Virus record (IMG/VR): IMGVR_UViG_3300044974_000825
Location: 1 to 64,000 of that record
DNA: 64,000 nt
Strand: one strand, 5' to 3'
Source of the DNA: a virus
A program made the position numbers and the translations under genes. Shown here in pieces: positions 1 through 64,000 of this stretch. The notes beneath the pieces were generated by a model. That model saw only the letters and a program-made list of their open reading frames with translations, had not been told where the DNA came from and ran no database searches. Each line of letters opens with the position of its first letter. Position 1 is the stretch's first letter.

Positions 1-1
1 T

Positions 2-535
2 ATTGAAAAATTTGTTGTTAACTATATTAAAAAACACAACATTACAGTTAAGTTTTTAAATTCGTGTGGTACTGGTTTTAGTGGGGTTAGAACAAGAGAC
101 CAAGTAATTATTTGCTCACCAGCAAACATGAGAACTATCGGTGATTTTTTATACACCATATTTCATGAAATTCGGCACGAACAACAAGTTAGGGATATAA
201 AAATGGATAACCCACTTACTGATTACGATTTAGAAGATTTTGAAAAATTATATCAGCAATATTGGGAAATGGAGTTGGATGCCGACCAGTTTGCAAAAAA
301 TATGATTGCTAAATTAGTTATTAAATTAAACATACCCATTTGGTTTGCAAAAGGTCAATTCGGACTATCTTATTATATTGAACAATATCCTTCTATGTCA
401 AAATCAGTTGAGATGTCTTTGAGGTCAATTGTGTCAACAATTCAACACCTAAAAAAATCGGGGGCCGAGTATGAAGACATACAAGACCACCCGATGGTTA
501 AAAGGTTTATAGATAAGTTAGAAAATTTTATCTAA
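2..535 (+). CDS. HExxH metallopeptidase-like protein, 5' partial
   Basis: The frame is open from the left edge of the window, so the N-terminus lies outside; the first internal ATG is at 128. The protein carries HEIRH (codons from about 164), followed some 45 residues later by an acidic ELDAD segment. This is the HExxH plus distal acidic ligand layout of zincin-type peptidases such as the ImmA/M78-like families. Two other proteins here (53471-53878 and 45857-46837) also have an HExxH. The substrate is unknown. It converges with the peptidase gene at 536 with no gap. Zincin fold is likely; activity is inferred. Confidence 0.6.
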   Translation: MEKFVVNYIKKHNITVKFLNSCGTGFSGVRTRDQVIICSPANMRTIGDFLYTIFHEIRHEQQVRDIKMDNPLTDYDLEDFEKLYQQYWEMELDADQFAKNMIAKLVIKLNIPIWFAKGQFGLSYYIEQYPSMSKSVEMSLRSIVSTIQHLKKSGAEYEDIQDHPMVKRFIDKLENFI

Positions 536-1381
536 TTAGAATAACAAATCTCTATTGTTATAACTGTATTGTTTTGCTTCTTTAAAGTGTAGGGTGTGTC
601 CCAAATCCTGAATCATTTTTCTACCCATTTCAATCCCATTGAACACGTCATCAATAACGACATATTCATTTGGAGTGTGATAATCATAATACCCAATCGA
701 GAAGTTAATACAAGAGAAGTCAAATTTACCTCTTAAGGCATAAACGTCAGTATATGGGTGAACCATGTATCTCATATCTTCATTAACCATTCCTTCGGTT
801 AGGACTTTATCAATTTTTTGGAAGAAGTCTGAATCTCTATCAAACAAAACTTGACCAAAACATTTTTCAGTAATCATCCAGTTTTCAGGGGCATCAAATT
901 GGATTCCGTATCCAACATTTTCAAAAAACTTTGGGTCGGCAACTCTTGAGCCATGACATCCTGTTTCTTCAGATACAAAAAATGCTGCTTTTAGATATGG
1001 TAATTCTTTTAATAATGTTAAACAAGCAAATACACCACATTTGTCATCACCACCAATACCAGTTGGTTTCCCCTCATTGTTATAGGCTTTGAGGGATGGT
1101 TTTAACACGTCTTGTGCGTTTGGTAACATCATTTCTTTGATGTTAATTGTATCAATATTGTGAACGGTGTCTGTGTGAGAAATTACACACGGGAAATAAA
1201 AATCTTCAGGTAGTTCTGAATTTTCTTGTTTTGTTGCATAGACATTCATTTTGTCATCAACATAATGGTCTATATTGTTTTCAGTCAACCAATTAACCAA
1301 GAATTCCACCATTTGGTGTTCTTGATAGGTTTTTGTGGGTACACTTAAAACTTCTTTTAGAAGTGCTATTTTTTCTGTCAT
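536..1381 (-). CDS. M20-family metallopeptidase (peptidase T-like)
   Basis: This is a complete 281-residue protein of the di-zinc M20/M28-type aminopeptidase/deacylase group. Visible metal and catalytic positions are H69-x-D71 (SHTDTVH), D112/D113 in GIGGDDKCG, E138-E139 in SEETG, D162 in FDAPEN, and a C-terminal histidine in YHTPNEY. It is shorter than typical PepT (about 400 residues), consistent with loss or reduction of the dimerisation lid domain. It would cleave small peptides in the cytoplasm, a host-type metabolic gene unusual in a phage. A Bacteroidota -7 box (TATCTTTG) lies 4 nt before the ATG, so its mRNA should be leaderless. Confidence 0.8.
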   Translation of the reverse strand: MTEKIALLKEVLSVPTKTYQEHQMVEFLVNWLTENNIDHYVDDKMNVYATKQENSELPEDFYFPCVISHTDTVHNIDTINIKEMMLPNAQDVLKPSLKAYNNEGKPTGIGGDDKCGVFACLTLLKELPYLKAAFFVSEETGCHGSRVADPKFFENVGYGIQFDAPENWMITEKCFGQVLFDRDSDFFQKIDKVLTEGMVNEDMRYMVHPYTDVYALRGKFDFSCINFSIGYYDYHTPNEYVVIDDVFNGIEMGRKMIQDLGHTLHFKEAKQYSYNNRDLLF

Positions 1382-1393
1382 AGCACAAAGATA
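1382..1393 (-). promoter_or_regulatory. Bacteroidota-type -7 box, leaderless start
   Basis: On the minus strand TATCTTTG is followed by TGCT and then the ATG of the M20 peptidase. In Bacteroidota promoters transcription starts about this distance after the box, so the transcript would begin at or next to the start codon. Confidence 0.65.
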
Positions 1394-1401
1394 AGAATAA
1401 T

Positions 1402-2448
1402 TTATATTTCATCCAAATTAAATAATGTTGGTTGATATAATAAATTATAAAAATTATCCTCAGACAATTTAACTTTTTTCTGTTGGAATCCTTTTTGTAG
1501 TATTACCACTACTTTCATACCAGGGTATTCAAATCCTTCGATTTTGAATCTGGTTTCTTTTTTTGGGTCTTTAGGTAGATTATAAAATTTGTCTTGTTCA
1601 AATTTTTTAGTAATTCTATCAGTCATTTCAGTGAAGTCGTGAACAGTAACTCCGTCTTCTCCTGGACCGTCTTCCAATTTTTCTAAAATATCATCTAATT
1701 TTCTCGAAGTATAATTATTGAAACTTTCTGTGTCAAAATTATCGTCGTTCATATATTGATACGTGTCATCGGCCCAACCTCCTGGAGATGTTACGTTTCG
1801 TATTATATCATCAATCAAATCTTCAAGAGATAAGTGTATTTTATTTTCTTTTAAATACAACATTATCAGGTTAGCAACCGTGGTTCTGAATCCGTCACCA
1901 TAAGATTCAAACCCAAGTTGGTCCAAGAATTCATCAAATTCTTTATTAACCGAGTCTCTAGCACTTGTCCGAGCCTCACTGTTTCTTTCTGATTGATAAT
2001 CTGAAATTATATCTTCCGTTTCACGTCTAAAGTTAGTTAATAGTTTTTCTGAAAGTTGGTTTCTAAATTGTTCACTGTCAAAATCTACTTTAATTGGTAG
2101 AATTATCTTTGAAATTTGTGCGAGTTTTTCTTTATTATCATCATTCAAATTATAATATAGTCCCCAACCATTCTCAAAATCTTCTTTAGCCGAATGCCAA
2201 TCCATAAATTCGTAATCACTATATGGAGAATTGATTACACGATAGAACCAACTGTCATCATCACTAAGACCCATCGCCTCTAAAAACTTTTCCTCGTTTT
2301 TAAACTCAACGTTAATCTTACTTTGACCTCTGTTCTGTCTATCTTCCCTTACTTCAGTGAATAACTCGTCCGCGTTTTCAAGTTCGTAAGCATTTATCTT
2401 ACCTCTAACGTAGTTCCTTAAAGCAATGAATGTGTCTAATACCGCCAT
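1402..2448 (-). CDS. hypothetical acidic phage protein, 348 aa
   Basis: No family was recognised. The protein is rich in acidic residues and aromatic positions, with a segment near residues 150-260 that looks largely helical and a C-terminal part ending in LFNLDEI. It starts at an ATG preceded, 6 nt upstream, by a TATTTAT box in sense orientation, the motif found in front of most putative virion proteins here. That suggests late expression and perhaps a structural role, but nothing in the sequence proves it. Confidence 0.75.
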   Translation of the reverse strand: MAVLDTFIALRNYVRGKINAYELENADELFTEVREDRQNRGQSKINVEFKNEEKFLEAMGLSDDDSWFYRVINSPYSDYEFMDWHSAKEDFENGWGLYYNLNDDNKEKLAQISKIILPIKVDFDSEQFRNQLSEKLLTNFRRETEDIISDYQSERNSEARTSARDSVNKEFDEFLDQLGFESYGDGFRTTVANLIMLYLKENKIHLSLEDLIDDIIRNVTSPGGWADDTYQYMNDDNFDTESFNNYTSRKLDDILEKLEDGPGEDGVTVHDFTEMTDRITKKFEQDKFYNLPKDPKKETRFKIEGFEYPGMKVVVILQKGFQQKKVKLSEDNFYNLLYQPTLFNLDEI

Positions 2449-2454
2449 ATGAAT

Positions 2455-2461
2455 ATAAATA
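2455..2461 (-). promoter_or_regulatory. candidate late-promoter box TATTTAT
   Basis: Sense-strand TATTTAT 6 nt before the ATG of the 348-aa gene. One of about eighteen such sites. Confidence 0.45.
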
Positions 2462-2494
2462 CAACTTCCACTTGGATTTAAACATATTTATACT

Positions 2495-2502
2495 TACCTT
2501 TG
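2495..2502 (+). promoter_or_regulatory. Bacteroidota -7 box for tmRNA
   Basis: TACCTTTG fits TAnnTTTG and lies about 19 nt upstream of the mature 5' end of the tmRNA. Confidence 0.6.
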
Positions 2503-2521
2503 TAATGTTCTTTGAAAATAT

Positions 2522-2944
2522 GGGGATGAAATGGTATCGATTGGCATTGTTGGGGATAAGTGGCACGTAGTCAGAATTCATCTATGACTTTAATCTATGG
2601 TGAAGACAATTAGCTGGCAATACTTTTGCTAAGATGGCGACTTTAGGTTTAACTAGAGAAGCTTCTGTTGTAGCTGCCTAAGAGGTAGTCACAACCGTTA
2701 CTCCAACCAAGTTGGTGTAACCTCGGGTCGATTAGGACGTTAACCTAGGAACAGAAGTCCAATATACGGGTCACAGGTCAGAGCTCGTTTAAAATAATTC
2801 TGAGACCAGGTTGTTTGTAAGTTTGGTTCCCACATACATCAAACTTAATATTTCGGAACGTTGAGAAACAACGTTGTACTAAACGTGTAGTCATTTATTG
2901 TCAAAGTGAGCAAGACGCGGGTTCGACTCCCGCCATCTCCACCA
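2522..2944 (+). ncRNA. ssrA: tmRNA (transfer-messenger RNA)
   Basis: The 5' end GGGGATGAAATGG and the 3' end with a T-arm (GGGTTCGACTCCC), acceptor CATCTCC and encoded ACCA form the tRNA-like domain; acceptor pairs GGGGATG/CATCUCC close with one G-U. The RNA rescues ribosomes stalled on broken mRNAs by adding a degradation tag. The tag frame reads from GGC at 2616 to TAA at 2679-2681: 21 codons starting GNTFAK and ending SVVAA. Most bacterial tags have about 8-15 codons. The CCA end is encoded, unlike the tRNAs in this window. Phage-borne tmRNAs are known but uncommon. Confidence 0.95.
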
Positions 2945-2955
2945 ATTTAAATTTT

Positions 2956-3348
2956 ATGGGAGTAGATTGTAATATATGTAGCAACAAGTGTTTCGGGGTA
3001 CCAGGGTACCACGGAAGTTGTTGCACCATAGAGGACCGTGATTATATCATAGGTTCTCATCACGACACCCAAGAATTTATTGACTCTCTATCTAATAAAT
3101 TTGGTAGAGAAGTTTCCTATAATGAAGTGTTTGTTGATTACGAAGAGGGAAAAACTTTATTCCCAAACAAATCAACTTGGCAAAATCCAAATAGCTATCC
3201 CGCACTTCGAGTTGATTTTTACAACCCAAGATTCCCATGTATTTTTTATAACACAAAAATTAAGGCGTGTTCTGTATACGACATACGTCCTAAAACCTGT
3301 AGAGAATACGAGTGTGATTATTTAAAGGAGCACACAACCAACATTTAA
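2956..3348 (+). CDS. YkgJ-family cysteine-cluster protein
   Basis: This 130-residue protein has N-terminal CxxC and CC pairs and the C-terminal block FPCIFYN...ACSVYDIRPKTCREYECD, the signature of YkgJ/UPF0153 proteins, which are thought to bind zinc or an iron-sulfur cluster through conserved cysteines. The molecular function of the family is not known. It begins 12 nt after the tmRNA, so it may be read from the same promoter. All expected cysteines appear present. Confidence 0.8.
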   Translation: MGVDCNICSNKCFGVPGYHGSCCTIEDRDYIIGSHHDTQEFIDSLSNKFGREVSYNEVFVDYEEGKTLFPNKSTWQNPNSYPALRVDFYNPRFPCIFYNTKIKACSVYDIRPKTCREYECDYLKEHTTNI

Positions 3349-3423
3349 TAATTTCATAATACATTATTAATACACTTACAGACATACTTTCATAGTTATT
3401 GGGGAACTAATTTAAATAATTTT

Positions 3424-5901
3424 ATGAAGTATTTTCTTTTATTTTTATTGCTACTTCCAACATTAGCAATTGGACAAATAACCGTAAACGGTTTAACAAA
3501 ATCAAAATCCGAAAACATATATTTTTCACATATAAGTTTTAAACACTCAGACGGTGCCACATATTCAACAATTTCAAATGAAAACGCGGAATATAAATTA
3601 AACCTTAAATCTGGTTTATATACAATAAAAGCGTCATACATTGGATATAAAGAATTCACAAAAGAATTAAATGTAACGTCCGACTTAACCTTTGATATAA
3701 TATTTGAAGAAACTGAAACTCAGTTGTCAGAAGTTGTTGTAAGGGCGGCTCCACAAAAAGTAACCGAAGCATCAATTGTTAGGTCAATACGAAATAATAA
3801 TGTCGTATCCGATGGACTATCAATTGAATTTATTAAGAAAACTCCTGACAGAAACGTTGGTGACGCACTTAAAAGAGTTGGTGGGGTAACCATCCAAAAC
3901 GATAAATTTGTATTGGTAAGAGGTTTGGCAGACCGTTATAATTCTGCATTATTAAATAAAACCCCACTACCGTCAACTGAACCAGATAAAAGAGCGTTTT
4001 CTTTTGACATAATCCCAACTTCTTTAATTGACAACATTATTGTTGCTAAATCATCGTCAGCAAATTTGCCTGGTGATTGGAGTGGGGGATTAGTTCAAAT
4101 AACAACAAAAGAAGTTTCTGATAAATTTTTTAATCTGTCATTGGGAAGTGGTTGGGGTTCGGTTTCAACCTTTAGAGATTTTAAGTTAGTTCAAGCTACC
4201 GATTTCCCTTCCACATTCCCTTCAACTTATAGATACCGTATATCATCAAACGGAGATAAAAGGGCGTATACTAAATTAATTGGTAATCCATCAGTTGAAC
4301 AGACTAAATCAACCCCTAATTTAAATGGAGGATTATCATTTGGTCACGCAAATGGAAAATGGAATTCATTATTTAGTTCTACAATTAGAAATTCATATAC
4401 ACTAAACAATATTGAAAGAAAAGATTATCAATCATCAACAGAGTTAGCTTATGACTATAAAGATGTTTTATTTACAAAAAGATTTTCAACAAACAGTTTG
4501 TTTAATTTAACTTACTTGGGTGAAAATAGATACAGTTGGAAAACTTTAGTAAACTACCAAATTGAAGATTCATATCTAAACCGTAATGGCGATAATTTTG
4601 ATAACGTTCAGAATGTTTTAACAACGTCTTCGAATCATGTTAACAACGTTGTAATTAGTTCTCAATTTGACGGTAAAATTAAAACATTAAATTTTAATTT
4701 AGGATACAATTATACGTTTAGAGAACAACCAGATTATAGGATTAATCCAATCACAAAATCATTAGGTGTTAACGAACCTTACGCAACTGCGTGGAGAGAC
4801 ACATATCGTTTTTGGAGTGTAATGGATGAAAACTCATTTAACGGTAACATAAATAAAGAACTCAATAATATTAAAATTGGTGGTGGGTACATTAAAAGGT
4901 TTAGAGGTTTTAACGCTAGAATATTTCGTTATCTATCAACAGACATGATGGATGAAATAACAAACAACACCGACAGATATACTGCCGATTTTGATTTGGG
5001 GTCTCTTTACTCGATGTATGAAAACGAATTTGGTAAATGGAAAATAAATGGTGGAATAAGAGGTGAATATAATTTATTTAATGTTCAAACCGCAGATTTT
5101 AGTGGTACGGAAGTGAATGTTAACAGAAAATATTTAGACCTTTTACCTTCGTTAAATCTCTCATACAACGAAGAAAAAACAAAGTATAGATTCTCAGTAA
5201 GTAAAACATTGGCAAGACCTGAATTCAGAGAAGTTGCTAATTTTGCTTATTATGATTTTGTAAGAAATGCTCAAATATTGGGAAATTCAAAGTTAGAAAA
5301 ATCTGACATATATAATTTAGACCTTAAATACGAATGGTACCCAAAGACAGGTGAAAACATTTCGGTTTCTTTATTTGGTAAAAATTTCATTAAACCAATT
5401 GAACAAATTGTTGCAGACGGCTCAGTTCCTTCAAATCTTCTTTTAACTTACACAAACCCTAATTCAGCAATCTTATACGGTATTGAATTTGAAGTTCGTA
5501 AAAAGATAAGTGATTGGTTTGATGTTTATACAAATGCTTCGGTAATGAATTCAGAAGTAGAAGTTAATGGTATCAAAAGACAATTACAGGGTCAATCAAA
5601 CTATGTTTTAAACGGAGGAGTAAACATACATAAAAAGAAAAACACCCTTAATTTAACTTATAATAGAGTTGGTGATAGAATATCATCTGTAGGGTTTCAG
5701 GGGTATCCTGATATATTCGAAAATAGTAGAGATGTATTAGACATTACATTCTTACATAAACTTTCAAAAGGAGAAATAAAATTGGCAATAGGTGATGTAT
5801 TTGCTCAACCATCAATTTATTACCAAAAGGTACAAAACCGAAATCTAATAAAAATAAACAATGAGCAAACAATTTCATTAACATTAAATCTAACATTATG
5901 A
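3424..5901 (+). CDS. TonB-dependent outer-membrane receptor
   Basis: The 825-residue protein opens with a signal peptide (hydrophobic core to about residue 16, ending AIGQ), then a carboxypeptidase-regulatory-like beta domain (about 20-105), a plug domain (about 110-240) with VGDALKRVGGV, VRGLADRYN and SGGLVQITTK, and a beta-barrel to the C-terminus. Such receptors use the TonB-ExbBD system to import siderophores, glycans or cofactors across the outer membrane. The substrate cannot be read from the sequence. The stop overlaps the ATG of the lipoprotein gene, so the two are translationally coupled. A full-length receptor in a phage is very unusual; it looks host-acquired and intact. Confidence 0.92.
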   Translation: MKYFLLFLLLLPTLAIGQITVNGLTKSKSENIYFSHISFKHSDGATYSTISNENAEYKLNLKSGLYTIKASYIGYKEFTKELNVTSDLTFDIIFEETETQLSEVVVRAAPQKVTEASIVRSIRNNNVVSDGLSIEFIKKTPDRNVGDALKRVGGVTIQNDKFVLVRGLADRYNSALLNKTPLPSTEPDKRAFSFDIIPTSLIDNIIVAKSSSANLPGDWSGGLVQITTKEVSDKFFNLSLGSGWGSVSTFRDFKLVQATDFPSTFPSTYRYRISSNGDKRAYTKLIGNPSVEQTKSTPNLNGGLSFGHANGKWNSLFSSTIRNSYTLNNIERKDYQSSTELAYDYKDVLFTKRFSTNSLFNLTYLGENRYSWKTLVNYQIEDSYLNRNGDNFDNVQNVLTTSSNHVNNVVISSQFDGKIKTLNFNLGYNYTFREQPDYRINPITKSLGVNEPYATAWRDTYRFWSVMDENSFNGNINKELNNIKIGGGYIKRFRGFNARIFRYLSTDMMDEITNNTDRYTADFDLGSLYSMYENEFGKWKINGGIRGEYNLFNVQTADFSGTEVNVNRKYLDLLPSLNLSYNEEKTKYRFSVSKTLARPEFREVANFAYYDFVRNAQILGNSKLEKSDIYNLDLKYEWYPKTGENISVSLFGKNFIKPIEQIVADGSVPSNLLLTYTNPNSAILYGIEFEVRKKISDWFDVYTNASVMNSEVEVNGIKRQLQGQSNYVLNGGVNIHKKKNTLNLTYNRVGDRISSVGFQGYPDIFENSRDVLDITFLHKLSKGEIKLAIGDVFAQPSIYYQKVQNRNLIKINNEQTISLTLNLTL

Positions 5902-7103
5902 AAAAATTATTAATTGCTATTTTAGCATTAGGATTATTGAGTTGCGAAAAAGATTTAGGTGGTGGAGAAGATGGACCAATTAACATTCCAACTTCAACAA
6001 CACTTTCAGGTAACATCAATACAACAACAACTTTAACTGCAGATAAAGTTTGGACACTAAAAGGTTATGTATACGTAACCGACGGAGCAAAACTTATTAT
6101 TCAACCAGGTACGACAATCGTTTCTGACATTGCAGAAAAAGGAGCATTATGTATTGAAAGAGGTGCTCAAATTATTGCAGAAGGAACCGTAACAAAACCA
6201 ATTATTTTTACATCTGGTAGAGCGGTTGGAGAAAAATCACCTGGTGATTGGGGTGGTATTGTAATATTGGGTAGAGCAAAAACCAATAGAACATCAGAAC
6301 CAACAATCGAAGGTGGTATTGGCAGACCGTTTGGTGGAACAAACGATTTAGATAATAGCGGTATTCTTCGTTATGTAAGAATTGAATACGCTGGTATCGC
6401 GGCAATGCCGAATTCTGAAATAAATGCATTGACATTAGGTGGTGTTGGTAGTGGAACAATAATTGAATATGTTCAAACAATTTACGCTAACGATGATGCA
6501 TTTGAATTCTTTGGAGGAACTGTATCACCAAGAAACTTATACGCGTTTGCGACCGCAGATGATGATTACGATTTTGACTTTGGATATAACGGAACCGTAA
6601 CAAACAGTGTTTCAAAAAGAGACCCTCAATTTGTAGACAACGGAGATGCAGGAAATGGTGTAGAATGTGATAACGATGGAACAGGTTCATCATCACAACC
6701 TTTTACACATCCTAAATTAAGTGGTATGATTTTAATTGGACCGTTTGATGTGTCATCACTATCAAACCATAATTTAGGGTTAAGATGGAGACGTGCAACA
6801 CAGTTTACAATAACAAACTCAAAGATATTAGGTTATCAAAAAGGTTCGTTTTCTATTGAAAGTAATGAAACCGCACAATCATATAGAGATGGGGTATCTA
6901 AATTTCAAAATAATGAGGTTCAATCGTTTGACCCATTATTAAATTTTAAATCAACCTCAACAGTGTTTACCGCATTACAAATGAAAGAAAAATCGTTAAG
7001 TGAAGGTAACCTTGAGAAAAATTATACGAGAGCAGAATTAGAAATACTTTCTAAACCAACATGGACTAATGGTTGGACAAGATTTCCATCAAGAGGAAAT
7101 TAA
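5898..7103 (+). CDS. outer-membrane lipoprotein, receptor partner, beta-helix-like
   Basis: A lipoprotein signal peptide ends in LLSC followed by EKD, so the mature protein starts at a lipidated cysteine. The 401-residue body has glycine-rich segments typical of Bacteroidota proteins encoded next to TonB-dependent receptors: a PGTTI/ERGAQIIAEG/KPIIFTS run, GDWGGIVILGRA and YVRIEYAG. These suggest a right-handed parallel beta-helix. Overlap with the receptor stop codon means the two act together, perhaps in substrate capture. The ligand is unknown. A rho-independent terminator follows. Confidence 0.85.
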   Translation: MKKLLIAILALGLLSCEKDLGGGEDGPINIPTSTTLSGNINTTTTLTADKVWTLKGYVYVTDGAKLIIQPGTTIVSDIAEKGALCIERGAQIIAEGTVTKPIIFTSGRAVGEKSPGDWGGIVILGRAKTNRTSEPTIEGGIGRPFGGTNDLDNSGILRYVRIEYAGIAAMPNSEINALTLGGVGSGTIIEYVQTIYANDDAFEFFGGTVSPRNLYAFATADDDYDFDFGYNGTVTNSVSKRDPQFVDNGDAGNGVECDNDGTGSSSQPFTHPKLSGMILIGPFDVSSLSNHNLGLRWRRATQFTITNSKILGYQKGSFSIESNETAQSYRDGVSKFQNNEVQSFDPLLNFKSTSTVFTALQMKEKSLSEGNLEKNYTRAELEILSKPTWTNGWTRFPSRGN

Positions 7104-7127
7104 TATTCTTTTAATTAAAATTTTAAG

Positions 7128-7153
7128 CCCTCACCTATGGTGGGGGTTTTTTA
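7128..7153 (+). terminator. rho-independent terminator after the receptor operon
   Basis: CCCTCACC-tat-GGTGGGGG hairpin followed by a T run. Confidence 0.8.
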
Positions 7154-7180
7154 TTTTAAATAATTTACTATTATTACGTT

Positions 7181-7528
7181 ATGAGTTTAACAAAAGTATT
7201 AATTGCAACTATCATTATGATTTTTGGTCAGATAGGTTCATTTCTGCAATTACAAGGGGCCATCAAATATGGATGGTACGAAAAATATATGTGGGTGGTT
7301 TTACTTTCAAGTATCCCAATAAGTTATTTGTACATTGTAGCCGTTAGAATGTATGTGGAAGGTTTTGGTGGTCAAATTTGGCCGAGTAGATTGATTGGAT
7401 TCGCGCTTGGTATCATGGTTTTTACATCTATGTCTTCAATGTTGTTTGGGGAACATATGTCATTAAAAACTGTTGTGTGTATATTACTGGCGTTAACAAT
7501 TGTTGGAATCCAATTGTTTTGGAAGTAA
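7181..7528 (+). CDS. small four-helix membrane protein (DMT/SMR-like)
   Basis: The 115-residue protein has four predicted membrane segments (about 5-25, 31-52, 68-86 and 94-113) with short loops, the size and layout of small-multidrug-resistance or DUF486-type proteins. No family-specific glutamate motif of true SMR pumps was identified, so transport is only a possibility. It follows the receptor operon but sits behind a terminator and probably has its own promoter. Confidence 0.7.
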   Translation: MSLTKVLIATIIMIFGQIGSFLQLQGAIKYGWYEKYMWVVLLSSIPISYLYIVAVRMYVEGFGGQIWPSRLIGFALGIMVFTSMSSMLFGEHMSLKTVVCILLALTIVGIQLFWK

Positions 7529-7532
7529 TTGG

Positions 7533-7539
7533 TATTTAT
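7533..7539 (+). promoter_or_regulatory. candidate late-promoter box TATTTAT
   Basis: Sense TATTTAT 4 nt before the ATG at 7544; it supports that start over upstream in-frame codons. Confidence 0.4.
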
Positions 7540-7543
7540 TGGT

Positions 7544-9028
7544 ATGAAATTCATGTCAATTCTTATATTAGAAGGTAGAAAAGAAGACCTAAAGAAAAAA
7601 TACTCAAACAAGTTTGATGAAGAAACATTAAACTGGATTTTGAATATTTCCGACCTTGTAGATTTCAATCACAAATACACTGACTTTATTTTAAAGGCTT
7701 TAGACCCAAATTCAGATATTGATATGAATGTTGATATTGCCGTTGGGTTAATACAAGATTTTGACAAATATCAATCTCAATTAAATAAGAAAGATATTAA
7801 TCAATATAATACTTTTTCTGAATTAGAAGGAGCTTTATTACCATTCCATGAAAAAGAGAAAGAAAAAGAATTAGAAGGTCAATCTAAAAAAATCTATGAA
7901 AAAGGAGATTTTGTGGTGATTCAACCAAAAACTGAAGAAGCTTCTTGTAAGTATGGCTCAAACACTAAGTGGTGTGTTACATCAAAAGGTTCAGGTCATT
8001 TTGGTAGATATACCTCAGGTCGTCAATCGTTATATTTTATTATCAACAAAGCCAAATCCACAAACAAAAATTATTCAAAAGTTGCAATCCATTTTGATGA
8101 TGAAGGGTTTATGAGATATTGGGATGCTCAAGATTCACCAATGAGTCAAAGAGAAATTGATGTATTTGAATATGCATTTCCTGAAATGATTGAGTCAATT
8201 AAAAATGACTATAAGGTTTACAAGGGGTCAATGACAGACAGATTTTTGATAGAAACTTTTGATAAAGTGGGTGAGAATTCTGTTGAAGCTAAAAATTACT
8301 TAAATTCTAATTATAATTTAACAACTTATATAAGAGGGTTCCAAAACATCCTCGATTTAGGTTTTGGACATTCCGAAGCCCGCTTATCAGTTTCTTTAAA
8401 ATCGGACACAGAAAATAAATTAATTGACGAATATCAAGTTTTTATTACGTACAAAAGTAAAGATGATAGAACGTTCTCTGCCAGCATAGGGTTTATGGGG
8501 AATGATGAGGTTGCGGGTGATGATTTTGAGGACCTTGGTCTTGAAGGGTGGGGAATTGATTCAACATACTATCTTGGTAAAACCCCCGCAGAAACCGCTG
8601 AAGGTGTTAGAAGACACATTGTAACAAGAGTATTAGACCACATTAAAAACAATCCAAAATTACTTCAAAAAGTTGCAGGTTCTTCAAGAGTTTTTAGGTC
8701 TACCTATGGTTACAAATTTGGTAAAAATAAAGGTTGGGTTAAAAAACTTGTTGATTATTTGGATAAAGGAAAGATAGGAACAAAACTAGATTTCCTCACA
8801 GATATTGGTTATTTAGAAAAAATAACTCAAGACGGTAAAACACAATTTAGAAAAAGTAAACTTGGTTTTCTATATAATCCTCGAGACTTAAGAGGTCAAC
8901 ATTCTTCATTCTTTGCCGCAGCAAAAAATGCTGGAATTTTAAATTATAGAAAAATAGGAAAAGATTATTTCCTCATCAAAGGTCCAAATTTTGAGGCCTT
9001 CAAAGAAGGTAAGCTCAAGGCTCTTTAG
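7544..9028 (+). CDS. phage KYG/WC-domain protein
   Basis: This 494-residue protein starts with a short leader (LILEGRKEDLKKKY) of a type seen on phage virion proteins. Around residues 125-190 it has a domain with CKYGSNTKWCVT, a FGRYTSG turn, LYFIINK and a tryptophan in RYWDAQDS. The same domain occurs in the protein at 47362-48378 (KYGASTRWCTT, YFARYW, VYFINK). I recognise it as a recurring phage domain but know no function. The C-terminal part (about 300-494) contains a lysine-rich GYKFGKNKGWVKK region. The chosen ATG lies 4 nt after a TATTTAT box. Confidence 0.75.
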   Translation: MKFMSILILEGRKEDLKKKYSNKFDEETLNWILNISDLVDFNHKYTDFILKALDPNSDIDMNVDIAVGLIQDFDKYQSQLNKKDINQYNTFSELEGALLPFHEKEKEKELEGQSKKIYEKGDFVVIQPKTEEASCKYGSNTKWCVTSKGSGHFGRYTSGRQSLYFIINKAKSTNKNYSKVAIHFDDEGFMRYWDAQDSPMSQREIDVFEYAFPEMIESIKNDYKVYKGSMTDRFLIETFDKVGENSVEAKNYLNSNYNLTTYIRGFQNILDLGFGHSEARLSVSLKSDTENKLIDEYQVFITYKSKDDRTFSASIGFMGNDEVAGDDFEDLGLEGWGIDSTYYLGKTPAETAEGVRRHIVTRVLDHIKNNPKLLQKVAGSSRVFRSTYGYKFGKNKGWVKKLVDYLDKGKIGTKLDFLTDIGYLEKITQDGKTQFRKSKLGFLYNPRDLRGQHSSFFAAAKNAGILNYRKIGKDYFLIKGPNFEAFKEGKLKAL

Positions 9029-9239
9029 ATAACCTTCGAAAGTAGATATATAATCCAAAAAACAACCCCGCAACACAATACAAAACGAAGTTTGCGCTCC
9101 ATAAACTTCCTGTCAGTAATATTAGGGAGTATTGAACGGCATCGAATCCAAAAGGATTGAAAAATAACGCGAGCATTAAAAATACCTGTGATAGGTTGTC
9201 TTGGAGGCTCCTTCTCCACGTTTTCATTCTTTTCACCAT
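9015..9239 (-). CDS. small two-helix membrane protein
   Basis: The 74-residue protein has a basic N-terminus (KRMKTWRRS) followed by two hydrophobic segments, one around SQVFLMLALFFNPFGFDAVQY and one around ANFVLYCVAGLFFGLYIYF, and a basic tail. It overlaps the 3' end of the convergent KYG/WC gene by 14 nt. Small proteins of this look are widespread in large phages. No function is known. Confidence 0.65.
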   Translation of the reverse strand: MVKRMKTWRRSLQDNLSQVFLMLALFFNPFGFDAVQYSLILLTGSLWSANFVLYCVAGLFFGLYIYFRRLSKEP

Positions 9240-9300
9240 CTTCCATATGTAGGTATTTAAAATTTATGCGAATTCCGCGTTGTTTTTTATATAAATACAT

Positions 9301-9312
9301 TATCTTTGTGAT
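9301..9312 (+). promoter_or_regulatory. Bacteroidota -7 box, leaderless start
   Basis: TATCTTTG followed by TGAT and then ATG of the 150-aa gene. Confidence 0.65.
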
Positions 9313-9765
9313 ATGGAAAAATTTAATGACAAAGAGGCATTCAAAACTTGGGTCAAACAGAAAACTGAGACCAAAGAAGAGAGATATGCTCGTGTCAAAG
9401 AATATTGGAAAACTCGAGGTCCGTTTAAGGATAAAAACGATATTCCACAATTACCAATAGTAGATAAAGAAGAATGGGAACAGTTTTATATCCCAAAATT
9501 AATTGAGTTGGGTGCAATTCCAAAAAAAGACTTGGTTGTTGGCGAGTATTACATTGGTGACCACAGGTGTACAGGAATTGCGAGATGGAATGGTGATGTG
9601 TTTGAATATTGGAAATGGGAGTTTTTTCCTATGGAAGACGAATGTAACCATTTTGAAGATGATAATGGATTTGCCCTTTTTGTCCCAATAGGAATTGGGA
9701 CTAAAGAAGAATTTGATAAATATGGTTATGACGCATGGCTAAAAGAAAAAGAAAAAAAGAATTGA
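9313..9765 (+). CDS. hypothetical protein, 150 aa
   Basis: The protein has a charged helical N-terminal third and a central block (VVGEYYIGDHRCTGIARWNGDVFEYWKWEF) with conserved-looking tryptophans and histidine, followed by an acidic segment. No family was recognised. It starts four bases after a host-type -7 box, which predicts a leaderless mRNA, and is followed after 1 nt by the HAD phosphatase gene, so both probably form one operon. Confidence 0.7.
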   Translation: MEKFNDKEAFKTWVKQKTETKEERYARVKEYWKTRGPFKDKNDIPQLPIVDKEEWEQFYIPKLIELGAIPKKDLVVGEYYIGDHRCTGIARWNGDVFEYWKWEFFPMEDECNHFEDDNGFALFVPIGIGTKEEFDKYGYDAWLKEKEKKN

Positions 9766-9766
9766 T

Positions 9767-10390
9767 ATGAAAGTTATATTTTTAGACCATGACGGAGTAA
9801 TATGCTTATCTACTGAGTGGGGTGGTCGCCATAAAAAACAAAAGGAATGGGGCGGACGAAAATTGTCTATGACAAATAGTGAAGTCCCTTTAGATTGTAG
9901 ATTTGATAACTTCAATAAAAAGGCAATCAAAATCTTAAATGAAATCTTAGAAGAAACAGGAGCGGAAATCGTTGTGTCGTCTGATTGGAAAAGATGGGCA
10001 AACGTTGAGGAGATGGGTGAATATTATGAGTCTCAGGGAATCAAAAAGAAACCTATTGCATTTACCCCTAATTTGGGTCAATGTACTTGGTACATTGATG
10101 CATATCCTGCTGGTTTTATGTGGTCTCGAGCATGGGATTTGGAACAAACTAGAGTTATTGAAATTAAACAATACCTACATGACCATCCCGAGATTACTCA
10201 TTGGGTTTCTATTGATGATTTGAGAATGGGTAAAGAAGGTCTTGACTATAGTATACCTTACGAGCATGAGTGGGGATTAGATAATTTTGTTGAGACTCCG
10301 AAAAGTACTGAGGGTATCAAACAAACAGGTATTAAAGAAAAAATTATAAAATTTTTAAATAGTGAAATACAGGACAAGAAGATTAATTAA
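9767..10390 (+). CDS. HAD phosphatase of the RNA-repair (SAK) type
   Basis: The 207-residue protein starts with the HAD nucleophile motif FLDHDGV (D7, D9), has motif II in EIVVSSDWKRW and acidic motif IV in VSIDDLRMG. This layout matches the HAD domains described in Swiss-Army-Knife RNA repair proteins, which remove 3' phosphates from RNA ends. That role fits the kinase-like protein (38463), RNA ligase (39348) and cyclic-phosphate receiver (56202) elsewhere in the window, though they are not adjacent. Assignment to this HAD subgroup is from motif memory. Confidence 0.7.
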   Translation: MKVIFLDHDGVICLSTEWGGRHKKQKEWGGRKLSMTNSEVPLDCRFDNFNKKAIKILNEILEETGAEIVVSSDWKRWANVEEMGEYYESQGIKKKPIAFTPNLGQCTWYIDAYPAGFMWSRAWDLEQTRVIEIKQYLHDHPEITHWVSIDDLRMGKEGLDYSIPYEHEWGLDNFVETPKSTEGIKQTGIKEKIIKFLNSEIQDKKIN

Positions 10391-10736
10391 ACCAGAAGAT
10401 TTAAATCCAAGAGGAACCCTATTTGGTGGCAGGGTTCTTCAATGGATTGATGAAGAGTCTGCAATTTATGCAATATGCCAATTGAACAGTTCGAACATTG
10501 TAACCAAAGCAATGTCTGAAATAAATTTTGTGTCTACAGCAAAAGTTGGTGATGTTATTGAATTTGGATTAGATTTAGTTAAAATTGGTACTACATCCAT
10601 TACAATAGCTTGTGATGTTAGAAATAAAAAAACAAAAGATTCTATTATTAAAATTGATGAGATTGTATTTGTGTTATTAGACGGAAACGGAAAACCTTAC
10701 CCTCATGGAAAAACAAGAAAAACTGACGACAATTGA
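10362..10736 (+). CDS. hot-dog-fold acyl-CoA thioesterase
   Basis: The 124-residue protein has the acyl-CoA thioesterase signature NPRGTLFGGRVLQWIDEESA near the N-terminus and a matching hot-dog sheet core (SEINFVSTAKVGDVIEFGLDLVKIGTTSITI), as in YciA-type cytoplasmic enzymes. It starts at GTG inside the 3' end of the HAD gene (29 nt overlap), so it is translated from the same message. It would hydrolyse acyl-CoA esters; a thioesterase in a phage is unusual and may be an auxiliary metabolic gene. Confidence 0.8.
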   Translation: MKYRTRRLIKPEDLNPRGTLFGGRVLQWIDEESAIYAICQLNSSNIVTKAMSEINFVSTAKVGDVIEFGLDLVKIGTTSITIACDVRNKKTKDSIIKIDEIVFVLLDGNGKPYPHGKTRKTDDN

Positions 10737-10920
10737 CATTAAGAAATTAATCAAAGAAGAAGGTCATATCAGAAAATTTCATGGAATCGCCCCTGAAGGG
10801 TTTGTTTTAGTTCACGAAAATACATTAGAACAACTAAAGGACATGGATGTATGGTTAGAGTGGAAAATGGAAAAATTATCTATAGAAGAAATGAATAAAA
10901 TCAATTTTGATAATAATTAA
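10705..10920 (+). CDS. hypothetical protein, 71 aa
   Basis: Starts inside the thioesterase 3' end (32 nt overlap) and continues the operon. The product is charged and helical, with a small block HIRKFHGIAPEGFVLVHENTL that looks conserved. No family recognised. Confidence 0.6.
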   Translation: MEKQEKLTTIDIKKLIKEEGHIRKFHGIAPEGFVLVHENTLEQLKDMDVWLEWKMEKLSIEEMNKINFDNN

Positions 10921-10928
10921 AAATATAC

Positions 10929-10936
10929 TATATTTG
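10929..10936 (+). promoter_or_regulatory. Bacteroidota -7 box
   Basis: TATATTTG upstream of the 31-codon ORF and the structured RNA at 11065-11153. Confidence 0.5.
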
Positions 10937-10963
10937 TATTAAAGAAGTTAAATCGTTGAATGT

Positions 10964-11059
10964 ATGTCTTATTTGGATTTTGAGGTAGAACTCGACCCAA
11001 ATTGCTCTCAAGATTCTCAGGATGATTGGGACCAACACGGTGACAATTGCACATTTTAA
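10964..11059 (+). CDS. 31-aa small ORF, acidic and Cys-containing
   Basis: ATG to TAA encodes 31 residues beginning MSYLDFEVELDPNC, rich in D/Q and ending DNCTF. It has its own -7 box 27 nt upstream and is followed at once by a structured hairpin and T run. It resembles three other ~32-codon ORFs in this window (17101-17199, 21535-21633, 22918-23019) in size and cassette layout, not in sequence. Translation is unproven. Confidence 0.4.
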   Translation: MSYLDFEVELDPNCSQDSQDDWDQHGDNCTF

Positions 11060-11064
11060 CGTAT

Positions 11065-11153
11065 GATGGTCAAGTTGGTGTAACTGTCTGCAGCAGTGAA
11101 CGGGTGCTAGCTCCAAGGGTTAATATTCCCACCAACCTCTGACCATCTTTTTT
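11065..11153 (+). ncRNA. structured RNA or multi-branched terminator
   Basis: Perfect outer arms GATGGTCA (11065-11072) and TGACCATC (11140-11147) enclose second arms GTTGGTG/CACCAAC (11074-11080, 11130-11136), an inner CTGCAGCAG segment and GGG-TTAATATT-CCC, and end in T6. It is more elaborate than a simple terminator and vaguely tRNA-like in size (83 nt) but has no T-loop consensus. Confidence 0.55.
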
Positions 11154-11171
11154 ATTAAAAACAATTTTTTT

Positions 11172-11360
11172 ATGAAAAGACTATTAAGACGCGAACACGG
11201 AGAGATTGGAGGAGTTTGCGGAGGAATTGGAGATTATTTTAACATTGACGAAACTGTAGTACGAGTTTTGTTTTTAATTGGAATTTTCACTCCGTTTCCT
11301 ACGATTTTCACTTATTTTTTACTTTGGATATTCATTCCAAAAGATAGATTAATACCATGA
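11172..11360 (+). CDS. PspC-domain protein
   Basis: This 62-residue protein is a complete PspC domain: a basic N-terminus (KRLLRREHG), IGGVCGGIGDYFNIDETVVRVLF, and a membrane helix near residues 38-57. PspC proteins belong to envelope-stress (phage-shock) systems or act as small membrane regulators. As host-type gene content it could modulate the stress response of an infected cell; that is inference. Its stop overlaps the ATG of the next HAD gene. Confidence 0.85.
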   Translation: MKRLLRREHGEIGGVCGGIGDYFNIDETVVRVLFLIGIFTPFPTIFTYFLLWIFIPKDRLIP

Positions 11361-11749
11361 GTAAAGTAATTAAAAACCCAACATTATTTGTTGACATAGA
11401 CGGTACACTAGTTGAGTATCGTAAGTTTAGTGAGTTATCTGAATCAATACTTACCCCAATTCAGGATGTGATTGATTTTGTTAATAACCACTATGATAAT
11501 GGTTCAGTTGTTATGATAACAACAGCCAGACCTTCAACCTACGAATTATTTACCAAACAAGAATTAGAAAAGATTGGTGTAAAATACCATCAATTAATTA
11601 TGGATTGTGGTAGAGGTACAAGAGTCATTTTGAATGACAAAGACCCTGAAAATCCGATAGACAGAGCGGTTGGGATAAACTTAGATAGAAACGGTGGGTT
11701 AAAAAATATAACCATACCTGAGAGTGTAAAATCTTATGAGTCAAATTAA
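11357..11749 (+). CDS. HAD-superfamily hydrolase-like protein
   Basis: The 130-residue protein has the HAD nucleophile motif FVDIDGTLVEY (D13, D15) and a motif-II-like segment VVMITTARPSTYE, with a short cap. Similar small HADs occur in capsule and phosphotransfer gene sets. The substrate is unknown. It overlaps both neighbours by 4-14 nt, in a compact operon with PspC and DUF2061. Confidence 0.75.
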   Translation: MSKVIKNPTLFVDIDGTLVEYRKFSELSESILTPIQDVIDFVNNHYDNGSVVMITTARPSTYELFTKQELEKIGVKYHQLIMDCGRGTRVILNDKDPENPIDRAVGINLDRNGGLKNITIPESVKSYESN

Positions 11750-12035
11750 AGTATCTGCTAAGAGACACTTAGCAAAAACAATTAGTTATCGTATAATCAG
11801 CACATTAATAGGATTTTTAATAATGTGGGCAGTTAGTGGAAGTATAACAGTTGGAGCAGCATTTGGAGTTGCGGAATTAGTATATAAACCAATTCAGTAT
11901 TATATTCATGAAAGAATTTGGTATAGATATATAAAATATGGTTTGATTAAGATTAAAGACGAAAAACCAAAAAAAGAAGAACAAAAAGAAGAACAAAAAA
12001 CTAAGAGATTAGTTTATACTAAAAAGGCCAATTAA
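11736..12035 (+). CDS. DUF2061 membrane protein
   Basis: The block KRHLAKTISYRIISTLIGFLIMW and the later E..YKPIQYYIHERIWYRY are the hallmarks of DUF2061, a small two-helix inner-membrane family of unknown function, often beside sulfate-assimilation genes in bacteria. The C-terminus is a long charged tail rich in K and E. It overlaps the HAD gene by 14 nt. A terminator follows. Confidence 0.85.
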   Translation: MSQIKVSAKRHLAKTISYRIISTLIGFLIMWAVSGSITVGAAFGVAELVYKPIQYYIHERIWYRYIKYGLIKIKDEKPKKEEQKEEQKTKRLVYTKKAN

Positions 12036-12052
12036 TATTGGTCTTTTTTATT
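12021..12052 (+). terminator. rho-independent terminator
   Basis: AAGGCCAA-ttaata-TTGGTCTT hairpin and T run, overlapping the end of the DUF2061 gene. Confidence 0.65.
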
Positions 12053-12063
12053 TATGTCTATGA

Positions 12064-12070
12064 TATTTAT
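12064..12070 (+). promoter_or_regulatory. candidate late-promoter box TATTTAT
   Basis: 6 nt before the ATG at 12077 of the M23 peptidase gene. Confidence 0.45.
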
Positions 12071-12076
12071 TTCAAT

Positions 12077-13954
12077 ATGAGCATAGATAAAAAAATCTTA
12101 GAAATCTACAATCAGATTACCGAATCACAAAAGTCAATTATAAAAACGATTGGTTTAAATGAAGCCGCTTTGGAAGCTCCATTAGATACTGTAAGAGTAA
12201 ATTCTGGTTTTGGACCAAGATGGGGTAGATTACATAATGGTGTTGATTTAGCTGCGGACGCAGCAAATGTTAAATCTCCTGCGGATGGTGTTGTTGACAT
12301 TGCCGCAATCAAAAATGATGATTGTGGAGGTACTATCATGATTAATCATGCTGACGGTTATAAATCAGGGTATTGCCACATGCAAAAAATTAATGTAAGA
12401 GCAGGTCAAAAAGTTCAAAAAGGTGAAGTAATCGGAATTAGTGGTGGTGGTCCTAATGACCCTGGTAAAGGTAGAAGTGATGGTAGACATTTACATTTTA
12501 CTTTAAGAAAAGATGGTCAAGTTGTTGACCCTATGAATTTTATTGGCAAAGAAGGTATTGTCATGACAGGAAGTACCCCTGAATCCTCGTCTAAAGCATC
12601 AGAAGATGCGTATGATTATGCAACGTCTAAAAATAAATCCACAACAAGTTCATCACCAAAATATGCTGAGGTTGTTGGTACAGTAACAAGTGCAGAAGGA
12701 ATGAACGAAGAAATACAAGAAATTTTAAAACTTTACGATATAATTCTTAAAGAAGCCTCTTCCGCAAGTAGTGAATTATTTGGTGGTAATAACGTAAAAA
12801 TACCTGTAGACGGGGCTCACGCAGGTCAATCAGGATGGCAAAGTAATAATGCTTGGGATATTGCGGCACCCGTAGGTACACCTGTTTATGCATTAGCCGA
12901 TGGAGTTGCCCAAACATTTTCAGACTATGGAAGAGAGGTTAGAGCAACCCAAGGAAAAAAACTTTACGGTCAAAGTTTTACAGTGAAAAGTGACGGAGGT
13001 CTTCCAAGTATTTATTACACACATTTGGAAGGCTCACCTGTAACAAAAGGAGCAACAATCAAGTGCGGTCAATTTTTAGGTTATATTATGGATTTTCCTA
13101 ATAGTAGTTACGACCACGTTCACATTGGAGTTGAGACTGGAAACATACGACAGTTTTTGAATGATGATGGTACAATGAAATGTGCAAAAGGTCAACAAAT
13201 TACTGGAGGAGAAATTAGTAATTCTCCTTCTACTGATGACGCATCATCAAAAGCGTATGATTATGCCGTTAGTAAACAATCTTCACAAACATCATCAAGT
13301 ATTCCAAAATATGCAGAAGTTGTTGGGACTGTGACAAGTGCCGAAGGGTTGAATGAGCAGAGAAATTTTGGTAAAAATATATCAAACAGATATGGTAGGG
13401 TTATAATTCCAAAAGATGATAATCCAAAAATTAAATCTCCAATATCTGGTGTTATTAACAATAAAAAGTATTTTTCGGGTTGCGCAAATCAATTAACTAT
13501 TGAAAATAATGACAACGGAACTGTTTATTTACAATATTGTGGTATATCAAATGTAAAAGTTAGTAATGGTAGGAGAGTAAATGTTGGTGATGTATTAGGT
13601 ACTACTGATTCGGATGTAGAAGCTATTATGTATGATAGTAGGTGGAATAGAATTAATATTCCTTCTAAGGATTTAAAAATAGATAAAAAAGAAAAGGATA
13701 AAGAAGAAGAGGTAGATAAAACAAGAAAAAGTTCTGACCCTGAGTATTTTGACCCTCTTATGGCATCTATTATGGGTATTCCAGGTAAATTGTTTCAAGA
13801 TAAATATGATAAGTCAGGTAACAGAACAGAAAAAAGATATGGTGGTGTTGCCGACAAACAACAAGTAGACCCATGGGTTTTAAATTTCTTAAAAGACCCA
13901 TTCAATAGAAAAAAGGTTAATGAAAATATAGAAAAAATTAAAAAGATGTTATAA
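12077..13954 (+). CDS. multi-domain M23 peptidase, putative virion wall hydrolase
   Basis: The ATG at 12077 is chosen because a TATTTAT box ends 6 nt before it; product 625 residues. A helical leader (IDKKILEIYNQITESQKSI) is followed by an M23 endopeptidase domain (about 35-160) with HNGVDL and HLHF zinc ligands. A second M23-like domain (about 250-380) keeps HVHIGVE but has NAWDIA where the first histidine is expected. A third copy (about 440-550) lacks both. Linkers carry the repeated element KYAEVVGTVTSAEG(M/L)NE. It probably cuts peptidoglycan peptides during entry or exit; only the first domain looks catalytically complete. Confidence 0.85.
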   Translation: MSIDKKILEIYNQITESQKSIIKTIGLNEAALEAPLDTVRVNSGFGPRWGRLHNGVDLAADAANVKSPADGVVDIAAIKNDDCGGTIMINHADGYKSGYCHMQKINVRAGQKVQKGEVIGISGGGPNDPGKGRSDGRHLHFTLRKDGQVVDPMNFIGKEGIVMTGSTPESSSKASEDAYDYATSKNKSTTSSSPKYAEVVGTVTSAEGMNEEIQEILKLYDIILKEASSASSELFGGNNVKIPVDGAHAGQSGWQSNNAWDIAAPVGTPVYALADGVAQTFSDYGREVRATQGKKLYGQSFTVKSDGGLPSIYYTHLEGSPVTKGATIKCGQFLGYIMDFPNSSYDHVHIGVETGNIRQFLNDDGTMKCAKGQQITGGEISNSPSTDDASSKAYDYAVSKQSSQTSSSIPKYAEVVGTVTSAEGLNEQRNFGKNISNRYGRVIIPKDDNPKIKSPISGVINNKKYFSGCANQLTIENNDNGTVYLQYCGISNVKVSNGRRVNVGDVLGTTDSDVEAIMYDSRWNRINIPSKDLKIDKKEKDKEEEVDKTRKSSDPEYFDPLMASIMGIPGKLFQDKYDKSGNRTEKRYGGVADKQQVDPWVLNFLKDPFNRKKVNENIEKIKKML

Positions 13955-13957
13955 TAA

Positions 13958-13986
13958 AAAACCCACCATTAGGTGGGTTTTGTTTT
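13958..13986. terminator. bidirectional terminator
   Basis: CCCACC-atta-GGTGGG flanked by A and T runs, between convergent genes. Confidence 0.75.
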
Positions 13987-14003
13987 TAAGGGAAAGTTAT
14001 AAA

Positions 14004-14195
14004 TTATTTTACTTCTTCTACTTTCTCAACATCAGCTTTAACTGAATCAACTGCCACTGCAGATGAATCAACTTTAACTGAATCAACAGCTACTGCAGTT
14101 GAATCAACCGCTTCTGTAGATTTACCAGTCCCGTTTCCGCAAGATGCTAACATTGTTGTTGCTGCAATTGCAAATAGTGCTACGATTTTTTTCAT
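14004..14195 (-). CDS. small repeat-containing lipoprotein
   Basis: The start at 14195 gives a 63-residue protein with a lipoprotein signal (MKKIVALFAIAATTML-ASC) and a mature part made of imperfect repeats of AVAVDSVK(V/A)D. It resembles small Bacteroidota outer-membrane lipoproteins. The role is unknown; a phage lipoprotein may alter the surface of the infected cell. A further upstream in-frame ATG would place extra residues before the signal and is less likely. Confidence 0.75.
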   Translation of the reverse strand: MKKIVALFAIAATTMLASCGNGTGKSTEAVDSTAVAVDSVKVDSSAVAVDSVKADVEKVEEVK

Positions 14196-14312
14196 GTTTT
14201 TTTGTTTTTTGTTTGTTATGTATTTTATTAACTTATGAACCATAAATATATGAAGAATTATCTTATGTGTCAATTATTTTAAAAGTTTTTTTTTGTTAAA
14301 ATTTTGTTATGC

Positions 14313-14397
14313 GGAGAGTGTTGGGCTCGAACCAACGCGGCTGTTACACCCTACCTGTTTAGCAAACAGGCCCCTTCACCAACTTGGGTAACCCTCC
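14313..14397 (-). tRNA. tRNA-Ser(GCU)
   Basis: Acceptor GGAGGGT/ACTCTCC, anticodon loop TTGCTAA, long variable arm, T-loop GTTCGAG. No encoded CCA. Confidence 0.92.
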
Positions 14398-14736
14398 TTA
14401 TTGTAATAATTGTATTAAATAATAAGATAATTTATATCCTGTAAACGCACCAAGAGCTGATGGTAATGGGAAAACAATCATTTTACCTAAATCTGTAACG
14501 TATTTTGGTCTGTTAACAATCTTACCCATATAAAAGTAATATGTTAAGTACCCTAATAACACCGCTAAATCCGTTCTTGTTGCAATGAATACAACAATAG
14601 TCGCACCAATAAAACCAAAAGTAAAATTATCTCTAACTCCTTCCCAAATTTCAAATGTGGTAGCCTCTTTGTACTCTTTAACAATTTTTTTAAACTTTGT
14701 TCTGTTTGTCTGTTTTTTTTTAATTTGTGATTCCAT
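14398..14736 (-). CDS. small membrane protein, 112 aa
   Basis: A basic, lysine-rich N-terminus of about 35 residues precedes two hydrophobic segments (about 38-72) and a further weak one near 88-110. No family recognised. It lies between two tRNA genes on the same strand with 0-2 nt gaps, so it is probably cotranscribed with them. Confidence 0.65.
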   Translation of the reverse strand: MESQIKKKQTNRTKFKKIVKEYKEATTFEIWEGVRDNFTFGFIGATIVVFIATRTDLAVLLGYLTYYFYMGKIVNRPKYVTDLGKMIVFPLPSALGAFTGYKLSYYLIQLLQ

Positions 14737-14738
14737 GT

Positions 14739-14811
14739 TGGAATAGATGGATTCGAACCATCGACATCTACCGTATCAGGATAGCGCTCTAACCAACTGA
14801 GCTATATTCCA
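14739..14811 (-). tRNA. tRNA-Ile(GAU)
   Basis: Acceptor TGGAATA/TATTCCA, anticodon stem CTATC/GGTAG, loop CTGATAC, canonical T-arm. Confidence 0.92.
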
Positions 14812-14817
14812 ATGTGC

Positions 14818-14986
14818 TGTAAGGGAAGGAGTCGAACCTTCAAGAGGAGATTCAATTGATAACACAACGCTTGCAAGCTGGTGGTCTACCCCATATTATC
14901 AATCTATTTCTTTGTCCCCGCCCCCGAGACAGGAGGGTGCGTATGCCAAGGTCATAACTGAGACAACCTAATTTCGCCACCTTACA
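14818..14986 (-). ncRNA. interrupted tRNA-like gene
   Basis: A 7-bp acceptor (TGTAAGG/CCTTACA) and a perfect T-arm (GAAGG-TTCGACT-CCTTC) sit in register, but the span is 169 nt instead of about 75-90. The 5' part begins like a leucine tRNA D-arm (GGTGGCGAAATT). Inside lie a 7-bp helix TTGTCTC/GGGACAA, an 8-bp helix ATTGATAA/TTATCAAT and a loop TTGCAAGC. The anticodon cannot be fixed: CAA (Leu) or GCA (Cys) are possible readings. It is either an intron- or insertion-bearing tRNA or a tRNA-like RNA. Confidence 0.5.
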
Positions 14987-14992
14987 ATTTGC

Positions 14993-15078
14993 GGAGGAAC
15001 AGGGATTCGAACCCCAGATACCCTTTCGAGTATGCCAGTTTTCAAGACTGGTGCAATCAACCGCTCTGCCATTCCTCC
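14993..15078 (-). tRNA. tRNA-Ser(UGA)
   Basis: Acceptor GGAGGAA/TTCCTCC, loop CTTGAAA, long variable arm. Confidence 0.93.
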
Positions 15079-15082
15079 AAAT

Positions 15083-15182
15083 AAAAGTGTTTTGGTCAAC
15101 CACTCGCTACCCACCGCAGTATGACGATTCCCCCTGTGGTCATCGTACTTACGCCTAAGCCTTGTCCGTTGTAAACACTTTT
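15083..15182 (-). ncRNA. structured non-tRNA element in the tRNA array (A)
   Basis: Perfect 10-nt terminal inverted repeat AAAAGTGTTT (15083-15092)/AAACACTTTT (15173-15182) encloses 80 nt with an inner ATGAC/GTCAT helix. It fills the whole space between tRNA-Ser and tRNA-His. It shares GCGTAAGT and AGCGAGTGGTTG with the region at 21535-21633. No T-arm. Confidence 0.45.
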
Positions 15183-15183
15183 G

Positions 15184-15257
15184 GGTGACTAACGGGAATC
15201 GAACCCGTGACAACTTGAACCACAATCAAGCGCTCTACCTACTGAGCTATAGACACC
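15184..15257 (-). tRNA. tRNA-His(GUG)
   Basis: Anticodon arm CTTGA-TTGTGGT-TCAAG. Acceptor GGTGTCT/AGTCACC has one T-T mismatch. The discriminator is C, as expected for tRNA-His. Confidence 0.9.
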
Positions 15258-15263
15258 ATATGT

Positions 15264-15332
15264 TGCGTGTATGAGGTTCGAACTCACTTGACCTTCCTTA
15301 TGAGAGAAAGTTCTTTCCCACTAAGCCACGCA
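15264..15332 (-). tRNA. tRNA-Met(CAU), short D-arm
   Basis: Loop CTCATAA, acceptor TGCGTGG/ACACGCA with a G-A at the inner pair, total 69 nt because the D-arm is reduced to 3 bp (CTT/AAG). Could be Met, initiator Met, or Ile decoded through lysidine. Confidence 0.8.
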
Positions 15333-15339
15333 GTTTAGT

Positions 15340-15410
15340 GGTTTTATTAGGACTCGAACCCAAACTCCGAAATCCGTAGTTTCGTGTGCTATCCATTACA
15401 CCATAAAACC
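15340..15410 (-). tRNA. tRNA-Arg(ACG)
   Basis: Acceptor GGTTTTA/TAAAACC, anticodon arm CGAAA-CTACGGA-TTTCG. Confidence 0.93.
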
Positions 15411-15415
15411 GTTGT

Positions 15416-15485
15416 TGTCCCTCAGGGATTCGAACCCCAACTGGATGGACCAAAACCACCTGTACTACCGTTATACTAAAGGACA
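15416..15485 (-). tRNA. tRNA-Gln(UUG)
   Basis: Acceptor TGTCCTT/AGGGACA, anticodon loop TTTTGGT. Confidence 0.9.
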
Positions 15486-15494
15486 CTTTAGTGT

Positions 15495-15573
15495 GGGAGT
15501 GGAGGGATTCGAACCCCCAATGTCGACGACCACAGATTTACAGTCTGCTAAGCAACCGTTGCTCAACACTCCC
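15495..15573 (-). tRNA. tRNA-Tyr(GUA)
   Basis: Acceptor GGGAGTG/CACTCCC, loop CTGTAAA, long variable arm. Confidence 0.93.
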
Positions 15574-15807
15574 AAGTTAGGAAAGGAGAAGATGGTCGAG
15601 TGGACATCTCCTTTTACGATTGGCATTACTCAGGTGTATTTCTCCCAACTCCGATGATACCGACCAAAATACACTCTCATGTCATAGGTACCACCATTCC
15701 CCAATCAACCTATAAAACGATAATAGAATGTCCCAGCCGTCTCCTTCTCTTATCTAACATACACTAACAGCTAAATACGGCTTGACTGATTATACTGTAT
15801 GTTTTGC
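15574..15807 (-). ncRNA. gene-free spacer with strong hairpins (G)
   Basis: No ORF of note. Contains inverted repeats AAGGAGA/TCTCCTT (15583-15589, 15607-15613) with an inner GATG/CATC, and GTGTATTT/AAATACAC (15634-15641, 15667-15674). May be a structured RNA or tRNA-processing spacer; strand is taken from the flanking tRNAs. Confidence 0.35.
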
Positions 15808-15880
15808 ACGGGTGGAGAGGTTCGAACTCCCGACAACTGGTTTTGGAGACCAGTACTCTACCAAACTGAGCTACACCCGC
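15808..15880 (-). tRNA. tRNA-Trp(CCA)
   Basis: Anticodon arm CTGGT-CTCCAAA-ACCAG; acceptor GCGGGTG/CACCCGT. Confidence 0.93.
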
Positions 15881-15885
15881 TTATA

Positions 15886-16128
15886 TTACCTATACTTCCT
15901 GATAATCTTCATTATCTCTCCGATATCTGTAAGTTCCATCTTTTGTCCGACACGGATTGGATAGAATGCCACGGTAAATCCGTGGTTTCCACAAAAACGT
16001 TCGGTTACTCTTTTTCCATTAACTTTTTCAAGATAAATCCATGGAATGTTACCTGCGAATTCACATTTGATTCCCAGTTTGTCCATTCTTCTTCTGAAAT
16101 CGTTTAATACTCTTGTGTCTGTTTCCAT
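15886..16128 (-). CDS. conserved small phage protein, 80 aa
   Basis: The protein has the pattern IPWIYLEKVNGKRVTERFCGNHGFTVAFYPI...IGEIMKIIRKY, seen in many T4-like phages as a short protein of unknown function. It lies between tRNA-Trp and tRNA-Cys on the same strand and is probably read from the tRNA transcript. Confidence 0.75.
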   Translation of the reverse strand: METDTRVLNDFRRRMDKLGIKCEFAGNIPWIYLEKVNGKRVTERFCGNHGFTVAFYPIRVGQKMELTDIGEIMKIIRKYR

Positions 16129-16143
16129 AAGTTTATTTTTTGA

Positions 16144-16214
16144 GGTCGAACCCAGAATCGAACTGGGGTAATTAGTTTTGCAGACTAACGCCTAAGCCGC
16201 TCGGCCACCCGACC
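16144..16214 (-). tRNA. tRNA-Cys(GCA)
   Basis: Anticodon arm TTAGT-CTGCAAA-ACTAA; acceptor GGTCGGG/TTCGACC with two G-U pairs. Confidence 0.92.
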
Positions 16215-16220
16215 ATTGTT

Positions 16221-16454
16221 TTATTTAACCATATCAAAGTTAATCATATTCTCTGACATTAATTCACGAAGTTCATTTCTTATTTCCTGATATGCGTCAT
16301 ACTTGTCCTGTGGTAAATCATCGGAAGCATATTTAGTTTTCGCTCTCAATGATTGGTCCAAATCCCAAAGTATTGACCACATCTTCATTCCTTTAGTTGC
16401 CAAGTCGAAATCTTGTTGGTCCTCAGGTAAATTAAATTCTAAAACAGCTTTCAT
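16221..16454 (-). CDS. conserved small phage protein, 77 aa
   Basis: The start at 16454 gives MKAVLEFNLPEDQQDFDLA, with SILWDLDQSLRAKTKYAS in the middle, a pattern common in short proteins of large phages. Function unknown. The longer upstream frame is rejected because it runs through the neighbouring gene. Confidence 0.75.
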   Translation of the reverse strand: MKAVLEFNLPEDQQDFDLATKGMKMWSILWDLDQSLRAKTKYASDDLPQDKYDAYQEIRNELRELMSENMINFDMVK

Positions 16455-16632
16455 TTTTTTTCTCTTTATATTTTTTACATCTCTTTTTTGGTACTTCAAC
16501 GTAATATGAACCCATAAACGATGAGAATACACCAACGTAGTTGGACCCAACCTCTTTTACATCATGGAGCACTGAACCCTCAAAAAGGTTGAAGAAGATG
16601 TCAGTACAGTCTTTTTTTGTTACAACTTTCAT
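16432..16632 (-). CDS. hypothetical small protein, 66 aa
   Basis: The ATG at 16632 is fixed by a TATATTTG box ending 4 nt upstream; an earlier in-frame codon lies within that promoter. The product (MKVVTKKDCTDIFFNLFEGS...) has a basic C-terminus. It overlaps the following gene start by 23 nt. No family recognised. Confidence 0.65.
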   Translation of the reverse strand: MKVVTKKDCTDIFFNLFEGSVLHDVKEVGSNYVGVFSSFMGSYYVEVPKKRCKKYKEKKNESCFRI

Positions 16633-16644
16633 ATTACAAATATA
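16633..16644 (-). promoter_or_regulatory. Bacteroidota -7 box, leaderless start
   Basis: TATATTTG-TAAT-ATG on the minus strand. Confidence 0.65.
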
Positions 16645-16671
16645 CACAATTTTATTTAATTTTTCTAATGT

Positions 16672-16744
16672 GACCCCGCCGAGATTCGAACTCGGGACTC
16701 CTTCATTAAAAGTGAAGTGCTCTAGCCAACTGAGCTACGAAGTC
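16672..16744 (-). tRNA. tRNA-Lys(UUU)
   Basis: Anticodon arm CTTCA-CTTTTAA-TGAAG; acceptor GACTTCG/CGGGGTC with two G-U pairs. Confidence 0.92.
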
Positions 16745-16751
16745 TTATTGT

Positions 16752-16823
16752 GGTAACGGTCAGAATCGAACTGACGACACCTTGGTCTTCAGCCAAGTGC
16801 TCTACCAACTGAGCTACATCACC
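16752..16823 (-). tRNA. tRNA-Phe(GAA)
   Basis: Anticodon arm CTTGG-CTGAAGA-CCAAG; canonical T-arm. Confidence 0.92.
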
Positions 16824-16829
16824 ATTTGT

Positions 16830-16901
16830 AGTCCCTGTAGGAATCGAACCTACGACATCTTGCATGTAAAACAAGCGCTCTCCCAACTGAGCTAAAGGAC
16901 T
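16830..16901 (-). tRNA. tRNA-Val(UAC)
   Basis: Anticodon arm CTTGT-TTTACAT-GCAAG; acceptor AGTCCTT/AGGGACT. Confidence 0.92.
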
Positions 16902-16907
16902 GTTTGT

Positions 16908-16980
16908 ACTCCGTACGGGGCTCGAACCCGTAATCTTCACCGTGAAAGGGTGACGACTTAACCAATTTGTCCAACGGAGC
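16908..16980 (-). tRNA. tRNA-Glu(UUC)
   Basis: Anticodon arm TCACC-CTTTCAC-GGTGA; acceptor GCTCCGT/ACGGAGT. Confidence 0.92.
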
Positions 16981-17040
16981 AATTATTCAACAAAAATACG
17001 ACCAATAAATCAAAGAACCAAAAAACATCAAAATAAAAAA

Positions 17041-17068
17041 CCCCGAACCTTTTTACGAGTTCGGGGTA
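17041..17068. terminator. terminator hairpin
   Basis: CCCCGAAC/GTTCGGGG with flanking A/T runs, downstream of the minus-strand 32-codon ORF. Confidence 0.75.
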
Positions 17069-17100
17069 TATAAAAAATTTAGTTTATTAATCTAAAAAAA

Positions 17101-17199
17101 TTATCCTATTTTGACATCCGAACTACATAATAGCATACGCTCATACCAACAAATCGATTGTTGTGTACTAAAGACCATATGTTTAAATGTAGTTTTCAT
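17101..17199 (-). CDS. 32-aa small ORF
   Basis: ATG to TAA, 32 residues beginning MKTTFKHMVFSTQQSICW. A TATCTTTG box lies 18 nt before the ATG and a strong terminator follows 33 nt after the stop, making a self-contained cassette. No family recognised; translation unproven. Confidence 0.4.
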   Translation of the reverse strand: MKTTFKHMVFSTQQSICWYERMLLCSSDVKIG

Positions 17200-17217
17200 T
17201 GTTTCTTATATATAGTA

Positions 17218-17225
17218 CAAAGATA
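17218..17225 (-). promoter_or_regulatory. Bacteroidota -7 box
   Basis: TATCTTTG upstream of the 32-codon ORF. Confidence 0.5.
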
Positions 17226-17261
17226 CAAAAAAATCTTTGGGTGTCAAATATTTTTTTTAAC

Positions 17262-17268
17262 TATTTAT
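17262..17268 (+). promoter_or_regulatory. candidate late-promoter box TATTTAT
   Basis: 5 nt before the ATG at 17274. Confidence 0.45.
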
Positions 17269-17273
17269 AAAAG

Positions 17274-17693
17274 ATGAAAACATTGAGACAAATCATTAAG
17301 GAAGAATTATTACTTGAAAAAAGAATCACTCAAGTTAATTCGTCTTTAGAAGTAGTATTCCTATTTGACGTAAACAGGACCACTCACGCCTTTGATAGAG
17401 ACACAAGAGATGATATTGAAGGGTATAATGTAAGACCGATTGTTAACGCTGAAATTAGAGAGATTATCAGTACAGTAAAAAAAGATATTGCCGAAAAAAT
17501 AGTTTCAAGGGAAATTAACCCTGAAGTAGATTTTGTTGTAAAGTCCTTAAAATGGGAATTAGCCATGGCAATAACTCCTGTTCATATTGGAGGAACTTAT
17601 TGGCAATTAATTATCAAAACAGTATTCAGAGAATCCAAATACAACCCTTTTAGAGTGGGTGAAAACCAATTGGTGATTTACTCAGACATTTAA
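17274..17693 (+). CDS. hypothetical phage protein with LRQIIKEEL leader, 139 aa
   Basis: The N-terminus MKTLRQIIKEELLLEKR is the short basic/acidic amphipathic leader that recurs on virion-associated phage proteins. The rest has a charged central helix (about 55-80) and a beta-rich C-terminus. No family recognised. It follows a TATTTAT box and converges on the small RNA gene at 17694. Confidence 0.65.
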   Translation: MKTLRQIIKEELLLEKRITQVNSSLEVVFLFDVNRTTHAFDRDTRDDIEGYNVRPIVNAEIREIISTVKKDIAEKIVSREINPEVDFVVKSLKWELAMAITPVHIGGTYWQLIIKTVFRESKYNPFRVGENQLVIYSDI

Positions 17694-17785
17694 AAAAAAA
17701 AAGGGTAACACTAGTATCTGAATCGTTCCCGTGTTACCCAGTTTGTAATTGAGCTTGTGTATCTAAATCGTGCTCCTCAATCACA
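17694..17785 (-). ncRNA. small RNA with twin identical loop motifs
   Basis: On the minus strand a TATCTTTG box (17789-17796) predicts a start near 17784. The RNA of about 90 nt has hairpin 1 closed by ATTGAG/CTCAAT (17776-17781, 17748-17753) and hairpin 2 closed by GGGTAACAC/GTGTTACCC (17731-17739, 17703-17711), then a run of about ten U. Both loops display ACGATTYAGATAC (17759-17771 and 17714-17726). Hairpin 2 doubles as terminator. No ORF. Looks like an independently transcribed sRNA. Confidence 0.65.
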
Positions 17786-17788
17786 ATA

Positions 17789-17796
17789 CAAAGATA
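17789..17796 (-). promoter_or_regulatory. Bacteroidota -7 box for the small RNA
   Basis: TATCTTTG about 5 nt upstream of the predicted RNA start. Confidence 0.6.
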
Positions 17797-17823
17797 CAAA
17801 AATATTTCGTACCACAAAAAATA

Positions 17824-18534
17824 TTATCCCTGAATATTAAAATTAATCACACATCTGTGAGTTTTTCCGTAAAAAGGTTTAACCGAATGAACAATATCGT
17901 AAGGCCAAATTATTAACATCCCTTTCTTTGGTCTAATAAAGTAAGACATTCCCCTAACGTGAAATGTAAATACCCCACTATATGGATGGTCATCAACTGG
18001 GTCTCCGTCAGATAGATAATAACCACCAGAAAAGTTTAAAGTTGTTTCTTCATTTGGTTGCCATCTACAATGATTATGAGCGTTATGTCCACGACCTTCA
18101 GTTGGATTATAATATTGCATCCAACTCTCAGTAATCATTGGTTTTCTGTTGTGTTCAAATCCAAGTTTGTCCAGCATCTCCATATAACCCAATTCTACCC
18201 TTTTTTTAATTTTCTTAACACATTCCTCATCTATATTAAGAAAATCGTTTGGCGGGGTCCAAAATCGACTACCAATGGGGTTATGTTCCGTTGGTTCCAC
18301 CCACATGTCTTGCCTATTGTAGTTTACTTGATATGTAGATTGTCTTTGTTCGTCGTATTGTTCTGGTAACTCTTGACCCATCAATTTTTGTTGGTCGGTT
18401 AGAGCATTAAAACCAAAATTATAAACTTCGTCTTGAAGTTCGTCATCTGTGAATACTTTCATAAACACAGGAATAGGTGCAAGATGAAAAAGATTCTCCT
18501 GACTTGTTTTAACTAATGGATTTTTTACGTACAT
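17824..18534 (-). CDS. putative 2-oxoglutarate/Fe(II) oxygenase
   Basis: The 236-residue protein has the C-terminal half of a cupin-fold oxygenase: MQYYNPTEGRGHNAHNHCRW, a sheet core, then LIIWPYDIVHSVKPF and HRCVINFNIQG. The distal histidine (DIVHSV) and the arginine that would bind 2-oxoglutarate (HRCVINF) are visible. The proximal ligand pair is probably in the HNAHNH segment. Similar proteins occur in marine phages. The substrate is unknown; a nucleic acid, peptide or small molecule are all possible. Two more oxygenase-like genes lie at 32816 and 33852. Confidence 0.65.
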   Translation of the reverse strand: MYVKNPLVKTSQENLFHLAPIPVFMKVFTDDELQDEVYNFGFNALTDQQKLMGQELPEQYDEQRQSTYQVNYNRQDMWVEPTEHNPIGSRFWTPPNDFLNIDEECVKKIKKRVELGYMEMLDKLGFEHNRKPMITESWMQYYNPTEGRGHNAHNHCRWQPNEETTLNFSGGYYLSDGDPVDDHPYSGVFTFHVRGMSYFIRPKKGMLIIWPYDIVHSVKPFYGKTHRCVINFNIQG

Positions 18535-18548
18535 AATTTAAATCTTGT

Positions 18549-18628
18549 ACCCCAAGAGAGACTCGAACTCTCACGACCGAAGTCATTGGTTCCTAAGACC
18601 AACGCGGCTACCGTTACGCCATCGGGGT
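18549..18628 (-). tRNA. tRNA-Leu(UAG)
   Basis: Anticodon arm TTGGT-CTTAGGA-ACCAA, long variable arm, acceptor ACCCCGA/TTGGGGT. Confidence 0.93.
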
Positions 18629-18631
18629 GTG

Positions 18632-18723
18632 TCATTATCGCTTCAGCCACATCGGGAAAGGCGCCTCTCCCGCGTTGTTTAAGTGTGTAACTTGCGCCGT
18701 ATCTCACTGAGGTACGATAATGA
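18632..18723 (-). ncRNA. structured non-tRNA element in the tRNA array (B)
   Basis: Perfect 9-nt arms TCATTATCG (18632-18640) and CGATAATGA (18715-18723) enclose a D-arm-like GTACCTCAGTGAGATAC, the motif GGCGCAAGT and a GGGAGAGGCGCCTTTCCC hairpin. It is tRNA-sized (92 nt) but has no T-loop. It sits between tRNA-Leu and tRNA-Arg. Confidence 0.45.
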
Positions 18724-18727
18724 TTGT

Positions 18728-18800
<73 letters not shown>

Positions 18801-18805
18801 ATTGT

Positions 18806-18890
18806 ACCGAGGGAGGGACTCGAACCCTCACGGCCGTTTACTGACCAAGGGATTTTAAGTCCCTCGTGGCTACCATTACACCACCTCGGC
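18806..18890 (-). tRNA. tRNA-Leu(UAA)
   Basis: Anticodon arm AGGGA-CTTAAAA-TCCCT, long variable arm, acceptor GCCGAGG/CCTCGGT. Confidence 0.93.
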
Positions 18891-18899
18891 ATTGTCTTA

Positions 18900-18907
18900 C
18901 AAATATA
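18900..18907 (-). promoter_or_regulatory. Bacteroidota -7 box for tRNA genes
   Basis: TATATTTG about 9 nt before the 5' end of tRNA-Leu(UAA). Confidence 0.55.
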
Positions 18908-18934
18908 ACCTTTATGGAATCATAAATCAAAAAA

Positions 18935-18965
18935 AACCCCAAACTTTTTTTTTAGTTTGGGGTCC
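18935..18965. terminator. terminator hairpin
   Basis: CCCCAAAC/GTTTGGGG with A/T runs, after the 243-aa gene on the minus strand. Confidence 0.75.
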
Positions 18966-18989
18966 TATTATATAAAGTTATTACCTTTT

Positions 18990-19721
18990 TTATTGAGCAT
19001 CAAACTCTTCTTCCCATAACGTATCAGAAGAATTTTCTTCTGTATTATAAGTGTGATTTAATTCAATTGTCATGTCATTGAAATTAAATACGAACTCTCC
19101 GTCTGACCCTTCATTAATTTCCCAACCACCATAATGACTTTCAAGTTGATTATAACACCAATCTTCAATTGTTGACGGAACTGAATCACCATTTTCTTCA
19201 AATGAACTTTCAATATAACCAGAATCCCCCGAACCATTATATCTTAGAGTTAATATTCCATCTTGTGGAATTTCTAAATCAGATAGAACCCCATCTTTTT
19301 CCCATTCTTCAAAAATTTCTTGACCTTCTTCTTCTGACCATTCAGTCCCACTAGCGTCTCCTCTATCATACCAAGACCAATAATGGTTAAATGAAATGTC
19401 TTTGTTTGCAGAATTAATACTAATCTCAAACTTTTGCCATGACATCGCATCAATATCTGGTGTCTCACTACTATATAATTCTTGGTCAGACGCATACTTC
19501 GTAATTTTTTGAAGTATCGGTATCAACCCTGACGGAACGTCCGCTCTCCAGTTATTGGAGAAATGTGTCATTTGATTCCAATCTATATTATTATAGTTAA
19601 GTGTATCACCATAATCATCCATCTCGAATTCAAACTCACCGACTTCCATTCCGAGAGAGCTCAAATAATTACAAACTCTTCTCAGGTATTGTTTTTCTTC
19701 TGTTGTTAAAAGTTTTTCCAT
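18990..19721 (-). CDS. acidic hypothetical protein, 243 aa
   Basis: Strongly acidic protein with an N-terminal helix (TTEEKQYLRRVCNYLSSLG) and a C-terminal block with LTLRYNGSGDSGYIESSF, SVPSTIEDWCYNQLESHYGGWEIN and GEFVFNFND. This looks like a conserved phage protein of unknown function. It starts 4 nt after a TATTTAT box and is followed by a terminator. Confidence 0.7.
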   Translation of the reverse strand: MEKLLTTEEKQYLRRVCNYLSSLGMEVGEFEFEMDDYGDTLNYNNIDWNQMTHFSNNWRADVPSGLIPILQKITKYASDQELYSSETPDIDAMSWQKFEISINSANKDISFNHYWSWYDRGDASGTEWSEEEGQEIFEEWEKDGVLSDLEIPQDGILTLRYNGSGDSGYIESSFEENGDSVPSTIEDWCYNQLESHYGGWEINEGSDGEFVFNFNDMTIELNHTYNTEENSSDTLWEEEFDAQ

Positions 19722-19725
19722 ATAA

Positions 19726-19732
19726 ATAAATA
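19726..19732 (-). promoter_or_regulatory. candidate late-promoter box TATTTAT
   Basis: 4 nt before the ATG of the 243-aa gene. Confidence 0.4.
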
Positions 19733-20086
19733 TCAGTCTTCAAACTCTAATTTCATTGTTTTTAACATCCATTGGGGTCTTTGATTTGACGAGATGTTAC
19801 TAATCCACTCTTTGGCTGAAGGTATGTAATTATTACAATCTTCTTTTACGTGTTGTTCTCCAACATATCGGGTATAAACTGTTTTTCCGTCTGAGTTTAA
19901 GAACTCAGTTCCAAATCTTTTTTCCATTTCAAAAATTCCTTCACTATGATGTCTAAACATTCTATGAAGAGAATCTCCAAACCAAGATTTGGTTTCATCT
20001 AACCATTCATGTAAATGAATGTAATCCTCAGGTTTTCCTCCAAACTTTTTGGCGGATGATTTTGCATGTAAATTTGGATGTGCCAT
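19733..20086 (-). CDS. DUF6915-like phage protein
   Basis: The 117-residue protein has HPNLHAKSSAKKFGGKPEDYIHLHEWLDETK, then MFRHHSEGIFEMEKRFG, NSDGKTVYTRYVGEQHVKEDC and a final IPSAKEWI. This is a conserved His-rich phage family, DUF6915 by my recollection, of unknown function. The histidines suggest metal binding. It lies within the tRNA region on the same strand. Confidence 0.75.
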   Translation of the reverse strand: MAHPNLHAKSSAKKFGGKPEDYIHLHEWLDETKSWFGDSLHRMFRHHSEGIFEMEKRFGTEFLNSDGKTVYTRYVGEQHVKEDCNNYIPSAKEWISNISSNQRPQWMLKTMKLEFED

Positions 20087-20088
20087 GA

Positions 20089-20322
20089 TTATTTAATTTG
20101 TGAGTTGTTTCTTCTTGCTTCCTCAGCTTCTTTGTAAACCCTAACCCATGTTAAAAATACATCAATAGGTGCTAAAATCCAACACATAATAATTAACGCC
20201 ATACTCTCAAGACCTGGAGATATTCCAAGACCACCTGACATAACATCTCTGTTCCATTTTCTAATTGACATGATTACGCAGTAAATGAAACAAACAACGT
20301 AATACGACCAAAATAATTGCAT
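20089..20322 (-). CDS. small membrane protein, 77 aa
   Basis: The ATG at 20322 is chosen because longer frames run into the tRNA-Ala gene. Two hydrophobic segments are visible (about 2-18 and 36-58), with a charged C-terminal tail (KEAEEARRNN). No family recognised. Confidence 0.6.
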   Translation of the reverse strand: MQLFWSYYVVCFIYCVIMSIRKWNRDVMSGGLGISPGLESMALIIMCWILAPIDVFLTWVRVYKEAEEARRNNSQIK

Positions 20323-20338
20323 AAATAAAAGTTTTAGT

Positions 20339-20410
20339 GGAGAATGAGGGAATCGAACCCACGACAACTTGAATGCAAATCAAGCGCTCTACCAACTGAG
20401 CTAATTCCCC
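20339..20410 (-). tRNA. tRNA-Ala(UGC)
   Basis: Anticodon arm CTTGA-TTTGCAT-TCAAG; acceptor GGGGAAT/ATTCTCC. Confidence 0.93.
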
Positions 20411-20417
20411 TGTTTGA

Positions 20418-20489
20418 GCCTCCTGTCGGAATCGAACCAACGACCTACTGATTACAAATCAGTTGCTCTACCTGCTGAGCTAAGGAGGC
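20418..20489 (-). tRNA. tRNA-Thr(UGU)
   Basis: Perfect acceptor GCCTCCT/AGGAGGC; anticodon arm ACTGA-TTTGTAA-TCAGT. Confidence 0.94.
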
Positions 20490-20491
20490 AT

Positions 20492-20532
20492 TTGTGGGTG
20501 TATGCTCATCACATACTCATGGGTTCCCACAA
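20492..20532. other. spacer hairpin between tRNAs
   Basis: TTGTGGG/CCCACAA arms enclose a nested GTATG/CATAC. No T run, so a processing hairpin is more likely than a terminator. Confidence 0.4.
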
Positions 20533-20540
20533 CCCGTTGA

Positions 20541-20612
20541 GCGGAAGACCAGGCTCGAACTGGCCACCCCCGACTTGGAAGGACGGTGCTCTACCAAATG
20601 AGCTACTTCCGC
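20541..20612 (-). tRNA. tRNA-Gly(UCC)
   Basis: Acceptor GCGGAAG/CTTCCGC perfect; anticodon loop CTTCCAA, one mismatch in its stem. Confidence 0.9.
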
Positions 20613-20621
20613 AATTTTGGC

Positions 20622-20693
20622 GGTCCCGACGGGATTCGAACCCGTATCTCGCACCGTGACAGGGTGGAATTGTAACCATTCAACCACGGGACC
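20622..20693 (-). tRNA. tRNA-Asp(GUC)
   Basis: Acceptor GGTCCCG/CGGGACC; anticodon loop CTGTCAC. Confidence 0.92.
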
Positions 20694-20721
20694 GTGTGTG
20701 GGGAGTTTCACCCCAAACTTT

Positions 20722-21213
20722 TTAATTTGTTAAGATGTGTTGATGTTCTCCGATTACTCGTTTTAAACTACTAACATATCTCTTATCAGACGCATATACC
20801 CTTCCGAGTAGTGCAAGATACTGATTTTTTGTCAAATCGTCTTTACCTTTTAACATATAATCTTGCCATAAAAAGTAATCATATACGCTAAGGTTCCAAT
20901 CTGTATATTTTGAGTATCCGCTCTGAGTTTTACCAACTGAAGACGTTTCTCTTTTTGTTGGAACTCTCATTCCAAACAGATTGTTTGCCGTTTTGAACAA
21001 TTTTGATGTAAATGCTCCTGACTCTAACACAGCTTGTGCAAACACAATATCAGGAAATTTTATACCAAACTTAATTATCTGCTCGTACAATTCTTCTTTT
21101 GTCAACCTATCATCTTGTGTCTGATAAGTTGTTTGTACTTGCTTCTCTTGTGCTTTTGTTGTCATTGTTCCTAACAATAACAACACAGTCAATAAGAATG
21201 TTTTTAACTTCAT
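20722..21213 (-). CDS. secreted glucosaminidase-family peptidoglycan hydrolase
   Basis: The 163-residue protein has a signal peptide (MKLKTFLLTVLLLLGTMTTKAQ) and a GH73-type glucosaminidase domain: FAQAVLESGAF with the catalytic glutamate, then NNLFGMR, SVYDYFLWQDYML and YASDKRYVSSLKRVI. Such enzymes cut the glycan backbone of peptidoglycan. With a Sec signal it can reach the periplasm without a holin, so it may help lysis or envelope remodelling alongside the GH19 endolysin at 52358. It sits among tRNA genes. Confidence 0.85.
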   Translation of the reverse strand: MKLKTFLLTVLLLLGTMTTKAQEKQVQTTYQTQDDRLTKEELYEQIIKFGIKFPDIVFAQAVLESGAFTSKLFKTANNLFGMRVPTKRETSSVGKTQSGYSKYTDWNLSVYDYFLWQDYMLKGKDDLTKNQYLALLGRVYASDKRYVSSLKRVIGEHQHILTN

Positions 21214-21294
21214 TTCTTTCTTTTTGTCTGTTTATGCTTCAGGATTACTCCATCCACGATACCACAACATTGGAAATTTTCCACCCACCTCAGC

Positions 21295-21365
21295 TGCTCC
21301 ACCTGGGCTCGAACCAGGATAAAAGGATTAACAGTCCTCCGTAATAACCATTATACGATAGAGCA
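21295..21365 (-). tRNA. tRNA-Asn(GUU)
   Basis: Acceptor TGCTCTA/TGGAGCA; loop CTGTTAA. Confidence 0.9.
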
Positions 21366-21403
21366 AAATTATAATCAAATTTTCCAACAAAGGAAACTTT
21401 TGT

Positions 21404-21476
21404 CGGGATGGCTGGATTCGAACCAACGGCCTCCACGTCCCAAACGTGGCGCGATACCTGACTACGCTACATCCCG
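21404..21476 (-). tRNA. tRNA-Pro(UGG)
   Basis: Acceptor CGGGATG/CATCCCG; anticodon arm CCACG-TTTGGGA-CGTGG. Confidence 0.93.
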
Positions 21477-21484
21477 TACATAAA

Positions 21485-21513
21485 AAAACCCTGAAGTATT
21501 AGTTCAGGGTTTA
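21485..21513 (-). terminator. terminator after the 32-aa ORF
   Basis: AAACCCTGAA/TTCAGGGTTT hairpin; the T run follows on the minus strand. Confidence 0.75.
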
Positions 21514-21534
21514 GATAATTGGCTATAATATTGT

Positions 21535-21633
21535 TTACCAACCACTCGCTTCTGAACTTACGCAAATAGTGCCCGCATCCCCATTAGGAGTTGTCGGTGT
21601 GTCTAAATTCGTATTTGTGTTCATAGTTTTCAT
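21535..21633 (-). CDS. 32-aa small ORF
   Basis: ATG to TAA, beginning MKTMNTNTNLDTPTTPNGDAG and ending EASGW. A terminator follows within 25 nt. The 3' half shares GCGTAAGT and AGCGAGTGGTTG with structured element A (15083-15182). Translation unproven. Confidence 0.4.
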   Translation of the reverse strand: MKTMNTNTNLDTPTTPNGDAGTICVSSEASGW

Positions 21634-21678
21634 AGTGCAATATTACAATAAATATATTTAAAAACCAAAAAATAAATA

Positions 21679-22461
21679 TTAGTTACTAAAACCTCTCAAA
21701 TAAACATCATTTGTCATATTGAAATTAATCCTCATTGATGAGTTTGGATAAGTACTATAAACTCTATATTGACCCTGTGGAATTACATTCCCTGTATAAT
21801 TAATCAAGTATGATGACAACTGAGTATTTGTGTTCAACACTGTTTGACTATTGTTAGCACTTGACACTATTCTTGTACCGTTTTTCGCATAATAACCAAT
21901 TCTAGTTTGTCTTTTTGTATCATTATTCATTGCCGAGACAGGAATCAAAACTAAAACCCAAGCGTTATCATTAACAGTATTTTTAGATATTTTTACTGTT
22001 GTAAAATTATATGCCATTTTAGGGTTACCGTGTTCATCAACTCCACCACTTACTTGTGGTATGTCAGCCTGAATAACTTGTGGTAACACACCATTAGTCC
22101 AAAATGGCATGTTTAAATAATTGTTTAAATCTCGGTAATTGGTATTTTGAATACTCACCATTGTCCAACAAGAGTAAAATGGAACGCTTGTAGATTGTGG
22201 GTTTCTTGGAACTGAGTTTTTAAGGTAATTAACAATTAATGTTGTTTTAGCTTGCTTTTCAATAAAAACATACGCCTTCAAATTAGGTGTTGAACTTGTC
22301 GTAACCCTTAAATTAGGGTTCGTACTTGAAGTTGAGTTAAGTTCTTGGGATTGCTCAATTTTAGTTTTTTCGAAGTCTACTCCAGTGATGTCTTCTTTAG
22401 AACAAGACACAACAAATACCGATAAGGTAAGGAATGATAATAATAATTGTTTGATTTTCAT
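21679..22461 (-). CDS. lipoprotein, 260 aa
   Basis: A lipoprotein signal peptide ends in FVVSC followed by SKED, so the protein is probably lipidated and exported. The mature part has a Ser/Thr/Asn-rich linker (about 35-60) and a beta-rich domain with WTMVSIQNTNYRDLNNYL and a C-terminal YRVYSTYPNSSMRINFNM. No family recognised. Phage lipoproteins often block superinfection; nothing here proves that. Confidence 0.75.
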   Translation of the reverse strand: MKIKQLLLSFLTLSVFVVSCSKEDITGVDFEKTKIEQSQELNSTSSTNPNLRVTTSSTPNLKAYVFIEKQAKTTLIVNYLKNSVPRNPQSTSVPFYSCWTMVSIQNTNYRDLNNYLNMPFWTNGVLPQVIQADIPQVSGGVDEHGNPKMAYNFTTVKISKNTVNDNAWVLVLIPVSAMNNDTKRQTRIGYYAKNGTRIVSSANNSQTVLNTNTQLSSYLINYTGNVIPQGQYRVYSTYPNSSMRINFNMTNDVYLRGFSN

Positions 22462-22471
22462 GATTGTTTGT

Positions 22472-22753
22472 TTAAATGTATTTTTTAAAAATTGTTTCTA
22501 AGGTGTCTTCATCTTCCCTACTTATAACATGAAATTTTTGAGATAACTTATCCATTTTCTCTAAAAATTCATCTTCTAAAATAGATGTTTTTGGTTTACC
22601 ATTTTTATCAGTTTGTATTTGAGACAACACTGATTTAGGTAAATGGTTTTCTTCAACTAACCCTTCAATTAATTCTTTAATTTCTCTTGGGTCACAGGCC
22701 GTAACAAATTCATACGGGTCAATGTCGATTTCTTCTACACAAAATTCAGGCAT
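22472..22753 (-). CDS. conserved small phage protein, 93 aa
   Basis: Begins MPEFCVEEIDIDPYEFVTACDPREIKELIEGLVEE, a pattern I know from several phages as a short acidic protein of unknown function. The C-terminal half has a FLEKMDKLSQKF helix. It is upstream of the lipoprotein gene on the same strand, with 10 nt between them. Confidence 0.7.
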   Translation of the reverse strand: MPEFCVEEIDIDPYEFVTACDPREIKELIEGLVEENHLPKSVLSQIQTDKNGKPKTSILEDEFLEKMDKLSQKFHVISREDEDTLETIFKKYI

Positions 22754-22779
22754 AATTATTTTTTTTTTAATAGTTTAGT

Positions 22780-22852
22780 GGACCAGCCTGGGCTCGAACC
22801 AGGGACCTTCACATTATGAGTGTGTTGCTCTAACCAACTGAGCTACAAGTCC
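22780..22852 (-). tRNA. tRNA-Met/Ile2(CAU)
   Basis: Acceptor GGACTTG/CTGGTCC with one mismatch, loop CTCATAA. Whether it is elongator Met or lysidine-modified Ile cannot be told by eye. Confidence 0.88.
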
Positions 22853-22861
22853 AATTTGATA

Positions 22862-22869
22862 CAAAGATA
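22862..22869 (-). promoter_or_regulatory. Bacteroidota -7 box for tRNA(CAU)
   Basis: TATCTTTG 9 nt upstream of the tRNA 5' end. Confidence 0.55.
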
Positions 22870-22903
22870 AACAATAAATTTGATTTTGGAAATTTTTTTG
22901 TGA

Positions 22904-22910
22904 TATTTAT
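22904..22910 (+). promoter_or_regulatory. candidate late-promoter box TATTTAT
   Basis: 7 nt before the ATG of the 33-codon ORF. Confidence 0.35.
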
Positions 22911-22917
22911 AGATATT

Positions 22918-23019
22918 ATGACAGACAAAAATATAACGTGTCTTTTGGGAACTAACCAAAAATATGAGAACTCGGGCGATTTGAGACGTGGAAAACCTCG
23001 AACCATAAACTATTGCTAA
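22918..23019 (+). CDS. 33-aa small ORF
   Basis: ATG to TAA, beginning MTDKNITCLLGTNQKYENSG and ending INYC, with a strong terminator 17 nt downstream. No family recognised; translation unproven. Confidence 0.4.
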   Translation: MTDKNITCLLGTNQKYENSGDLRRGKPRTINYC

Positions 23020-23036
23020 ATCTGTAGTATAATATA

Positions 23037-23065
23037 AAGGGGTCGACTAAATTGACCCCTTTTGT
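23037..23065 (+). terminator. rho-independent terminator
   Basis: GGGGTC/GACCCC hairpin followed by TTTTG. Confidence 0.75.
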
Positions 23066-23082
23066 TTTTAATAAAAATAATA

Positions 23083-23090
23083 TATCTTTG
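23083..23090 (+). promoter_or_regulatory. Bacteroidota -7 box for the HNH gene
   Basis: TATCTTTG 15 nt before the ATG at 23106. Confidence 0.55.
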
Positions 23091-23105
23091 TAAAAAATTT
23101 TAGTG

Positions 23106-23594
23106 ATGAGCACTGTATTGGTATTAAATTTTGACTACACTCCGTTAAACACAACTAGTGTTTGGAGGGGGTTTGTGTTAGTTGATAAAGGAAAGGCAGA
23201 AATTGTAAAATCAGACGAAAATCCGATTGTTGCAGGATATAATACTTATGTACGTCCACTTATTATTAGATTACTGAAATATATCAAACATCGTTCAAGG
23301 ACATTAAGGGCAAACAGAAGTCGAATATATAAAAGAGACGGATATGAGTGTGTTTATTGTGGGTCAAAAAAAGAGTTGACCTTAGACCACGTATTACCCA
23401 AATCAAGAGGTGGGACAAATGAATGGACTAACCTTGTTACGTCTTGTATGAAATGTAATCGTAAAAAAGCAGATAGAACACCAGATGAGGCCAAAATGAA
23501 CATGAAATCTAAACCATACATTCCACAAATTATGTACGAAGACAAAACTTTATTGAATGTTTGGAATGCGTATCAAGAATCATTCATTTCTTAA
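23106..23594 (+). CDS. HNH endonuclease
   Basis: The 162-residue protein has an N-terminal domain (VLVLNFDYTPLNTTSVWRG) and a C-terminal HNH nuclease with CVYCG, LTLDHVLPKSRGG, NEWTNLVTSCMKCNRKK. Both CxxC zinc pairs and the catalytic histidine are present. This subfamily (McrA/HNH with the DYTPLN leader) is common in Bacteroidota genomes and phages. It could act on host or competing DNA, or as a homing-type nuclease. Start chosen at ATG; a GTG lies one codon upstream. Confidence 0.88.
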   Translation: MSTVLVLNFDYTPLNTTSVWRGFVLVDKGKAEIVKSDENPIVAGYNTYVRPLIIRLLKYIKHRSRTLRANRSRIYKRDGYECVYCGSKKELTLDHVLPKSRGGTNEWTNLVTSCMKCNRKKADRTPDEAKMNMKSKPYIPQIMYEDKTLLNVWNAYQESFIS

Positions 23595-23611
23595 AAATAA
23601 AACCTATAATT

Positions 23612-23932
23612 ATGAGTAATATGTCAGACAAATCATTGAGAATTACAATTGTTATCCTTGGATTAATTCTTTGCTGGGGAACTGTTATGTACAGTAAACA
23701 AGAACAAAAATTAAAAGAAAAAGAATTAAAAATTGAGGTGTTTAGTGGCGGAGATATTTCTAAAGTTCAAACTATGGATTCATTACAAAATGTAATTGAT
23801 TCTTTAGAGGTTGAAATTTTCCCATGTCAAGTTGAGCTTGGAAGATATCAAATCGCATATGAAATTTTTAAGGAGAGAAATCCAAAAGCCGCGTCACAAT
23901 ACGGTGACATAATATCACAAGAAACAGAATAA
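23612..23932 (+). CDS. single-helix membrane protein, 106 aa
   Basis: One hydrophobic segment (about 10-28) after a short N-terminus, then a charged helical region (KQEQKLKEKELKIEVF) and a soluble C-terminus containing DSLQNVIDSLEVEIFPCQVELGRYQIAYEIF. It looks like a membrane-anchored coiled-coil protein. No family recognised. It follows the HNH gene by 17 nt and is probably cotranscribed. Confidence 0.65.
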   Translation: MSNMSDKSLRITIVILGLILCWGTVMYSKQEQKLKEKELKIEVFSGGDISKVQTMDSLQNVIDSLEVEIFPCQVELGRYQIAYEIFKERNPKAASQYGDIISQETE

Positions 23933-23944
23933 AAATAAAATAAA

Positions 23945-24250
23945 ATGCAAGATTCAAATTACACAAACCCAGAACAATCAGGTCAGGGACAAAACCCTCA
24001 AGACCTTATTAACGCATCATTAATTTTTGCCAGAGCTTTAGGTTTAATTCTTAAAGAAGGTGAAGGTATTGTTGTCGACATCAAAGGAGACATTAATTTA
24101 GGAGAAGACGTAAAAAAAGTTATCGTTTTTGAATATCAAAACCAAGTTCACATATATAAGTGTGAAGAAGACCTTGAAGAAGGGACCGCGGTAAATATGG
24201 ACCAAAAAAATGAGGGTCCTGAAGTTGTGGAACCAACCGAAGAGGTATAA
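23945..24250 (+). CDS. hypothetical acidic protein, 101 aa
   Basis: A polar Q/N/P-rich N-terminus is followed by DLINASLIFARALGLILKEGEGIVVDIKG and a beta-rich segment (KKVIVFEYQNQVHIYKCEEDL), then a very acidic tail. No family recognised. Its leader is an unstructured A-rich run with no Shine-Dalgarno. It is 23 nt upstream of the first carbamoyltransferase. Confidence 0.6.
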   Translation: MQDSNYTNPEQSGQGQNPQDLINASLIFARALGLILKEGEGIVVDIKGDINLGEDVKKVIVFEYQNQVHIYKCEEDLEEGTAVNMDQKNEGPEVVEPTEEV

Positions 24251-24272
24251 TTTTTTTAAAAACAAATTTTAA

Positions 24273-25940
24273 ATGAGGGTATTAGGGTTTTCAGTAGGCC
24301 ACGATAAAGGAGCGGTTATTATTGAAGATGGGAAAGTTATTGTGGGTATAACACAAGAAAGAATTTCTCGTGTTAAACATGATGGAGCACATCAAGGAGG
24401 ACTTATACCTTTTGAGTCAATAAATTATTGTCTAAACTCAATTGGTATTACTTATAAAGAAATTGACCTTTTTGTTTATAGTACAACGGAGCTTGAGGAT
24501 AAAACAGCTGCGGATTTTTTCAGAAAATATAATGACATTAGTTACGATAGATTATTTTTTATACCTCACCATTTAGCACACGCTTATTCAACATTCTTTA
24601 GTTCAGGATTTGATGACGCTGCGGTTATTGTTGCCGACGCGTCAGGTAGTATATTAAACTTCAAAAATAAATTACATTTATGGTATGAAGTTGACCGTAC
24701 GGGATTGAACCCTGATGAAGATTGGACAGAAGGAATTTCAATATATCATTTTAAGAAAAATGAATATAATGAAGTTTATAAAAAATGGATAAAATATCCT
24801 GTACCTATTGATACTAATGAAGGTGTGTCGGTTGGTACCGTATATTCACAAGGTTCTTTACAGTTAATCTATGAACCAAATGAACATACTTGGCCTGCAG
24901 GTAAATTAATGGGACTGGCATCTTATGCGGATGATGAAATTGTAAAAGAAGCCCCTGAATATGTTCAAGATTTAGGTGATGATATCTATATTCCCAATAA
25001 CGCAATATACCCAAAAGTTACTTGGGGGTCTGATTTCTTTTCAAGAGCATGTGTTGCGGGAATATATCAAAGAGAACAAGAAAGAGCATCCTTAATTTTA
25101 GCAAAAATCGCAAAAGATAAAACAGGTTCAGAAAATGTATGTGTTGCGGGTGGTTCTTTTTTGAATTGTAATTCTAATGAAAGAATTTTAAATTCAGGTT
25201 TATATGAAAATTGTTATTTCATTCCGCCAAGCGATGATAGTGGAATTCCATTAGGTTGTGCTTGGTTTGCATATCAAAAATTAACCGATATTTCGGAAGT
25301 AGAACAATTAAGCCCTTATCTTGGTAAATCATACAGTAAAAACGATGTTGTTGAAGCACTTAACGAGTATCCAGGTTTAAAGTATACTGAATACGATAAT
25401 TTTGATTTACTAATCAATGAAATTAGTTATTGGTTAACACAAAATAGAGTTATTGGGTGGTTTCAAGGAGGTTCGGAGATTGGTCCAAGAGCGTTAGGTA
25501 ATCGTTCTATATTGGCATCTCCAATTAAGTCATGGATGACTGGTCATATAAACTCAGACATAAAGAAAAGAGAGTGGTATAGACCTTTTGCACCTGCAGT
25601 ATTATTTGAGCATCAATCAGAAGTTTTTGAATCTGATGTATATTCACCTTACATGTTGTTGACAACAACAGTTAAAGAAGATTGGATAAATAAAATACCA
25701 GCCGTAGTTCATATTGATAATTCTGCAAGACATCAATCGGTTACCGAAAAAAATAACCCTAAATTCTATTCTTTGATTAAAAAATTCTACGAAAAAACTA
25801 ATGTTCCTGTTTTATTGAACACAAGTTTTAACGGACCAAAAGAACCTATTGTAGAAACACCTAAAGAAGCAATTAATACATTCTTAGAAAACAATTTAGA
25901 CTACTTGGTCATCAATAATTTTATTATCTCCAAAAATTAA
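24273..25940 (+). CDS. carbamoyltransferase 1 (NodU/TobZ family)
   Basis: The 555-residue protein has both halves of the family: an N-terminal Kae1-like ASKHA domain (GFSVGHDKGAVII, metal site PHHLAHAYSTFF, VADASG, VAGGSFLNCNSNERI) and a C-terminal YrdC-like domain (GWFQGGSEIGPRALGNRSIL, RPFAPAVL, NTSFNGPKEPI). These enzymes carbamoylate a hydroxyl on a sugar or other small molecule using carbamoyl phosphate and ATP. The gene ends 1 nt before the second copy. The acceptor is unknown: candidates are a glycan, a virion sugar or a modified base. Confidence 0.88.
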   Translation: MRVLGFSVGHDKGAVIIEDGKVIVGITQERISRVKHDGAHQGGLIPFESINYCLNSIGITYKEIDLFVYSTTELEDKTAADFFRKYNDISYDRLFFIPHHLAHAYSTFFSSGFDDAAVIVADASGSILNFKNKLHLWYEVDRTGLNPDEDWTEGISIYHFKKNEYNEVYKKWIKYPVPIDTNEGVSVGTVYSQGSLQLIYEPNEHTWPAGKLMGLASYADDEIVKEAPEYVQDLGDDIYIPNNAIYPKVTWGSDFFSRACVAGIYQREQERASLILAKIAKDKTGSENVCVAGGSFLNCNSNERILNSGLYENCYFIPPSDDSGIPLGCAWFAYQKLTDISEVEQLSPYLGKSYSKNDVVEALNEYPGLKYTEYDNFDLLINEISYWLTQNRVIGWFQGGSEIGPRALGNRSILASPIKSWMTGHINSDIKKREWYRPFAPAVLFEHQSEVFESDVYSPYMLLTTTVKEDWINKIPAVVHIDNSARHQSVTEKNNPKFYSLIKKFYEKTNVPVLLNTSFNGPKEPIVETPKEAINTFLENNLDYLVINNFIISKN

Positions 25941-25941
25941 T

Positions 25942-27534
25942 ATGAGTTCAATTTATTCTTTTTTTGCGGGTTCACATAGTGCAACATCATCATTAATCAT
26001 TGATGGTGAAATAAAATATGTTATTGAGGAAGAGAGATTAAGTAGAATCAAAGCAGGAGATAAATACGAATCATTTCCAAATTTATCGTCATCCAAAATT
26101 GTTGAATTATCTGGTTTACAAATAAAAGATGCGGACTATAGAATAATGGTAGAGCCAGTACCTGATTTGTATGCAGATGAACTTACAAATGGTAAATATG
26201 AAAGAGTTAGTCACCACGACTCACATTGTTACGGTTCATATTTTACAAGTGGAATGGACGGAAAAGTTATGACAATATCCTATGATGGTGGAGGTGATAA
26301 GTCAGTTATGAAAATTTACCTATGTGAAAATGGTAAAATGACATTACTTAAAAGTTTGGATTATTCAACCTTTGGAAGTTTATCACATCTTTGGGGATTT
26401 TCTACTACAGGTATTTTAGGGGTTGGTGAGGACGGTGCATCAATTTGGAAAATTTGTAAAGATGAAGGTAAATTAATGGGTATGGCGGCGGACGGATATT
26501 ACGATGAAAACATTATTAATATGTTAAAGTCCGTTATAAAATATAAAGATTTAAAATTTAGTCCATCAACAACAGGAGAAAGAACTAAATTTTTAATGGA
26601 CTCATTACGATTACAAGGTGCCTTTGATACCAAAGAACAACGAGAAGTTTTTTCATATAATTTACAACATTATACAAACAAAATGTTTGTTGAGTTTTTA
26701 ACTGACCTAAACAAACTTTACCCTGAGTATAGAAAATTTGCGTTCTCGGGTGGACTTTTTGCAAACGTAAAGTTGAACCAAAAGATAAATGAATTAGATT
26801 TTGTTGATGAGATTTTTGTTTATCCCCCAATGGGTGATGAAGGACTTCCATTAGGTGCCTGTATTAAAAAAGCTGTGGAGTTGGGTGAAATAACAAAACC
26901 AATTAAGTTAAAAAATGTGTTTTTTGGTATTGAATACACAAATGAAGAAGTGGACAACATATCAAAAGATTATGACTTCAATAAGTCACTATATGTACCT
27001 GAAGAAATTGCATCAGACATCGATAATGGTGGTATTATAGGATGGTTTCAGGATAGATTTGAACATGGTCCAAGAGCATTAGGCGCACGAAGTATATTGG
27101 TTAAACCAACCGAAATTGGTACGCACCGAGTTCTAAATGAAAGACTTAAGAGGTATGAAATAATGCCATTTGCACCAATTGTAATGGAAGAATATTTTGA
27201 CGAAATTTTTTATCCTTCCAAATCAAAATACTCTTCTGAATTTATGACAATTTGTTATTCCACAAGAGAATCTTGGATAAACAAAATTCCCGCAGTTATT
27301 CAAAAATCCGATAAAACGGCAAGACCTCAGATTGTTGTAAAAAATAAAAACAAAAAGTTTTGGGAAATATTAAACGCGTATTATAAAATTTCAGGAATCC
27401 CTGTTTTATTGAATACGTCATTTAATTCTCACAACGAACCAATTATAGATTCTCCACAACAAGCGTTTGATACGTTAAAAAAAGGAATCATAGATAAATT
27501 AATTATAGGAGATTATGTTTATTATCGTAAATAA
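25942..27534 (+). CDS. carbamoyltransferase 2 (NodU/TobZ family)
   Basis: A second, divergent family member of 530 residues. It keeps the metal site (SHHDSHCYGSYF), the ASKHA strand TISYDGGGD, FSGGLFANVKLNQKI, and the C-terminal GWFQDRFEHGPRALGARSILVKP and NTSFNSHNEPI. Both copies look intact, so this is not a decayed duplicate. Tandem pairs suggest two acceptors, two steps or a hetero-complex. It overlaps the next gene by 20 nt. Confidence 0.88.
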   Translation: MSSIYSFFAGSHSATSSLIIDGEIKYVIEEERLSRIKAGDKYESFPNLSSSKIVELSGLQIKDADYRIMVEPVPDLYADELTNGKYERVSHHDSHCYGSYFTSGMDGKVMTISYDGGGDKSVMKIYLCENGKMTLLKSLDYSTFGSLSHLWGFSTTGILGVGEDGASIWKICKDEGKLMGMAADGYYDENIINMLKSVIKYKDLKFSPSTTGERTKFLMDSLRLQGAFDTKEQREVFSYNLQHYTNKMFVEFLTDLNKLYPEYRKFAFSGGLFANVKLNQKINELDFVDEIFVYPPMGDEGLPLGACIKKAVELGEITKPIKLKNVFFGIEYTNEEVDNISKDYDFNKSLYVPEEIASDIDNGGIIGWFQDRFEHGPRALGARSILVKPTEIGTHRVLNERLKRYEIMPFAPIVMEEYFDEIFYPSKSKYSSEFMTICYSTRESWINKIPAVIQKSDKTARPQIVVKNKNKKFWEILNAYYKISGIPVLLNTSFNSHNEPIIDSPQQAFDTLKKGIIDKLIIGDYVYYRK

Positions 27535-28153
27535 TGAACGGATAGAGATTAAGTTTGACCCTTACATTTATGTTAATGTTTGGGGTCCTGAACATTTTTA
27601 TTATGTTGAGGTTCGTGAATATGTTAAAGACAATCCTGAATCAAAATTTGTAGAAGGATTTCATTTTAACAGAAACGCCAATGTTGTCAAAGATTATAAT
27701 TTTTATTTCTTTGGTGAATTCTACGGAGACTATGAAATATCAATTTTCAAATTTGTAAAAAATGTTGGCTTACAAAAAATACATTCTCATAGGTATAATG
27801 ATTGTGGCCAATTAGTTCAATTTAATTTAGTTACGGATAATATTGAAGATGCCAAGATTTGGACTAAAAGTATTGATGAATATCAAAAAAAACACGGGTG
27901 TATTGTAAAAGTTAATTCTAAATTTGAGGAAATTAACAATCAATACTCAACTGAAATCCAGTCTCCATATAAAACATACAACATAGGTAGGTTTCATAAA
28001 ACAGTAAATGATTTCAAAAGTGTTGGTGAAACAAGAAAATATGGTAATCTTTGGTTTGGAAACTGGAAAGTTTTTTGGTCTTATCAACACCCAAGAAATT
28101 GGAAGGAGTTATCCGCAAAAGAAATTTCAGATGATATTTTGGGTTTAAGTTAA
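27515..28153 (+). CDS. hypothetical protein linked to the carbamoyltransferases
   Basis: The 212-residue protein starts inside carbamoyltransferase 2 and is therefore translationally coupled to it. It has a beta-rich first half (YIYVNVWGPEHFYYVEVREY, NFYFFGEFYGDYEISIFKF) with paired aromatics and a second half with WTKSIDEYQKKHGCIVKVNSKF and FWSYQHPRNWKEL. No family recognised. By position it may be the partner or substrate-supplying protein for carbamoylation. Confidence 0.65.
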   Translation: MFIIVNNERIEIKFDPYIYVNVWGPEHFYYVEVREYVKDNPESKFVEGFHFNRNANVVKDYNFYFFGEFYGDYEISIFKFVKNVGLQKIHSHRYNDCGQLVQFNLVTDNIEDAKIWTKSIDEYQKKHGCIVKVNSKFEEINNQYSTEIQSPYKTYNIGRFHKTVNDFKSVGETRKYGNLWFGNWKVFWSYQHPRNWKELSAKEISDDILGLS

Positions 28154-28160
28154 TTTTTCT

Positions 28161-28168
28161 TATCTTTG
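28161..28168 (+). promoter_or_regulatory. Bacteroidota -7 box for the ClpP-like gene
   Basis: TATCTTTG 17 nt before the ATG at 28186. Confidence 0.55.
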
Positions 28169-28185
28169 TTCAAAATAAAACATAT

Positions 28186-28866
28186 ATGAATATAGGACAA
28201 GATTTTCAAAACTACTACGTTAAACATTTAGGTAAGTCTTCATTGGATTTACATAATTTTTCAAACCATATCGAATCTTCCATGACTCCTTATATTTTGG
28301 AAGAAAGGGAATTGAGGGCAACTCAAATTGATATCTTTTCAAGATTAATGAGAGATAGGATTCTATGGGTTGCGGGTCCTGTTAATGACCATATGTCAAC
28401 AATAGTTCAAGCTCAATTAATGTTCTTGGATTCAAGCGATAAAACAGATATTACAATGCATATTGACTCTCCAGGTGGAAGTGTTAAATCTGGTTTATCT
28501 ATGGTTGATGTTATGAATTACATCGCTTGTGATATTAGAACTATTAACACAGGTATGGCAGCATCTATGGGGTCAGTATTGTTAGGTGCAGGAACTAAAG
28601 GTAAAAGAAGTTCATTAAAGTTCTCAAGAACTATGTTACACCAATCTTCAGGAGGTGCTGGTGGAAATATCCAAGACGCTAGAGTATCATTTAAAGAATG
28701 GGAAAAAATCAACGATACTTTATTTGACCTTTTAGGTGAATATTGTGGTAAAACCGCAGAACAAGTTAAACTTGATGCAACTCGTGATTTATGGTTAGAT
28801 AGTGAAGAGGCGTTAGCTTACGGAATTATTGATGAAATTGTTAAAACAAAAAAGAAGGGTAAATAA
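28186..28866 (+). CDS. clpP: ClpP-like serine protease (S14)
   Basis: The 226-residue protein has the ClpP core: MHIDSPGGSVKSGLSMVDVM, GMAASMGSVLL with the catalytic serine, MLHQSSGG with the histidine and DATRDLWLDSEEALAYGIIDEIV with the aspartate region. The N-terminal 40 residues differ from host ClpP. Phage ClpP-type proteases may mature capsid proteins or redirect host proteolysis with ClpX/ClpA. No Clp ATPase was seen here. It might process the leader-bearing proteins, but that is speculation. Confidence 0.88.
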   Translation: MNIGQDFQNYYVKHLGKSSLDLHNFSNHIESSMTPYILEERELRATQIDIFSRLMRDRILWVAGPVNDHMSTIVQAQLMFLDSSDKTDITMHIDSPGGSVKSGLSMVDVMNYIACDIRTINTGMAASMGSVLLGAGTKGKRSSLKFSRTMLHQSSGGAGGNIQDARVSFKEWEKINDTLFDLLGEYCGKTAEQVKLDATRDLWLDSEEALAYGIIDEIVKTKKKGK

Positions 28867-28881
28867 CCCTTCTTTTTTTAG
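28849..28881 (+). terminator. rho-independent terminator
   Basis: AAGAAGGGT-aaat-AACCCTTCTT and T run, overlapping the end of the clpP frame. Confidence 0.75.
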
Positions 28882-28936
28882 ACTTTAGAACACCCCCTTT
28901 ATTTTTGTTCGTCAGTTTATCACAAAATAGTTTTAC

Positions 28937-29641
28937 TTATTTTGGCGTAGCTGAAGTTCCCAAAGATGGAATTAGACCTCCAAGACCACCACTAGTAACA
29001 TCAGTTTTAAGTTTGTCGTAAACTCCTGAAGCTTTATCATTCATTTTTCCAAACAATTCACAAACTATTCCACTTATCTGTTTTTCAATACTTTGTATAA
29101 ACCCATAATCTTTAACCGCGCCTCCTAAAGCATTTCTAAGGAACGTATATCCTTGACCTTCTAATCCTTGTTGTCTTTGAATCATCATGAAGACCGCCTC
29201 AGACAACGCCTCAGCAATTAATTTTGTAAGTTCTTCACAACTTTTCATTGCTTTAGCTAATCTTGCAGGGTTTGTTGTTATAAATGAAACTAAAAAATCT
29301 TTAAAATATCCTTTTAGTCCAATTGCACTTAATACTGAATTAACTAAAGGTTCAGCAACCGTTTGAAAAATACCTCCTAAACTATTCCCAAAGATTTTAC
29401 CTAAAAAGTCCATAAGTTGTTCATTCAACAAACTTGTTTCTTGTAGGTAATTAATTTCTTCTAAAAGTTTATAAGCAATTTTTTCTTGTTTTTTCTTAGG
29501 AAGAGAACTAAAATTTTTGATGTTTTTTTCTGACTCAAAAATCATCATAATTCTACTTTTGACTAAATTTTCTTCAATCAAAAGTTTTTCTTTCCTTTCT
29601 TTAGTTTCTAAAATTGCTTTTTTGATGTTTTTATCTAACAT
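28937..29641 (-). CDS. putative virion-associated protein, 234 aa
   Basis: A long charged N-terminal helix (KKAILETKERKEKLLIEENLVKSRI) is followed by a largely hydrophobic middle with glycine-rich segments (FLGKIFGNSLGGIFQTV, NSVLSAIGLKGYFKDFLVSF) and a Gly/Ser-rich C-terminus. It could insert in or touch membranes. It is the last gene of a minus-strand cluster (31840 to 28937) whose members carry leader-like N-termini. No family recognised. Confidence 0.65.
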   Translation of the reverse strand: MLDKNIKKAILETKERKEKLLIEENLVKSRIMMIFESEKNIKNFSSLPKKKQEKIAYKLLEEINYLQETSLLNEQLMDFLGKIFGNSLGGIFQTVAEPLVNSVLSAIGLKGYFKDFLVSFITTNPARLAKAMKSCEELTKLIAEALSEAVFMMIQRQQGLEGQGYTFLRNALGGAVKDYGFIQSIEKQISGIVCELFGKMNDKASGVYDKLKTDVTSGGLGGLIPSLGTSATPK

Positions 29642-29650
29642 ATTCTCAAA

Positions 29651-30667
29651 TTACTTTATTCTCCAAATTGAATCGTCTCCGTATGATGTTGGACCACCTT
29701 CTTTATTTCCTGATAATATATCTAAATAATTGTCTAATCTATTTCCACCACCTGCAATACCCCATTTACCATAGTGTTCATCCTTACAAGCTTGTACAAT
29801 TCTTTTCGCTTTGTTAATTGTTGCTGGGTCAATGACAATACTATTTTTTCTTCTGAATGTTTCGAAGTAATCCGTAACATTTTTTCTACAAGCTTGTCTA
29901 TTAATTGATTGATTTGAAAGAACATCCGAAAGAACGCTTCCATCATTTCTTTTAATATCGTCTTGAGTATTAGGATTATACCACATAACCAATCCATTAG
30001 GGAAAAGGTCTGCAGGTGCACCTAAATCTTTATCGGTAACCTTTACCAAAGTTGATTGTTCGATTCTACTTGGATTTAACTTATATCCTTTTTGTTCAAA
30101 CGTAGAAATGAATGATAATTGGTCTTTGTTAAAATCTGTTGTTGAAGTGTTTGGTGTAAAATTTGTTGAGGAACCTTTTGGTCTGTATAATGTTACGTTA
30201 CCAACAACTTGAGTGTCGTAAACTTTATCTAATGTTGTTAAATCAACTCCTTCAGCTCTTAAAGTTTCTAATTTTTTCCAACCTTTTTTAATTTCGGTCG
30301 CAATTTTAGATTCGTTATCTGCCGTTGTTTGTTGTGTTGTAATTTCAGTCGCAGTTGCATTTGCTAATTGAGGACAAACCCATTTTCCTTTTCTACTTCC
30401 GTCTTCAAATGCAAAAGTCATGTCAGGAAAAAATCTAACAAATTTTCCAACTTGTTTAGTACTTTCTTTCTTGTAGTATAGTTTACCTGTAGATTTTTGA
30501 CGTTTTAATGAACCGTTTTTCAAACATCCAGCACTAATAGCTTTACGTAAAAGACCTTCTTCAGGAGATAATTCTCCCGTCGCTTTAGTTTGTTCTTTCA
30601 TCAAAGATTTGTGCATTGACAAAATATTTTTCTTTTCTGATTCTTCTTCTATTAAAAACTGTTTCAT
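29651..30667 (-). CDS. putative virion-associated protein with HKSL leader
   Basis: The first 20 residues (FLIEEESEKKNILSMHKSL) match the leader of the 35748-36785 protein (EKSDILNQHKSL). The body has GKLYYKKESTKQVGKFVRFFPDMTFAFEDGSRKGKWVCP and a C-terminal globular region with ARKN-type basic patches. No enzyme motif recognised. It lies between the annexin-like gene (gap 3 nt) and the 234-aa gene, so they form one operon. Confidence 0.7.
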   Translation of the reverse strand: MKQFLIEEESEKKNILSMHKSLMKEQTKATGELSPEEGLLRKAISAGCLKNGSLKRQKSTGKLYYKKESTKQVGKFVRFFPDMTFAFEDGSRKGKWVCPQLANATATEITTQQTTADNESKIATEIKKGWKKLETLRAEGVDLTTLDKVYDTQVVGNVTLYRPKGSSTNFTPNTSTTDFNKDQLSFISTFEQKGYKLNPSRIEQSTLVKVTDKDLGAPADLFPNGLVMWYNPNTQDDIKRNDGSVLSDVLSNQSINRQACRKNVTDYFETFRRKNSIVIDPATINKAKRIVQACKDEHYGKWGIAGGGNRLDNYLDILSGNKEGGPTSYGDDSIWRIK

Positions 30668-30670
30668 ATT

Positions 30671-31558
30671 TTAAATTTGATTTGGGTCTACTCCATCAAC
30701 ATCTTCTTCATCAGAATCTACTGTAGGTGTTGTTGTTGGTTTATTACAGATTTTATCAACCTCTGCATCTGTAAATGATGAAAATCCTTTTGCCTTTAAC
30801 GCCGCTTCAGTTTTTGGACCAAATTTACCGTCGGTAACTAATCCTAAACATCCTTGAACTTTTGCAATTGCATCAGACTTACATCCTTTAGTGTAGCTTC
30901 CTGAACATGGTTTATATCCGCCACCAGTTCCTCCGCCTCCGCCTTTTTTCTTTTTACCATCACCTTCTTCTTTACCACCTTCTTCTTTTGATTTTGCCAA
31001 ATCTTCTTCAGCGTCGTCAACTATAGGTGCAATTGCTGACCAAACATATTTTCTAAAATCTTCTCCATCAATATCACTATCTAAGTCATCATATAAATCA
31101 CCATAAACTTTATTGTAGTATTTCGCCATTGCACAAAGGTCGGCAACAGTTTCCATCGATGATATAGCTCCTTTAATTGCATCCTCATCAGTACCTATTC
31201 CTTGAATAGCGTTGTATATTGAATCCGCAGCCTCTCTGTGGTCTCCTTTACTTTGAGTTGGTTTTAAGTTTTTATCAAGTGAAGAACATCCTTGTAAAAA
31301 TGTTTGGGTTTTACTAAAAGCGTCTCCTCCTCCTTGGACCTTATAAATCCAAGCACCTACAGCTGCTGCTGCGGTTGCCCCTGCGGCCCAAAGCCAAGGT
31401 GCTGCGATTGTAATTGCAGGAATAACTAATGGGGCAACCTCATTTACTGGTTGTTTAATTGTTTCAACGTTTTCATTTAACGTTTTTGAAGTATCATACT
31501 TCATCATCAATTTTATTCTGTCTAGCGCCTCTTGTGGGCTGTATTGTGGTTGTACCAT
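30671..31558 (-). CDS. annexin-like repeat plus peptidoglycan-binding protein
   Basis: The 295-residue protein has a leader (SPQEALDRIKLMMKYDTSKTL), an Ala-rich hydrophobic helix (about 50-72) and a single annexin-type repeat (about 105-175): AIQGIGTDEDAIKGAI, YYNKVYGDLYDDLDSDIDGEDFRKYVWSAI. The GxGTDE calcium loop and the downstream acidic position are both present. A Lys/Gly/Glu linker follows, then a PG_binding_1-type domain (about 222-275: KVQGCLGLVTDGKFGPKTEAALKAKGF). Together these suggest calcium-dependent membrane contact coupled to wall binding, perhaps at the tail tip. Function is inferred. Confidence 0.75.
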   Translation of the reverse strand: MVQPQYSPQEALDRIKLMMKYDTSKTLNENVETIKQPVNEVAPLVIPAITIAAPWLWAAGATAAAAVGAWIYKVQGGGDAFSKTQTFLQGCSSLDKNLKPTQSKGDHREAADSIYNAIQGIGTDEDAIKGAISSMETVADLCAMAKYYNKVYGDLYDDLDSDIDGEDFRKYVWSAIAPIVDDAEEDLAKSKEEGGKEEGDGKKKKGGGGGTGGGYKPCSGSYTKGCKSDAIAKVQGCLGLVTDGKFGPKTEAALKAKGFSSFTDAEVDKICNKPTTTPTVDSDEEDVDGVDPNQI

Positions 31559-31576
31559 GATAAGTAATTTTTATTT

Positions 31577-31583
31577 ATAAATA
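31577..31583 (-). promoter_or_regulatory. candidate late-promoter box TATTTAT
   Basis: Sense TATTTAT 18 nt before the ATG of the annexin-like gene. Confidence 0.4.
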
Positions 31584-31591
31584 TACGATTA

Positions 31592-31840
31592 TTACCAAAT
31601 TTGATTAGCAGCACCTCTTGTGAGGCCAGTTTCCCATTTTTCTCCCGAAGCACCTAATTTATTTGCCTTTCCTCTTGTTATATTATATGAATCAGACCAT
31701 TTAGGAACTTTCCCACCTCCTCCTGATGAAGGTGCTGGTGAAGCAGCTGCGGCTGCGTCTTGTTCACCCATTTCACCTTTTGATTCTGTGTTTGAAAATT
31801 TTTTAAAAAAATCTATAAGGAAATCTACGTCTAATGTCAT
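31592..31840 (-). CDS. small Gly/Ala-rich protein, 82 aa
   Basis: A hydrophobic N-terminal helix (VDFLIDFFKKF) precedes a low-complexity middle (AAAAASPAPSSGGGG) and a polar C-terminus (VPKWSDSYNITRGKANKLGASGEKWETGLTRGAANQIW). It is the first gene of the minus-strand putative virion cluster and starts 4 nt after a TATTTAT box. No family recognised. Confidence 0.65.
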   Translation of the reverse strand: MTLDVDFLIDFFKKFSNTESKGEMGEQDAAAAASPAPSSGGGGKVPKWSDSYNITRGKANKLGASGEKWETGLTRGAANQIW

Positions 31841-31844
31841 GTTA

Positions 31845-31851
31845 ATAAATA
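31845..31851 (-). promoter_or_regulatory. candidate late-promoter box TATTTAT
   Basis: 4 nt before the ATG at 31840. Confidence 0.45.
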
Positions 31852-31876
31852 TTTTGTAATTTGAAAAGAATTTGAT

Positions 31877-31888
31877 TATCTTAGCCCC
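31877..31888 (+). promoter_or_regulatory. near-consensus -7 box, leaderless start
   Basis: TATCTTAG followed by CCCC and then ATG; one base off TAnnTTTG. Confidence 0.5.
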
Positions 31889-32419
31889 ATGAGAAAACTT
31901 ATTTTATTATTAGGTATATTTTTAACCTCTTGTGAACAATATGTGGTTGAAATTAAAGATGTTACATTAAGTGGTAAGTACGTGGTATCAAAGTTAGAGA
32001 TTACAAATGTGGACCAAAACTATACAAGGGATTCTTTATACCTTGTTGGTACAACATATGTAAATCCTAACTTACCTCATCCATTTAATAATATTCCCAT
32101 TAACAACTCTTATTTTCATTTTGACTATTCTACAGTTAGAATGAAATTATTAGGGGTTTCAAATGCTGGCCAAGATATTTGGCAGTATGGAAATTCTCCT
32201 AATGAAATTTTTTATAAAACTTTTGGTGGAACTCCGTATCATGCGGGTTATCTACAATATGACTACACCTCACAAAGCGGCGGACATCGTCTGATTACAT
32301 TTTTAATTGAGGACGATGGTTTACAATCCCTCCAATTAAAAACAGAAGGAGCGTGGTTTAACGGTAAATTTGGTCAGAAACAAGTTATGACACTTTCATT
32401 AACAAGAGTGGGTCCTTAA
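31889..32419 (+). CDS. lipoprotein, 176 aa
   Basis: A short signal peptide with lipobox (MRKLILLLGIFLTSC) gives a lipidated protein with an immunoglobulin-like or lipocalin-like beta body (VVEIKDVTLSGKYVVSKLEITNV, LQYDYTSQSGGHRLITFLIEDDGLQSLQL). Similar phage lipoproteins are often surface-exclusion factors; nothing here proves that. A -7 box 4 nt before the ATG predicts a leaderless mRNA. Its stop overlaps the convergent acidic gene. Confidence 0.75.
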   Translation: MRKLILLLGIFLTSCEQYVVEIKDVTLSGKYVVSKLEITNVDQNYTRDSLYLVGTTYVNPNLPHPFNNIPINNSYFHFDYSTVRMKLLGVSNAGQDIWQYGNSPNEIFYKTFGGTPYHAGYLQYDYTSQSGGHRLITFLIEDDGLQSLQLKTEGAWFNGKFGQKQVMTLSLTRVGP

Positions 32420-32718
32420 TAGAACTCACTCTTTGGTAATACCTCAGGGTTAATCGTATAATATTCGTTTAAAAACGTAATTAATTCATCCTCATCTAAT
32501 TCAACTTTGTCCATTGGTAAGACTTCGTCATCTTCAAAGTCATCATCAAAAAAGTCAAAAGATTCGGTCACTAAATCAAATCCGTAATCTTCAACAATAC
32601 TATAATCTATACTGTCGGTTCTCATAACCTCTTCGTCGTCTTCAATAGTTCTGAAAGACACGTCTAAAATGTTGGAGTCACTATTAAGGAAATAGGACAC
32701 AATTTCTTTTATTTCCAT
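32416..32718 (-). CDS. acidic hypothetical protein, 100 aa
   Basis: Strongly acidic (D/E runs in DFFDDDFEDDEVLP), with a helical N-terminus (MEIKEIVSYFLNSDSNILDVS). Start at ATG 32718; a GTG lies two codons upstream. No family recognised. DNA-mimic or regulatory function is possible from charge alone. Confidence 0.55.
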   Translation of the reverse strand: MEIKEIVSYFLNSDSNILDVSFRTIEDDEEVMRTDSIDYSIVEDYGFDLVTESFDFFDDDFEDDEVLPMDKVELDEDELITFLNEYYTINPEVLPKSEFY

Positions 32719-32815
32719 AAACACAATTTATAAAGAAATATCTAAAAACAAATTAAAAGTCATATTTTTTTATTTGTATTTATGATTATAATTAAGATAG
32801 AAAAATACGCAACAT

Positions 32816-33397
32816 ATGAGATTTAATTCATTAACAATCGATAACTTCTATGAAAACCCAATGGAGGTTAGAGAATTTGCCCTTAATCAAGAATTTAAAG
32901 TAAGAGGGAACTACCCTGGAATGAGAACTGAATCGTTCTTATCTGACGGAATTAGAAAAAAATTTAGAGATATTCTTTATCCATTTGCGGGTGAGATTAC
33001 TTGGTGGGGTGGTGAATATACTGGGTCATTCCAATACACAACAGCATCAGATAGGTCATGGATTCATGCGGACTCAACAACTGATTGGGCGGCATTGATT
33101 TACCTTACTCCTAACGCACCTTTGTCATCAGGTACAGGTATTTTTAGACACAAAGAAACTGGTTGGCAACATTTTGATTATAAGAGAGAAAACGAACCAG
33201 GATATAAAGAATCGGCTCCTCCAGGTCACGATATGCAAGATTATACAAAATGGGAAATGGTTGACAGATATGGAAACTCATTTAATAGATGTGTAATGTA
33301 CAGAGCAGACAATTACCACGTATCATTAGATTATTTTGGTAAGGATATGTACGACGGAAGACTGTTTCAAGTATTCTTTTTCAACACTGAAAAATAA
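32816..33397 (+). CDS. DUF6445-like 2-oxoglutarate/Fe(II) oxygenase
   Basis: The 193-residue protein has the cupin core RSWIHADSTTDWAALIYLTPN with the H-x-D ligand pair, FRHKETG in mid-protein, and the distal histidine in YHVSLDYFGKDMYDGRLFQVFFFN. The layout matches DUF6445, a group related to 2-oxoglutarate oxygenases. The substrate is unknown. A terminator follows the gene. It is one of three oxygenase-like genes in the window. Confidence 0.7.
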   Translation: MRFNSLTIDNFYENPMEVREFALNQEFKVRGNYPGMRTESFLSDGIRKKFRDILYPFAGEITWWGGEYTGSFQYTTASDRSWIHADSTTDWAALIYLTPNAPLSSGTGIFRHKETGWQHFDYKRENEPGYKESAPPGHDMQDYTKWEMVDRYGNSFNRCVMYRADNYHVSLDYFGKDMYDGRLFQVFFFNTEK

Positions 33398-33398
33398 A

Positions 33399-33428
33399 AA
33401 TAAACCCCGATTTTGGTCGGGGTTTTTT
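33399..33428. terminator. bidirectional terminator
   Basis: AACCCCGA/TCGGGGTT with a T run, between convergent genes. Confidence 0.8.
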
Positions 33429-33429
33429 A

Positions 33430-33852
33430 TTACAAACTATTATTTAATTCTTCTATAAACTTTGGGTCTAAGTCATTTAGTATACTTATAACTCCATCGT
33501 GACAATAACAATAATCAAATGTGGAAGATATTTTGGTAAATTTTTTGAACCCGATTATAACAGGACTAAATTTTCTTTTTTGTTCTATTTTAGCATTTCT
33601 ATATAAGTTTTCATATCTAATCCCCAATTCCATTAAAAAATCAATACTGTCCTCCGTATAAGATTCAAAATAAGGTATATTAATGTTATCAATTATAAAC
33701 GGTAACGTGTTTGTTTCCTTTATATCCCCAATTAATGTGGATATCGCAAGACTACCTTCATTTTGGTCCTTTTGCAAAAAATGCCAAAGAAAATATTCAT
33801 TCTCTTTGGCAATTTTGAAATAATCTTTATGTGATACTTTTTCCCTAATCAT
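33430..33852 (-). CDS. hypothetical protein, 140 aa
   Basis: Mixed alpha/beta protein with FLWHFLQKDQNEGSLAISTLIGDI and a C-terminal FSPVIIGFKKFTKISSTFDYCYCHDG. No family recognised. It abuts the oxygenase gene upstream (shared base at 33852) and is probably translated with it. Confidence 0.6.
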   Translation of the reverse strand: MIREKVSHKDYFKIAKENEYFLWHFLQKDQNEGSLAISTLIGDIKETNTLPFIIDNINIPYFESYTEDSIDFLMELGIRYENLYRNAKIEQKRKFSPVIIGFKKFTKISSTFDYCYCHDGVISILNDLDPKFIEELNNSL

Positions 33853-34451
33853 TATCTAAGATTTGCCCCGCAAAACCAAGTAACCAATGATTTTCTAACA
33901 CCTGATGTTAGTGGAGTTACTCTATGTAATAAAAACGAAGGGAAAAAAACCATTGTTCCCAATCCTTTTGGTACTTCAATTATATTCCCACCTGGATTAA
34001 TTTGTAATTGACCTCCTTCATATTCTTCTGGTGTTGATAATTGTAACACACAAGAAAGTTTTCTATTTGAAATGCCAGGACCTAAATCAACATGCCAATC
34101 GTAATGACCACCATCTCCATAGTATTTTGTATATTGTAATCCGTCTCCAAATCCCCATATATCAAAGTTCCACATTTCTTTATTGGCAATAATAGCATAT
34201 TCCGCCAATTTGTCATAAATGAATGCGGTTTCTGGTGTTTCATTCAACCAAGCAATCTCACTTATTCTATAATCGGAAACATCCTGACTTTGGTCGTGAC
34301 CCACTGTTGTTGCGGCTTGTTTAGGGTACGATTCCCCTATTTCAATTATTTTTTCAATTTCTTTAGGTGTAAATGCGTTTGTGAAATAATAATAATTTAA
34401 GTGGTTTACGTTATTTCTCTGTTCGTCTAAAAATTTGTTTGCTGCTGACAT
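33852..34451 (-). CDS. prolyl-4-hydroxylase-type 2-oxoglutarate oxygenase
   Basis: The ATG at 34451 gives 199 residues and avoids overlap with the divergent glycosyltransferase gene. The sequence YGDGGHYDWHVDLG holds the H-x-D iron ligands, LLHRVTP the distal histidine and RKSLVTWF the 2-oxoglutarate arginine; GGQLQINPGG is a typical core strand. This is the PKHD/P4H fold. Phage P4H enzymes may hydroxylate peptides or nucleic acid bases; the substrate is unknown. The catalytic set looks complete. Confidence 0.88.
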   Translation of the reverse strand: MSAANKFLDEQRNNVNHLNYYYFTNAFTPKEIEKIIEIGESYPKQAATTVGHDQSQDVSDYRISEIAWLNETPETAFIYDKLAEYAIIANKEMWNFDIWGFGDGLQYTKYYGDGGHYDWHVDLGPGISNRKLSCVLQLSTPEEYEGGQLQINPGGNIIEVPKGLGTMVFFPSFLLHRVTPLTSGVRKSLVTWFCGANLR

Positions 34452-34505
34452 TTTATTTAAATTTTGTATTTTAATTATAAACAATAACAAATCTAATTTC
34501 AATAG

Positions 34506-35720
34506 ATGGAAATGAATATAGAAAAAAAATTTAAGGTTGTTGATTCCGTATTTTTTAACGGGGAGATAGATTATTTGCAATTCAGATTTACGGAACTAAA
34601 CAACATGGTAGATTTTTTTATTATCTTAGAAATAACAGGTGAAAATGAAAAAACATCATTATTTGAAAGTAATATAGAAAAATTTGAATTGTGGAAAGAT
34701 AAGATAATACATATCAAATCGACTCACCCTTCGGAAGAAACTATTAGTGATATGCTTGAAAAGCATGAATTAAATGAAAAAAATAACCTTAAAGTTGTAC
34801 CAATTAAACTTAGTCAAATCCACGATTTATCCGTTTGTCTAATCTCTTTAAATTTAAATTTTGATGATATAATTTTAATTTCAAACATTGATGAGATTCC
34901 GATTCTACCTAAGTCAGAGGTTTTACAATCTTTCCTTTCTTTTGAACCTGTTGTTTTTTTACAAAAAAATTTTTTGTGGAATAAAGGTTTTGTTAAGCAA
35001 GAGAATCATTTAGGGTCGTTGTGTTTTCAATATTCACATTTTATAACAAACAACCACATTTCCCACATTTTTACTGAAAATAGTTCAAGAGAAATAACTT
35101 TAAATTTTACTCCAATAAACTCAGGATTTAAATTTGAATTATTCCAAAACTTAGAAAATTCCGTACATAGTATTGCATCAAAATACGGTCACGATGACCT
35201 TGAAAAAATTAATTCAATTGTTTCTAATAGTAGAAATGAGTTAATTTATTATGATTTTAAAACGTTATTAAACCCAATGTCGTTAGTAAAATATGATGGG
35301 GATTTACCAGTATATGTTGATATGTTAGATAGCCAAGAAATTGGTAGGGTATTACCTAAAAAACATTTAGTTGTTGTTGGGATTGATGCTTCTCAAAATA
35401 TCGATACTGATAATTTTGAAACAGTGTCTATAATATCCCATACTACTTCAATTGATACGGAACCATATAAACAAGTTTCAGATAACGTTAAAATACACTA
35501 CATTCAAATTCCAAACATAAATTATTATGACGTATTAATAGAAGATAATAATTTGAAAAATTTTCAGAAAATGTATGTTTTAAATGAAATTAAGTCGGTT
35601 TTAATTTCATTACACCCATTAGATATTGATATTTTTGAGTTTTATTTTGCTGGTAAAACCATATCATATCCTTGGTCAATAATTAAAGATAATTTTATAT
35701 ACGATTTACTACATAAATAA
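34506..35720 (+). CDS. GT17-like glycosyltransferase
   Basis: The 404-residue protein has a GT17-type N-terminal domain: KVVDSVFFNGEIDYLQFRFTEL, VDFFIILEITGE and the catalytic-region loop DDIILISNIDEIPILPKSE. GT17 enzymes (related to the bisecting GlcNAc transferase) add N-acetylglucosamine-type sugars. The C-terminal 140 residues are not recognised. It could decorate phage proteins (for example the T/P-rich stalk of the fibre), DNA or host surface glycans. A terminator follows. Confidence 0.75.
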   Translation: MEMNIEKKFKVVDSVFFNGEIDYLQFRFTELNNMVDFFIILEITGENEKTSLFESNIEKFELWKDKIIHIKSTHPSEETISDMLEKHELNEKNNLKVVPIKLSQIHDLSVCLISLNLNFDDIILISNIDEIPILPKSEVLQSFLSFEPVVFLQKNFLWNKGFVKQENHLGSLCFQYSHFITNNHISHIFTENSSREITLNFTPINSGFKFELFQNLENSVHSIASKYGHDDLEKINSIVSNSRNELIYYDFKTLLNPMSLVKYDGDLPVYVDMLDSQEIGRVLPKKHLVVVGIDASQNIDTDNFETVSIISHTTSIDTEPYKQVSDNVKIHYIQIPNINYYDVLIEDNNLKNFQKMYVLNEIKSVLISLHPLDIDIFEFYFAGKTISYPWSIIKDNFIYDLLHK

Positions 35721-35722
35721 AA

Positions 35723-35752
35723 AACCCCTCTTTTGGAGGGGATTTTTTTATT
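35723..35752. terminator. bidirectional terminator
   Basis: CCCCTCttttGGAGGGG and T run between convergent genes. Confidence 0.8.
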
Positions 35753-36785
35753 TTATAATTTTCATTCTGTTCATCATTTCCATTACTTTGTTCTTTTGTG
35801 AGATAAAAGACTCTTGTAAATCTTCGTCAACCTCATCCCAATCACCTGTGTAAGATTTGATTTCTTCCCACGATTTGTCTCTCGGGTCAAATTTGCCAAA
35901 ATCAATTTCTAACTCATCTTCTTCAAAGTCGTCATCATCTCTTTTTCTTCTTTGTTCTTCAACTTCGTTTTCATTGTATGATGAACGTTGGTAAGGTCCT
36001 GCCTTTCCTGGTCCTTCACTATCAAAGTCATAAGCACTTTCCATGTCACCATAAATTCCTTGAGAACCTGATACATCTACTTCGTCCATTTCTGATTCCG
36101 CCCACGCAGATTCCATAGTTTCATACTCTTCATCACAATCTAAACATTGTTCGTCCATTTCTTCAGTTGGATAGACATCTCCTCCCGCCATTGGTCCGTC
36201 AGAAATGAAATCATATGCTGGGTCAATGTTACTTAAGTCCATATCAGGGGCGTTTCCACCACCAGTATATCCTTGTTCGTCCATTTCTTCACCTGATTCA
36301 ATATCTTCAAATCCATCATCTTCATTGTCCGTATTTTCATATTCATCTTCTTTGTAAAGATTTTTATGCATACCTTCAAACGTATCAACATCATTAGATG
36401 GTCCTTCAATGTAATCAAACCCACCTGTTGGGTCTAAATCTTGTTCATCATAGATATCATCTAAATGTCCAGTTTCTTCTTCCATGTAACCCGAACCACA
36501 TTCATTACAAACACCTTCTTCCATGTAACCCGAACCACATTCTGAACACATTTGTTTTTCTTCAACTTGTTCATTGATTCCCATGTTTGTGTATTTCTTA
36601 ACTTCACCTTTATTGTTTACAACCATACCGTCTTTATCACCAGCAAAATCATACACGTACAAAGGTTGTGTATTTGAAACTTGTGGCTGCATTGTTTGGT
36701 ATCCGTTATATAAACTTTTATGTTGGTTCAAGATGTCTGACTTCTCAGTTGCAGACAATTGACCTAATCCAAAGTATCCTCTCAT
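35748..36785 (-). CDS. acidic putative virion protein with tandem CxxC motifs
   Basis: The 345-residue protein begins with a leader (LGQLSATEKSDILNQHKSLYNGY) close to that of the 29651-30667 protein. Around residues 75-100 it has two copies of C(S/N)ECGSGYMEE, which together provide four cysteines for a zinc ribbon. The rest is extremely acidic with repeated short motifs (GPSNDVD, MDEQ, SEMDEVD, YDFxSEGP) and a basic end. It may be a scaffold or core protein. It starts 17 nt after a TATTTAT box. Confidence 0.7.
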   Translation of the reverse strand: MRGYFGLGQLSATEKSDILNQHKSLYNGYQTMQPQVSNTQPLYVYDFAGDKDGMVVNNKGEVKKYTNMGINEQVEEKQMCSECGSGYMEEGVCNECGSGYMEEETGHLDDIYDEQDLDPTGGFDYIEGPSNDVDTFEGMHKNLYKEDEYENTDNEDDGFEDIESGEEMDEQGYTGGGNAPDMDLSNIDPAYDFISDGPMAGGDVYPTEEMDEQCLDCDEEYETMESAWAESEMDEVDVSGSQGIYGDMESAYDFDSEGPGKAGPYQRSSYNENEVEEQRRKRDDDDFEEDELEIDFGKFDPRDKSWEEIKSYTGDWDEVDEDLQESFISQKNKVMEMMNRMKIIK

Positions 36786-36802
36786 AGTTTTTAGTTTTCT
36801 TA

Positions 36803-36809
36803 ATAAATA
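36803..36809 (-). promoter_or_regulatory. candidate late-promoter box TATTTAT
   Basis: Sense TATTTAT 17 nt before the ATG at 36785. Confidence 0.4.
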
Positions 36810-36867
36810 GTTTTGTTTTTTAATTTATTTCGTTTGACATTATTCAGAACTAATTCTATTATTTGTT

Positions 36868-36954
36868 GAGACAAGTGAGACCCGTATTTCATTCGATAGT
36901 ATCTTGGTAATTTATTTATCGCCTTAATCTACACGGTCCACTTGTTTCTTTTTT
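36868..36954 (+). ncRNA. structured small RNA (E)
   Basis: Closing arms GAGACAAGTG (36868-36877) and CACTTGTTTC (36939-36948) pair over 10 bp with one G-U. Inside are a bulged GACcCGT/ACGGTC helix and CGATA/TATCG. A T6 run follows directly. A near-consensus -7 box (ATTATTTG) ends 3 nt before the first arm, placing the start at the helix. No ORF. About 87 nt. Confidence 0.55.
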
Positions 36955-36956
36955 AT

Positions 36957-37211
36957 ATGACTATTAACAACTATGATATTGACCAATATGCGGAAGGAGC
37001 CATCATTCTTGATGGACTTGATGATGCCATTATCGGTATTGTTGAGGAGTTTGGTAATGGTCCTCGTATCCTATATTCAAAAAACAAAATTCTTAACATT
37101 TTGTGTGAAAGAGACCTGATGACAATGGGAGAGGCTGAAGAATTTTTTGACTACAATATTATCGGTCTTTACGCTGGAGAACAAAATCCTGTTTTTTTAG
37201 TTTCAGAATAA
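36957..37211 (+). CDS. conserved small phage protein, 84 aa
   Basis: The ATG at 36957 gives MTINNYDIDQYAEGAIILDGLDDAIIGIVEEFG, then RILYSKNKILNILCERDLMTMGEAEEFFDYNIIGLYAGEQNPVF. This is a widely distributed short phage protein of unknown function. The RNA terminator of element E lies immediately upstream, so expression may depend on readthrough or on its own promoter. Confidence 0.8.
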   Translation: MTINNYDIDQYAEGAIILDGLDDAIIGIVEEFGNGPRILYSKNKILNILCERDLMTMGEAEEFFDYNIIGLYAGEQNPVFLVSE

Positions 37212-37220
37212 TTTTTTTAT

Positions 37221-37232
37221 TATCTTTGCTCT
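37221..37232 (+). promoter_or_regulatory. Bacteroidota -7 box, leaderless start
   Basis: TATCTTTG-CTCT-ATG before the metallophosphoesterase gene; it drives the long rightward operon. Confidence 0.65.
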
Positions 37233-37907
37233 ATGATAAAAGTAGACGTAAATAGCAAAGGTCGGCCAGAGAACAATGTTTGGATATTCTCTGACCCTCA
37301 CTATAACCACAAGAATATATGTCGTGGTGTAACCAATTGGAAAACTTCTGATGGTGAAATCCCTATTGCTCAAACCCGTGATTTTCCAACCATAGAAAAA
37401 ATGAACGCAGCAATTGTTAATAACATTAACAACTGTGCAATGCCTGACGATACACTAATATGTCTTGGTGATTGGTCTTTTGGTGGGTTTGAAAGTATCC
37501 GCGAGTTCTGGGATAGAATTATGTGTAAAAATATTCACTTAATTCTTGGTAATCACGACCACCACATCGATAGAAATAGAGACGGGTCCCAAGGACTTTT
37601 TAAAAGTGTTTCTCACTACAATACTCTTGAGATGGGTCAGTTTAAGTTCCGTTTGATGCACTATCCTATTAGTTCATGGGATGGTCTTAATAAAGGTGTT
37701 ATGCACTTACACGGACACTGTCACTTACCAACAAATTTAAGATTTGGTAAAGGACAAAGAATGGATGTCGGTATGGACGGACACCCTGAATTCAGACCTT
37801 ACAATGTTATGGATGAAGTGGTACCATTACTTAGACATAGAGAAAAATTATCAGAAATGCCAAATGACCACCATTTAGATGACCTTGTAAATAAAGACAA
37901 TGGATAA
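37233..37907 (+). CDS. calcineurin-like metallophosphoesterase
   Basis: The 224-residue enzyme has the metal-binding blocks FSDPHYNHKNI, CLGDWSFGG, LGNHDHHID and HLHGHCHLP in order, with all ligands present. Phage proteins of this type are phosphodiesterases or phosphatases. It heads an operon with the kinase-like protein, RNA ligase and thymidylate synthase, so nucleic-acid end processing is a fair guess. It overlaps the next gene by 8 nt. Confidence 0.88.
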   Translation: MIKVDVNSKGRPENNVWIFSDPHYNHKNICRGVTNWKTSDGEIPIAQTRDFPTIEKMNAAIVNNINNCAMPDDTLICLGDWSFGGFESIREFWDRIMCKNIHLILGNHDHHIDRNRDGSQGLFKSVSHYNTLEMGQFKFRLMHYPISSWDGLNKGVMHLHGHCHLPTNLRFGKGQRMDVGMDGHPEFRPYNVMDEVVPLLRHREKLSEMPNDHHLDDLVNKDNG

Positions 37908-38265
37908 GTCAGTCAAATTGTTTTATAAACCACCCAAAGACGAGTGTTTTGAGGAGTTAAAATCTCTTTGCATTCGTTTTTGGAATGTGTTTCCAGGATT
38001 TGCGGTTTGGGATGAAGAACATCATAAATTACAACGTGAATATGCAAAATCTAAAATTGACGAAATAAAAGATTTAAAAAACGAGGGGTCTAATTTTGTA
38101 ATGATGGTTCAAATGATTCATCAAAATAGTAGAGAACATCTTTCAAAATTCCTATCTTTGGAGACTCGTAATGAAATTAGTATGAGGATATATGGGTGGG
38201 AAAAAGAAAACGAGTTTGACCCTTTCAATATTTGGAAAATAGAAAACAATATACGCGATGCCTAA
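37900..38265 (+). CDS. hypothetical protein, 121 aa
   Basis: Mainly helical (DECFEELKSLCIRFWNVF, EYAKSKIDEIKDLKNEGSNFVMMVQMIHQNSREHLSKFL) with a C-terminal NEFDPFNIWKIE. Looks like a conserved phage protein; function unknown. It overlaps the genes on both sides by 8 nt, in the operon that starts at 37233. Confidence 0.65.
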   Translation: MDKSVKLFYKPPKDECFEELKSLCIRFWNVFPGFAVWDEEHHKLQREYAKSKIDEIKDLKNEGSNFVMMVQMIHQNSREHLSKFLSLETRNEISMRIYGWEKENEFDPFNIWKIENNIRDA

Positions 38266-38461
38266 TAAAATAATTTGTGTCGAATTAAACGACAAACAAC
38301 AAAAAATGTACGAAGAATGGTTGTCTCATCTGAAGGCTTTGTATGGTGAATACGGTTCTTTGACTTGGAAAATTACTCCAACAGGGATTGGAGAAGGGAT
38401 TTACGTTTACAGCGAAAAAGCAAGGGTAGAATTAGATTTAACCGATATAGATTCTTGGTAG
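38258..38461 (+). CDS. small phage protein, 67 aa
   Basis: The protein runs MPNKIICVELNDKQQKMYEEWLSHLKALYGEYG, then LTWKITPTGIGEGIYVYSEKARVELDLTD. This is a pattern shared by short phage proteins of unknown function. It overlaps the upstream gene by 8 nt and ends 1 nt before the kinase-like gene. Confidence 0.65.
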   Translation: MPNKIICVELNDKQQKMYEEWLSHLKALYGEYGSLTWKITPTGIGEGIYVYSEKARVELDLTDIDSW

Positions 38462-38462
38462 T

Positions 38463-38873
38463 ATGGAAAAAAATTTATATATTATAAGGGGAGTTCCTGG
38501 AAGTGGTAAATCCACTTTCGCGAAGTCTATTGCCAAACCTTGGCAAATTTTTGAGGCCGACCAATTTTTTATGAAACATGGAAAATATAATTTTGACTTC
38601 ACAAAACTTAGGTTGGCACATGAATCCTGCAAACGTAGAGTTCATTATTGGATGCACCCTGGTTTGTTTAATTGGTTATTTTTTCGTAATATTGTGGTGT
38701 CAAACACATTTACTCAAGAATGGGAGATGAAGTTTTACCAAATAATTGCAAAGAAATACGGTTATAAGGTAACAACTATTATTGTTGAAAATAGGCATGG
38801 GGGGAACAATGAACATGGGGTTCCTAATGAAAAAATTCAACAAATGAAAGACAGATTTGAAATTAAACTTTAA
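38463..38873 (+). CDS. polynucleotide-kinase-like P-loop protein
   Basis: The 136-residue protein has a Walker A motif GVPGSGKST and the AAA_33-type features EADQFFMKHGKYNF, KLRLAHESCKRRV and VVSNTFTQEWEMKFYQIIAKKYGYKVTTIIV, ending in HGVPNEKIQQMKDRFE. Relatives phosphorylate 5' ends of nucleic acids (kinase part of Pnkp) or small molecules. Together with the RNA ligase 475 nt downstream it could repair tRNAs cut by host anticodon nucleases. No phosphatase domain is fused. Confidence 0.8.
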   Translation: MEKNLYIIRGVPGSGKSTFAKSIAKPWQIFEADQFFMKHGKYNFDFTKLRLAHESCKRRVHYWMHPGLFNWLFFRNIVVSNTFTQEWEMKFYQIIAKKYGYKVTTIIVENRHGGNNEHGVPNEKIQQMKDRFEIKL

Positions 38874-38884
38874 AATAAAATAAA

Positions 38885-39106
38885 ATGCAGACACTCGTAT
38901 TTAACACAAAAACCAAGACAGTGGTCGTTTATGAAGGCGTACCAGAAGAGTCAAAAATAATCCACACATTTAACGATGTTCCAACCGTATCTGTTGCCGT
39001 AGCACATTATGAGGTAAAGGCAAAAGTGATGATTAATGAAATTGAAAACAGAGTACCTGTTGCCAGATTTCCAATTTCTAACACAAACATGTTAATTCAA
39101 AATTAA
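38885..39106 (+). CDS. hypothetical protein, 73 aa
   Basis: Small beta-rich protein (MQTLVFNTKTKTVVVYEGVPEESKIIHTFNDVPTVSVAVAHYEV). No family recognised. Its A-rich upstream run matches that of the gene at 23945 and has no Shine-Dalgarno. Confidence 0.6.
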   Translation: MQTLVFNTKTKTVVVYEGVPEESKIIHTFNDVPTVSVAVAHYEVKAKVMINEIENRVPVARFPISNTNMLIQN

Positions 39107-39109
39107 TAT

Positions 39110-39331
39110 ATGAAAGAGAAAATCAAAAATGGTTTAAAAATCCTATTTTCAGTATTGGGTGTTGTGGCAATTTTTGATTGGATTATTGCACCTGGACTAA
39201 CATCTCAAAGTATAACAATTAACATTTTATCATTTATATTGTCAGGTATTGTTTCAACAATAGTTGGGGTCATTATTTGGAATGAAATAACTGAAAACCA
39301 AGAAGATGATAAAGATGGAAAAATATATTAA
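39110..39331 (+). CDS. two-helix membrane protein, 73 aa
   Basis: Basic N-terminus, hydrophobic segments at about 8-28 and 34-56 and an acidic tail (ENQEDDKDGK). Layout is holin-like, but position between nucleic-acid genes does not support that. Function unknown. Confidence 0.6.
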   Translation: MKEKIKNGLKILFSVLGVVAIFDWIIAPGLTSQSITINILSFILSGIVSTIVGVIIWNEITENQEDDKDGKIY

Positions 39332-39347
39332 TATTCAATAATAAAAA

Positions 39348-40409
39348 GTGGTATTCGATATAGACATATTAAATGATTACATAGAGAAGGGGTTGGTGGT
39401 TAAAAATGACCACCCAACCCTTCCTTTATCTATATACAACTATTCTCGTACTACTCAGTATGAAGGTAAATGGGACAATATAACCAAAAGTTGCCGAGGG
39501 CTGATATTGGATAGAGAAGGAAATGTTGTCGCAAAATCATTTGATAAGTTTTTTAATCTTGAGGAGCACAATCCTGAAGAAATACCAAACGAAGAATTTG
39601 AAGTTTACGAAAAACTTGATGGTTCATTAGGAATATTGTTTTGGTACCAAGGTAAATGGATACTTGCAAGTAAGGGTTCTTTTATTTCCGACCAAGCAAT
39701 TAAGGGAAAAAACATATTGAATTCAAAATACAACGTAGAACCAATACCTAAAGGATATACCACTTTGGTTGAGATAATATACCCTGAGAATCGTATAGTT
39801 TGTAGCTACGGAAATGATGAAGTTTTAGTTGTTTTATCTATGGTAAGTAACGCTTCAGGTAAAGAACTTGATTACGATTCTCTTCTAAAAATAAATGAAG
39901 AAACTGGCCTTCCTGTTATAAAAAAATATGACGGAATTCAAGATTATAAGACCCTAAAAACTTTAATATCTAAAGATAGAGAAGGATATGTTGTTCGTTT
40001 CAGAAACGGTTTTAGAATAAAGATAAAAGGTGATGAATATGTTCGTCTTCATAGAATACTTACTGGATTTTCTAACGTAGATATATGGGAATACCTTAAA
40101 GACAAAAAAGATTTAAACGAACTTTTAGACAAAGTTCCTGACGAATTTGATGCATGGGTTAGAAATACAGTAAACGAATTAAATTCACAATTTGAGGGTA
40201 TAGAAAAAGAATATCAGTGGATTTTTAAGGTAACTAAACGAGTTGAAGGTATTGAAGACAGAAAAATATTTGCAGAATACGCAATGAGATATAAAAACCC
40301 ATCAATTTTATTTTCAATGTTAGATAATAAAAATTATGATGAAATAATTTGGAAGTTAATAAGACCACAATATTCAAAACCGTTTTGGCAAAAAGAAGAT
40401 GAATCATGA
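39348..40409 (+). CDS. RNA ligase (T4 Rnl-like)
   Basis: The 353-residue protein starts at GTG and has the nucleotidyltransferase ligase motifs: motif I in VYEKLDGSLGILFW with the lysine that takes AMP, RGLILDREGNVVAKSFDKFFNLEEHN upstream as in T4 Rnl1-like enzymes, TTLVEIIYPENRIV as motif IIIa/IV, and GYVVRFRNGFRIKIKGDEYVRL as motif V. It seals RNA ends, most likely cleaved tRNAs. The neighbours fit an RNA-repair role. It overlaps the next gene by 4 nt. Confidence 0.9.
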   Translation: MVFDIDILNDYIEKGLVVKNDHPTLPLSIYNYSRTTQYEGKWDNITKSCRGLILDREGNVVAKSFDKFFNLEEHNPEEIPNEEFEVYEKLDGSLGILFWYQGKWILASKGSFISDQAIKGKNILNSKYNVEPIPKGYTTLVEIIYPENRIVCSYGNDEVLVVLSMVSNASGKELDYDSLLKINEETGLPVIKKYDGIQDYKTLKTLISKDREGYVVRFRNGFRIKIKGDEYVRLHRILTGFSNVDIWEYLKDKKDLNELLDKVPDEFDAWVRNTVNELNSQFEGIEKEYQWIFKVTKRVEGIEDRKIFAEYAMRYKNPSILFSMLDNKNYDEIIWKLIRPQYSKPFWQKEDES

Positions 40410-40606
40410 AATCAGAATTAGAAAAAATAATAGAAAAAAACATAGTCCACAATAGTTTTTTAGACAAACAATCAGTTGAAAAATGTGTTGAGGAATCTTA
40501 TAATTTAGGGGTTAATGACGTGTTAGGTTGGTTATCCAAAATGGATTACCTATCTGACAACGTCAAGTACATAATTGAAGAATGGAACAACCAACATAAA
40601 TCATGA
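40406..40606 (+). CDS. hypothetical protein, 66 aa
   Basis: Helical, with LGVNDVLGWLSKMDYLSDNVKYIIEEW. Overlaps the RNA ligase stop and the next small gene by 4 nt each. No family recognised. Confidence 0.6.
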   Translation: MKSELEKIIEKNIVHNSFLDKQSVEKCVEESYNLGVNDVLGWLSKMDYLSDNVKYIIEEWNNQHKS

Positions 40607-40767
40607 CAAACGAAGAAATTGTTGAAGAACTGCTTCACGAGGCAGAACAATTGAAATTAAGAATAGAGGTGTTAGACCTTGCTACTAAAATAAAAGAAGT
40701 ATCTCCAAATATGTCTTTTTTAGAATCATTGGAGCACGCAATGAAACACATAAAAGAACACGTTTAA
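40603..40767 (+). CDS. hypothetical protein, 54 aa
   Basis: A small helical protein (MTNEEIVEELLHEAEQL...) whose ATG overlaps the previous stop (ATGA) and which ends 2 nt before the thymidylate synthase gene. Position and overlap support that it is a real gene despite its size. No family recognised. Confidence 0.6.
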   Translation: MTNEEIVEELLHEAEQLKLRIEVLDLATKIKEVSPNMSFLESLEHAMKHIKEHV

Positions 40768-40769
40768 TT

Positions 40770-42002
40770 ATGAATAACATAGATAAAAAATATACGGAGC
40801 TTCTTCAAGACATTCTTGACAACGGAGTAGAAAAGAAAGACCGAACTGGAACAGGGACCCTTTCGGTTTTTGGTAGACAAATCAGACATAAAATGTCTGA
40901 AGGGTTTCCATTACTTACCACAAAAAAAATGGCTTGGAATTCGATTGTTACCGAGCTTTTGTGGTTTTTAAGAGGAGAAACAAATATTAAATTCTTGTTA
41001 GACTACGACTGTCATATATGGGATGGGGATGCATACAAAAGATATGAAAGGTCTCGTACTTGGGAATTGCAAGAAACTCCAACAATGAGTGAGTTTATCA
41101 AAAAAATAAAAGAGGACGAATTGTTTAGAAAAACATGGGGAGAATTGGGTCCAATTTATGGTAAACAATGGAGGCATTGGGAAAATGAAGTGGTTAATTA
41201 TGCGGGTATGAAATATGATAGGGAACATATCGACCAAATTAAAAACTTAATTGATGAACTTAAAACAAACCCTGATTCAAGACGATTAATGGTTAATGCG
41301 TGGAATGTTGGAGAGTTAGACCAAATGGTTCTTCCTCCTTGTCATTATGGGTTTCAGGTTTACACAAGAGAGTTGAGATACAAAGAAAGATATGATTATT
41401 GGTTTTCCAGAAACTATGAAACAGGGATGGAGAAAAACTATAATCTAATTCCCGATATGGAAAACCCATATTATGAGCCAACACCAAAACGTGCAATTTC
41501 TTTAATATGGAACCAACGTTCTGTGGACACATTTTTGGGATTACCTTTTAATATTGCATCATACGCCTTGTTATTAGAAATTATCGCCAAAGAGGTTGGA
41601 ATGATTCCCGATGAATTAATTGGCAATCTTGGTGACACTCACTTATATTTGAATCATATTGAACAAGCAAAAGAACAAATAGGAAGACCATTAACATTTG
41701 ATGAGAGATATTCAATGTATACTGGCGATAATAAAACTTGGGAAGATGGTGGAGGAAATGCTTGGGGTAAAATAAACGGATTAGATATTATGGACGACGC
41801 TGGAATCCCAACTCGAACTAGACAACCATTTAAATTACCAAGATTAAAAATTACAGAAAGAAATTGGTACCAACACGAATTAGTTAAGGAACATTTAGGT
41901 GAAAAAACTTTAGATGAGAAAATCAAAAGTTATCGACCTGATTGTTTTGAACTAATCAATTATCAATCACACCCAAAAATTAAAGCTCCTTTATCAAACT
42001 AA
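40770..42002 (+). CDS. thyA: thymidylate synthase, long form with insertions
   Basis: Core ThyA motifs are all present: DRTGTGTLSVFG, ELLWFLRGETN, ELGPIYGKQWR, DSRRLMVNAWN, the nucleophile in PCHYGFQ, QRSVDTFLGLPFNIASYALL, GDTHLYLNHIEQ and SHPKIKAP. The asparagine in FNIASY that selects dUMP is kept, so it should make dTMP rather than a hydroxymethyl pyrimidine. At 410 residues it is about 145 longer than typical ThyA, with inserts after FQVYTR (about 45 residues) and after the GDTHLY block. It supplies thymidylate for phage DNA synthesis. Confidence 0.93.
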   Translation: MNNIDKKYTELLQDILDNGVEKKDRTGTGTLSVFGRQIRHKMSEGFPLLTTKKMAWNSIVTELLWFLRGETNIKFLLDYDCHIWDGDAYKRYERSRTWELQETPTMSEFIKKIKEDELFRKTWGELGPIYGKQWRHWENEVVNYAGMKYDREHIDQIKNLIDELKTNPDSRRLMVNAWNVGELDQMVLPPCHYGFQVYTRELRYKERYDYWFSRNYETGMEKNYNLIPDMENPYYEPTPKRAISLIWNQRSVDTFLGLPFNIASYALLLEIIAKEVGMIPDELIGNLGDTHLYLNHIEQAKEQIGRPLTFDERYSMYTGDNKTWEDGGGNAWGKINGLDIMDDAGIPTRTRQPFKLPRLKITERNWYQHELVKEHLGEKTLDEKIKSYRPDCFELINYQSHPKIKAPLSN

Positions 42003-42223
42003 TGGAATACGAAATTATACTACCCGAAATAATCGGTGACGAATGGCATAACATTGGAATTGATTTTGCCCCTCAAACAATTACTGGAGTTATCCGAGGT
42101 GAAAATGTGGATAAAACAATTATCGATTTGAAAAAATATTGTCTTTCATTAGATAATCGCTATTTGAAAGAATATAAAATAATAAAGAAAGAAGATAAAA
42201 CGATAATTCAAATTACTGTTTAA
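42002..42223 (+). CDS. hypothetical protein, 73 aa
   Basis: Small beta-rich protein (EIILPEIIGDEWHNIGIDFAPQTITGVIRG). Shares one base with each neighbour, so it is translationally coupled in the operon. No family recognised. Confidence 0.6.
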   Translation: MEYEIILPEIIGDEWHNIGIDFAPQTITGVIRGENVDKTIIDLKKYCLSLDNRYLKEYKIIKKEDKTIIQITV

Positions 42224-42651
42224 TGAAAAAATACGGAATAACCTCAATGTATGGAAACCCTATCCATCCAGGACATATCGAATGTCTTATGTTGTCCAAA
42301 GAACTTGTGGACGAATTATGGGTAATCGTAAATAACGATAAACAGGCTGAATTAAAGAGAGGGGTTCCTTCCTTTCAAGATGAGGAATATCGTAAAGTGG
42401 TTATTGAATCAATTAGATACGTTGACCATGCAGAAATCGCTATTGACCAAGATGGTAGTGTTTGTGAAACAATTAAATTATTCCACAATAAAATTAAATC
42501 ATTAGACTCTGAGTCTGAAATCATCTTCACAAAGGGTGGAGACCGATTCGCAAATGAAATCCCTGAGAAAGTAGTTTGTGATTCATTAGCTATAAAAATA
42601 GTTGATGGGTTAGGATTAAAAACTCACAACTCAAGTGACATGATTAAGTAA
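42223..42651 (+). CDS. cytidylyltransferase-like nucleotidyltransferase
   Basis: The 142-residue protein has the HxGH motif of the adenylyl/cytidylyltransferase superfamily in TSMYGNPIHPGHIECL. The C-terminal STxIR-type signature is replaced by NSSDMIK. Size matches glycerol-3-phosphate cytidylyltransferase or the sugar-nucleotide domain of HldE. It precedes a sugar epimerase, so activation of a sugar phosphate to a nucleotide sugar is the likely role. The exact substrate cannot be read. Confidence 0.78.
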   Translation: MKKYGITSMYGNPIHPGHIECLMLSKELVDELWVIVNNDKQAELKRGVPSFQDEEYRKVVIESIRYVDHAEIAIDQDGSVCETIKLFHNKIKSLDSESEIIFTKGGDRFANEIPEKVVCDSLAIKIVDGLGLKTHNSSDMIK

Positions 42652-42656
42652 AAACT

Positions 42657-43511
42657 ATGAAAAAAATTTTAGTAACGGGTGGTAATGGATTTATCGGTAG
42701 TAATTTAATTAAGAGATTAGTTAGTGAAGGTCATAACGTAGTGTCATTAGATGACTTATCAACAGGTTTGAAAGAATATGAAGTTAAAGGATGTAGTTAC
42801 TCGTATGGCGACATTGAACAACTTTTATATTGGAAAAATGATAACTTTGATTTGTGTTACCATCTTGCTGCGTTGTCTCGAATCCAAACTTCATTTGATG
42901 ACCCAATGGAAAACTTCAGAGTAAACGCGGGAGGTACTCAAACTGTTGCTCAATGGGCAAAAGAAAATAATGTTAAAGTAGTTTATGCTGGTTCATCATC
43001 TCGTTGGTGTAATCCTCAAACTTCTCCTTACGCAACAAGTAAAAAAATTGGTGAGGACATTCTTAAGATGTACAGGACGGCATATAATTGTGATTTTGAA
43101 ATTTGTAGATTCTATAATGTTTATGGTCCAAACGAATTAGTCGACAGTAAGATGGCGGCGGTTATTGGAATTTGGAGATATCAAATTAATAATGGATTAC
43201 CAATTACAATAGTTGGTGATGGTAACCAACGTAGAGACTTTACCCATGTTGAAGACATTGTAGATGGTCTATATAGAGTTGGCATGTCTTCAGAAAAACA
43301 TGAGGACGCTTGGGAATTAGGAACAGGGGTTAATTACTCAGTAAATGAAGTTTATGAAATGATGGTAGAAAGATTTGGTGAGATTAAAAAAATCCATATT
43401 CCTGACCAAGCGGGAAACTATCCTTCAACACTAAGAGAAAATTTTGACACATTGGCCCGATTGGGGTGGAGTCCATCAGATAAATTAAAATTATATATTC
43501 AATCATTATGA
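42657..43511 (+). CDS. NAD-dependent sugar epimerase/dehydratase
   Basis: The 284-residue SDR-type enzyme has GGNGFIGSNLIKRL (NAD loop), LDDLSTG, the catalytic SSS...YATSKKIGED and RFYNVYGPNE, as in UDP-sugar 4-epimerases and GDP-mannose dehydratases. HVEDIVDGLYRVG and the C-terminal ETLARLGWSP-type end are also present in altered form. It overlaps the cupin gene by 4 nt. With its neighbours it suggests synthesis of a special sugar. Confidence 0.88.
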   Translation: MKKILVTGGNGFIGSNLIKRLVSEGHNVVSLDDLSTGLKEYEVKGCSYSYGDIEQLLYWKNDNFDLCYHLAALSRIQTSFDDPMENFRVNAGGTQTVAQWAKENNVKVVYAGSSSRWCNPQTSPYATSKKIGEDILKMYRTAYNCDFEICRFYNVYGPNELVDSKMAAVIGIWRYQINNGLPITIVGDGNQRRDFTHVEDIVDGLYRVGMSSEKHEDAWELGTGVNYSVNEVYEMMVERFGEIKKIHIPDQAGNYPSTLRENFDTLARLGWSPSDKLKLYIQSL

Positions 43512-43849
43512 GAGAAGAAAGACCTTGGGGATTTTATGAAATCCTATTAGATAAAGAATACACTAAAGTAAAACAGATAACGGTAAACCCTGGTCAAAAA
43601 TTGTCCTACCAATACCATAACTTTAGGAAAGAATATTGGACAATAGTTCAGGGTTCTGCAACTATAATTTTAGATGATGAAAAAGTTTTCAGGTATCAAG
43701 GAGAATCAATCCACATTCCACTTGGTGCAAAACATAGAATCATCAATGAAGAAGAATTCCCATTAGTTTTTATTGAAGTACAGGTTGGTGAATACTTTGG
43801 TGAAGATGATATCGTAAGATTAGAAGATGATTATGGTAGACAGGATTAA
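43508..43849 (+). CDS. mannose-6-phosphate isomerase-type cupin
   Basis: The 113-residue protein matches the C-terminal cupin of type II phosphomannose isomerase/GMP: RPWGFYEILL, VNPGQKLSYQYHN, EYWTIVQGSATIIL, IHIPLGAKHRIIN. Metal ligands (Q/H in YQYHN and H in AKHRI) are present. It may isomerise mannose-6-phosphate or a related sugar. It is the last gene of the rightward operon and overlaps the convergent gene by 4 nt. Confidence 0.85.
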   Translation: MREERPWGFYEILLDKEYTKVKQITVNPGQKLSYQYHNFRKEYWTIVQGSATIILDDEKVFRYQGESIHIPLGAKHRIINEEEFPLVFIEVQVGEYFGEDDIVRLEDDYGRQD

Positions 43850-44469
43850 GATAGATTACCTGTCATTCCCGCCAAAGTTATATATAAACCAAGTATTTTT
43901 TGAGAAAAGTTTTTCGCATAATGATTAACCATTCCCATATTGTCAAGGTCTTTGTTATGCTTAATCATATAACTAATCACACCTTGTACAATTTTGTCCT
44001 TGGACTCGTCAGCATCTTCTAAAACCGCTTGAAATTCCTCCTCGTCTTCTCTACCTTCACCATAATATCTGTCAATGTGTTCTTTACCTGCATATAATAA
44101 AGGAGACGCTCCGAACATATTAATAATCCCTGAATCCCTAATTTTAGTTAAGTACTCTCTAAACCATCTCCAATCGAAGTGGTCATAAATGTCTGGATTT
44201 TGTGTTATATAATTCCAATTACCATCTTTGGCTTCTTTAATTGATTCCGACTCAACTTTTTTCCAAGCGTCGGTTGTAGATAAAAGGCCTAACGTGCTTC
44301 CGTTTTCCCAATTAACATTATAAATTAATTCACCTGCAGGTTCAAATGGGTCTCTTGATAAACTCCTAACAGTTCCTCTTGTACCTGGTGGTACTGATGT
44401 TTCACCATCCATATGGTAACAAACTACTACATCACCCTCTTTTAATGGTGGATTTAACTGTCCTTTCAT
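43846..44469 (-). CDS. hypothetical protein, 207 aa
   Basis: The ATG at 44469, 4 nt after a TATTTAT box, gives MKGQLNPPLKEGDVVVCYHMDGETSVPPGTRGTVRSLSRDPF. That N-terminal part is a small beta-barrel of the KOW/SH3 type that often binds nucleic acids. The rest is helical. No specific family. A longer upstream frame crosses the divergent promoter region and is rejected. Confidence 0.65.
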   Translation of the reverse strand: MKGQLNPPLKEGDVVVCYHMDGETSVPPGTRGTVRSLSRDPFEPAGELIYNVNWENGSTLGLLSTTDAWKKVESESIKEAKDGNWNYITQNPDIYDHFDWRWFREYLTKIRDSGIINMFGASPLLYAGKEHIDRYYGEGREDEEEFQAVLEDADESKDKIVQGVISYMIKHNKDLDNMGMVNHYAKNFSQKILGLYITLAGMTGNLS

Positions 44470-44473
44470 AATA

Positions 44474-44480
44474 ATAAATA
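44474..44480 (-). promoter_or_regulatory. candidate late-promoter box TATTTAT
   Basis: 4 nt before the ATG at 44469; one half of a divergent pair. Confidence 0.5.
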
Positions 44481-44489
44481 TATACAGTA

Positions 44490-44496
44490 TATTTAT
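44490..44496 (+). promoter_or_regulatory. candidate late-promoter box TATTTAT
   Basis: 7 nt before the ATG at 44504; the other half of the divergent pair. Confidence 0.5.
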
Positions 44497-44503
44497 AAGT
44501 TGT

Positions 44504-45124
44504 ATGGAGTTTTTAATTACAGAATCACAACTTAAAAAAATATTAACTGAACAGGAAAGGTCCAGAATGGATGGGTATATGAAACAATTAAACTCATTCA
44601 CAAAACAAATTGTCAATAGAGTTCTTAAATCTTACGGTTTGAACTTAAGAATGTTATTAACATGGGGTACTTCTGTTGGTGGTATGGTTTTACCTTTGGA
44701 CCGTTATCTTAGGACAGGTAATTTTGATTTAACTGACAATCAAAGGATGTTAGTTTTGGCGGGAATTGCGTTTACTCTTTTCTTTGAGACTAAAAGTCCT
44801 TTAAGTAAATTATTAAAATTAATTAAAGAAGAGGGTCTTTCTGATGTTTATAAAGTTGGACTTAACAAGGGTAAACAACTTAAAGAATCTTTTTTGAATT
44901 TTATGAGTTCTGTGAATGTAAGCACTGGTAGTTTTATGGATACCGTGGCTTATAGTTTTTTAATACCTATAATTACAGACATACAAGAAGCGGCAATGAG
45001 TGGTGGAGACCCAAAAGAAACCGCGATTATGATTGCTCAAAGATTATCCGCATCGGGTGTGGTTATAATTGGAAGTCAGGTTTTATCAAGAACTATTAAG
45101 AAAATTATAGATAGAATTAAGTAA
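44504..45124 (+). CDS. putative virion/membrane-active protein with leader
   Basis: The 206-residue protein starts with FLITESQLKKILTEQERSRMDGY, a leader of the kind found on other putative virion proteins. It has hydrophobic stretches (about 49-66, 85-100 and 140-165) and a basic C-terminus (RTIKKIIDRIK). No family recognised. It converges with the minus-strand gene ending at 45117. Confidence 0.65.
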   Translation: MEFLITESQLKKILTEQERSRMDGYMKQLNSFTKQIVNRVLKSYGLNLRMLLTWGTSVGGMVLPLDRYLRTGNFDLTDNQRMLVLAGIAFTLFFETKSPLSKLLKLIKEEGLSDVYKVGLNKGKQLKESFLNFMSSVNVSTGSFMDTVAYSFLIPIITDIQEAAMSGGDPKETAIMIAQRLSASGVVIIGSQVLSRTIKKIIDRIK

Positions 45125-45857
45125 ATAATTCTCGAGTTATATAGACACCCCAATCACTCCCTGAAACTTCAATTCCATCTATTTTGTTAACGTAGAATGA
45201 GACATTATAATATAAGTCATCAACATTCATAACTCTCATATCTGGTTCTAATATTCTATAGATTACATTCTCAACAAAATTTCTAATGTAATCATTATCA
45301 TTCATTCCTTCTGAAATTGCCGCACCTAAATCATCTATTTTATCTAAATTAGGGTTAATTGGTTTCCCGTTTTCTTGAAAAGAACTCGCTTGTACGGTAA
45401 AATAAAAATTAATATTAACATCACTTAACTCATAAAAATAATCTTTTGCGGGTCTGAATCCAGTATTAAAATCAACTCTAAATTCTTTACCTCTAAGTTC
45501 TATTCTCCCAACATCGTTATTTAAACTTGATATAATTTCTTTTTGTTTTTCGGGTGTAATGTATATTGGGTATTCAGGTATTTTTCCATTAACAAATATT
45601 TTATCTATTGAATATGAAAATTGCGTTCCAATATAATTCCAAAGATTGATTAATATGTCTTGTATGTTCCCGTCAAATTTTGGTACAGCATAACACATAT
45701 TTTCTCTTGGTAATATGACATTAACCTTGAATCTGAAGGCCATCTTACTATGAAGGTCATACGGTTCAACGGAAAGAAATTTGAATCGGTTTTCATCAAT
45801 TTCAAATTCGTTTTCAAGTAAAAATCTTTTAATTATATTTTCTATTCTACTCGTCAT
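45117..45857 (-). CDS. putative virion protein, 246 aa
   Basis: The N-terminus SRIENIIKRFLLENEFEI is a leader-like helix. The body is beta-rich with repeated patterns of alternating hydrophobic residues and a DDLYYNVSFYVNKIDGIEVSGSDWGVYI end. The gene overlaps the 46837-45857 gene by one base, in the same operon. No family recognised. Confidence 0.6.
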   Translation of the reverse strand: MTSRIENIIKRFLLENEFEIDENRFKFLSVEPYDLHSKMAFRFKVNVILPRENMCYAVPKFDGNIQDILINLWNYIGTQFSYSIDKIFVNGKIPEYPIYITPEKQKEIISSLNNDVGRIELRGKEFRVDFNTGFRPAKDYFYELSDVNINFYFTVQASSFQENGKPINPNLDKIDDLGAAISEGMNDNDYIRNFVENVIYRILEPDMRVMNVDDLYYNVSFYVNKIDGIEVSGSDWGVYITRELFT

Positions 45858-46837
45858 TATTTTGTGTCCAAAATTTTCTGAATAACTCTCTCTTTTTGGT
45901 TAGGATTCAAGTTATGTTTATGAGAATTTTTTTCAAACCATTGTCTTACAATAGTTTCAAAATCGGACTTTTCTGATTTGGCTCTTTTTCTAAAACCAGC
46001 TCTCTGAGCTCCAAGTTCGTGTGGTTGTGTGTAATATTTTTCAGGAGATTTTGGTTCTTTTTTCGGAATTTTCATACCCTCCCTATGTTGTTTGATATGT
46101 TCTAACTCGTGTCTTATAATGTCATTAAGTTCTCTAGTTAATTCATCCAAATTAGAATATCCTGATTCAGGGTTAGATATAATTGTAATGTTTACCAAAT
46201 CATCGTCAAAATATAAATCACCGTCAACATCTACACCTTCAATGTTCTCATCAGTTTGTAAATCTAAAAATATGGTAAACCCTTCAAACCCTGGTAAATT
46301 ATATACCATCTCCTCGTCACTCAAATCTTCAGGTAATCCGAACTCACCCTTTCTTTGGTGCTTAAAAAACTTAATAACGTCTTGAACCAGCTTTCTTGTT
46401 GTCTTATCTAAAACACCTTCTGTTATAATACCTTCTGTTAATTTCATTGCCCTTACCTCATTTATTACTTTAGTACATATTGCTGGCATTTCAATGCCAA
46501 AATATTTTAAAAAATTTGTTAGTTTATCACTAATAACCCACCTTAAATTTGCATATTCTTGACTACTTGTATTGATATCAATGTCGTTACCGTACACCTG
46601 ACCGAACACACTACTCCATCTGTCTGAGTTTTCGTTTGTTGGTAGAATATATGCGGTATACTCAACGTGAGGTTTTTTATCTCCAATACTAATATAATCT
46701 TTAACACCTGTTAGTTTTACCTTAACATTTGTTGGCAGAGAAAAATCCTCATCATGTGTTGGTTGTAAATAAACCTCAAAGATGTGGTTTTCAAAAAACT
46801 GATTTATTCTTTCTATTGGAAAATCTATTAGATTCAT
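45857..46837 (-). CDS. putative virion protein with HExxH
   Basis: The 326-residue protein has a beta-rich N-terminal half, similar in style to the 246-aa protein downstream. In its C-terminal half it has DIIRHELEHIKQHREGM with a complete HExxH, then HELGAQRAGF as a possible third ligand. This is the layout of a zincin protease. Such domains occur in phage proteins that process capsid or wall components. It starts 5 nt after a TATTTAT box that lies within the end of the upstream gene. Confidence 0.65.
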   Translation of the reverse strand: MNLIDFPIERINQFFENHIFEVYLQPTHDEDFSLPTNVKVKLTGVKDYISIGDKKPHVEYTAYILPTNENSDRWSSVFGQVYGNDIDINTSSQEYANLRWVISDKLTNFLKYFGIEMPAICTKVINEVRAMKLTEGIITEGVLDKTTRKLVQDVIKFFKHQRKGEFGLPEDLSDEEMVYNLPGFEGFTIFLDLQTDENIEGVDVDGDLYFDDDLVNITIISNPESGYSNLDELTRELNDIIRHELEHIKQHREGMKIPKKEPKSPEKYYTQPHELGAQRAGFRKRAKSEKSDFETIVRQWFEKNSHKHNLNPNQKERVIQKILDTK

Positions 46838-46839
46838 CT

Positions 46840-47274
46840 CTAATAAATACCATCAAATGGAATTGCAATCCCAACTCCGAAACGAAAACCCTTCATGTAG
46901 TTAACTCCGAATGTGAAATCGAACCCTCTTTCAGTATTTGTAATGATTCTTAATGGATAAACTTTAACCCAAACATCTGGCTCAAGTTCAATTTTATCAA
47001 CATAACTTTCAATAAACGCACCACCCATCACACTAATTTTGTTGTTTGTTAAACTAATTCCAACCCGATTCATAAATGATATTGGGGTGGTGTAGATATA
47101 CGGTTGTGGGAAGCTGGTTCTGAAATACCCCCCAACGTAATAACCTATTGGAGAATAGTTGCTATTGTAAGTTGCAACCAATGTGTTTTGGTCTTTAACG
47201 TACATTACATCTGCTGTCTGCCCATACACAATGGAACATAATAACACAAAAATTGAGGTGATGGTTGTTTTCAT
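46840..47274 (-). CDS. secreted beta-barrel-like protein, 144 aa
   Basis: A signal peptide (MKTTITSIFVLLCSIVYGQ) precedes a beta-rich body with strands alternating hydrophobic and polar residues (YVGGYFRTSFPQPYIY, VGISLTNNKISVMGG, GFDFTFGVNYMKGFRFGVGIAIPF). It looks like a small outer-membrane barrel. A TATATTTG box 4 nt before the ATG predicts a leaderless transcript. A phage protein in the host outer membrane could act in exclusion; that is inference. Confidence 0.7.
   Translation of the reverse strand: MKTTITSIFVLLCSIVYGQTADVMYVKDQNTLVATYNSNYSPIGYYVGGYFRTSFPQPYIYTTPISFMNRVGISLTNNKISVMGGAFIESYVDKIELEPDVWVKVYPLRIITNTERGFDFTFGVNYMKGFRFGVGIAIPFDGIY
46843..46849 (-). promoter_or_regulatory. 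candidate late-promoter box TATTTAT
   Basis: 5 nt before the ATG at 46837, inside the 3' end of the secreted-protein gene. Confidence 0.5.
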
Positions 47275-47286
47275 AATGCAAATATA
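47275..47286 (-). promoter_or_regulatory. Bacteroidota -7 box, leaderless start
   Basis: TATATTTG-CATT-ATG on the minus strand. Confidence 0.65.
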
Positions 47287-47361
47287 TTATTTTTGGGAAT
47301 ACAAAACGAATGTTGATTATAATTTTTATTATTTGTAAATTTAAAAAAAAATACGTTAAAG

Positions 47362-48378
47362 ATGTCGAGATTAGATGAATTAAAAAAACAGTACCCTGAG
47401 TTGAACATTAGCTTGTTTGACCTTTTAAACCGTATGGATACGTCAAAAACCTACAAATACATGCCGTTGTTATGTAAAATTTTTGGCGAAAGGTTTGATG
47501 CGGAAAAACAATATGGATTTAATAAAAAATCAAAAATTGATGGTCAAAAAGATGAGTTAGTAAGCGGATTAACACATAAAGGAATTACGTGTTCAGATTT
47601 AACATTTTCTGAACTTTACACAATTCACCAATTCACTGATTTTTATAACTATGAAACTTTTACAACTGTTAAAGAATTCATGGAAAGAATGGATAAAAAT
47701 CAAATGGAAAATAAAGATGTTACATCTTATCCAAACTTGGAATCTTTAAGGACTGCTGTAAGTTTGGCATCTTTAAAAGAATTAGATAAAGAACTTGAAT
47801 TACAAGTTGTTAAAGAATTTGAAGACGAAAAGTGGTTGGTGGTTAGACCTCTAACATTCCAATCATCTTCAAAGTACGGAGCATCAACAAGATGGTGTAC
47901 AACCTATCAAAAAGAAAAACAATATTTCGCAAGATATTGGAAAAAAGGTATTTTGGTTTACTTTATCAATAAAGAAAGTGGATATAAATTTGCGGGATTT
48001 AAAGCGTTAGATGGTGATACAGAATTAAGTTTTTGGAATTCGGCGGATAGTCGTGTTGATTATTTAGATGTACAAGTGGATGATTACTTGTTCCCAATTG
48101 TTAAAAAAATCTTGAGCTCGACAAAAACAAACAAAGATTTTTGTTCTGAAGAATTGGCTGATAGCGTTTTAAAAGAATGCGAATATTATGAGATAAAATC
48201 TGAAATAGAAGTACCAAGAGAAATCGGATATGAACAACCAATGATGGATGAAATGGCTGAAGAAGGAATTATTGAAACTGTTCGTGACTTTGGTAGATTA
48301 TTACAAGAAAGAATTAATACGGAAGAAGTTATGGAAATGGAGGTTCAATCCGAAATTGTTCCTACTATGAGAGCATAA
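47362..48378 (+). CDS. KY-G/WC-domain protein, second copy
   Basis: The 338-residue protein shares the domain of the 7544-9028 protein: KYGASTRWCTTYQKEKQYFARYW, ILVYFINKESGYKFAGF, and ELSFWNSADSRVDYL. The N-terminal 130 residues are helical and unrelated. No enzymatic motif is known for this domain. The C-terminus is acidic. A terminator follows. No clear promoter was seen upstream. Confidence 0.7.
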   Translation: MSRLDELKKQYPELNISLFDLLNRMDTSKTYKYMPLLCKIFGERFDAEKQYGFNKKSKIDGQKDELVSGLTHKGITCSDLTFSELYTIHQFTDFYNYETFTTVKEFMERMDKNQMENKDVTSYPNLESLRTAVSLASLKELDKELELQVVKEFEDEKWLVVRPLTFQSSSKYGASTRWCTTYQKEKQYFARYWKKGILVYFINKESGYKFAGFKALDGDTELSFWNSADSRVDYLDVQVDDYLFPIVKKILSSTKTNKDFCSEELADSVLKECEYYEIKSEIEVPREIGYEQPMMDEMAEEGIIETVRDFGRLLQERINTEEVMEMEVQSEIVPTMRA

Positions 48379-48381
48379 ATA

Positions 48382-48412
48382 AATAACCCACCTATTGGTG
48401 GGTTTTTTATTT
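48382..48412. terminator. bidirectional terminator
   Basis: AACCCACC-tatt-GGTGGGTT and T run between convergent genes. Confidence 0.8.
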
Positions 48413-48679
48413 TTAAAATTCTTCTATTTCTACAATTAAAGGTGTTTCTCCTTTTATGACTCTATGCCAAACAAATTTTGGAATTAGAATTTGTTCGGCA
48501 TTTGACAATTTGTTCGGCAAACCATCATCCATTTGAAATGACCAACCTCCAGATTCTATAATTGTAACTTTTCGGTCCATTAGGTCTTGATGCCACTTTA
48601 ATTCGTCTGAATCAACATCAGGACTAAAAGTCCTAACTAATTTTCCTTCTTTTTCTATTTGTTTAAAGGGATGTTCCAT
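48413..48679 (-). CDS. small cupin-like phage protein
   Basis: The 88-residue protein runs LVRTFSPDVDSDELKWHQDLMDRKVTIIESGGWSFQMDDGLPNKLSNAEQILIPKFVWHRVIKGE. This is a conserved short phage cupin with two metal-ligand-like histidines (WHQD and WHRVIKG). Function unknown. Last gene of a minus-strand operon. Confidence 0.75.
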   Translation of the reverse strand: MEHPFKQIEKEGKLVRTFSPDVDSDELKWHQDLMDRKVTIIESGGWSFQMDDGLPNKLSNAEQILIPKFVWHRVIKGETPLIVEIEEF

Positions 48680-48680
48680 A

Positions 48681-49001
48681 TTATAAATCTTTGGTTCCGT
48701 AAAAATCCGTATTTTTGAATGCGGGGGTTTTATTCCAGTGTACCTTTATTCTATTATTAATAGAAAAAACTTTAAAAAAGTCAGCAATGTTTGATTCAGT
48801 TTTTTTTAATAAACTTTTTAATGTATCGTGAGGCTCAATTTGGATAAAAACATGATATATTGGTGGTTGATAACTCCCTTTTAGAACATCTGTCACATTC
48901 ATAGTAATAGGTTCAATCAAAGATTCATCTGTATTGATTTTTGGTATAAGAACTGAGTCTACATAGTTTTGTAAATACTCTTTTATTATTTCTAAATCCA
49001 T
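48681..49001 (-). CDS. tandem paralogue A, 106 aa
   Basis: The N-terminus IIKEYLQNYVDSVLIPKI and the later HVFIQIEPHD...SNIADFFKVFSINNRIKVHWNKTPAF match the neighbour at 49003 (YLQTYIDDVVEPKI; SDISSFFRLLGINKDLRIYWNKRPLF). They are adjacent copies that have diverged. No family known. The operon context (DUF5872-like protein, PPK2) points to a virion-related role. Confidence 0.65.
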   Translation of the reverse strand: MDLEIIKEYLQNYVDSVLIPKINTDESLIEPITMNVTDVLKGSYQPPIYHVFIQIEPHDTLKSLLKKTESNIADFFKVFSINNRIKVHWNKTPAFKNTDFYGTKDL

Positions 49002-49002
49002 A

Positions 49003-49296
49003 TTAAAATAAAGGTCTTTTGTTCCAATAAATGCGTAAGTCTTTGTTAATACCTAACAATCTAAAAAAACTTGAAATGTCTGAATTAATGTTGTTGATAA
49101 TACTACCTTTAGACCAATCTGGGTCCATATCTAAGAAAAAAACAATTCTGTTAGGATTTGTTTCAGCATGATGTACTTTATAAACCGTAATTTTTATTGG
49201 TTCGTCATCTTCGCCGACTAACTCATCATTAATTTTCGGCTCAACAACATCATCAATATACGTTTGTAAGTATCTTTCAATTTTATCTGATTCCAT
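49003..49296 (-). CDS. tandem paralogue B, 97 aa
   Basis: Second member of the pair. Start at ATG 49296, which overlaps the stop of the upstream gene (TAATG). The order of motifs is the same as in the 106-aa copy. Function unknown. Confidence 0.65.
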   Translation of the reverse strand: MESDKIERYLQTYIDDVVEPKINDELVGEDDEPIKITVYKVHHAETNPNRIVFFLDMDPDWSKGSIINNINSDISSFFRLLGINKDLRIYWNKRPLF

Positions 49297-49919
49297 TACC
49301 AAGAGTTTGAAGAAGAAAGTCCTAATTGTTTTGCATATCTCCCAACATTACAAGACCAATATCCTGCTGTGGTTCTATCTTTCTTTTGGTCGCACTTGTG
49401 TCTTGCTCTAAAAGATTTTGCCGCTCCTTTGTTCTTATTTCTTACTCTTAAATTAGGGTCACCAAACGATACCTTTTTAATACCTCCACTTTTTGATTTA
49501 ACGTAAACCGAAAACTTTTTTGCCCCACCAGAAGTTCTGAATGGTTTATTAAGTTTAACATTTTTACCTCTGTGTTTTGCTTCCTCTAAAACTTCCTCGT
49601 CTTCCTCATCTTCATAAATGAAAGGAGCATCAAGATAAATTAATTTTCCATTAACCATAATTTTTTTACCTAAGTCGGATTCAACCATAAGAGTATCCTC
49701 TTCGTTCAATTTAATTAACCCGTTCTCCCAAAGAGCTCTTACTTCGTTTACTAAATTGAAATAACTCTCAGAGTATGTTCTGAAGATATTGTTCGTTAAT
49801 GTCATACCATTTTCAACATGGTATTTCAATGCATCGGACATTTCAACCGACTCTTTAAGAACTAAAGATTTGTCTAAATGTTCTTCTAATGTTTCTTTAA
49901 TTAATTCTTTTAAATTCAT
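49296..49919 (-). CDS. DUF5872-like phage protein
   Basis: The N-terminus MNLKELIKETLEEHLDKSL is a leader of the LRxIIKEE type. The C-terminal 80 residues carry SVYVKSKSGGIKKVSFGDPNLRV, then AAKSFRARHKCDQKKDRTTAGYWSCNVGRYAKQLGL. That block is conserved in many marine and T4-like phages, DUF5872 by my recollection, and probably belongs to a virion protein. It overlaps the paralogue B start by 3 nt and ends 3 nt from the PPK2 gene. Confidence 0.8.
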   Translation of the reverse strand: MNLKELIKETLEEHLDKSLVLKESVEMSDALKYHVENGMTLTNNIFRTYSESYFNLVNEVRALWENGLIKLNEEDTLMVESDLGKKIMVNGKLIYLDAPFIYEDEEDEEVLEEAKHRGKNVKLNKPFRTSGGAKKFSVYVKSKSGGIKKVSFGDPNLRVRNKNKGAAKSFRARHKCDQKKDRTTAGYWSCNVGRYAKQLGLSSSNSW

Positions 49920-49922
49920 ATG

Positions 49923-51023
49923 TTAAGGTTTTAATACAGCAACAACCTCGGGGTATTCTTTTTCTAAGACTTTTTTGTCTTTACCCTCATAAGGAATATT
50001 TTGTAAAATGTATCTAATGGCGTTTAATCCCGATATTCTTTTATCTTGTGAATCAATAATAACCCAAGGATTGTTAACTGTGGAGGTTTTATCAAAAAGT
50101 TTTTCTTTAAATTCTGTAAATCTATCCCATAGGTCTTGCATTTTTGAATCATTTGGAGAATATTTCCAATATTTTAATGGCGATTTTTGTCTGATGTCAA
50201 ATCTTCTTTTTTGAGTATCTTTTTCAATTGAAAACCATAACTTAAACAAATAATCTCCTTCTCTAACTAAATCGTTTTCAAAATTCTCAACGTTTTCCAT
50301 AAAGTCCTCATACTCTTCTGGTGACCCGTATCCCATAACAGGCTCAACTAAACCTCTGTTATACCAACTTCTATCAAAGAAATTAATCATTCCTGGTTTA
50401 ATTTCTCTTTTGTATCTTCCCCACCAATCTTTTCTATCTTCAGGACTTGGTATCCCTAAAGCAACCACATTGTAGTATCTTGGATTTAAATTTTCTGTAA
50501 ATTTCTTAATTGTAGAACCTTTACCTGCAGAATCCCTACCTTCAAAAACTATGATTACTGTTTTACCTGTTTTCTTTAACCATTCTTGTAATTTCAACAA
50601 TTCAACTTGAAGTTCAAACATTTCTTTTTTGTAAACTTTCTTTGGGACGATTGATGGTTCTTCGTCAAAGTCAAATTCATAATCTTCAGCGTCAGGTTCA
50701 ACACCATACCCTTTTTTTTCTCTAAATTTTAAAGAACTGATTATTTTACCAAAATAGTCTGATACGTTTCTTTTTTTGTCTCCCTTCTTAAGTAGAACTT
50801 TTCTAAGTCCTCTCTCTAACAATCCAAAATCAATAATTTGTTCTTTGGCTAAATTGGTAATTTCAATCAACATCCTCTCAATTGTCGGGTTATAGATTTT
50901 AAGATACCTTAAAGCCTCCACACTTTTTGATAAATTAATGTTAAGATGTTTTGGCGAATTTTTATCTTCGGTCATCACACCCATTACACTTTTGATTCTA
51001 TCTATCTCATTTAATAACTGCAT
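49923..51023 (-). CDS. PPK2-type polyphosphate kinase with leader extension
   Basis: The C-terminal 230 residues are a complete PPK2: Walker A GRDSAGKGSTIKKF, YNVVALGIPSPEDRKDWW, then GRYKREIKPGMINFFDRSWYNRGLVEPVMG and a basic lid (KRRFDIRQKSPLKYWKYS). PPK2 regenerates NTPs from NDPs using polyphosphate. The first 130 residues are extra and begin QLLNEIDRIKSVMGVMTEDKN, close to the leader of the annexin-like protein. A leader on a metabolic enzyme suggests it is packed into virions. The start is 19 nt after a TATTTAT box. Confidence 0.9.
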   Translation of the reverse strand: MQLLNEIDRIKSVMGVMTEDKNSPKHLNINLSKSVEALRYLKIYNPTIERMLIEITNLAKEQIIDFGLLERGLRKVLLKKGDKKRNVSDYFGKIISSLKFREKKGYGVEPDAEDYEFDFDEEPSIVPKKVYKKEMFELQVELLKLQEWLKKTGKTVIIVFEGRDSAGKGSTIKKFTENLNPRYYNVVALGIPSPEDRKDWWGRYKREIKPGMINFFDRSWYNRGLVEPVMGYGSPEEYEDFMENVENFENDLVREGDYLFKLWFSIEKDTQKRRFDIRQKSPLKYWKYSPNDSKMQDLWDRFTEFKEKLFDKTSTVNNPWVIIDSQDKRISGLNAIRYILQNIPYEGKDKKVLEKEYPEVVAVLKP

Positions 51024-51042
51024 CGTTATTTATAATTTAACT

Positions 51043-51049
51043 ATAAATA
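51043..51049 (-). promoter_or_regulatory. candidate late-promoter box TATTTAT
   Basis: 19 nt before the ATG of the PPK2 gene at 51023. Confidence 0.4.
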
Positions 51050-51159
51050 CCTCTCAAGTTGGTCTTTTTTGATATTTATCTATACCAAGATACTATCTAA
51101 AAGTTTTTTTAGCTTTTTAGATTTAATAAACGGTATTAATTAATAAAAATTAGATAAAA

Positions 51160-52278
51160 ATGAAAAATTTATCAAAGGAAGAGCTATTAAGTAGAATTGA
51201 GGCAATTAATAGAAGTAATGCAATAATATATTTTGACCTAAATGGTTTTATTTTAGGGGTTAATCCCATTTTCTTAAAGACCATGGGATATTCGGAGAAT
51301 GAACATGAAAAAGTTATAGGCCAGCATCATAGTATTTTTGTTTCACCTGAAGTTGTAAAGTCGGATGATTACAAGGAGTTTTGGAAAAAACTATCAGAGG
51401 GAAAGTTCTACGAGGGAGAGTTCGAAAGAATAAAATCAGATGGTAGTATTATTTATCTTCAAGCAACCTATAACCCAATAATTAATGAAGATGGTACAGT
51501 TACAAAGATAATGAAAATTGCTACCGATATTACTACAACTGTAATAGCTAAAAATGAAATCGGGGCCGTGGGTAGAAGTAACGCTATCATCTATTTTGAT
51601 TGTGACGGTTACATACTTGGAGCAAATTCTATTTTTTTAAAGGCGATGGGGTTCGATGAAAAAGATGAAAAAAGAATTATTGGTAAACACCATAGTATTT
51701 TTGTAAGTCATGAGTATTCAAAATCGGAGGAATATAAAGAATTTTGGGTAAAACTGAATAGTGGAAAGTTTTTCGAAGGGGAATTCGAAAGAAGAAAACT
51801 AGATGGTTCTCCAATCTTTTTGAAAGCAACCTACAATCCAATACTTAATAACGACGGTATTTGTAAAAAAGTAATGAAAATTGCTAATGATATTACCGAG
51901 ACTGTTGTTAGTAAGAATAAAATAGATGAACTTTCAAAAAATTTACAAACAGAATTAGATAATTCAAACAAACTTCGTATGTCAATCGAGCTTGAGAAAA
52001 ACGCAGCGTTAGAGGACTTAGATGCTACAATCAAAAAAAGTCAAAACCAATTGATAGGAACTATTGTTAAATCAGCTCTGTTTGTAATTATGAGTGTTGG
52101 ATTTATTACCACTATAATGTACTCATTTGCAATACTGTCGAATAAAGATACACAAATAATTGGCTCAACGTGGAGTAATATGTTCAGTGTCTTACTCACA
52201 AACGCGTTCTCCATCGTAGGTACGATTATGGGTATCAAATACGCTACCTCAGATGATAAAAAAAATAAATTAGAATAA
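51160..52278 (+). CDS. tandem-PAS membrane protein, possible sensory holin
   Basis: Two closely similar PAS domains (about 17-125 and 137-245) share NAIIYFDxxGxILGxNxIFLK, IGxHHSIFVS and GxFxEGEFERxKxDGSxIxLxATYNPI. This is the type found in Aer/BdlA-like redox or oxygen sensors. A coiled coil (about 250-300) and two membrane helices (about 305-327 and 338-360) follow, with a short basic tail. There is no kinase, methyl-accepting or GGDEF output. The gene ends 79 nt before the GH19 endolysin gene on the same strand. The membrane part is of holin size. Confidence 0.8.
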   Translation: MKNLSKEELLSRIEAINRSNAIIYFDLNGFILGVNPIFLKTMGYSENEHEKVIGQHHSIFVSPEVVKSDDYKEFWKKLSEGKFYEGEFERIKSDGSIIYLQATYNPIINEDGTVTKIMKIATDITTTVIAKNEIGAVGRSNAIIYFDCDGYILGANSIFLKAMGFDEKDEKRIIGKHHSIFVSHEYSKSEEYKEFWVKLNSGKFFEGEFERRKLDGSPIFLKATYNPILNNDGICKKVMKIANDITETVVSKNKIDELSKNLQTELDNSNKLRMSIELEKNAALEDLDATIKKSQNQLIGTIVKSALFVIMSVGFITTIMYSFAILSNKDTQIIGSTWSNMFSVLLTNAFSIVGTIMGIKYATSDDKKNKLE

Positions 52279-52330
52279 AGTATTTTTTTTAGAGAAACAT
52301 ACTCTCATCTTACTCCCCATAATTAAAGAA

Positions 52331-52337
52331 TATTTAT
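52331..52337 (+). promoter_or_regulatory. candidate late-promoter box TATTTAT
   Basis: 20 nt before the ATG of the endolysin gene at 52358. Confidence 0.4.
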
Positions 52338-52357
52338 AGTAATAAAAATAAATTACT

Positions 52358-53200
52358 ATGATACTAAAAGTTGGGTCTAAAGGAGAAGACGTAAAAAAAC
52401 TCCAACAGAAATTAGGATTAGGTGCCGATGGAATTTTCGGTACAGGAACTGAAGCTGCGGTAAAAAAATGGCAAGCAGCTAACGGATTAACGGCTGATGG
52501 AATTGTAGGAGAAGGTACATGGGGTAAAATGTTTAGTTCAGGTCAACAATTAATTACTGAACCATCAACTCCGTCCACACCTATTAAATCAGTTGGTAAT
52601 CTTAAATTAGAAAACCTTAAGGGGCATATTCCTGAGGCGGTAATTGCACAAATCCCTGATACCGCAGCAAAGTTTGAATTAAACACTCCATTAAGATTGG
52701 CACACTTCTTAGCTCAGTGTGGGCATGAAAGTGGCGGATTCAAAGCAACTCAAGAGAACTTAAACTATTCGGCGAGTGGTCTTAAAGGTATTTTTGGTAA
52801 GTACTTTAAAGAAGCTGGATTAGCGGAATCATACCAAAGAAATCCTCAAAAAATTGCAAGTAGAGTTTATGGTGGAAGAATGGGTAACGGACCTGAATCT
52901 ACAGGTGAAGGTTACAAATTCAGAGGTAGAGGGTATATTCAGTTAACTGGTAAAGATAATTACACCGCGTTTGGTAAAGCAATAAATGAAGATATGACGG
53001 CATCTCCTGATAAAGTTGCAACACATTATCCATTATTATCAGCAGCATGGTTCTTTACAAAAAATGGTTTACATAAACTTGCAGACCAAGGGTCAACTGA
53101 TGCGGTTGTTACACAAATTACAAAAAGAGTTAACGGTGGTACAATCGGATTGGCAGATAGAATCAAACATTTTAAAGAATATTATCATTTACTTGCGTAA
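52358..53200 (+). CDS. endolysin: peptidoglycan-binding plus GH19
   Basis: An N-terminal PG_binding_1 domain (about 1-62: KVGSKGEDVKKLQQKLGLGADGIFGTGTEAAVKKWQ) and a linker are followed by a GH19 lysozyme/chitinase-type domain (about 85-280) with RLAHFLAQCGHESGGFKATQENLNYS, the catalytic glutamate in GHESGGF, and FRGRGYIQLTGKDNYTAFG. It cuts peptidoglycan glycan chains at lysis. No signal peptide, so release needs a holin; the neighbouring PAS-TM protein or the 58657 gene are candidates. Confidence 0.92.
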   Translation: MILKVGSKGEDVKKLQQKLGLGADGIFGTGTEAAVKKWQAANGLTADGIVGEGTWGKMFSSGQQLITEPSTPSTPIKSVGNLKLENLKGHIPEAVIAQIPDTAAKFELNTPLRLAHFLAQCGHESGGFKATQENLNYSASGLKGIFGKYFKEAGLAESYQRNPQKIASRVYGGRMGNGPESTGEGYKFRGRGYIQLTGKDNYTAFGKAINEDMTASPDKVATHYPLLSAAWFFTKNGLHKLADQGSTDAVVTQITKRVNGGTIGLADRIKHFKEYYHLLA

Positions 53201-53226
53201 TATTTTTGTAATATAAAAATTAACCC

Positions 53227-53234
53227 TATCTTTG
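53227..53234 (+). promoter_or_regulatory. Bacteroidota -7 box
   Basis: TATCTTTG 16 nt before the ATG at 53251. Confidence 0.5.
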
Positions 53235-53250
53235 TAGTAAAGATATTATC

Positions 53251-53490
53251 ATGATAGCAATGAATAGAACAACAGCAATTAACGACTTTAAGTGGGTAAT
53301 TAAAGTATTGGATTCATCCGAAAGTAAAGAACATATGGACACAACTCTAAAGTGTTTTACTCTATGGGAAAACAAACATGTTGATAAATCATTAACTACA
53401 GTTGATAAAAAAATAATAACTGAATTAAAATCCAAATTTTGGTCTAAATTCAAAAATAAAGTATCATGTATTGGAACCTTTAACATTTAA
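53251..53490 (+). CDS. hypothetical phage protein, 79 aa
   Basis: Helical (MNRTTAINDFKWVIKVLDSSESKEHMDTTLKCFTLWENKH). A small conserved-looking phage protein of unknown function. It overlaps the next gene by 20 nt. Confidence 0.65.
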   Translation: MIAMNRTTAINDFKWVIKVLDSSESKEHMDTTLKCFTLWENKHVDKSLTTVDKKIITELKSKFWSKFKNKVSCIGTFNI

Positions 53491-53878
53491 AAGTCAATTT
53501 GACCCAAACATAACAATTGTAATAATTTTATCTGACCATCCTCAATATGAACAGGTAAAACCGATGTTTGACGAGTATGGTTATGGATTTATGGTACCAG
53601 GTCAAAACTTAATTATTATTGATGGGGAACAATTTATTGATAATTTTAACTCAGATGTTTTAAAGTTCATTGAAGCTCATGAAGTGGCCCATTTTATGTT
53701 AAACCATAATGGACCAAGAGATGATGATGATGAGATGGATGCTGATTTAGGGGCTTATTTGTTATTACAAAATATTGGGGCAACAGATTCAATTAAATTA
53801 TTAGTGAAACACTTCAAAAATAGACATGGAGTTAGATTTGACGAAAAATTGTTAGAAAGAGTAAAAAATTCATTCTGA
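53471..53878 (+). CDS. HExxH metallopeptidase-like protein, 135 aa
   Basis: The central EAHEVAHFMLNH has a complete HExxH, and MDADLGAYLLL lies about 20 residues later as the third ligand region. This layout matches the partial protein at 2-535 and small zincin proteases such as ImmA-like peptidases. The frame starts at TTG, inside the previous gene; a later ATG would remove the first 30 residues. The target is unknown; a role against host regulators or toxins is possible. Confidence 0.65.
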   Translation: MEPLTFKSQFDPNITIVIILSDHPQYEQVKPMFDEYGYGFMVPGQNLIIIDGEQFIDNFNSDVLKFIEAHEVAHFMLNHNGPRDDDDEMDADLGAYLLLQNIGATDSIKLLVKHFKNRHGVRFDEKLLERVKNSF

Positions 53879-53967
53879 CGCTAATGAAAAGTGGACTTTT
53901 TTAAAAAAAAGTCATATTTATTAGTACAATCGCTCCAATAAGGAGTGTTCTCATATATCCCTTTCCA

Positions 53968-54003
53968 AAAGACCCGCGAAATTTATTTTGTCGGGTCTTA
54001 TTT
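53968..54003 (+). terminator. rho-independent terminator
   Basis: AAGACCCG/CGGGTCTT and T run. A second hairpin (GACTTTTTT/AAAAAAGTC) lies at about 53896-53914. Confidence 0.75.
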
Positions 54004-54009
54004 TTTTAC

Positions 54010-54021
54010 TATATTTGTACT
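54010..54021 (+). promoter_or_regulatory. Bacteroidota -7 box, leaderless start
   Basis: TATATTTG-TACT-ATG. Confidence 0.65.
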
Positions 54022-54759
54022 ATGGAAAATACACTATATCAAAAGATTGAAACCGCAATCATAAGATGGAATATCGATGGTACAAAAACCGCAGGAACAT
54101 TAACAAGAGAAATTTTAGAAATTATGGAACCAGAAAAAGACATATTTGAACAATGGGATGAAGAAAGGTCCAAAAAACCTTGGATTATGCGAAAATTAGA
54201 ATTTATCCCGTTATGGTGGAATCATGAAGGCAAGTACCTACATAAAGAAATTCGGACTGGAATAAAGAATATTTGGTATTGGCTACCTATAATTTGGAAA
54301 GACCGAAATTGGGATTCTCATTATATATTTGAGATAATGATGCACAAATTAAAGGCTCAGTCCAAATATATTGGAGGTAGGGGTATTCATTTACGTGCTG
54401 AAAGAGATGCTGAAGTTATGATGACATGTGTCAAATTAATGAAACTTATTCAAGATGATTTTTATAGTTCAGAGTACTCAGGTTATCATAAAACAAAACA
54501 TTGGTTTGAAGATGTGCCAGGAAAAGAAGGTTATAGCTCTTGGGAGTCTAAATTAGTTAAAGAAAATTTTGATGATTATTTTAAAAAATACCCATTAATT
54601 TATAAAAGAGTATTAAACGGTGAAGGTGTATTTAGAAGAGAAGGTCGTGAAGAGGACAAACAAGTTATTGCCATGAGTATTGCACACATTAATCATGACA
54701 GAGCGAGGAAATTATTATTTAAATTAATGGAAGAAAACATCGAAAGATGGTGGGATTAA
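54022..54759 (+). CDS. conserved hypothetical phage protein, 245 aa
   Basis: The protein has NIWYWLPIIWKDRNWDSHYIFEIMMHKLKAQSKYI in the centre, a motif common in a large-phage protein of unknown function. The second half has charged helices and ends ERWWD. A host-type -7 box 4 nt upstream predicts a leaderless mRNA. It heads the rightward small-gene operon 54022-56615. Confidence 0.75.
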   Translation: MENTLYQKIETAIIRWNIDGTKTAGTLTREILEIMEPEKDIFEQWDEERSKKPWIMRKLEFIPLWWNHEGKYLHKEIRTGIKNIWYWLPIIWKDRNWDSHYIFEIMMHKLKAQSKYIGGRGIHLRAERDAEVMMTCVKLMKLIQDDFYSSEYSGYHKTKHWFEDVPGKEGYSSWESKLVKENFDDYFKKYPLIYKRVLNGEGVFRREGREEDKQVIAMSIAHINHDRARKLLFKLMEENIERWWD

Positions 54760-54773
54760 TAAATTAAAAAATT

Positions 54774-54929
54774 ATGTGGAAAGTTTATACATTAATGTTT
54801 ATTGTAGTCGCAGTTATTTCATACCTTTGGGTTCGTGGAATTGACTACATGAAAGAAAATTATCCTGATTATAAAGGAGACGATTTATTTGGGCCATTTA
54901 ACGAAGACGATAAAGACAATATATTATGA
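54774..54929 (+). CDS. small membrane protein, 51 aa
   Basis: A hydrophobic helix (VYTLMFIVVAVISYLWV) is followed by a polar tail (MKENYPDYKGDDLFGPF). The ATGA overlap with the next start supports it as a real gene although it is short. Similar small proteins occur in many phages. Confidence 0.65.
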   Translation: MWKVYTLMFIVVAVISYLWVRGIDYMKENYPDYKGDDLFGPFNEDDKDNIL

Positions 54930-55603
54930 AAATAACATTCATCAGCGACACACACAACAAACACAACCACCTTACAAGTAAGGGGATGGGTAATATATTG
55001 GGTAGTGGAGACGTACTTGTACACGCTGGTGATATCAGTAGTATGGGTAAACAACATGAAATCCAAAATTTCTTGAACTGGTTTGCCCGCACTGATTTCA
55101 AACATAAAATCTTTATTGCGGGTAACCACGATTTCGGATTTGAACATGGGTTTGAAATTGACCAAGAATTCAAGGATATGGGGGTTATCTATCTTCAAGA
55201 TAGTGAAGTTGTAATCGATGGTGTTAAGTTCTACGGAAGTCCATGGCAGCCTGAATTTTACAATTGGGCCTTCAACCTACCAAGAGGAGAGAAACTAGCT
55301 GAGAAGTGGTCTAAAATCCCTGGTAACACAGATATCCTTATTACTCATGGTCCTGTTTACGGATTGTTGGATTACGCACCTATGGGTGGTCACGTTGGAT
55401 GTGAAATGTTGTACCAAAGAGTTTTTGAAGTAAAACCAAAAATTCACGTTTGTGGTCATATCCACAGTGGGTATGGACAAAAAAGTATCGATGGTGTTGA
55501 GTTCCTTAATGCATCCGTACTTGACGAAAGATACGAACATGCTCACAAACCAATTGTTGTAAACTTCAACACTGAAACTAAGGAAGTTGAGGGATATGCT
55601 TAA
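54926..55603 (+). CDS. calcineurin-like metallophosphoesterase 2
   Basis: The 225-residue enzyme has FISDTHNKHNH, VHAGDISSMG, IAGNHDFGFE, ITHGPVYGLLD and CGHIHSGYG in order, with all metal ligands present. It resembles MPPED-type phosphodiesterases. It is unrelated in detail to the 37233 phosphoesterase, so the phage carries two. Nucleic-acid ends or cyclic nucleotides are possible substrates. It overlaps the small membrane gene and the Cys-rich gene. Confidence 0.88.
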   Translation: MKITFISDTHNKHNHLTSKGMGNILGSGDVLVHAGDISSMGKQHEIQNFLNWFARTDFKHKIFIAGNHDFGFEHGFEIDQEFKDMGVIYLQDSEVVIDGVKFYGSPWQPEFYNWAFNLPRGEKLAEKWSKIPGNTDILITHGPVYGLLDYAPMGGHVGCEMLYQRVFEVKPKIHVCGHIHSGYGQKSIDGVEFLNASVLDERYEHAHKPIVVNFNTETKEVEGYA

Positions 55604-55919
55604 AGAATATTGTGATTGTGGAAAATTGGCGACTTGGTGTTATATGCCTGGTTATAGTAGTGGTGAAAGCTCATATTCTTGTGACGAATGCGTTCCAAGG
55701 GGGTGTGATTGTAATCACATTTATTGTAAGGGTAGTGCACATGACCCGCCTTTAGAACACGAACAATGTCCTGAAGGTGATGAGAGTTCAAATTGGAAAT
55801 GGATTGAAAAAGATATCATTTGGACACATATTGATGACAAAGGTAGAGAGTATCCATGTGCGGAATATGATTGGGACCCTGATGGGTACGAACGGGATAT
55901 TAATCCTCATATAAAATAA
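55596..55919 (+). CDS. Cys-rich phage protein, 107 aa
   Basis: Start at ATG 55596, overlapping the phosphoesterase stop. The N-terminal third has YCDCGKLATWCYMPG, SCDECVPRGCDCN and further cysteines, a likely zinc-binding fold. The C-terminal half is acidic with KGREYPCAEYDWDPDG. The pattern occurs in other phages; function unknown. Confidence 0.7.
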   Translation: MLKEYCDCGKLATWCYMPGYSSGESSYSCDECVPRGCDCNHIYCKGSAHDPPLEHEQCPEGDESSNWKWIEKDIIWTHIDDKGREYPCAEYDWDPDGYERDINPHIK

Positions 55920-55924
55920 ATGTT

Positions 55925-56218
55925 ATGGAATTAAAAAAAACAAAAGAAGTATTAATTTGTGATTGTCATTCAAGTGACCATCAGATTTTATTAATGTACA
56001 GCGAAGATGAATATTCTACTGGTGAAACTTTTCCTACTTGTTACGCTCATATACATCTTAACCGAAGACCGTTTTGGGAAAGAGTAAAATATGGTATAAA
56101 ATATATTTTTGGATATAGATGTAGATTCGGTGCATTTGACGAATTTTTATTCAATCCTGATGACGTTGAAAAATTAGAAAAACTTGTAAAATACCTAAAA
56201 AATGAAACAAATGATTAA
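55925..56218 (+). CDS. conserved small phage protein, 97 aa
   Basis: The protein runs VLICDCHSSDHQILLMYSEDE, then CYAHIHLNRRPFWERVKYGIKYIFGYRCRFGAFDEFLFNPDDVEKLE. It is a pattern shared by small phage proteins of unknown function. It overlaps the next gene by 17 nt. Confidence 0.7.
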   Translation: MELKKTKEVLICDCHSSDHQILLMYSEDEYSTGETFPTCYAHIHLNRRPFWERVKYGIKYIFGYRCRFGAFDEFLFNPDDVEKLEKLVKYLKNETND

Positions 56219-56615
56219 AGTATATTTGGACGACGTAAGAACTCCTGTTGATAAAGATTGGGTTGTGGTTCGCTCTTACGATGAGTTTGTTGACAAAGTG
56301 AATGAAATTGGTTTAAATAAGATTGAAGTAATTTCTTTGGACCATGATTTGGGGGATACTGCAATGGCTGAATGGCATCGTAATGTATACCACAACTACA
56401 CCTTGGATTACAACAATATCAAAGAAAAAACAGGGTATGATTGTGCTAAGTGGTTAGTAGACCAATGGATGGAAGGTGAGCCTGTTGTTGATGTTTATAC
56501 TCACTCAGCGAATGCTATCGGTAGTGCGAATATTATGGGGTACGTAAATAACTACAGACACGTTAATCGATTACCTCAAAATTGTGTAAGAGTTCAAATC
56601 GAACATACGGTATAA
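56202..56615 (+). CDS. cyclic-phosphate-processing receiver-domain protein
   Basis: The 137-residue protein has VYLDDVRTP, EVISLDHDLGD and YTHSANAIGSANI. These match the receiver-like domain that Burroughs and Aravind linked to processing of cyclic phosphates in RNA-repair systems. That fits the kinase-like protein, RNA ligase and SAK-type HAD in the same genome. A simple phage receiver-like protein with another role is the alternative. A terminator follows. Confidence 0.72.
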   Translation: MKQMIKVYLDDVRTPVDKDWVVVRSYDEFVDKVNEIGLNKIEVISLDHDLGDTAMAEWHRNVYHNYTLDYNNIKEKTGYDCAKWLVDQWMEGEPVVDVYTHSANAIGSANIMGYVNNYRHVNRLPQNCVRVQIEHTV

Positions 56616-56643
56616 AGAAAGATGGAGAAATCCATCTTTTTTT
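56616..56643 (+). terminator. rho-independent terminator
   Basis: AAAGATGGA-gaaa-TCCATCTTT and T run. Confidence 0.75.
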
Positions 56644-56644
56644 G

Positions 56645-56651
56645 TATTTAT
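56645..56651 (+). promoter_or_regulatory. candidate late-promoter box TATTTAT
   Basis: 4 nt before the ATG at 56656. Confidence 0.45.
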
Positions 56652-56655
56652 TAAT

Positions 56656-57321
56656 ATGGCATCACAGAGTCAATTTTCTAAACTATCAAAAAAACAATTA
56701 GTATTCATTTGTGAAAAACTAGTTGACGATGAATTTCCAATAGGAAATCCATACGAACAGGATTTTGACCACGCGTATAATACGTTGAAGGATGTTTCGA
56801 AATATTTCAACATTGAACCAGCTCATGAAGATGTTGAGTTTTTTTCAAAACTTTTAGAAATCAATGGAGAGATTATTGGGGACTTTTTTGCAAATAATCG
56901 TGAAGAAATGAGAAATAAGGAATTAATTGAGCAATTAGTTCTTCCTGTATCAAAAACATATGATTTACATTATACCACAAACGGTACTTGTAATTTTGAA
57001 GAATTCATGGGGCAGTACTTTGATTGTTACGATAAAGACTGGGTTAGAGATTCTGCAGAACAACAAAGACAAGACGGAAATTGGGACTTGTATGATGGTA
57101 GAAATCTAAGAGAAACCGAATACGACAATTACGAAATAAATGACGAAAGTTATGGTCATGTCTATGAGGTAACCGAGGACTATATTAAGGATGGTTTTGT
57201 AAACGAATCAATCTTAGATAGAATTGTTTTAGAAAATACTAAAGACGTTGTTAATTCTTTAGACAAAAAAACTCTATTAAAATTAAGAACCATTATTGAA
57301 TCAAGGCTTCGTTCTCTTTAA
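56656..57321 (+). CDS. hypothetical protein, 221 aa
   Basis: An N-terminal helical region (QSQFSKLSKKQLVFICEKLVDDEFPIG) is followed by an acidic middle with many aromatic residues (EFMGQYFDCYDKDWVRDSAEQQRQDGNWDLYDGRN) and a short C-terminal helix. No family recognised. It overlaps the convergent gene by 21 nt and starts after a TATTTAT box, so it may belong to the late set. Confidence 0.65.
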   Translation: MASQSQFSKLSKKQLVFICEKLVDDEFPIGNPYEQDFDHAYNTLKDVSKYFNIEPAHEDVEFFSKLLEINGEIIGDFFANNREEMRNKELIEQLVLPVSKTYDLHYTTNGTCNFEEFMGQYFDCYDKDWVRDSAEQQRQDGNWDLYDGRNLRETEYDNYEINDESYGHVYEVTEDYIKDGFVNESILDRIVLENTKDVVNSLDKKTLLKLRTIIESRLRSL

Positions 57322-57543
57322 CCTTGCATCTTTTCTGGCATCTTTAGCCAATTCCCCTAAAGTTTTTTTCTTTTTTTCCAACGGATGAGTATACCCTTTC
57401 TTATACTTATGCTCAACTTCTACGGGTCCTGCAGTTGTTATTTTTGAGTTATATTTCCAAATAGAAATACATTCATCATCTTCATATACTACCTCCCATT
57501 TTGTAGGTTTTTCTGTTGGTTTTGTGTTTGTTAAAATTGCCAT
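57301..57543 (-). CDS. small conserved phage protein, 80 aa
   Basis: The protein has KPTKWEVVYEDDECISIWKYNSKITTAGPVEVEHKYKKGY and a Lys-rich C-terminus (KKKTLGELAKDARKDARLKRTK). Function unknown. A TATCTTTG box 4 nt before the ATG predicts a leaderless mRNA. Confidence 0.65.
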   Translation of the reverse strand: MAILTNTKPTEKPTKWEVVYEDDECISIWKYNSKITTAGPVEVEHKYKKGYTHPLEKKKKTLGELAKDARKDARLKRTKP

Positions 57544-57555
57544 AAGACAAAGATA
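57544..57555 (-). promoter_or_regulatory. Bacteroidota -7 box, leaderless start
   Basis: TATCTTTG-TCTT-ATG on the minus strand. Confidence 0.65.
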
Positions 57556-57564
57556 CGGATATTT

Positions 57565-58599
57565 TTAATCTTCTCCAAACTCTTCTTCAGGTGAAGAATA
57601 ACAGAATTGCATTTGATTTGATTGGTCTGGATTACCATGAACGTTCAAGAAAGTTGTTTGGTCTAATTCTAACGTTTTACATTGTTTCTTGGACTTAGCC
57701 ATTCTCTCTCCGTCGTATACTCTAATATTAAAATATTTGGCCTCGTTTGAGACACACCAGTTTTCGCACATATGTTGTCTCGCATATTTGATTGTGGTGT
57801 CATCACATCCACCAACATATTTTTTTACTTGAACTGGAACCCAATTTCCTTCAGGATTTCTAACTAACATGTCAATACCAATCATATCCATAAATGAATA
57901 ATCTCCAGAATACATAACAACATTTTCAGACCCAATTTGTTCTGAAATATACTCATAAAATTTATCTTCAATTAAAGACCCTTCTTTTGTTTTCTGTGCA
58001 ATTGTTTGATTAATCCTATCCCTAATTTCTTTTTTATTTTCACCCTCAATTCTACCCATAAATTGTTCAAATGGTGTAACACCATCTTCATTTACACGAT
58101 TAAAGAAATATTCTAAAGCATTTTCAAAAGAAACATTGGTTTTATAATGTTCTGGGAGTTCAGAGGTCATCATGTATGCCGCGGCTGTGTAATTCGTGTT
58201 TAACTTATTAAGTAAGTCGTATTGTTTTTCTTCATTCCAAATCACATATTGTTCTGTAAACTTAACCATTCTATCTATAACATATTTTCTGAGTTTTGGA
58301 CATGAAGATTTGAATTTGGTTAAAGCATCAACAACCATCTCTCTCCTTTCAGAAAAAAATTCATTCTCTTTGTCGTATTTTACAGCTCTAATTCCTGTGG
58401 TATAGGTTGATAAGTAATTTTTAATGTACTCATCCATGGCTTGTTTTACCTTTCTGGTGTTTCTCATAAGTTTGTTTTCCGCAAACTTGCACCATCTATG
58501 GTCGTTGGTGTGTGGAGGAAAAAAATCACACCCAACCAAATTCTTTTTTGAACCTTTCTGTTCTTTTAAAACTTCTTTAATTTTTGCACGAATATCCAT
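57565..58599 (-). CDS. PD-(D/E)XK nuclease-like protein with leader
   Basis: The 344-residue protein starts DIRAKIKEVLKEQKG, a leader of the LRxIIKEE type. The C-terminal part (about 225-300) has SFMDMIGIDMLVRNPEGNWVPVQVKKY. The aspartate plus VQVK spacing is that of PD-(D/E)XK nucleases such as Mrr or Hjc, with the catalytic lysine at the end. Cysteines (CDDT, CENWC) follow. It may be a virion-carried or DNA-processing nuclease. Start at ATG 58599, 5 nt after a TATTTAT box. Confidence 0.65.
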   Translation of the reverse strand: MDIRAKIKEVLKEQKGSKKNLVGCDFFPPHTNDHRWCKFAENKLMRNTRKVKQAMDEYIKNYLSTYTTGIRAVKYDKENEFFSERREMVVDALTKFKSSCPKLRKYVIDRMVKFTEQYVIWNEEKQYDLLNKLNTNYTAAAYMMTSELPEHYKTNVSFENALEYFFNRVNEDGVTPFEQFMGRIEGENKKEIRDRINQTIAQKTKEGSLIEDKFYEYISEQIGSENVVMYSGDYSFMDMIGIDMLVRNPEGNWVPVQVKKYVGGCDDTTIKYARQHMCENWCVSNEAKYFNIRVYDGERMAKSKKQCKTLELDQTTFLNVHGNPDQSNQMQFCYSSPEEEFGED

Positions 58600-58604
58600 C
58601 AAGT

Positions 58605-58611
58605 ATAAATA
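58605..58611 (-). promoter_or_regulatory. candidate late-promoter box TATTTAT
   Basis: 5 nt before the ATG at 58599. Confidence 0.5.
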
Positions 58612-58626
58612 CCTACATTAACTAAA

Positions 58627-58653
58627 AATCCCCTCTTTTGGAGGGGATTAGTT
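58627..58653 (-). terminator. rho-independent terminator
   Basis: ATCCCCTC-tttt-GGAGGGGAT hairpin, after the holin-like gene. Confidence 0.7.
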
Positions 58654-58656
58654 AAT

Positions 58657-58908
58657 TTACTCTTCAGTACTGTCAGATTTTCCTTTGTTAATCCATTTGT
58701 CAATGGAACCGATTCCAAAAGACCCAAGAACTAACCATAGGAACGCGTTAAAGATGAACTCGTTAATTACAAGGTCTTTTCCTAAAGAACCTGTTACGAT
58801 GTCTGCAATTGCAAACCCTGTCATCATTACAAAAGCTAAAAATCCAACGACACTTTTTTCGTTGATTGCGTTGTTGTCGTTAAACAACTGTGAGAAAAAT
58901 TTTTTCAT
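58657..58908 (-). CDS. two-helix membrane protein, holin-like
   Basis: The ATG at 58908 gives 83 residues with helices at about 18-38 (VVGFLAFVMMTGFAIADIV) and 48-68 (FIFNAFLWLVLGSFGIGSI), a short loop and a charged tail (NKGKSDSTEE). The class-II-like topology, size and place next to the fibre gene fit a holin. No direct evidence of function. It follows a TATTTAT box 23 nt upstream. Confidence 0.6.
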   Translation of the reverse strand: MKKFFSQLFNDNNAINEKSVVGFLAFVMMTGFAIADIVTGSLGKDLVINEFIFNAFLWLVLGSFGIGSIDKWINKGKSDSTEE

Positions 58909-58931
58909 AGTATTTGGTAATTTACTTACCA

Positions 58932-58938
58932 ATAAATA
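58932..58938 (-). promoter_or_regulatory. candidate late-promoter box TATTTAT
   Basis: 23 nt before the ATG at 58908; a GGTAAGTAAATTACC inverted repeat lies between. Confidence 0.35.
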
Positions 58939-58965
58939 TCTAAAACTTCACTAAGATACTACAAA

Positions 58966-61900
58966 TTAAAATGGTTCATCACTTGTTTGTGTCACACCAT
59001 TATTGTTTGTTACAGTTTGTGTTCCTGAACTATCAGTTGTTACCACAGCACCCAACATCAAATATTGAGTGTTTGCTAACGATGTAAGAGGTCCTCTTGG
59101 TGTTGATTGAGTTGTTTGAGTTGAATCATATACTGCAGTTCCAATTGTCATTCTCATATTAGTCCAATAACCTGGCCAATATCCACCGTAGAATCTACCA
59201 ATAGTGTCAGTTGCAGTGGTATAATTTAATGTATCAGATTGTGTACCACCTGCTCTAACTCCATCAATATACACCGCAGTAGTTCCATCTGCATTTCTAT
59301 TGTAAATCAAATAGTGCCAAACGTTGGCACTAATTGCTGATGATGTTACGTAACTAAACGAACCACCTCCACCATTTCTGTCCGAAGTTATTGTTGTACC
59401 ATTAGCAAAATATAAATTCAAACATCCTGTAGGACTAGTAACTGGAGAACCTACTATTCCCTTATCAACAAAAAGGTCATTATTATAAAACCATCCTTCC
59501 AACGTAAATGCACCCGCTCCAAAAGTTACTCCAGGACTTAAACTTAATGATTGATTGGTACCATTGAATAGTAAACTACCCGCTAATGTTTGGAATGGTG
59601 TAGGACTTGGAGTTTGTGTTAATGTTGGTGTAGGTGTTGGTGTTGATGAAGTCCTTGTAGGTGTTGGTGTTAATGTTGGTGTAACTGATGATGTTTGAGT
59701 ATTAGTTACACTTGGCGTAGGTGTACTTGTATTTGTTGGTGTTGCCGTAGGTGTTGGTGTTACTAATGAAGCCTCACAATCATCACAGTTAAAATAGAAA
59801 GTTAGTGGTGCTCCTGTATCTGTTGGGGTAGCAACAATCTTATTGACAATTCTGTAACATCCACTTGGAGTTGCTCCTGTAAATGTCATGTTGTATATAT
59901 CGCCAGCAGCGAATGCTCCTGGTCCTAAATCAGCGACTAATACATTCAAAGTAGTACATCCTGAAATTGTGTAAGTTGTGGTTGTTCCGTCAATACAATC
60001 GGCACAATTAGGATAGGAAGATATTGGGTTACCACCATCTGTAGGTGTTGCGTTGATTTTATTGATAATTGTGTAACATTCAGTTGCAGTCGCTCCTGTA
60101 AAGTCCAAATAGAATGTATCACCAGGGAAAAATGCTCCTGGTCCTAAATCAGCAACAATCACATTTGAACTACTACATCCTGAGATGGTGTAAGTGGTAA
60201 TCGCACTTAAATCAGTTGGAGTTGGTGTAACCGTTGGAGTTGGAGTCGGAGAAGGAAACTCAATATAAATTCCAAATCCATCCTCCTGTAAAATCATAAA
60301 GTAATCCTCTTGTAATAAGAAATTATTGTCGGGTAAGGTTGGTGTTGGAGTTGGTGTTTGGGTTGGCGTTTCTGTTTGAGTTGTTGTAGGTGTATTTGTA
60401 ATCGTTTCAGTCGGTGTTTGACTTGGTGTTGGAGTTGTTGTCTCTGTTGGAGTATTTGTTGGTGTTTCCGAAGGAGTATTGGTTGGCGTTTCCGTAGGAG
60501 TGCTTGTCATAGTTTCCGTGGGGGTATTGGTTGGGGTTTCGCTTGGTGTCTGTGTAGGGGTTGGTGTTTCGGTTGATGTGGCAGTTTGAGTGGGTGTCGA
60601 TGTTTCAGTAGCTGTTGGTGTTTGTCCAGGACTTGCTGTTATCGACGGAGTTGGTGTGTTTGTTGGTGTTTCTGAAGGTGTGTTGGTAGGCGTTTCCGTT
60701 TGTGTTGGTGTGTTTGTTGGAGTTTCTGAAGGTGTGTTTGTTGGAGTTTCTGAAGGTGTGTTTGTTGGAGTTTCTGAAGGTGTGTTTGTTGGAGTTTCTG
60801 AAGGTGTCTCAGTTGGCGTCTGCGTAGGAGTTTCACTTGGTGTAGGTGTGTTTGTTGGGGTTTCGGTTGGAGTAGAAGTTTGTGTTGGAGTCGGAGTAGG
60901 TAAAATAATCACAAAACAATCAGGACATGAAGGGTCCAACAAATTATATTTGTTTTTCAAAATCCGGAAATTATGACCTATTTGTCCCGCATTGAGAGGT
61001 TCAGTATACATCCTGAAAGCACTGATGTCTCCAATCATACTTCCACCGAATATCTCCTCCAATCTTATATGGGTTGTTAGACCTGAGTAAATTGTGTTAT
61101 TCAATGTCTCAGTTGTCAAACATTCAGGGTCTTGTTGATAAACAATGTCATCAATTTCAGCAGGACAACCACCCGAAAAAGTTAAGTTATCATGTAATCC
61201 TTGCGTACCACCACCCAAAGAAATGTTATAGCTAACACCAACTTGTTTTTCCTTTGGAGTATTCAACAATCTTGGTATAATCTCTTCAAAATTCTCCGCC
61301 ACCATAAAGAGTCTACCGTTTACGTAGAACTTCATAGTTCCTAATCTATATTTTTCTTCTAATGTCCAATTATCGTTAAAAGTAACAATCTCGGTGGTCG
61401 CTGGGTCATAATCTTTTTCATGGGTTATAGGTGGGAGAACTAAATTTACTGAGTTGTTCGCGGAAGTGGCAGTATAAACGTCTTCAACAATTAAACCAAG
61501 CCCACCCTTGTCATACAAGTCGCAAGTATCAAACCATTCATATCTTTGAAAAACAGCATCAATTTGAACCCAATGCTCCAAATCAATATAAGTTGTATTT
61601 TTACAATCGTCGAATATACCTCTCGTAGAACACCATTCGGAAACTGTTGTTCCTGTAACATACGTAAGACCGGTAGAACATACACCAGTGGTTTCACAAG
61701 CACCTGTAATTCGATATGTTTTAACACATAATCTTGGATTACCTGTATCGCCACTCAATCTCAGTGATAAAGCATTTGAAACCCCGTCATAGAGTGGGTC
61801 TGTCTCAGGAAATTCCGCATATGACGTACATTGACAAGGACCACAACAAGAACAATTCGATAAGGTGCCACCTGATGGTTGATACACTTGATAACACGAA

Positions 61901-62769
61901 TGTTCGGCGGTTAGTCCTGTCAACAAACATTCACATGTATGCATACATGTGAGACCTGAGGTTACTCTTGTGTAACCTGTGTCTTGAACGGGATGTCCAT
62001 CCGCATAATGGTAAAACTTGTTTTCTGCTCGGGCTCCCATGTAAAAGAACGTACCTTTATTATTTGGATATCTAGCATTTAGTCCAACTGAGGTATCCCC
62101 TGACCACCTATATCTCAACATGAATTCTGCTGTCCAACCTAAACTAACCCTCTGAGGAAAAATTTGATAGTCATAACCAGGAATTTTATAAAACCCTTGG
62201 AAAAATCCTCCATTAAGTTTTGCGAAGTACCCAACGGCATCATTATAAGTGTCCCAACCTAAATTATAGTCATAGGAACCATCATCCCAAAGTCTGTTTG
62301 ATGAGGTTGTAAACCCAGTAATAGGATGCATTTTCATTCTCCTATCATATTTGTATCTACTAAATTTGTCAGATAGATTAGTGTATAAACCAGTTGTAAT
62401 TTCTATGGTTTCCCCTGACATTCTTTTCACCAATCCATTATCAATCCCTGTTAAACCAACATTACATAATTCAGTTACAATAGGACAATAATTTGGGTCA
62501 GTATCTGTTGGGTTCCAATAATTTTCTGAGACGATTACATCATTATCAAAATTACAAGGAGAAAATTGACAGAGTGTTGTTCCTGTGGAATTGAAGTCGA
62601 ACCTGAATGGCATCCTATTACCATCATCTTCTCCAATTAATAACGGGGAAAAAATCACCTCTTGGTCGTAGCTTTTCTCGTCGGAAGCCAAGCATAAGTC
62701 AGTGATTTCGTTAAGGAATATCAGACCGAGTCTTCTATAATTATATTGATTGATGTTTTGATAAGACAT
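58966..62769 (-). CDS. tail fibre/adhesin with mucin-like repeats and LamG-type tip
   Basis: The 1267-residue protein has an N-terminal region of about 640 residues, rich in Cys (CxxC and CCxxC clusters) and Thr/Gly. This is followed by a T/P/S/E-rich stalk (about 645-850) of imperfect 8-residue repeats of the type TPTNTPSE. Two 70-residue beta repeats then begin YTISGC(S/T)xxNV(I/L)VADLGPGAF, separated by short linkers, followed by a second T/P-rich linker. The C-terminal 155 residues are a LamG/concanavalin-like domain ([34 protein letters not shown]). It most likely binds the host surface. It starts 9 nt after a TATTTAT box. Confidence 0.82.
60654..60866. repeat. coding minisatellite in the fibre stalk
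   Basis: A 24-nt unit (GTTTGTTGGAGTTTCTGAAG plus GTGT) is repeated nearly perfectly at 60706-60800 and in degenerate form on both sides. It encodes TPTNTPSE. Perfect units next to degenerate ones suggest recent slippage or copy-number change. Confidence 0.8.
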
Positions 62770-62778
62770 AAACTAATG

Positions 62779-62785
62779 ATAAATA
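62779..62785 (-). promoter_or_regulatory. candidate late-promoter box TATTTAT
   Basis: 9 nt before the ATG of the fibre gene; divergent with the box at 62799. Confidence 0.45.
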
Positions 62786-62798
62786 CCTTATCTGCGAG

Positions 62799-62805
62799 TA
62801 TTTAT
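62799..62805 (+). promoter_or_regulatory. candidate late-promoter box TATTTAT
   Basis: 15 nt before the ATG at 62821; AAAAAGAAAC lies between. Confidence 0.4.
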
Positions 62806-62820
62806 AGATTAAAAAGAAAC

Positions 62821-63651
62821 ATGATTAACATAGATACTGAATTTTATTCTCACCCTTATTATTTTTTCTTACGTGATAAGGGGAAAGAGTATCATTTATA
62901 TTTCTCTGTAGAGAATTCTTTGACGGAAGCAAAGAAAAAAGATGAGATGGTTAAAATACCTAAATCAAAATTAAAACAATTGAAAAATAAATTGGAAAAA
63001 ATTTTGAAATCAAAAAAGGCAAAAACAACCAAAGACGTTAAAGGGGAAATCGAGGAACTTGTAAATACGGATGGGGCAATGTCGAATTCAAAAATTCCAA
63101 TCTTGGACCCACGTTTACACCCGAAAAAAACTATGGACCAAACTGTAGCAGCCGCAAGAATTACAAACGACCCAATTGCTCGAGGATATAGAACTTATTA
63201 TGGTGAATCGGTTGAAGAGGTTAAAGAAGTTGACATGTCCAATGCTTTTGGTTACGCGGAGACATCAGGAATGACAGGTCCAAAAGCATACAAATTTTTT
63301 ATCAATAATTTGGACTTAGAACCCTCTGACGCTGAAGAAAGAGTAAGACAACAGGGTAAAAACCCGTTTAAGTCAAAAAAACCAAAAAAAGGTGCTCAAT
63401 TGAAAATCACAATAAGTGAAATTCAAAAACAAAAAGCTATAAAGATGGTTGAGGATATGTTAATGAAAAACAAGAACAGAGACAACTCAGAAATTGGTAA
63501 AAGAAAGTTCGATTCTGATTTGAGAGATGTGAAAAACAAAACCAAAGATTTTAATAATTTGATAAAAAAACAAATCAATAAAATTATAAAAAAAGCTGAG
63601 GATGGTGGTCTTACAAAAAAGGACATCCTAAAAATGTTGAAGAGTGAATAA
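62821..63651 (+). CDS. Lys-rich putative virion protein, 276 aa
   Basis: The ATG at 62821 is chosen over an earlier in-frame codon that overlaps the fibre gene. The N-terminus is FYSHPYYFFLRDKGKEYHLYFSVENSLTEAKKKDEM; a Lys-rich helix and a block with SKIPILDPRLHPKKTMDQTVAAARITNDPIARGYRTYYGE follow. The C-terminus is a basic coiled coil. It looks like a phage structural or DNA-binding protein. It overlaps the partial gene downstream by 8 nt. Confidence 0.7.
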   Translation: MINIDTEFYSHPYYFFLRDKGKEYHLYFSVENSLTEAKKKDEMVKIPKSKLKQLKNKLEKILKSKKAKTTKDVKGEIEELVNTDGAMSNSKIPILDPRLHPKKTMDQTVAAARITNDPIARGYRTYYGESVEEVKEVDMSNAFGYAETSGMTGPKAYKFFINNLDLEPSDAEERVRQQGKNPFKSKKPKKGAQLKITISEIQKQKAIKMVEDMLMKNKNRDNSEIGKRKFDSDLRDVKNKTKDFNNLIKKQINKIIKKAEDGGLTKKDILKMLKSE

Positions 63652-64000
63652 AGATTTATACGATAGTGAAGTTGAGTTACCCGACCATTTGAGAAAACAT
63701 CTTAAGATTTCATTTCTCAAAATGAAGGATAAAGATAAAAGGTCTGAAGGTTATAAAAGAAACCAAGAACTTCAGAATAAAAATTTTATTACCTATAAAC
63801 AATTGAAAAGAATCAAAAACTTTTTTGATAATTTCAAAGGAAATCAAAAAGATAAAGAATTCATTCTCAACGGAGGTTTTGAAATGAAAAACTGGGTTGA
63901 AGATACTTTGAGAAGAATGAGAGATGGGTTACACATTACAAAAAGAAATAAGATGGAAACAGGAATGTCTAATCAATTTATAAAACCACATGAGAAAAAA
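63644..64000 (+). CDS. hypothetical phage protein, 3' partial
   Basis: Open from a GTG at 63644 to the window end (119 codons). The product begins MNKDLYDSEVELPDHLRKHLKISF, has KRSEGYKRNQELQNKNFITYKQLKRIKNFFDNF and GGFEMKNWVEDTLRRMRDGLHITKRNKMETGMSNQFIKPHEKK. It is basic and helical, typical of phage virion proteins, but was not assigned. Confidence 0.65.
   Translation, partial: MNKDLYDSEVELPDHLRKHLKISFLKMKDKDKRSEGYKRNQELQNKNFITYKQLKRIKNFFDNFKGNQKDKEFILNGGFEMKNWVEDTLRRMRDGLHITKRNKMETGMSNQFIKPHEKK

Follow-up and report, generated by a model that had tools for sequence, protein, structure and literature searches.

In the 64,000-nt stretch of viral DNA analysed here (the window), we identified a gene whose predicted product joins two PAS domains, a coiled coil and a C-terminal hairpin of two transmembrane (TM) helices, and which lies directly ahead of a GH19 endolysin gene. 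Comparison of its relatives in other viral contigs strongly supports a tie between this protein, hereafter PAS-2TM, and lysis. With modest confidence we lean towards reading it as a sensor-driven accessory regulator of lysis timing, one that would act on a separate holin-like membrane protein such as the small proteins that we call D0.

Architecture of the PAS-2TM protein

The window is part of a 64,283-base virus record in IMG/VR, which is possibly a fragment, and contains the following features:

51160..52278, plus strand: gene for the PAS-PAS-coiled coil-2TM protein, 372 aa (ORF call, Pfam, hydropathy, AlphaFold2)
51220..51531, plus strand: PAS domain 1, residues 21-124; H57 and W75 unchanged throughout the 72-sequence alignment
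51583..51894, plus strand: PAS domain 2, residues 142-245; H178 and W196 unchanged throughout the 72-sequence alignment
51895..52050, plus strand: signalling helix or coiled coil, residues 246-297, which AlphaFold2 models as running on into TM1
52051..52131, plus strand: TM1, residues 298-324 (hydropathy, AlphaFold2, conservation analysis)
52132..52170, plus strand: short loop, residues 325-337, poor in K/R and predicted to be periplasmic
52171..52248, plus strand: TM2, residues 338-363; 99.6% mean pairwise identity among 42 tandem-PAS representatives
52358..53200, plus strand: endolysin with PG_binding_1 and GH19 domains, 280 aa (Pfam, PHROGs)
58657..58932, minus strand: D0, small two-TM protein, putatively holin-like, 91 aa (HMM E 7.8e-36)

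A first-pass annotation made from the sequence had described tandem PAS domains, a coiled coil and two C-terminal TM helices, and Pfam, hydropathy and AlphaFold2 agreed on this layout. Pfam matched PAS_3 (1.1e-21) and PAS_9 (5.7e-21), each over two stretches of the protein, and found no kinase, methyl-accepting (MCP), HAMP or GGDEF domain, in agreement with the annotation's statement that kinase, methyl-accepting and GGDEF outputs are absent. Hydropathy placed two TM segments with starts near residues 298 and 341 and detected no hydrophobic segment ahead of the PAS domains. The AlphaFold2 model (mean pLDDT 78, pTM 0.42) comprised two PAS folds, an 82-residue helix (246-327) in which the coiled coil passes into TM1, and a further helix (331-363), so that the suggested structural check of the hairpin returned two helices, with TM1 at the end of the long one; residues 331-337 of the loop listed above already belong to the second helix in this model. 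No Pfam, PHROG or NCBIfam model described the whole protein, and PHROGs gave weak matches only, with phrog_1544 (unknown function) aligning to residues 262-370 (E 0.008). The gap from the PAS stop codon to the endolysin start was recomputed at the 79 nt originally given, and Pfam and PHROGs bore out the assignment of the downstream gene.

Family, conservation and gene neighbourhood

Viral contigs contained 229 relatives when eight close relatives served as queries and 469 when the C-terminal hairpin did; the best 80 of 229 and the best 80 of 469 were examined, so that the loci described here are the best-scoring 80 per scan and not all 469, and many of them are related to each other. The first sample comprised 152 loci, or 134 contigs after removal of 18 repeats of the same contig; for the second, drawn with divergent queries, 104 loci were reduced to 43 by setting aside 61 that shared an identical 300-nt core with a locus counted before. 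The full architecture recurred in other contigs at about 60-100% identity and is thus not a product of chance. Of the 134 contigs, 84 encoded tandem-PAS proteins of about 370 aa, and the remaining 50 mostly encoded single-PAS proteins of about 250 aa, no fewer than three being cut by the contig end; the hairpin is common to both forms by construction, having been the query. No sensor domain other than tandem or single PAS was found on the hairpin in the 152 first-sample or the 43 second-sample loci. Each of 12 records searched held one PAS-2TM match, and a later search returned a second, weak one in a single record (28% over 67 residues).

Beyond these contigs, a scan of 84,980 bacterial and archaeal species (one genome each) for exact matches to short peptide patterns, which distant forms could escape, gave 46 pattern-matching stretches, none of them a relative of the hairpin. 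Among 50,697 phage records we found neither a match to the hairpin (tblastn, E up to 1) nor a full-length PAS-2TM relative. The best PAS matches in that set, MT836939.1 (L230) and OR848229.1 (L231; L numbers denote loci), encode chemotaxis-receptor-like proteins, and because their products read as such, these entries, filed as phages, are probably misfiled bacterial contigs. When the 134 contigs were grouped by shared-gene background, 13 groups resulted, a lower bound only, because single linkage joined 104 of the contigs; Terminase_6N, which is uninformative for fragments, was present in 3 of 20 carrier records.

Conservation is strongest in TM2. Across 42 tandem-PAS representatives of less than 95% identity, mean pairwise identity was 0.76 (PAS1), 0.70 (PAS2), 0.68 (coiled coil), 0.73 (TM1), 0.996 (TM2) and 0.40 (tail), while 50-57% of fourfold-degenerate sites differed throughout PAS1, PAS2, the coiled coil, TM1 and TM2. 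That TM2 is 99.6% identical while 55% of its own fourfold sites differ argues for selection and not for recent transfer, and this near-invariance despite silent-site variation makes the hairpin look like the working end of the protein instead of an anchor. The mean number of K/R residues in the 134 proteins was 3.9 before TM1, 0.8 in the loop and 3.5 in the tail; with K/R-rich ends and a K/R-poor loop, an N-in/C-in topology is predicted.

Neighbouring genes were called with a simple ORF caller, which weights minus-strand ORFs by 0.85 and hence slightly favours same-strand calls, and were then clustered. An endolysin gene lay within three genes of the PAS gene in 122 of the 134 contigs. By offset, the counts of endolysin genes were 2 at -4, 5 at -3, 6 at -2, 4 at -1, 73 at +1, 33 at +2 and 9 at +3, with none at -9 to -5 or +4 to +9, for each of which 35 to 100 genes were examined. 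The second sample had an endolysin within three genes in 35 of 43 loci and another holin-like gene within four in 33 of 43. The endolysins concerned belong to four sequence families, namely GH19, M15_3, GH24 (Phage_lysozyme) and a PG-binding protein in which no catalytic domain was recognised. All of the 217 endolysin and D0 genes that lay up to three genes away were encoded on the same strand as the PAS gene, a count to be read with the caller's slight same-strand preference in mind. Spacing was close as well: with proteins shorter than 200 aa excluded, PAS and D0 genes overlapped in 39 of 72 adjacent pairs, and the gap to the endolysin gene was at most 20 nt in 38 of 39 PAS-M15 and 16 of 27 PAS-GH19 pairs. 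The link to lysis, which the annotation had put forward as inference, is strongly supported by proximity, strand and spacing.

The commonest partner was D0, present within four genes of the PAS gene in 87 of the 134 contigs. This family, which merges two subfamilies, consists of small proteins (median 82 aa) with two TM segments in its representative. Phage_holin_4_1 proteins occurred near the PAS gene in 38 contigs, and one or the other stood within four genes in 102; the 32 contigs with neither count against a regulator. So does the finding that D0 corresponds to no curated family in Pfam, PHROGs or NCBIfam, and because it matches no curated holin family its role as a holin is putative. In the window, D0 lies 5.4 kb from the endolysin gene on the opposite strand, and in many other contigs it adjoins the PAS gene. 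Homology between the hairpin and D0 was rejected (hhalign probability 1.7%), and an AlphaFold2 model of D0 from one sequence (mean pLDDT 58) was too weak to use.

Homologues far from lysis genes, which the annotation had named as evidence against its reading, do exist, and most copies stay near such genes. Among the 12 first-sample contigs that had no endolysin within three genes, the PAS gene lies no more than two genes from a contig end in L203, L163, L137, L138 and L157, and D0 is present within three genes in L004, L145, L115, L156 and L137. Of the eight such loci in the second sample, three (L302, L295, L282) start where the contig is cut, and three (L301, L253, L257) contain D0, with a GH19 gene at +4 in L301; in L342 and L348, neither endolysin nor D0 was seen nearby. 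Copies away from known lysis genes are those of L127, L138 and L139, a single lineage in which the PAS gene sits among DNA-metabolism genes, of L158, where the GH19 gene is 9 kb away, of L348 and perhaps of L342.

Sensor domains and comparison with known systems

A profile search of the PDB with the 72 aligned sequences (E up to 0.001) returned five matches, to MmoS (4.5e-12), NifL (1.3e-6), Aer (4e-6), a histidine kinase identified as the NifL subunit in the NifL-NifA complex (7.7e-6) and Aer again (3.9e-5). MmoS, NifL and Aer are described as FAD sensors in PMC10468136 and PMC9668731. In PMC10468136, Trp, His and Asn residues are named for the clusters of FAD PAS domains, at least two of the three being conserved in each cluster; the flavin Asn (Aer N85) is conserved in two of three clusters, and a Trp on helix Fα is the primary determinant for FAD-binding PAS domains.

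PAS-2TM has the PAS fold of these redox sensors according to Pfam, AlphaFold2 and Foldseek. The Fα Trp (W75 and W196) and the flavin-stacking His (H57 and H178) are invariant in the 72 sequences, W196 corresponding to Aer W70, W75 to the Trp of NifL and MmoS, H178 to Aer H53 and H57 to the His of MmoS; PAS2 was aligned directly with Aer, and PAS1 with MmoS and NifL. At the position of the flavin-binding Asn the proteins carry R90 and R211, and Aer R57 and R115 are likewise not kept. A regular expression for the cofactor residues proved too strict (both PAS domains matched in 66 of 84 tandem proteins), and the 72-row alignment, from which 12 of 83 listed tandem proteins, mostly near-duplicates, had been left out, was used instead. 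Foldseek ranked the heme protein DosP first and MmoS second, so that the cofactor cannot be read from the fold by itself. The annotation's broad proposal of a redox, oxygen or ligand sensor can be narrowed in part: a redox-type sensor is the best match for the PAS domains and redox sensing is plausible, with the profile ranking and the retained His and Trp on its side, while the replaced Asn and the first place of heme-binding DosP speak against it.

Bacterial PAS relatives were found at 13 loci with at most 47% identity, and the outputs in the 10 checked were MCP (6), STAS (3) and GGDEF/EAL (1); in the phage proteins the hairpin occupies the position of these outputs. This sets PAS-2TM apart from Aer, MmoS and NifL, with which it shares the PAS fold, the best PDB profiles and the invariant positions of Aer H53 and W70: their HAMP, MCP or kinase outputs are absent, Pfam finding neither HAMP nor an MCP signalling domain, the hairpin is the only output, and the equivalents of Aer Asn85, Arg57 and Arg115 are missing. 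The Pseudomonas aeruginosa chemoreceptors BdlA and McpS likewise have two PAS domains in tandem, and we know of no hairpin of the PAS-2TM type in either. VqmA of phage VP882 is a known phage PAS receptor, and it is a transcription factor. For BdlA and McpS, PMC8694187 lists FAD binding by the PAS domains as a prediction; unlike PAS-2TM, both proteins carry a methyl-accepting domain.

Among lysis systems, the T4 holin T with its antiholins RI and RIII offers the likeness of a lysis regulator that answers to a cell condition and acts on a small membrane holin. RI differs in its periplasmic sensing of superinfecting DNA, in having no PAS domain and in its topology; in PAS-2TM, the PAS domains precede TM1 and the K/R pattern points to N-in, so that no periplasmic sensor domain is predicted. 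Class II holins such as S68 of phage 21 resemble PAS-2TM in their two TM helices, N-in/C-in orientation and a gene adjoining that for endolysin, the orientation in PAS-2TM being predicted and the endolysin lying within three genes at the frequencies given above; they are, however, small and sensor-free, and PAS-2TM matches no holin model. Among the best-ranked matches of literature searches confined to open-licence papers, none described a phage lysis cassette that includes a PAS protein.

A search for PAS-TM neighbours of endolysins in other Bacteroidota phages, as the annotation had suggested, led to a differently built protein in three cultured phages. In Cellulophaga phage phi14:2 (Crassvirales), the end of g078, a 'PAS fold protein', overlaps the start of the GH19 endolysin gene g077; g078 has one N-terminal TM segment, a coiled-coil-like stretch and a C-terminal PAS domain (PAS_4 E 1.1e-4, just under the curated cut-off). 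Its relatives in Chryseobacterium phages MA9V-1 and MA9V-2 (E 8e-11 and 9e-13) include gene 249 of MA9V-2 (PAS_4 1.3e-7), which follows a GH108 endolysin at a distance of two genes; the gene order is identical in MA9V-1, with a putative endolysin. The products of g078 and gene 249 resemble PAS-2TM in having a PAS domain, a membrane segment and a stretch like a coiled coil, and in being encoded next to or close to an endolysin, but their TM segment is N-terminal and their PAS domain C-terminal. Because the PAS-2TM hairpin has no match in the phage records, a sensor-like domain beside an endolysin may, by this comparison, have arisen more than once. In phi19:1 (E 6.5e-4) and phi18:3 (E 9.1e-3), BFVD gave weak fold matches to uncharacterised proteins, which judged by protein length should be gp108 and gp090; gp108 lies five genes before lysozyme gp113 and gp090 two before endolysin gp092, and Pfam detected no PAS domain in either.

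Regulator, pore or anchored sensor

As an accessory regulator, PAS-2TM would monitor redox or energy conditions in the host cytoplasm by means of FAD in its PAS domains. A conformational change in these domains could travel down the long helix and re-pack the hairpin in the inner membrane, which, by way of TM2, might restrain or trigger D0, or a Phage_holin_4_1 protein in other phages, and control of the holin-like protein would set the moment of endolysin release. The protein may be an antiholin or a trigger, its sequence being compatible with either.

The PAS gene seems dispensable for lysis in this lineage, since PAS-less relatives keep the endolysin and D0 and since L003 and L045 have an upstream gene and the endolysin in common, with the PAS gene between them in L003 only; this favours an accessory regulator. 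Indeed, among 18 records (43-326 kb, any of which may be a fragment) with this GH19 endolysin type, the PAS gene was present in 2 and a D0 match in 13 (three weak), and 12 of the 16 PAS-less records had a D0 match, three of these weak. In the cultured Flavobacterium phage vB_FspM_immuto_2-6A, nothing matches the PAS protein, and the gene for a D0 protein immediately precedes that for a 'putative chitinase' (the GH19 relative) and lies two genes before that for a 'holin'. Two further observations count against the regulator: in 77 PAS-less loci with the closest GH19 endolysins, D0 was within 1 kb in none and elsewhere in the locus in 21, and the 272-kb record L153 has the PAS gene and no D0 match.

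The annotation had instead cast the PAS protein as the pore itself. In this reading the hairpin would be a hole- or pinhole-forming unit in the style of class II holins, the PAS domains its gate, and D0 an antiholin or second holin. TM1 and TM2, the short loop and the K/R-rich ends do fit class II topology, the near-invariance of TM2 with silent sites as variable as elsewhere would suit a pore, and a polar face on TM2 is suggested, although not significantly (shuffle P 0.063). Moreover, 16 of the 134 contigs, some cut by a contig end, have no same-strand small TM gene within four genes, among them L001-L003 of the window's own lineage, where the PAS gene directly precedes the endolysin. Holins are usually shorter than 150 aa, and PAS-2TM, at about 250-372 aa, is far above that size; it matches no holin family in Pfam, PHROG or NCBIfam, is missing from related phages with the same endolysin type, and is accompanied by D0 or Phage_holin_4_1 in the 102 contigs counted above, with no homology between its hairpin and D0. 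We therefore regard a PAS-gated holin as unlikely.

Less probable still is a membrane-anchored sensor that takes no direct part in lysis, such as a decoy resembling Aer that disturbs host chemotaxis or redox signalling, for which the late operon would provide expression only. E. coli Aer likewise has its membrane anchor behind the PAS domain, the closest bacterial PAS relatives found belong to MCP, STAS and GGDEF/EAL proteins, and a few copies do lie away from lysis genes. A mere anchor is, however, not expected to be the most conserved part of a protein (TM2 99.6%, PAS domains 70-76%), endolysins of four sequence families are associated with the gene in many gene orders, and Pfam finds no signalling output domain.

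Known lysis clocks depend on holin accumulation and membrane potential and, in the T4 system, on superinfection. If the regulator reading is true, many phages would read host metabolism ahead of committing to lysis, through a widespread lysis-cassette protein with the kind of sensory domain that bacteria use for redox and oxygen, and lysis timing by host physiological state would become directly testable with one gene, one cofactor and one conserved helix. The boldest form of the idea, which we hold to be doubtful, is that one polypeptide combines a flavin PAS redox sensor with a holin and would lyse the host at a redox or respiratory threshold; phages of Bacteroidota would then have placed lysis under PAS control on two or more occasions, each time with another architecture.

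Several further features were recorded in the window and loci. The gene adjoining the PAS gene on its other side (49923-51023, minus strand) encodes a polyphosphate kinase 2 (PPK2, Pfam 3.6e-71); in 7 of 81 contigs, a member of its cluster (C13) lay no more than five genes from the PAS gene. Similar short leaders (ITESQLKKIL, LLNEIDRIKSVMG, LKELIKETL) stand at the gene starts 44504 (plus), 45857 (minus), 49919 (minus) and 51023 (minus), and also near the endolysin in L019-L027; they could be capsid-targeting or cleaved leaders, and a rough scan found the motif in 4 of 78 window genes of at least 80 aa. The 206-aa protein at 44504-45124 (plus strand) has a weak PHROG holin match (phrog_22127, E 0.0047). 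Near the PAS gene, L253 (88-718) and L257 (6264-6928) encode a one-TM-like protein with an ISFKEFxKDP motif followed by a small lipoprotein-like gene, which, read by eye, could be a spanin pair. The window also contains a complete tmRNA gene (2522-2944, plus strand; ARAGORN; Rfam RF00023, 98.6 bits), 23 tRNA genes at 14311-22852, and a gene (58966-62769, minus strand) for a 1267-aa protein with long low-complexity stretches rich in T/P/E/S and no Pfam match up to E 0.1. A late-promoter-like motif, TATTTATAG, precedes the endolysin gene and occurs four times in the window, a number reached in 5 of 100 shuffles.
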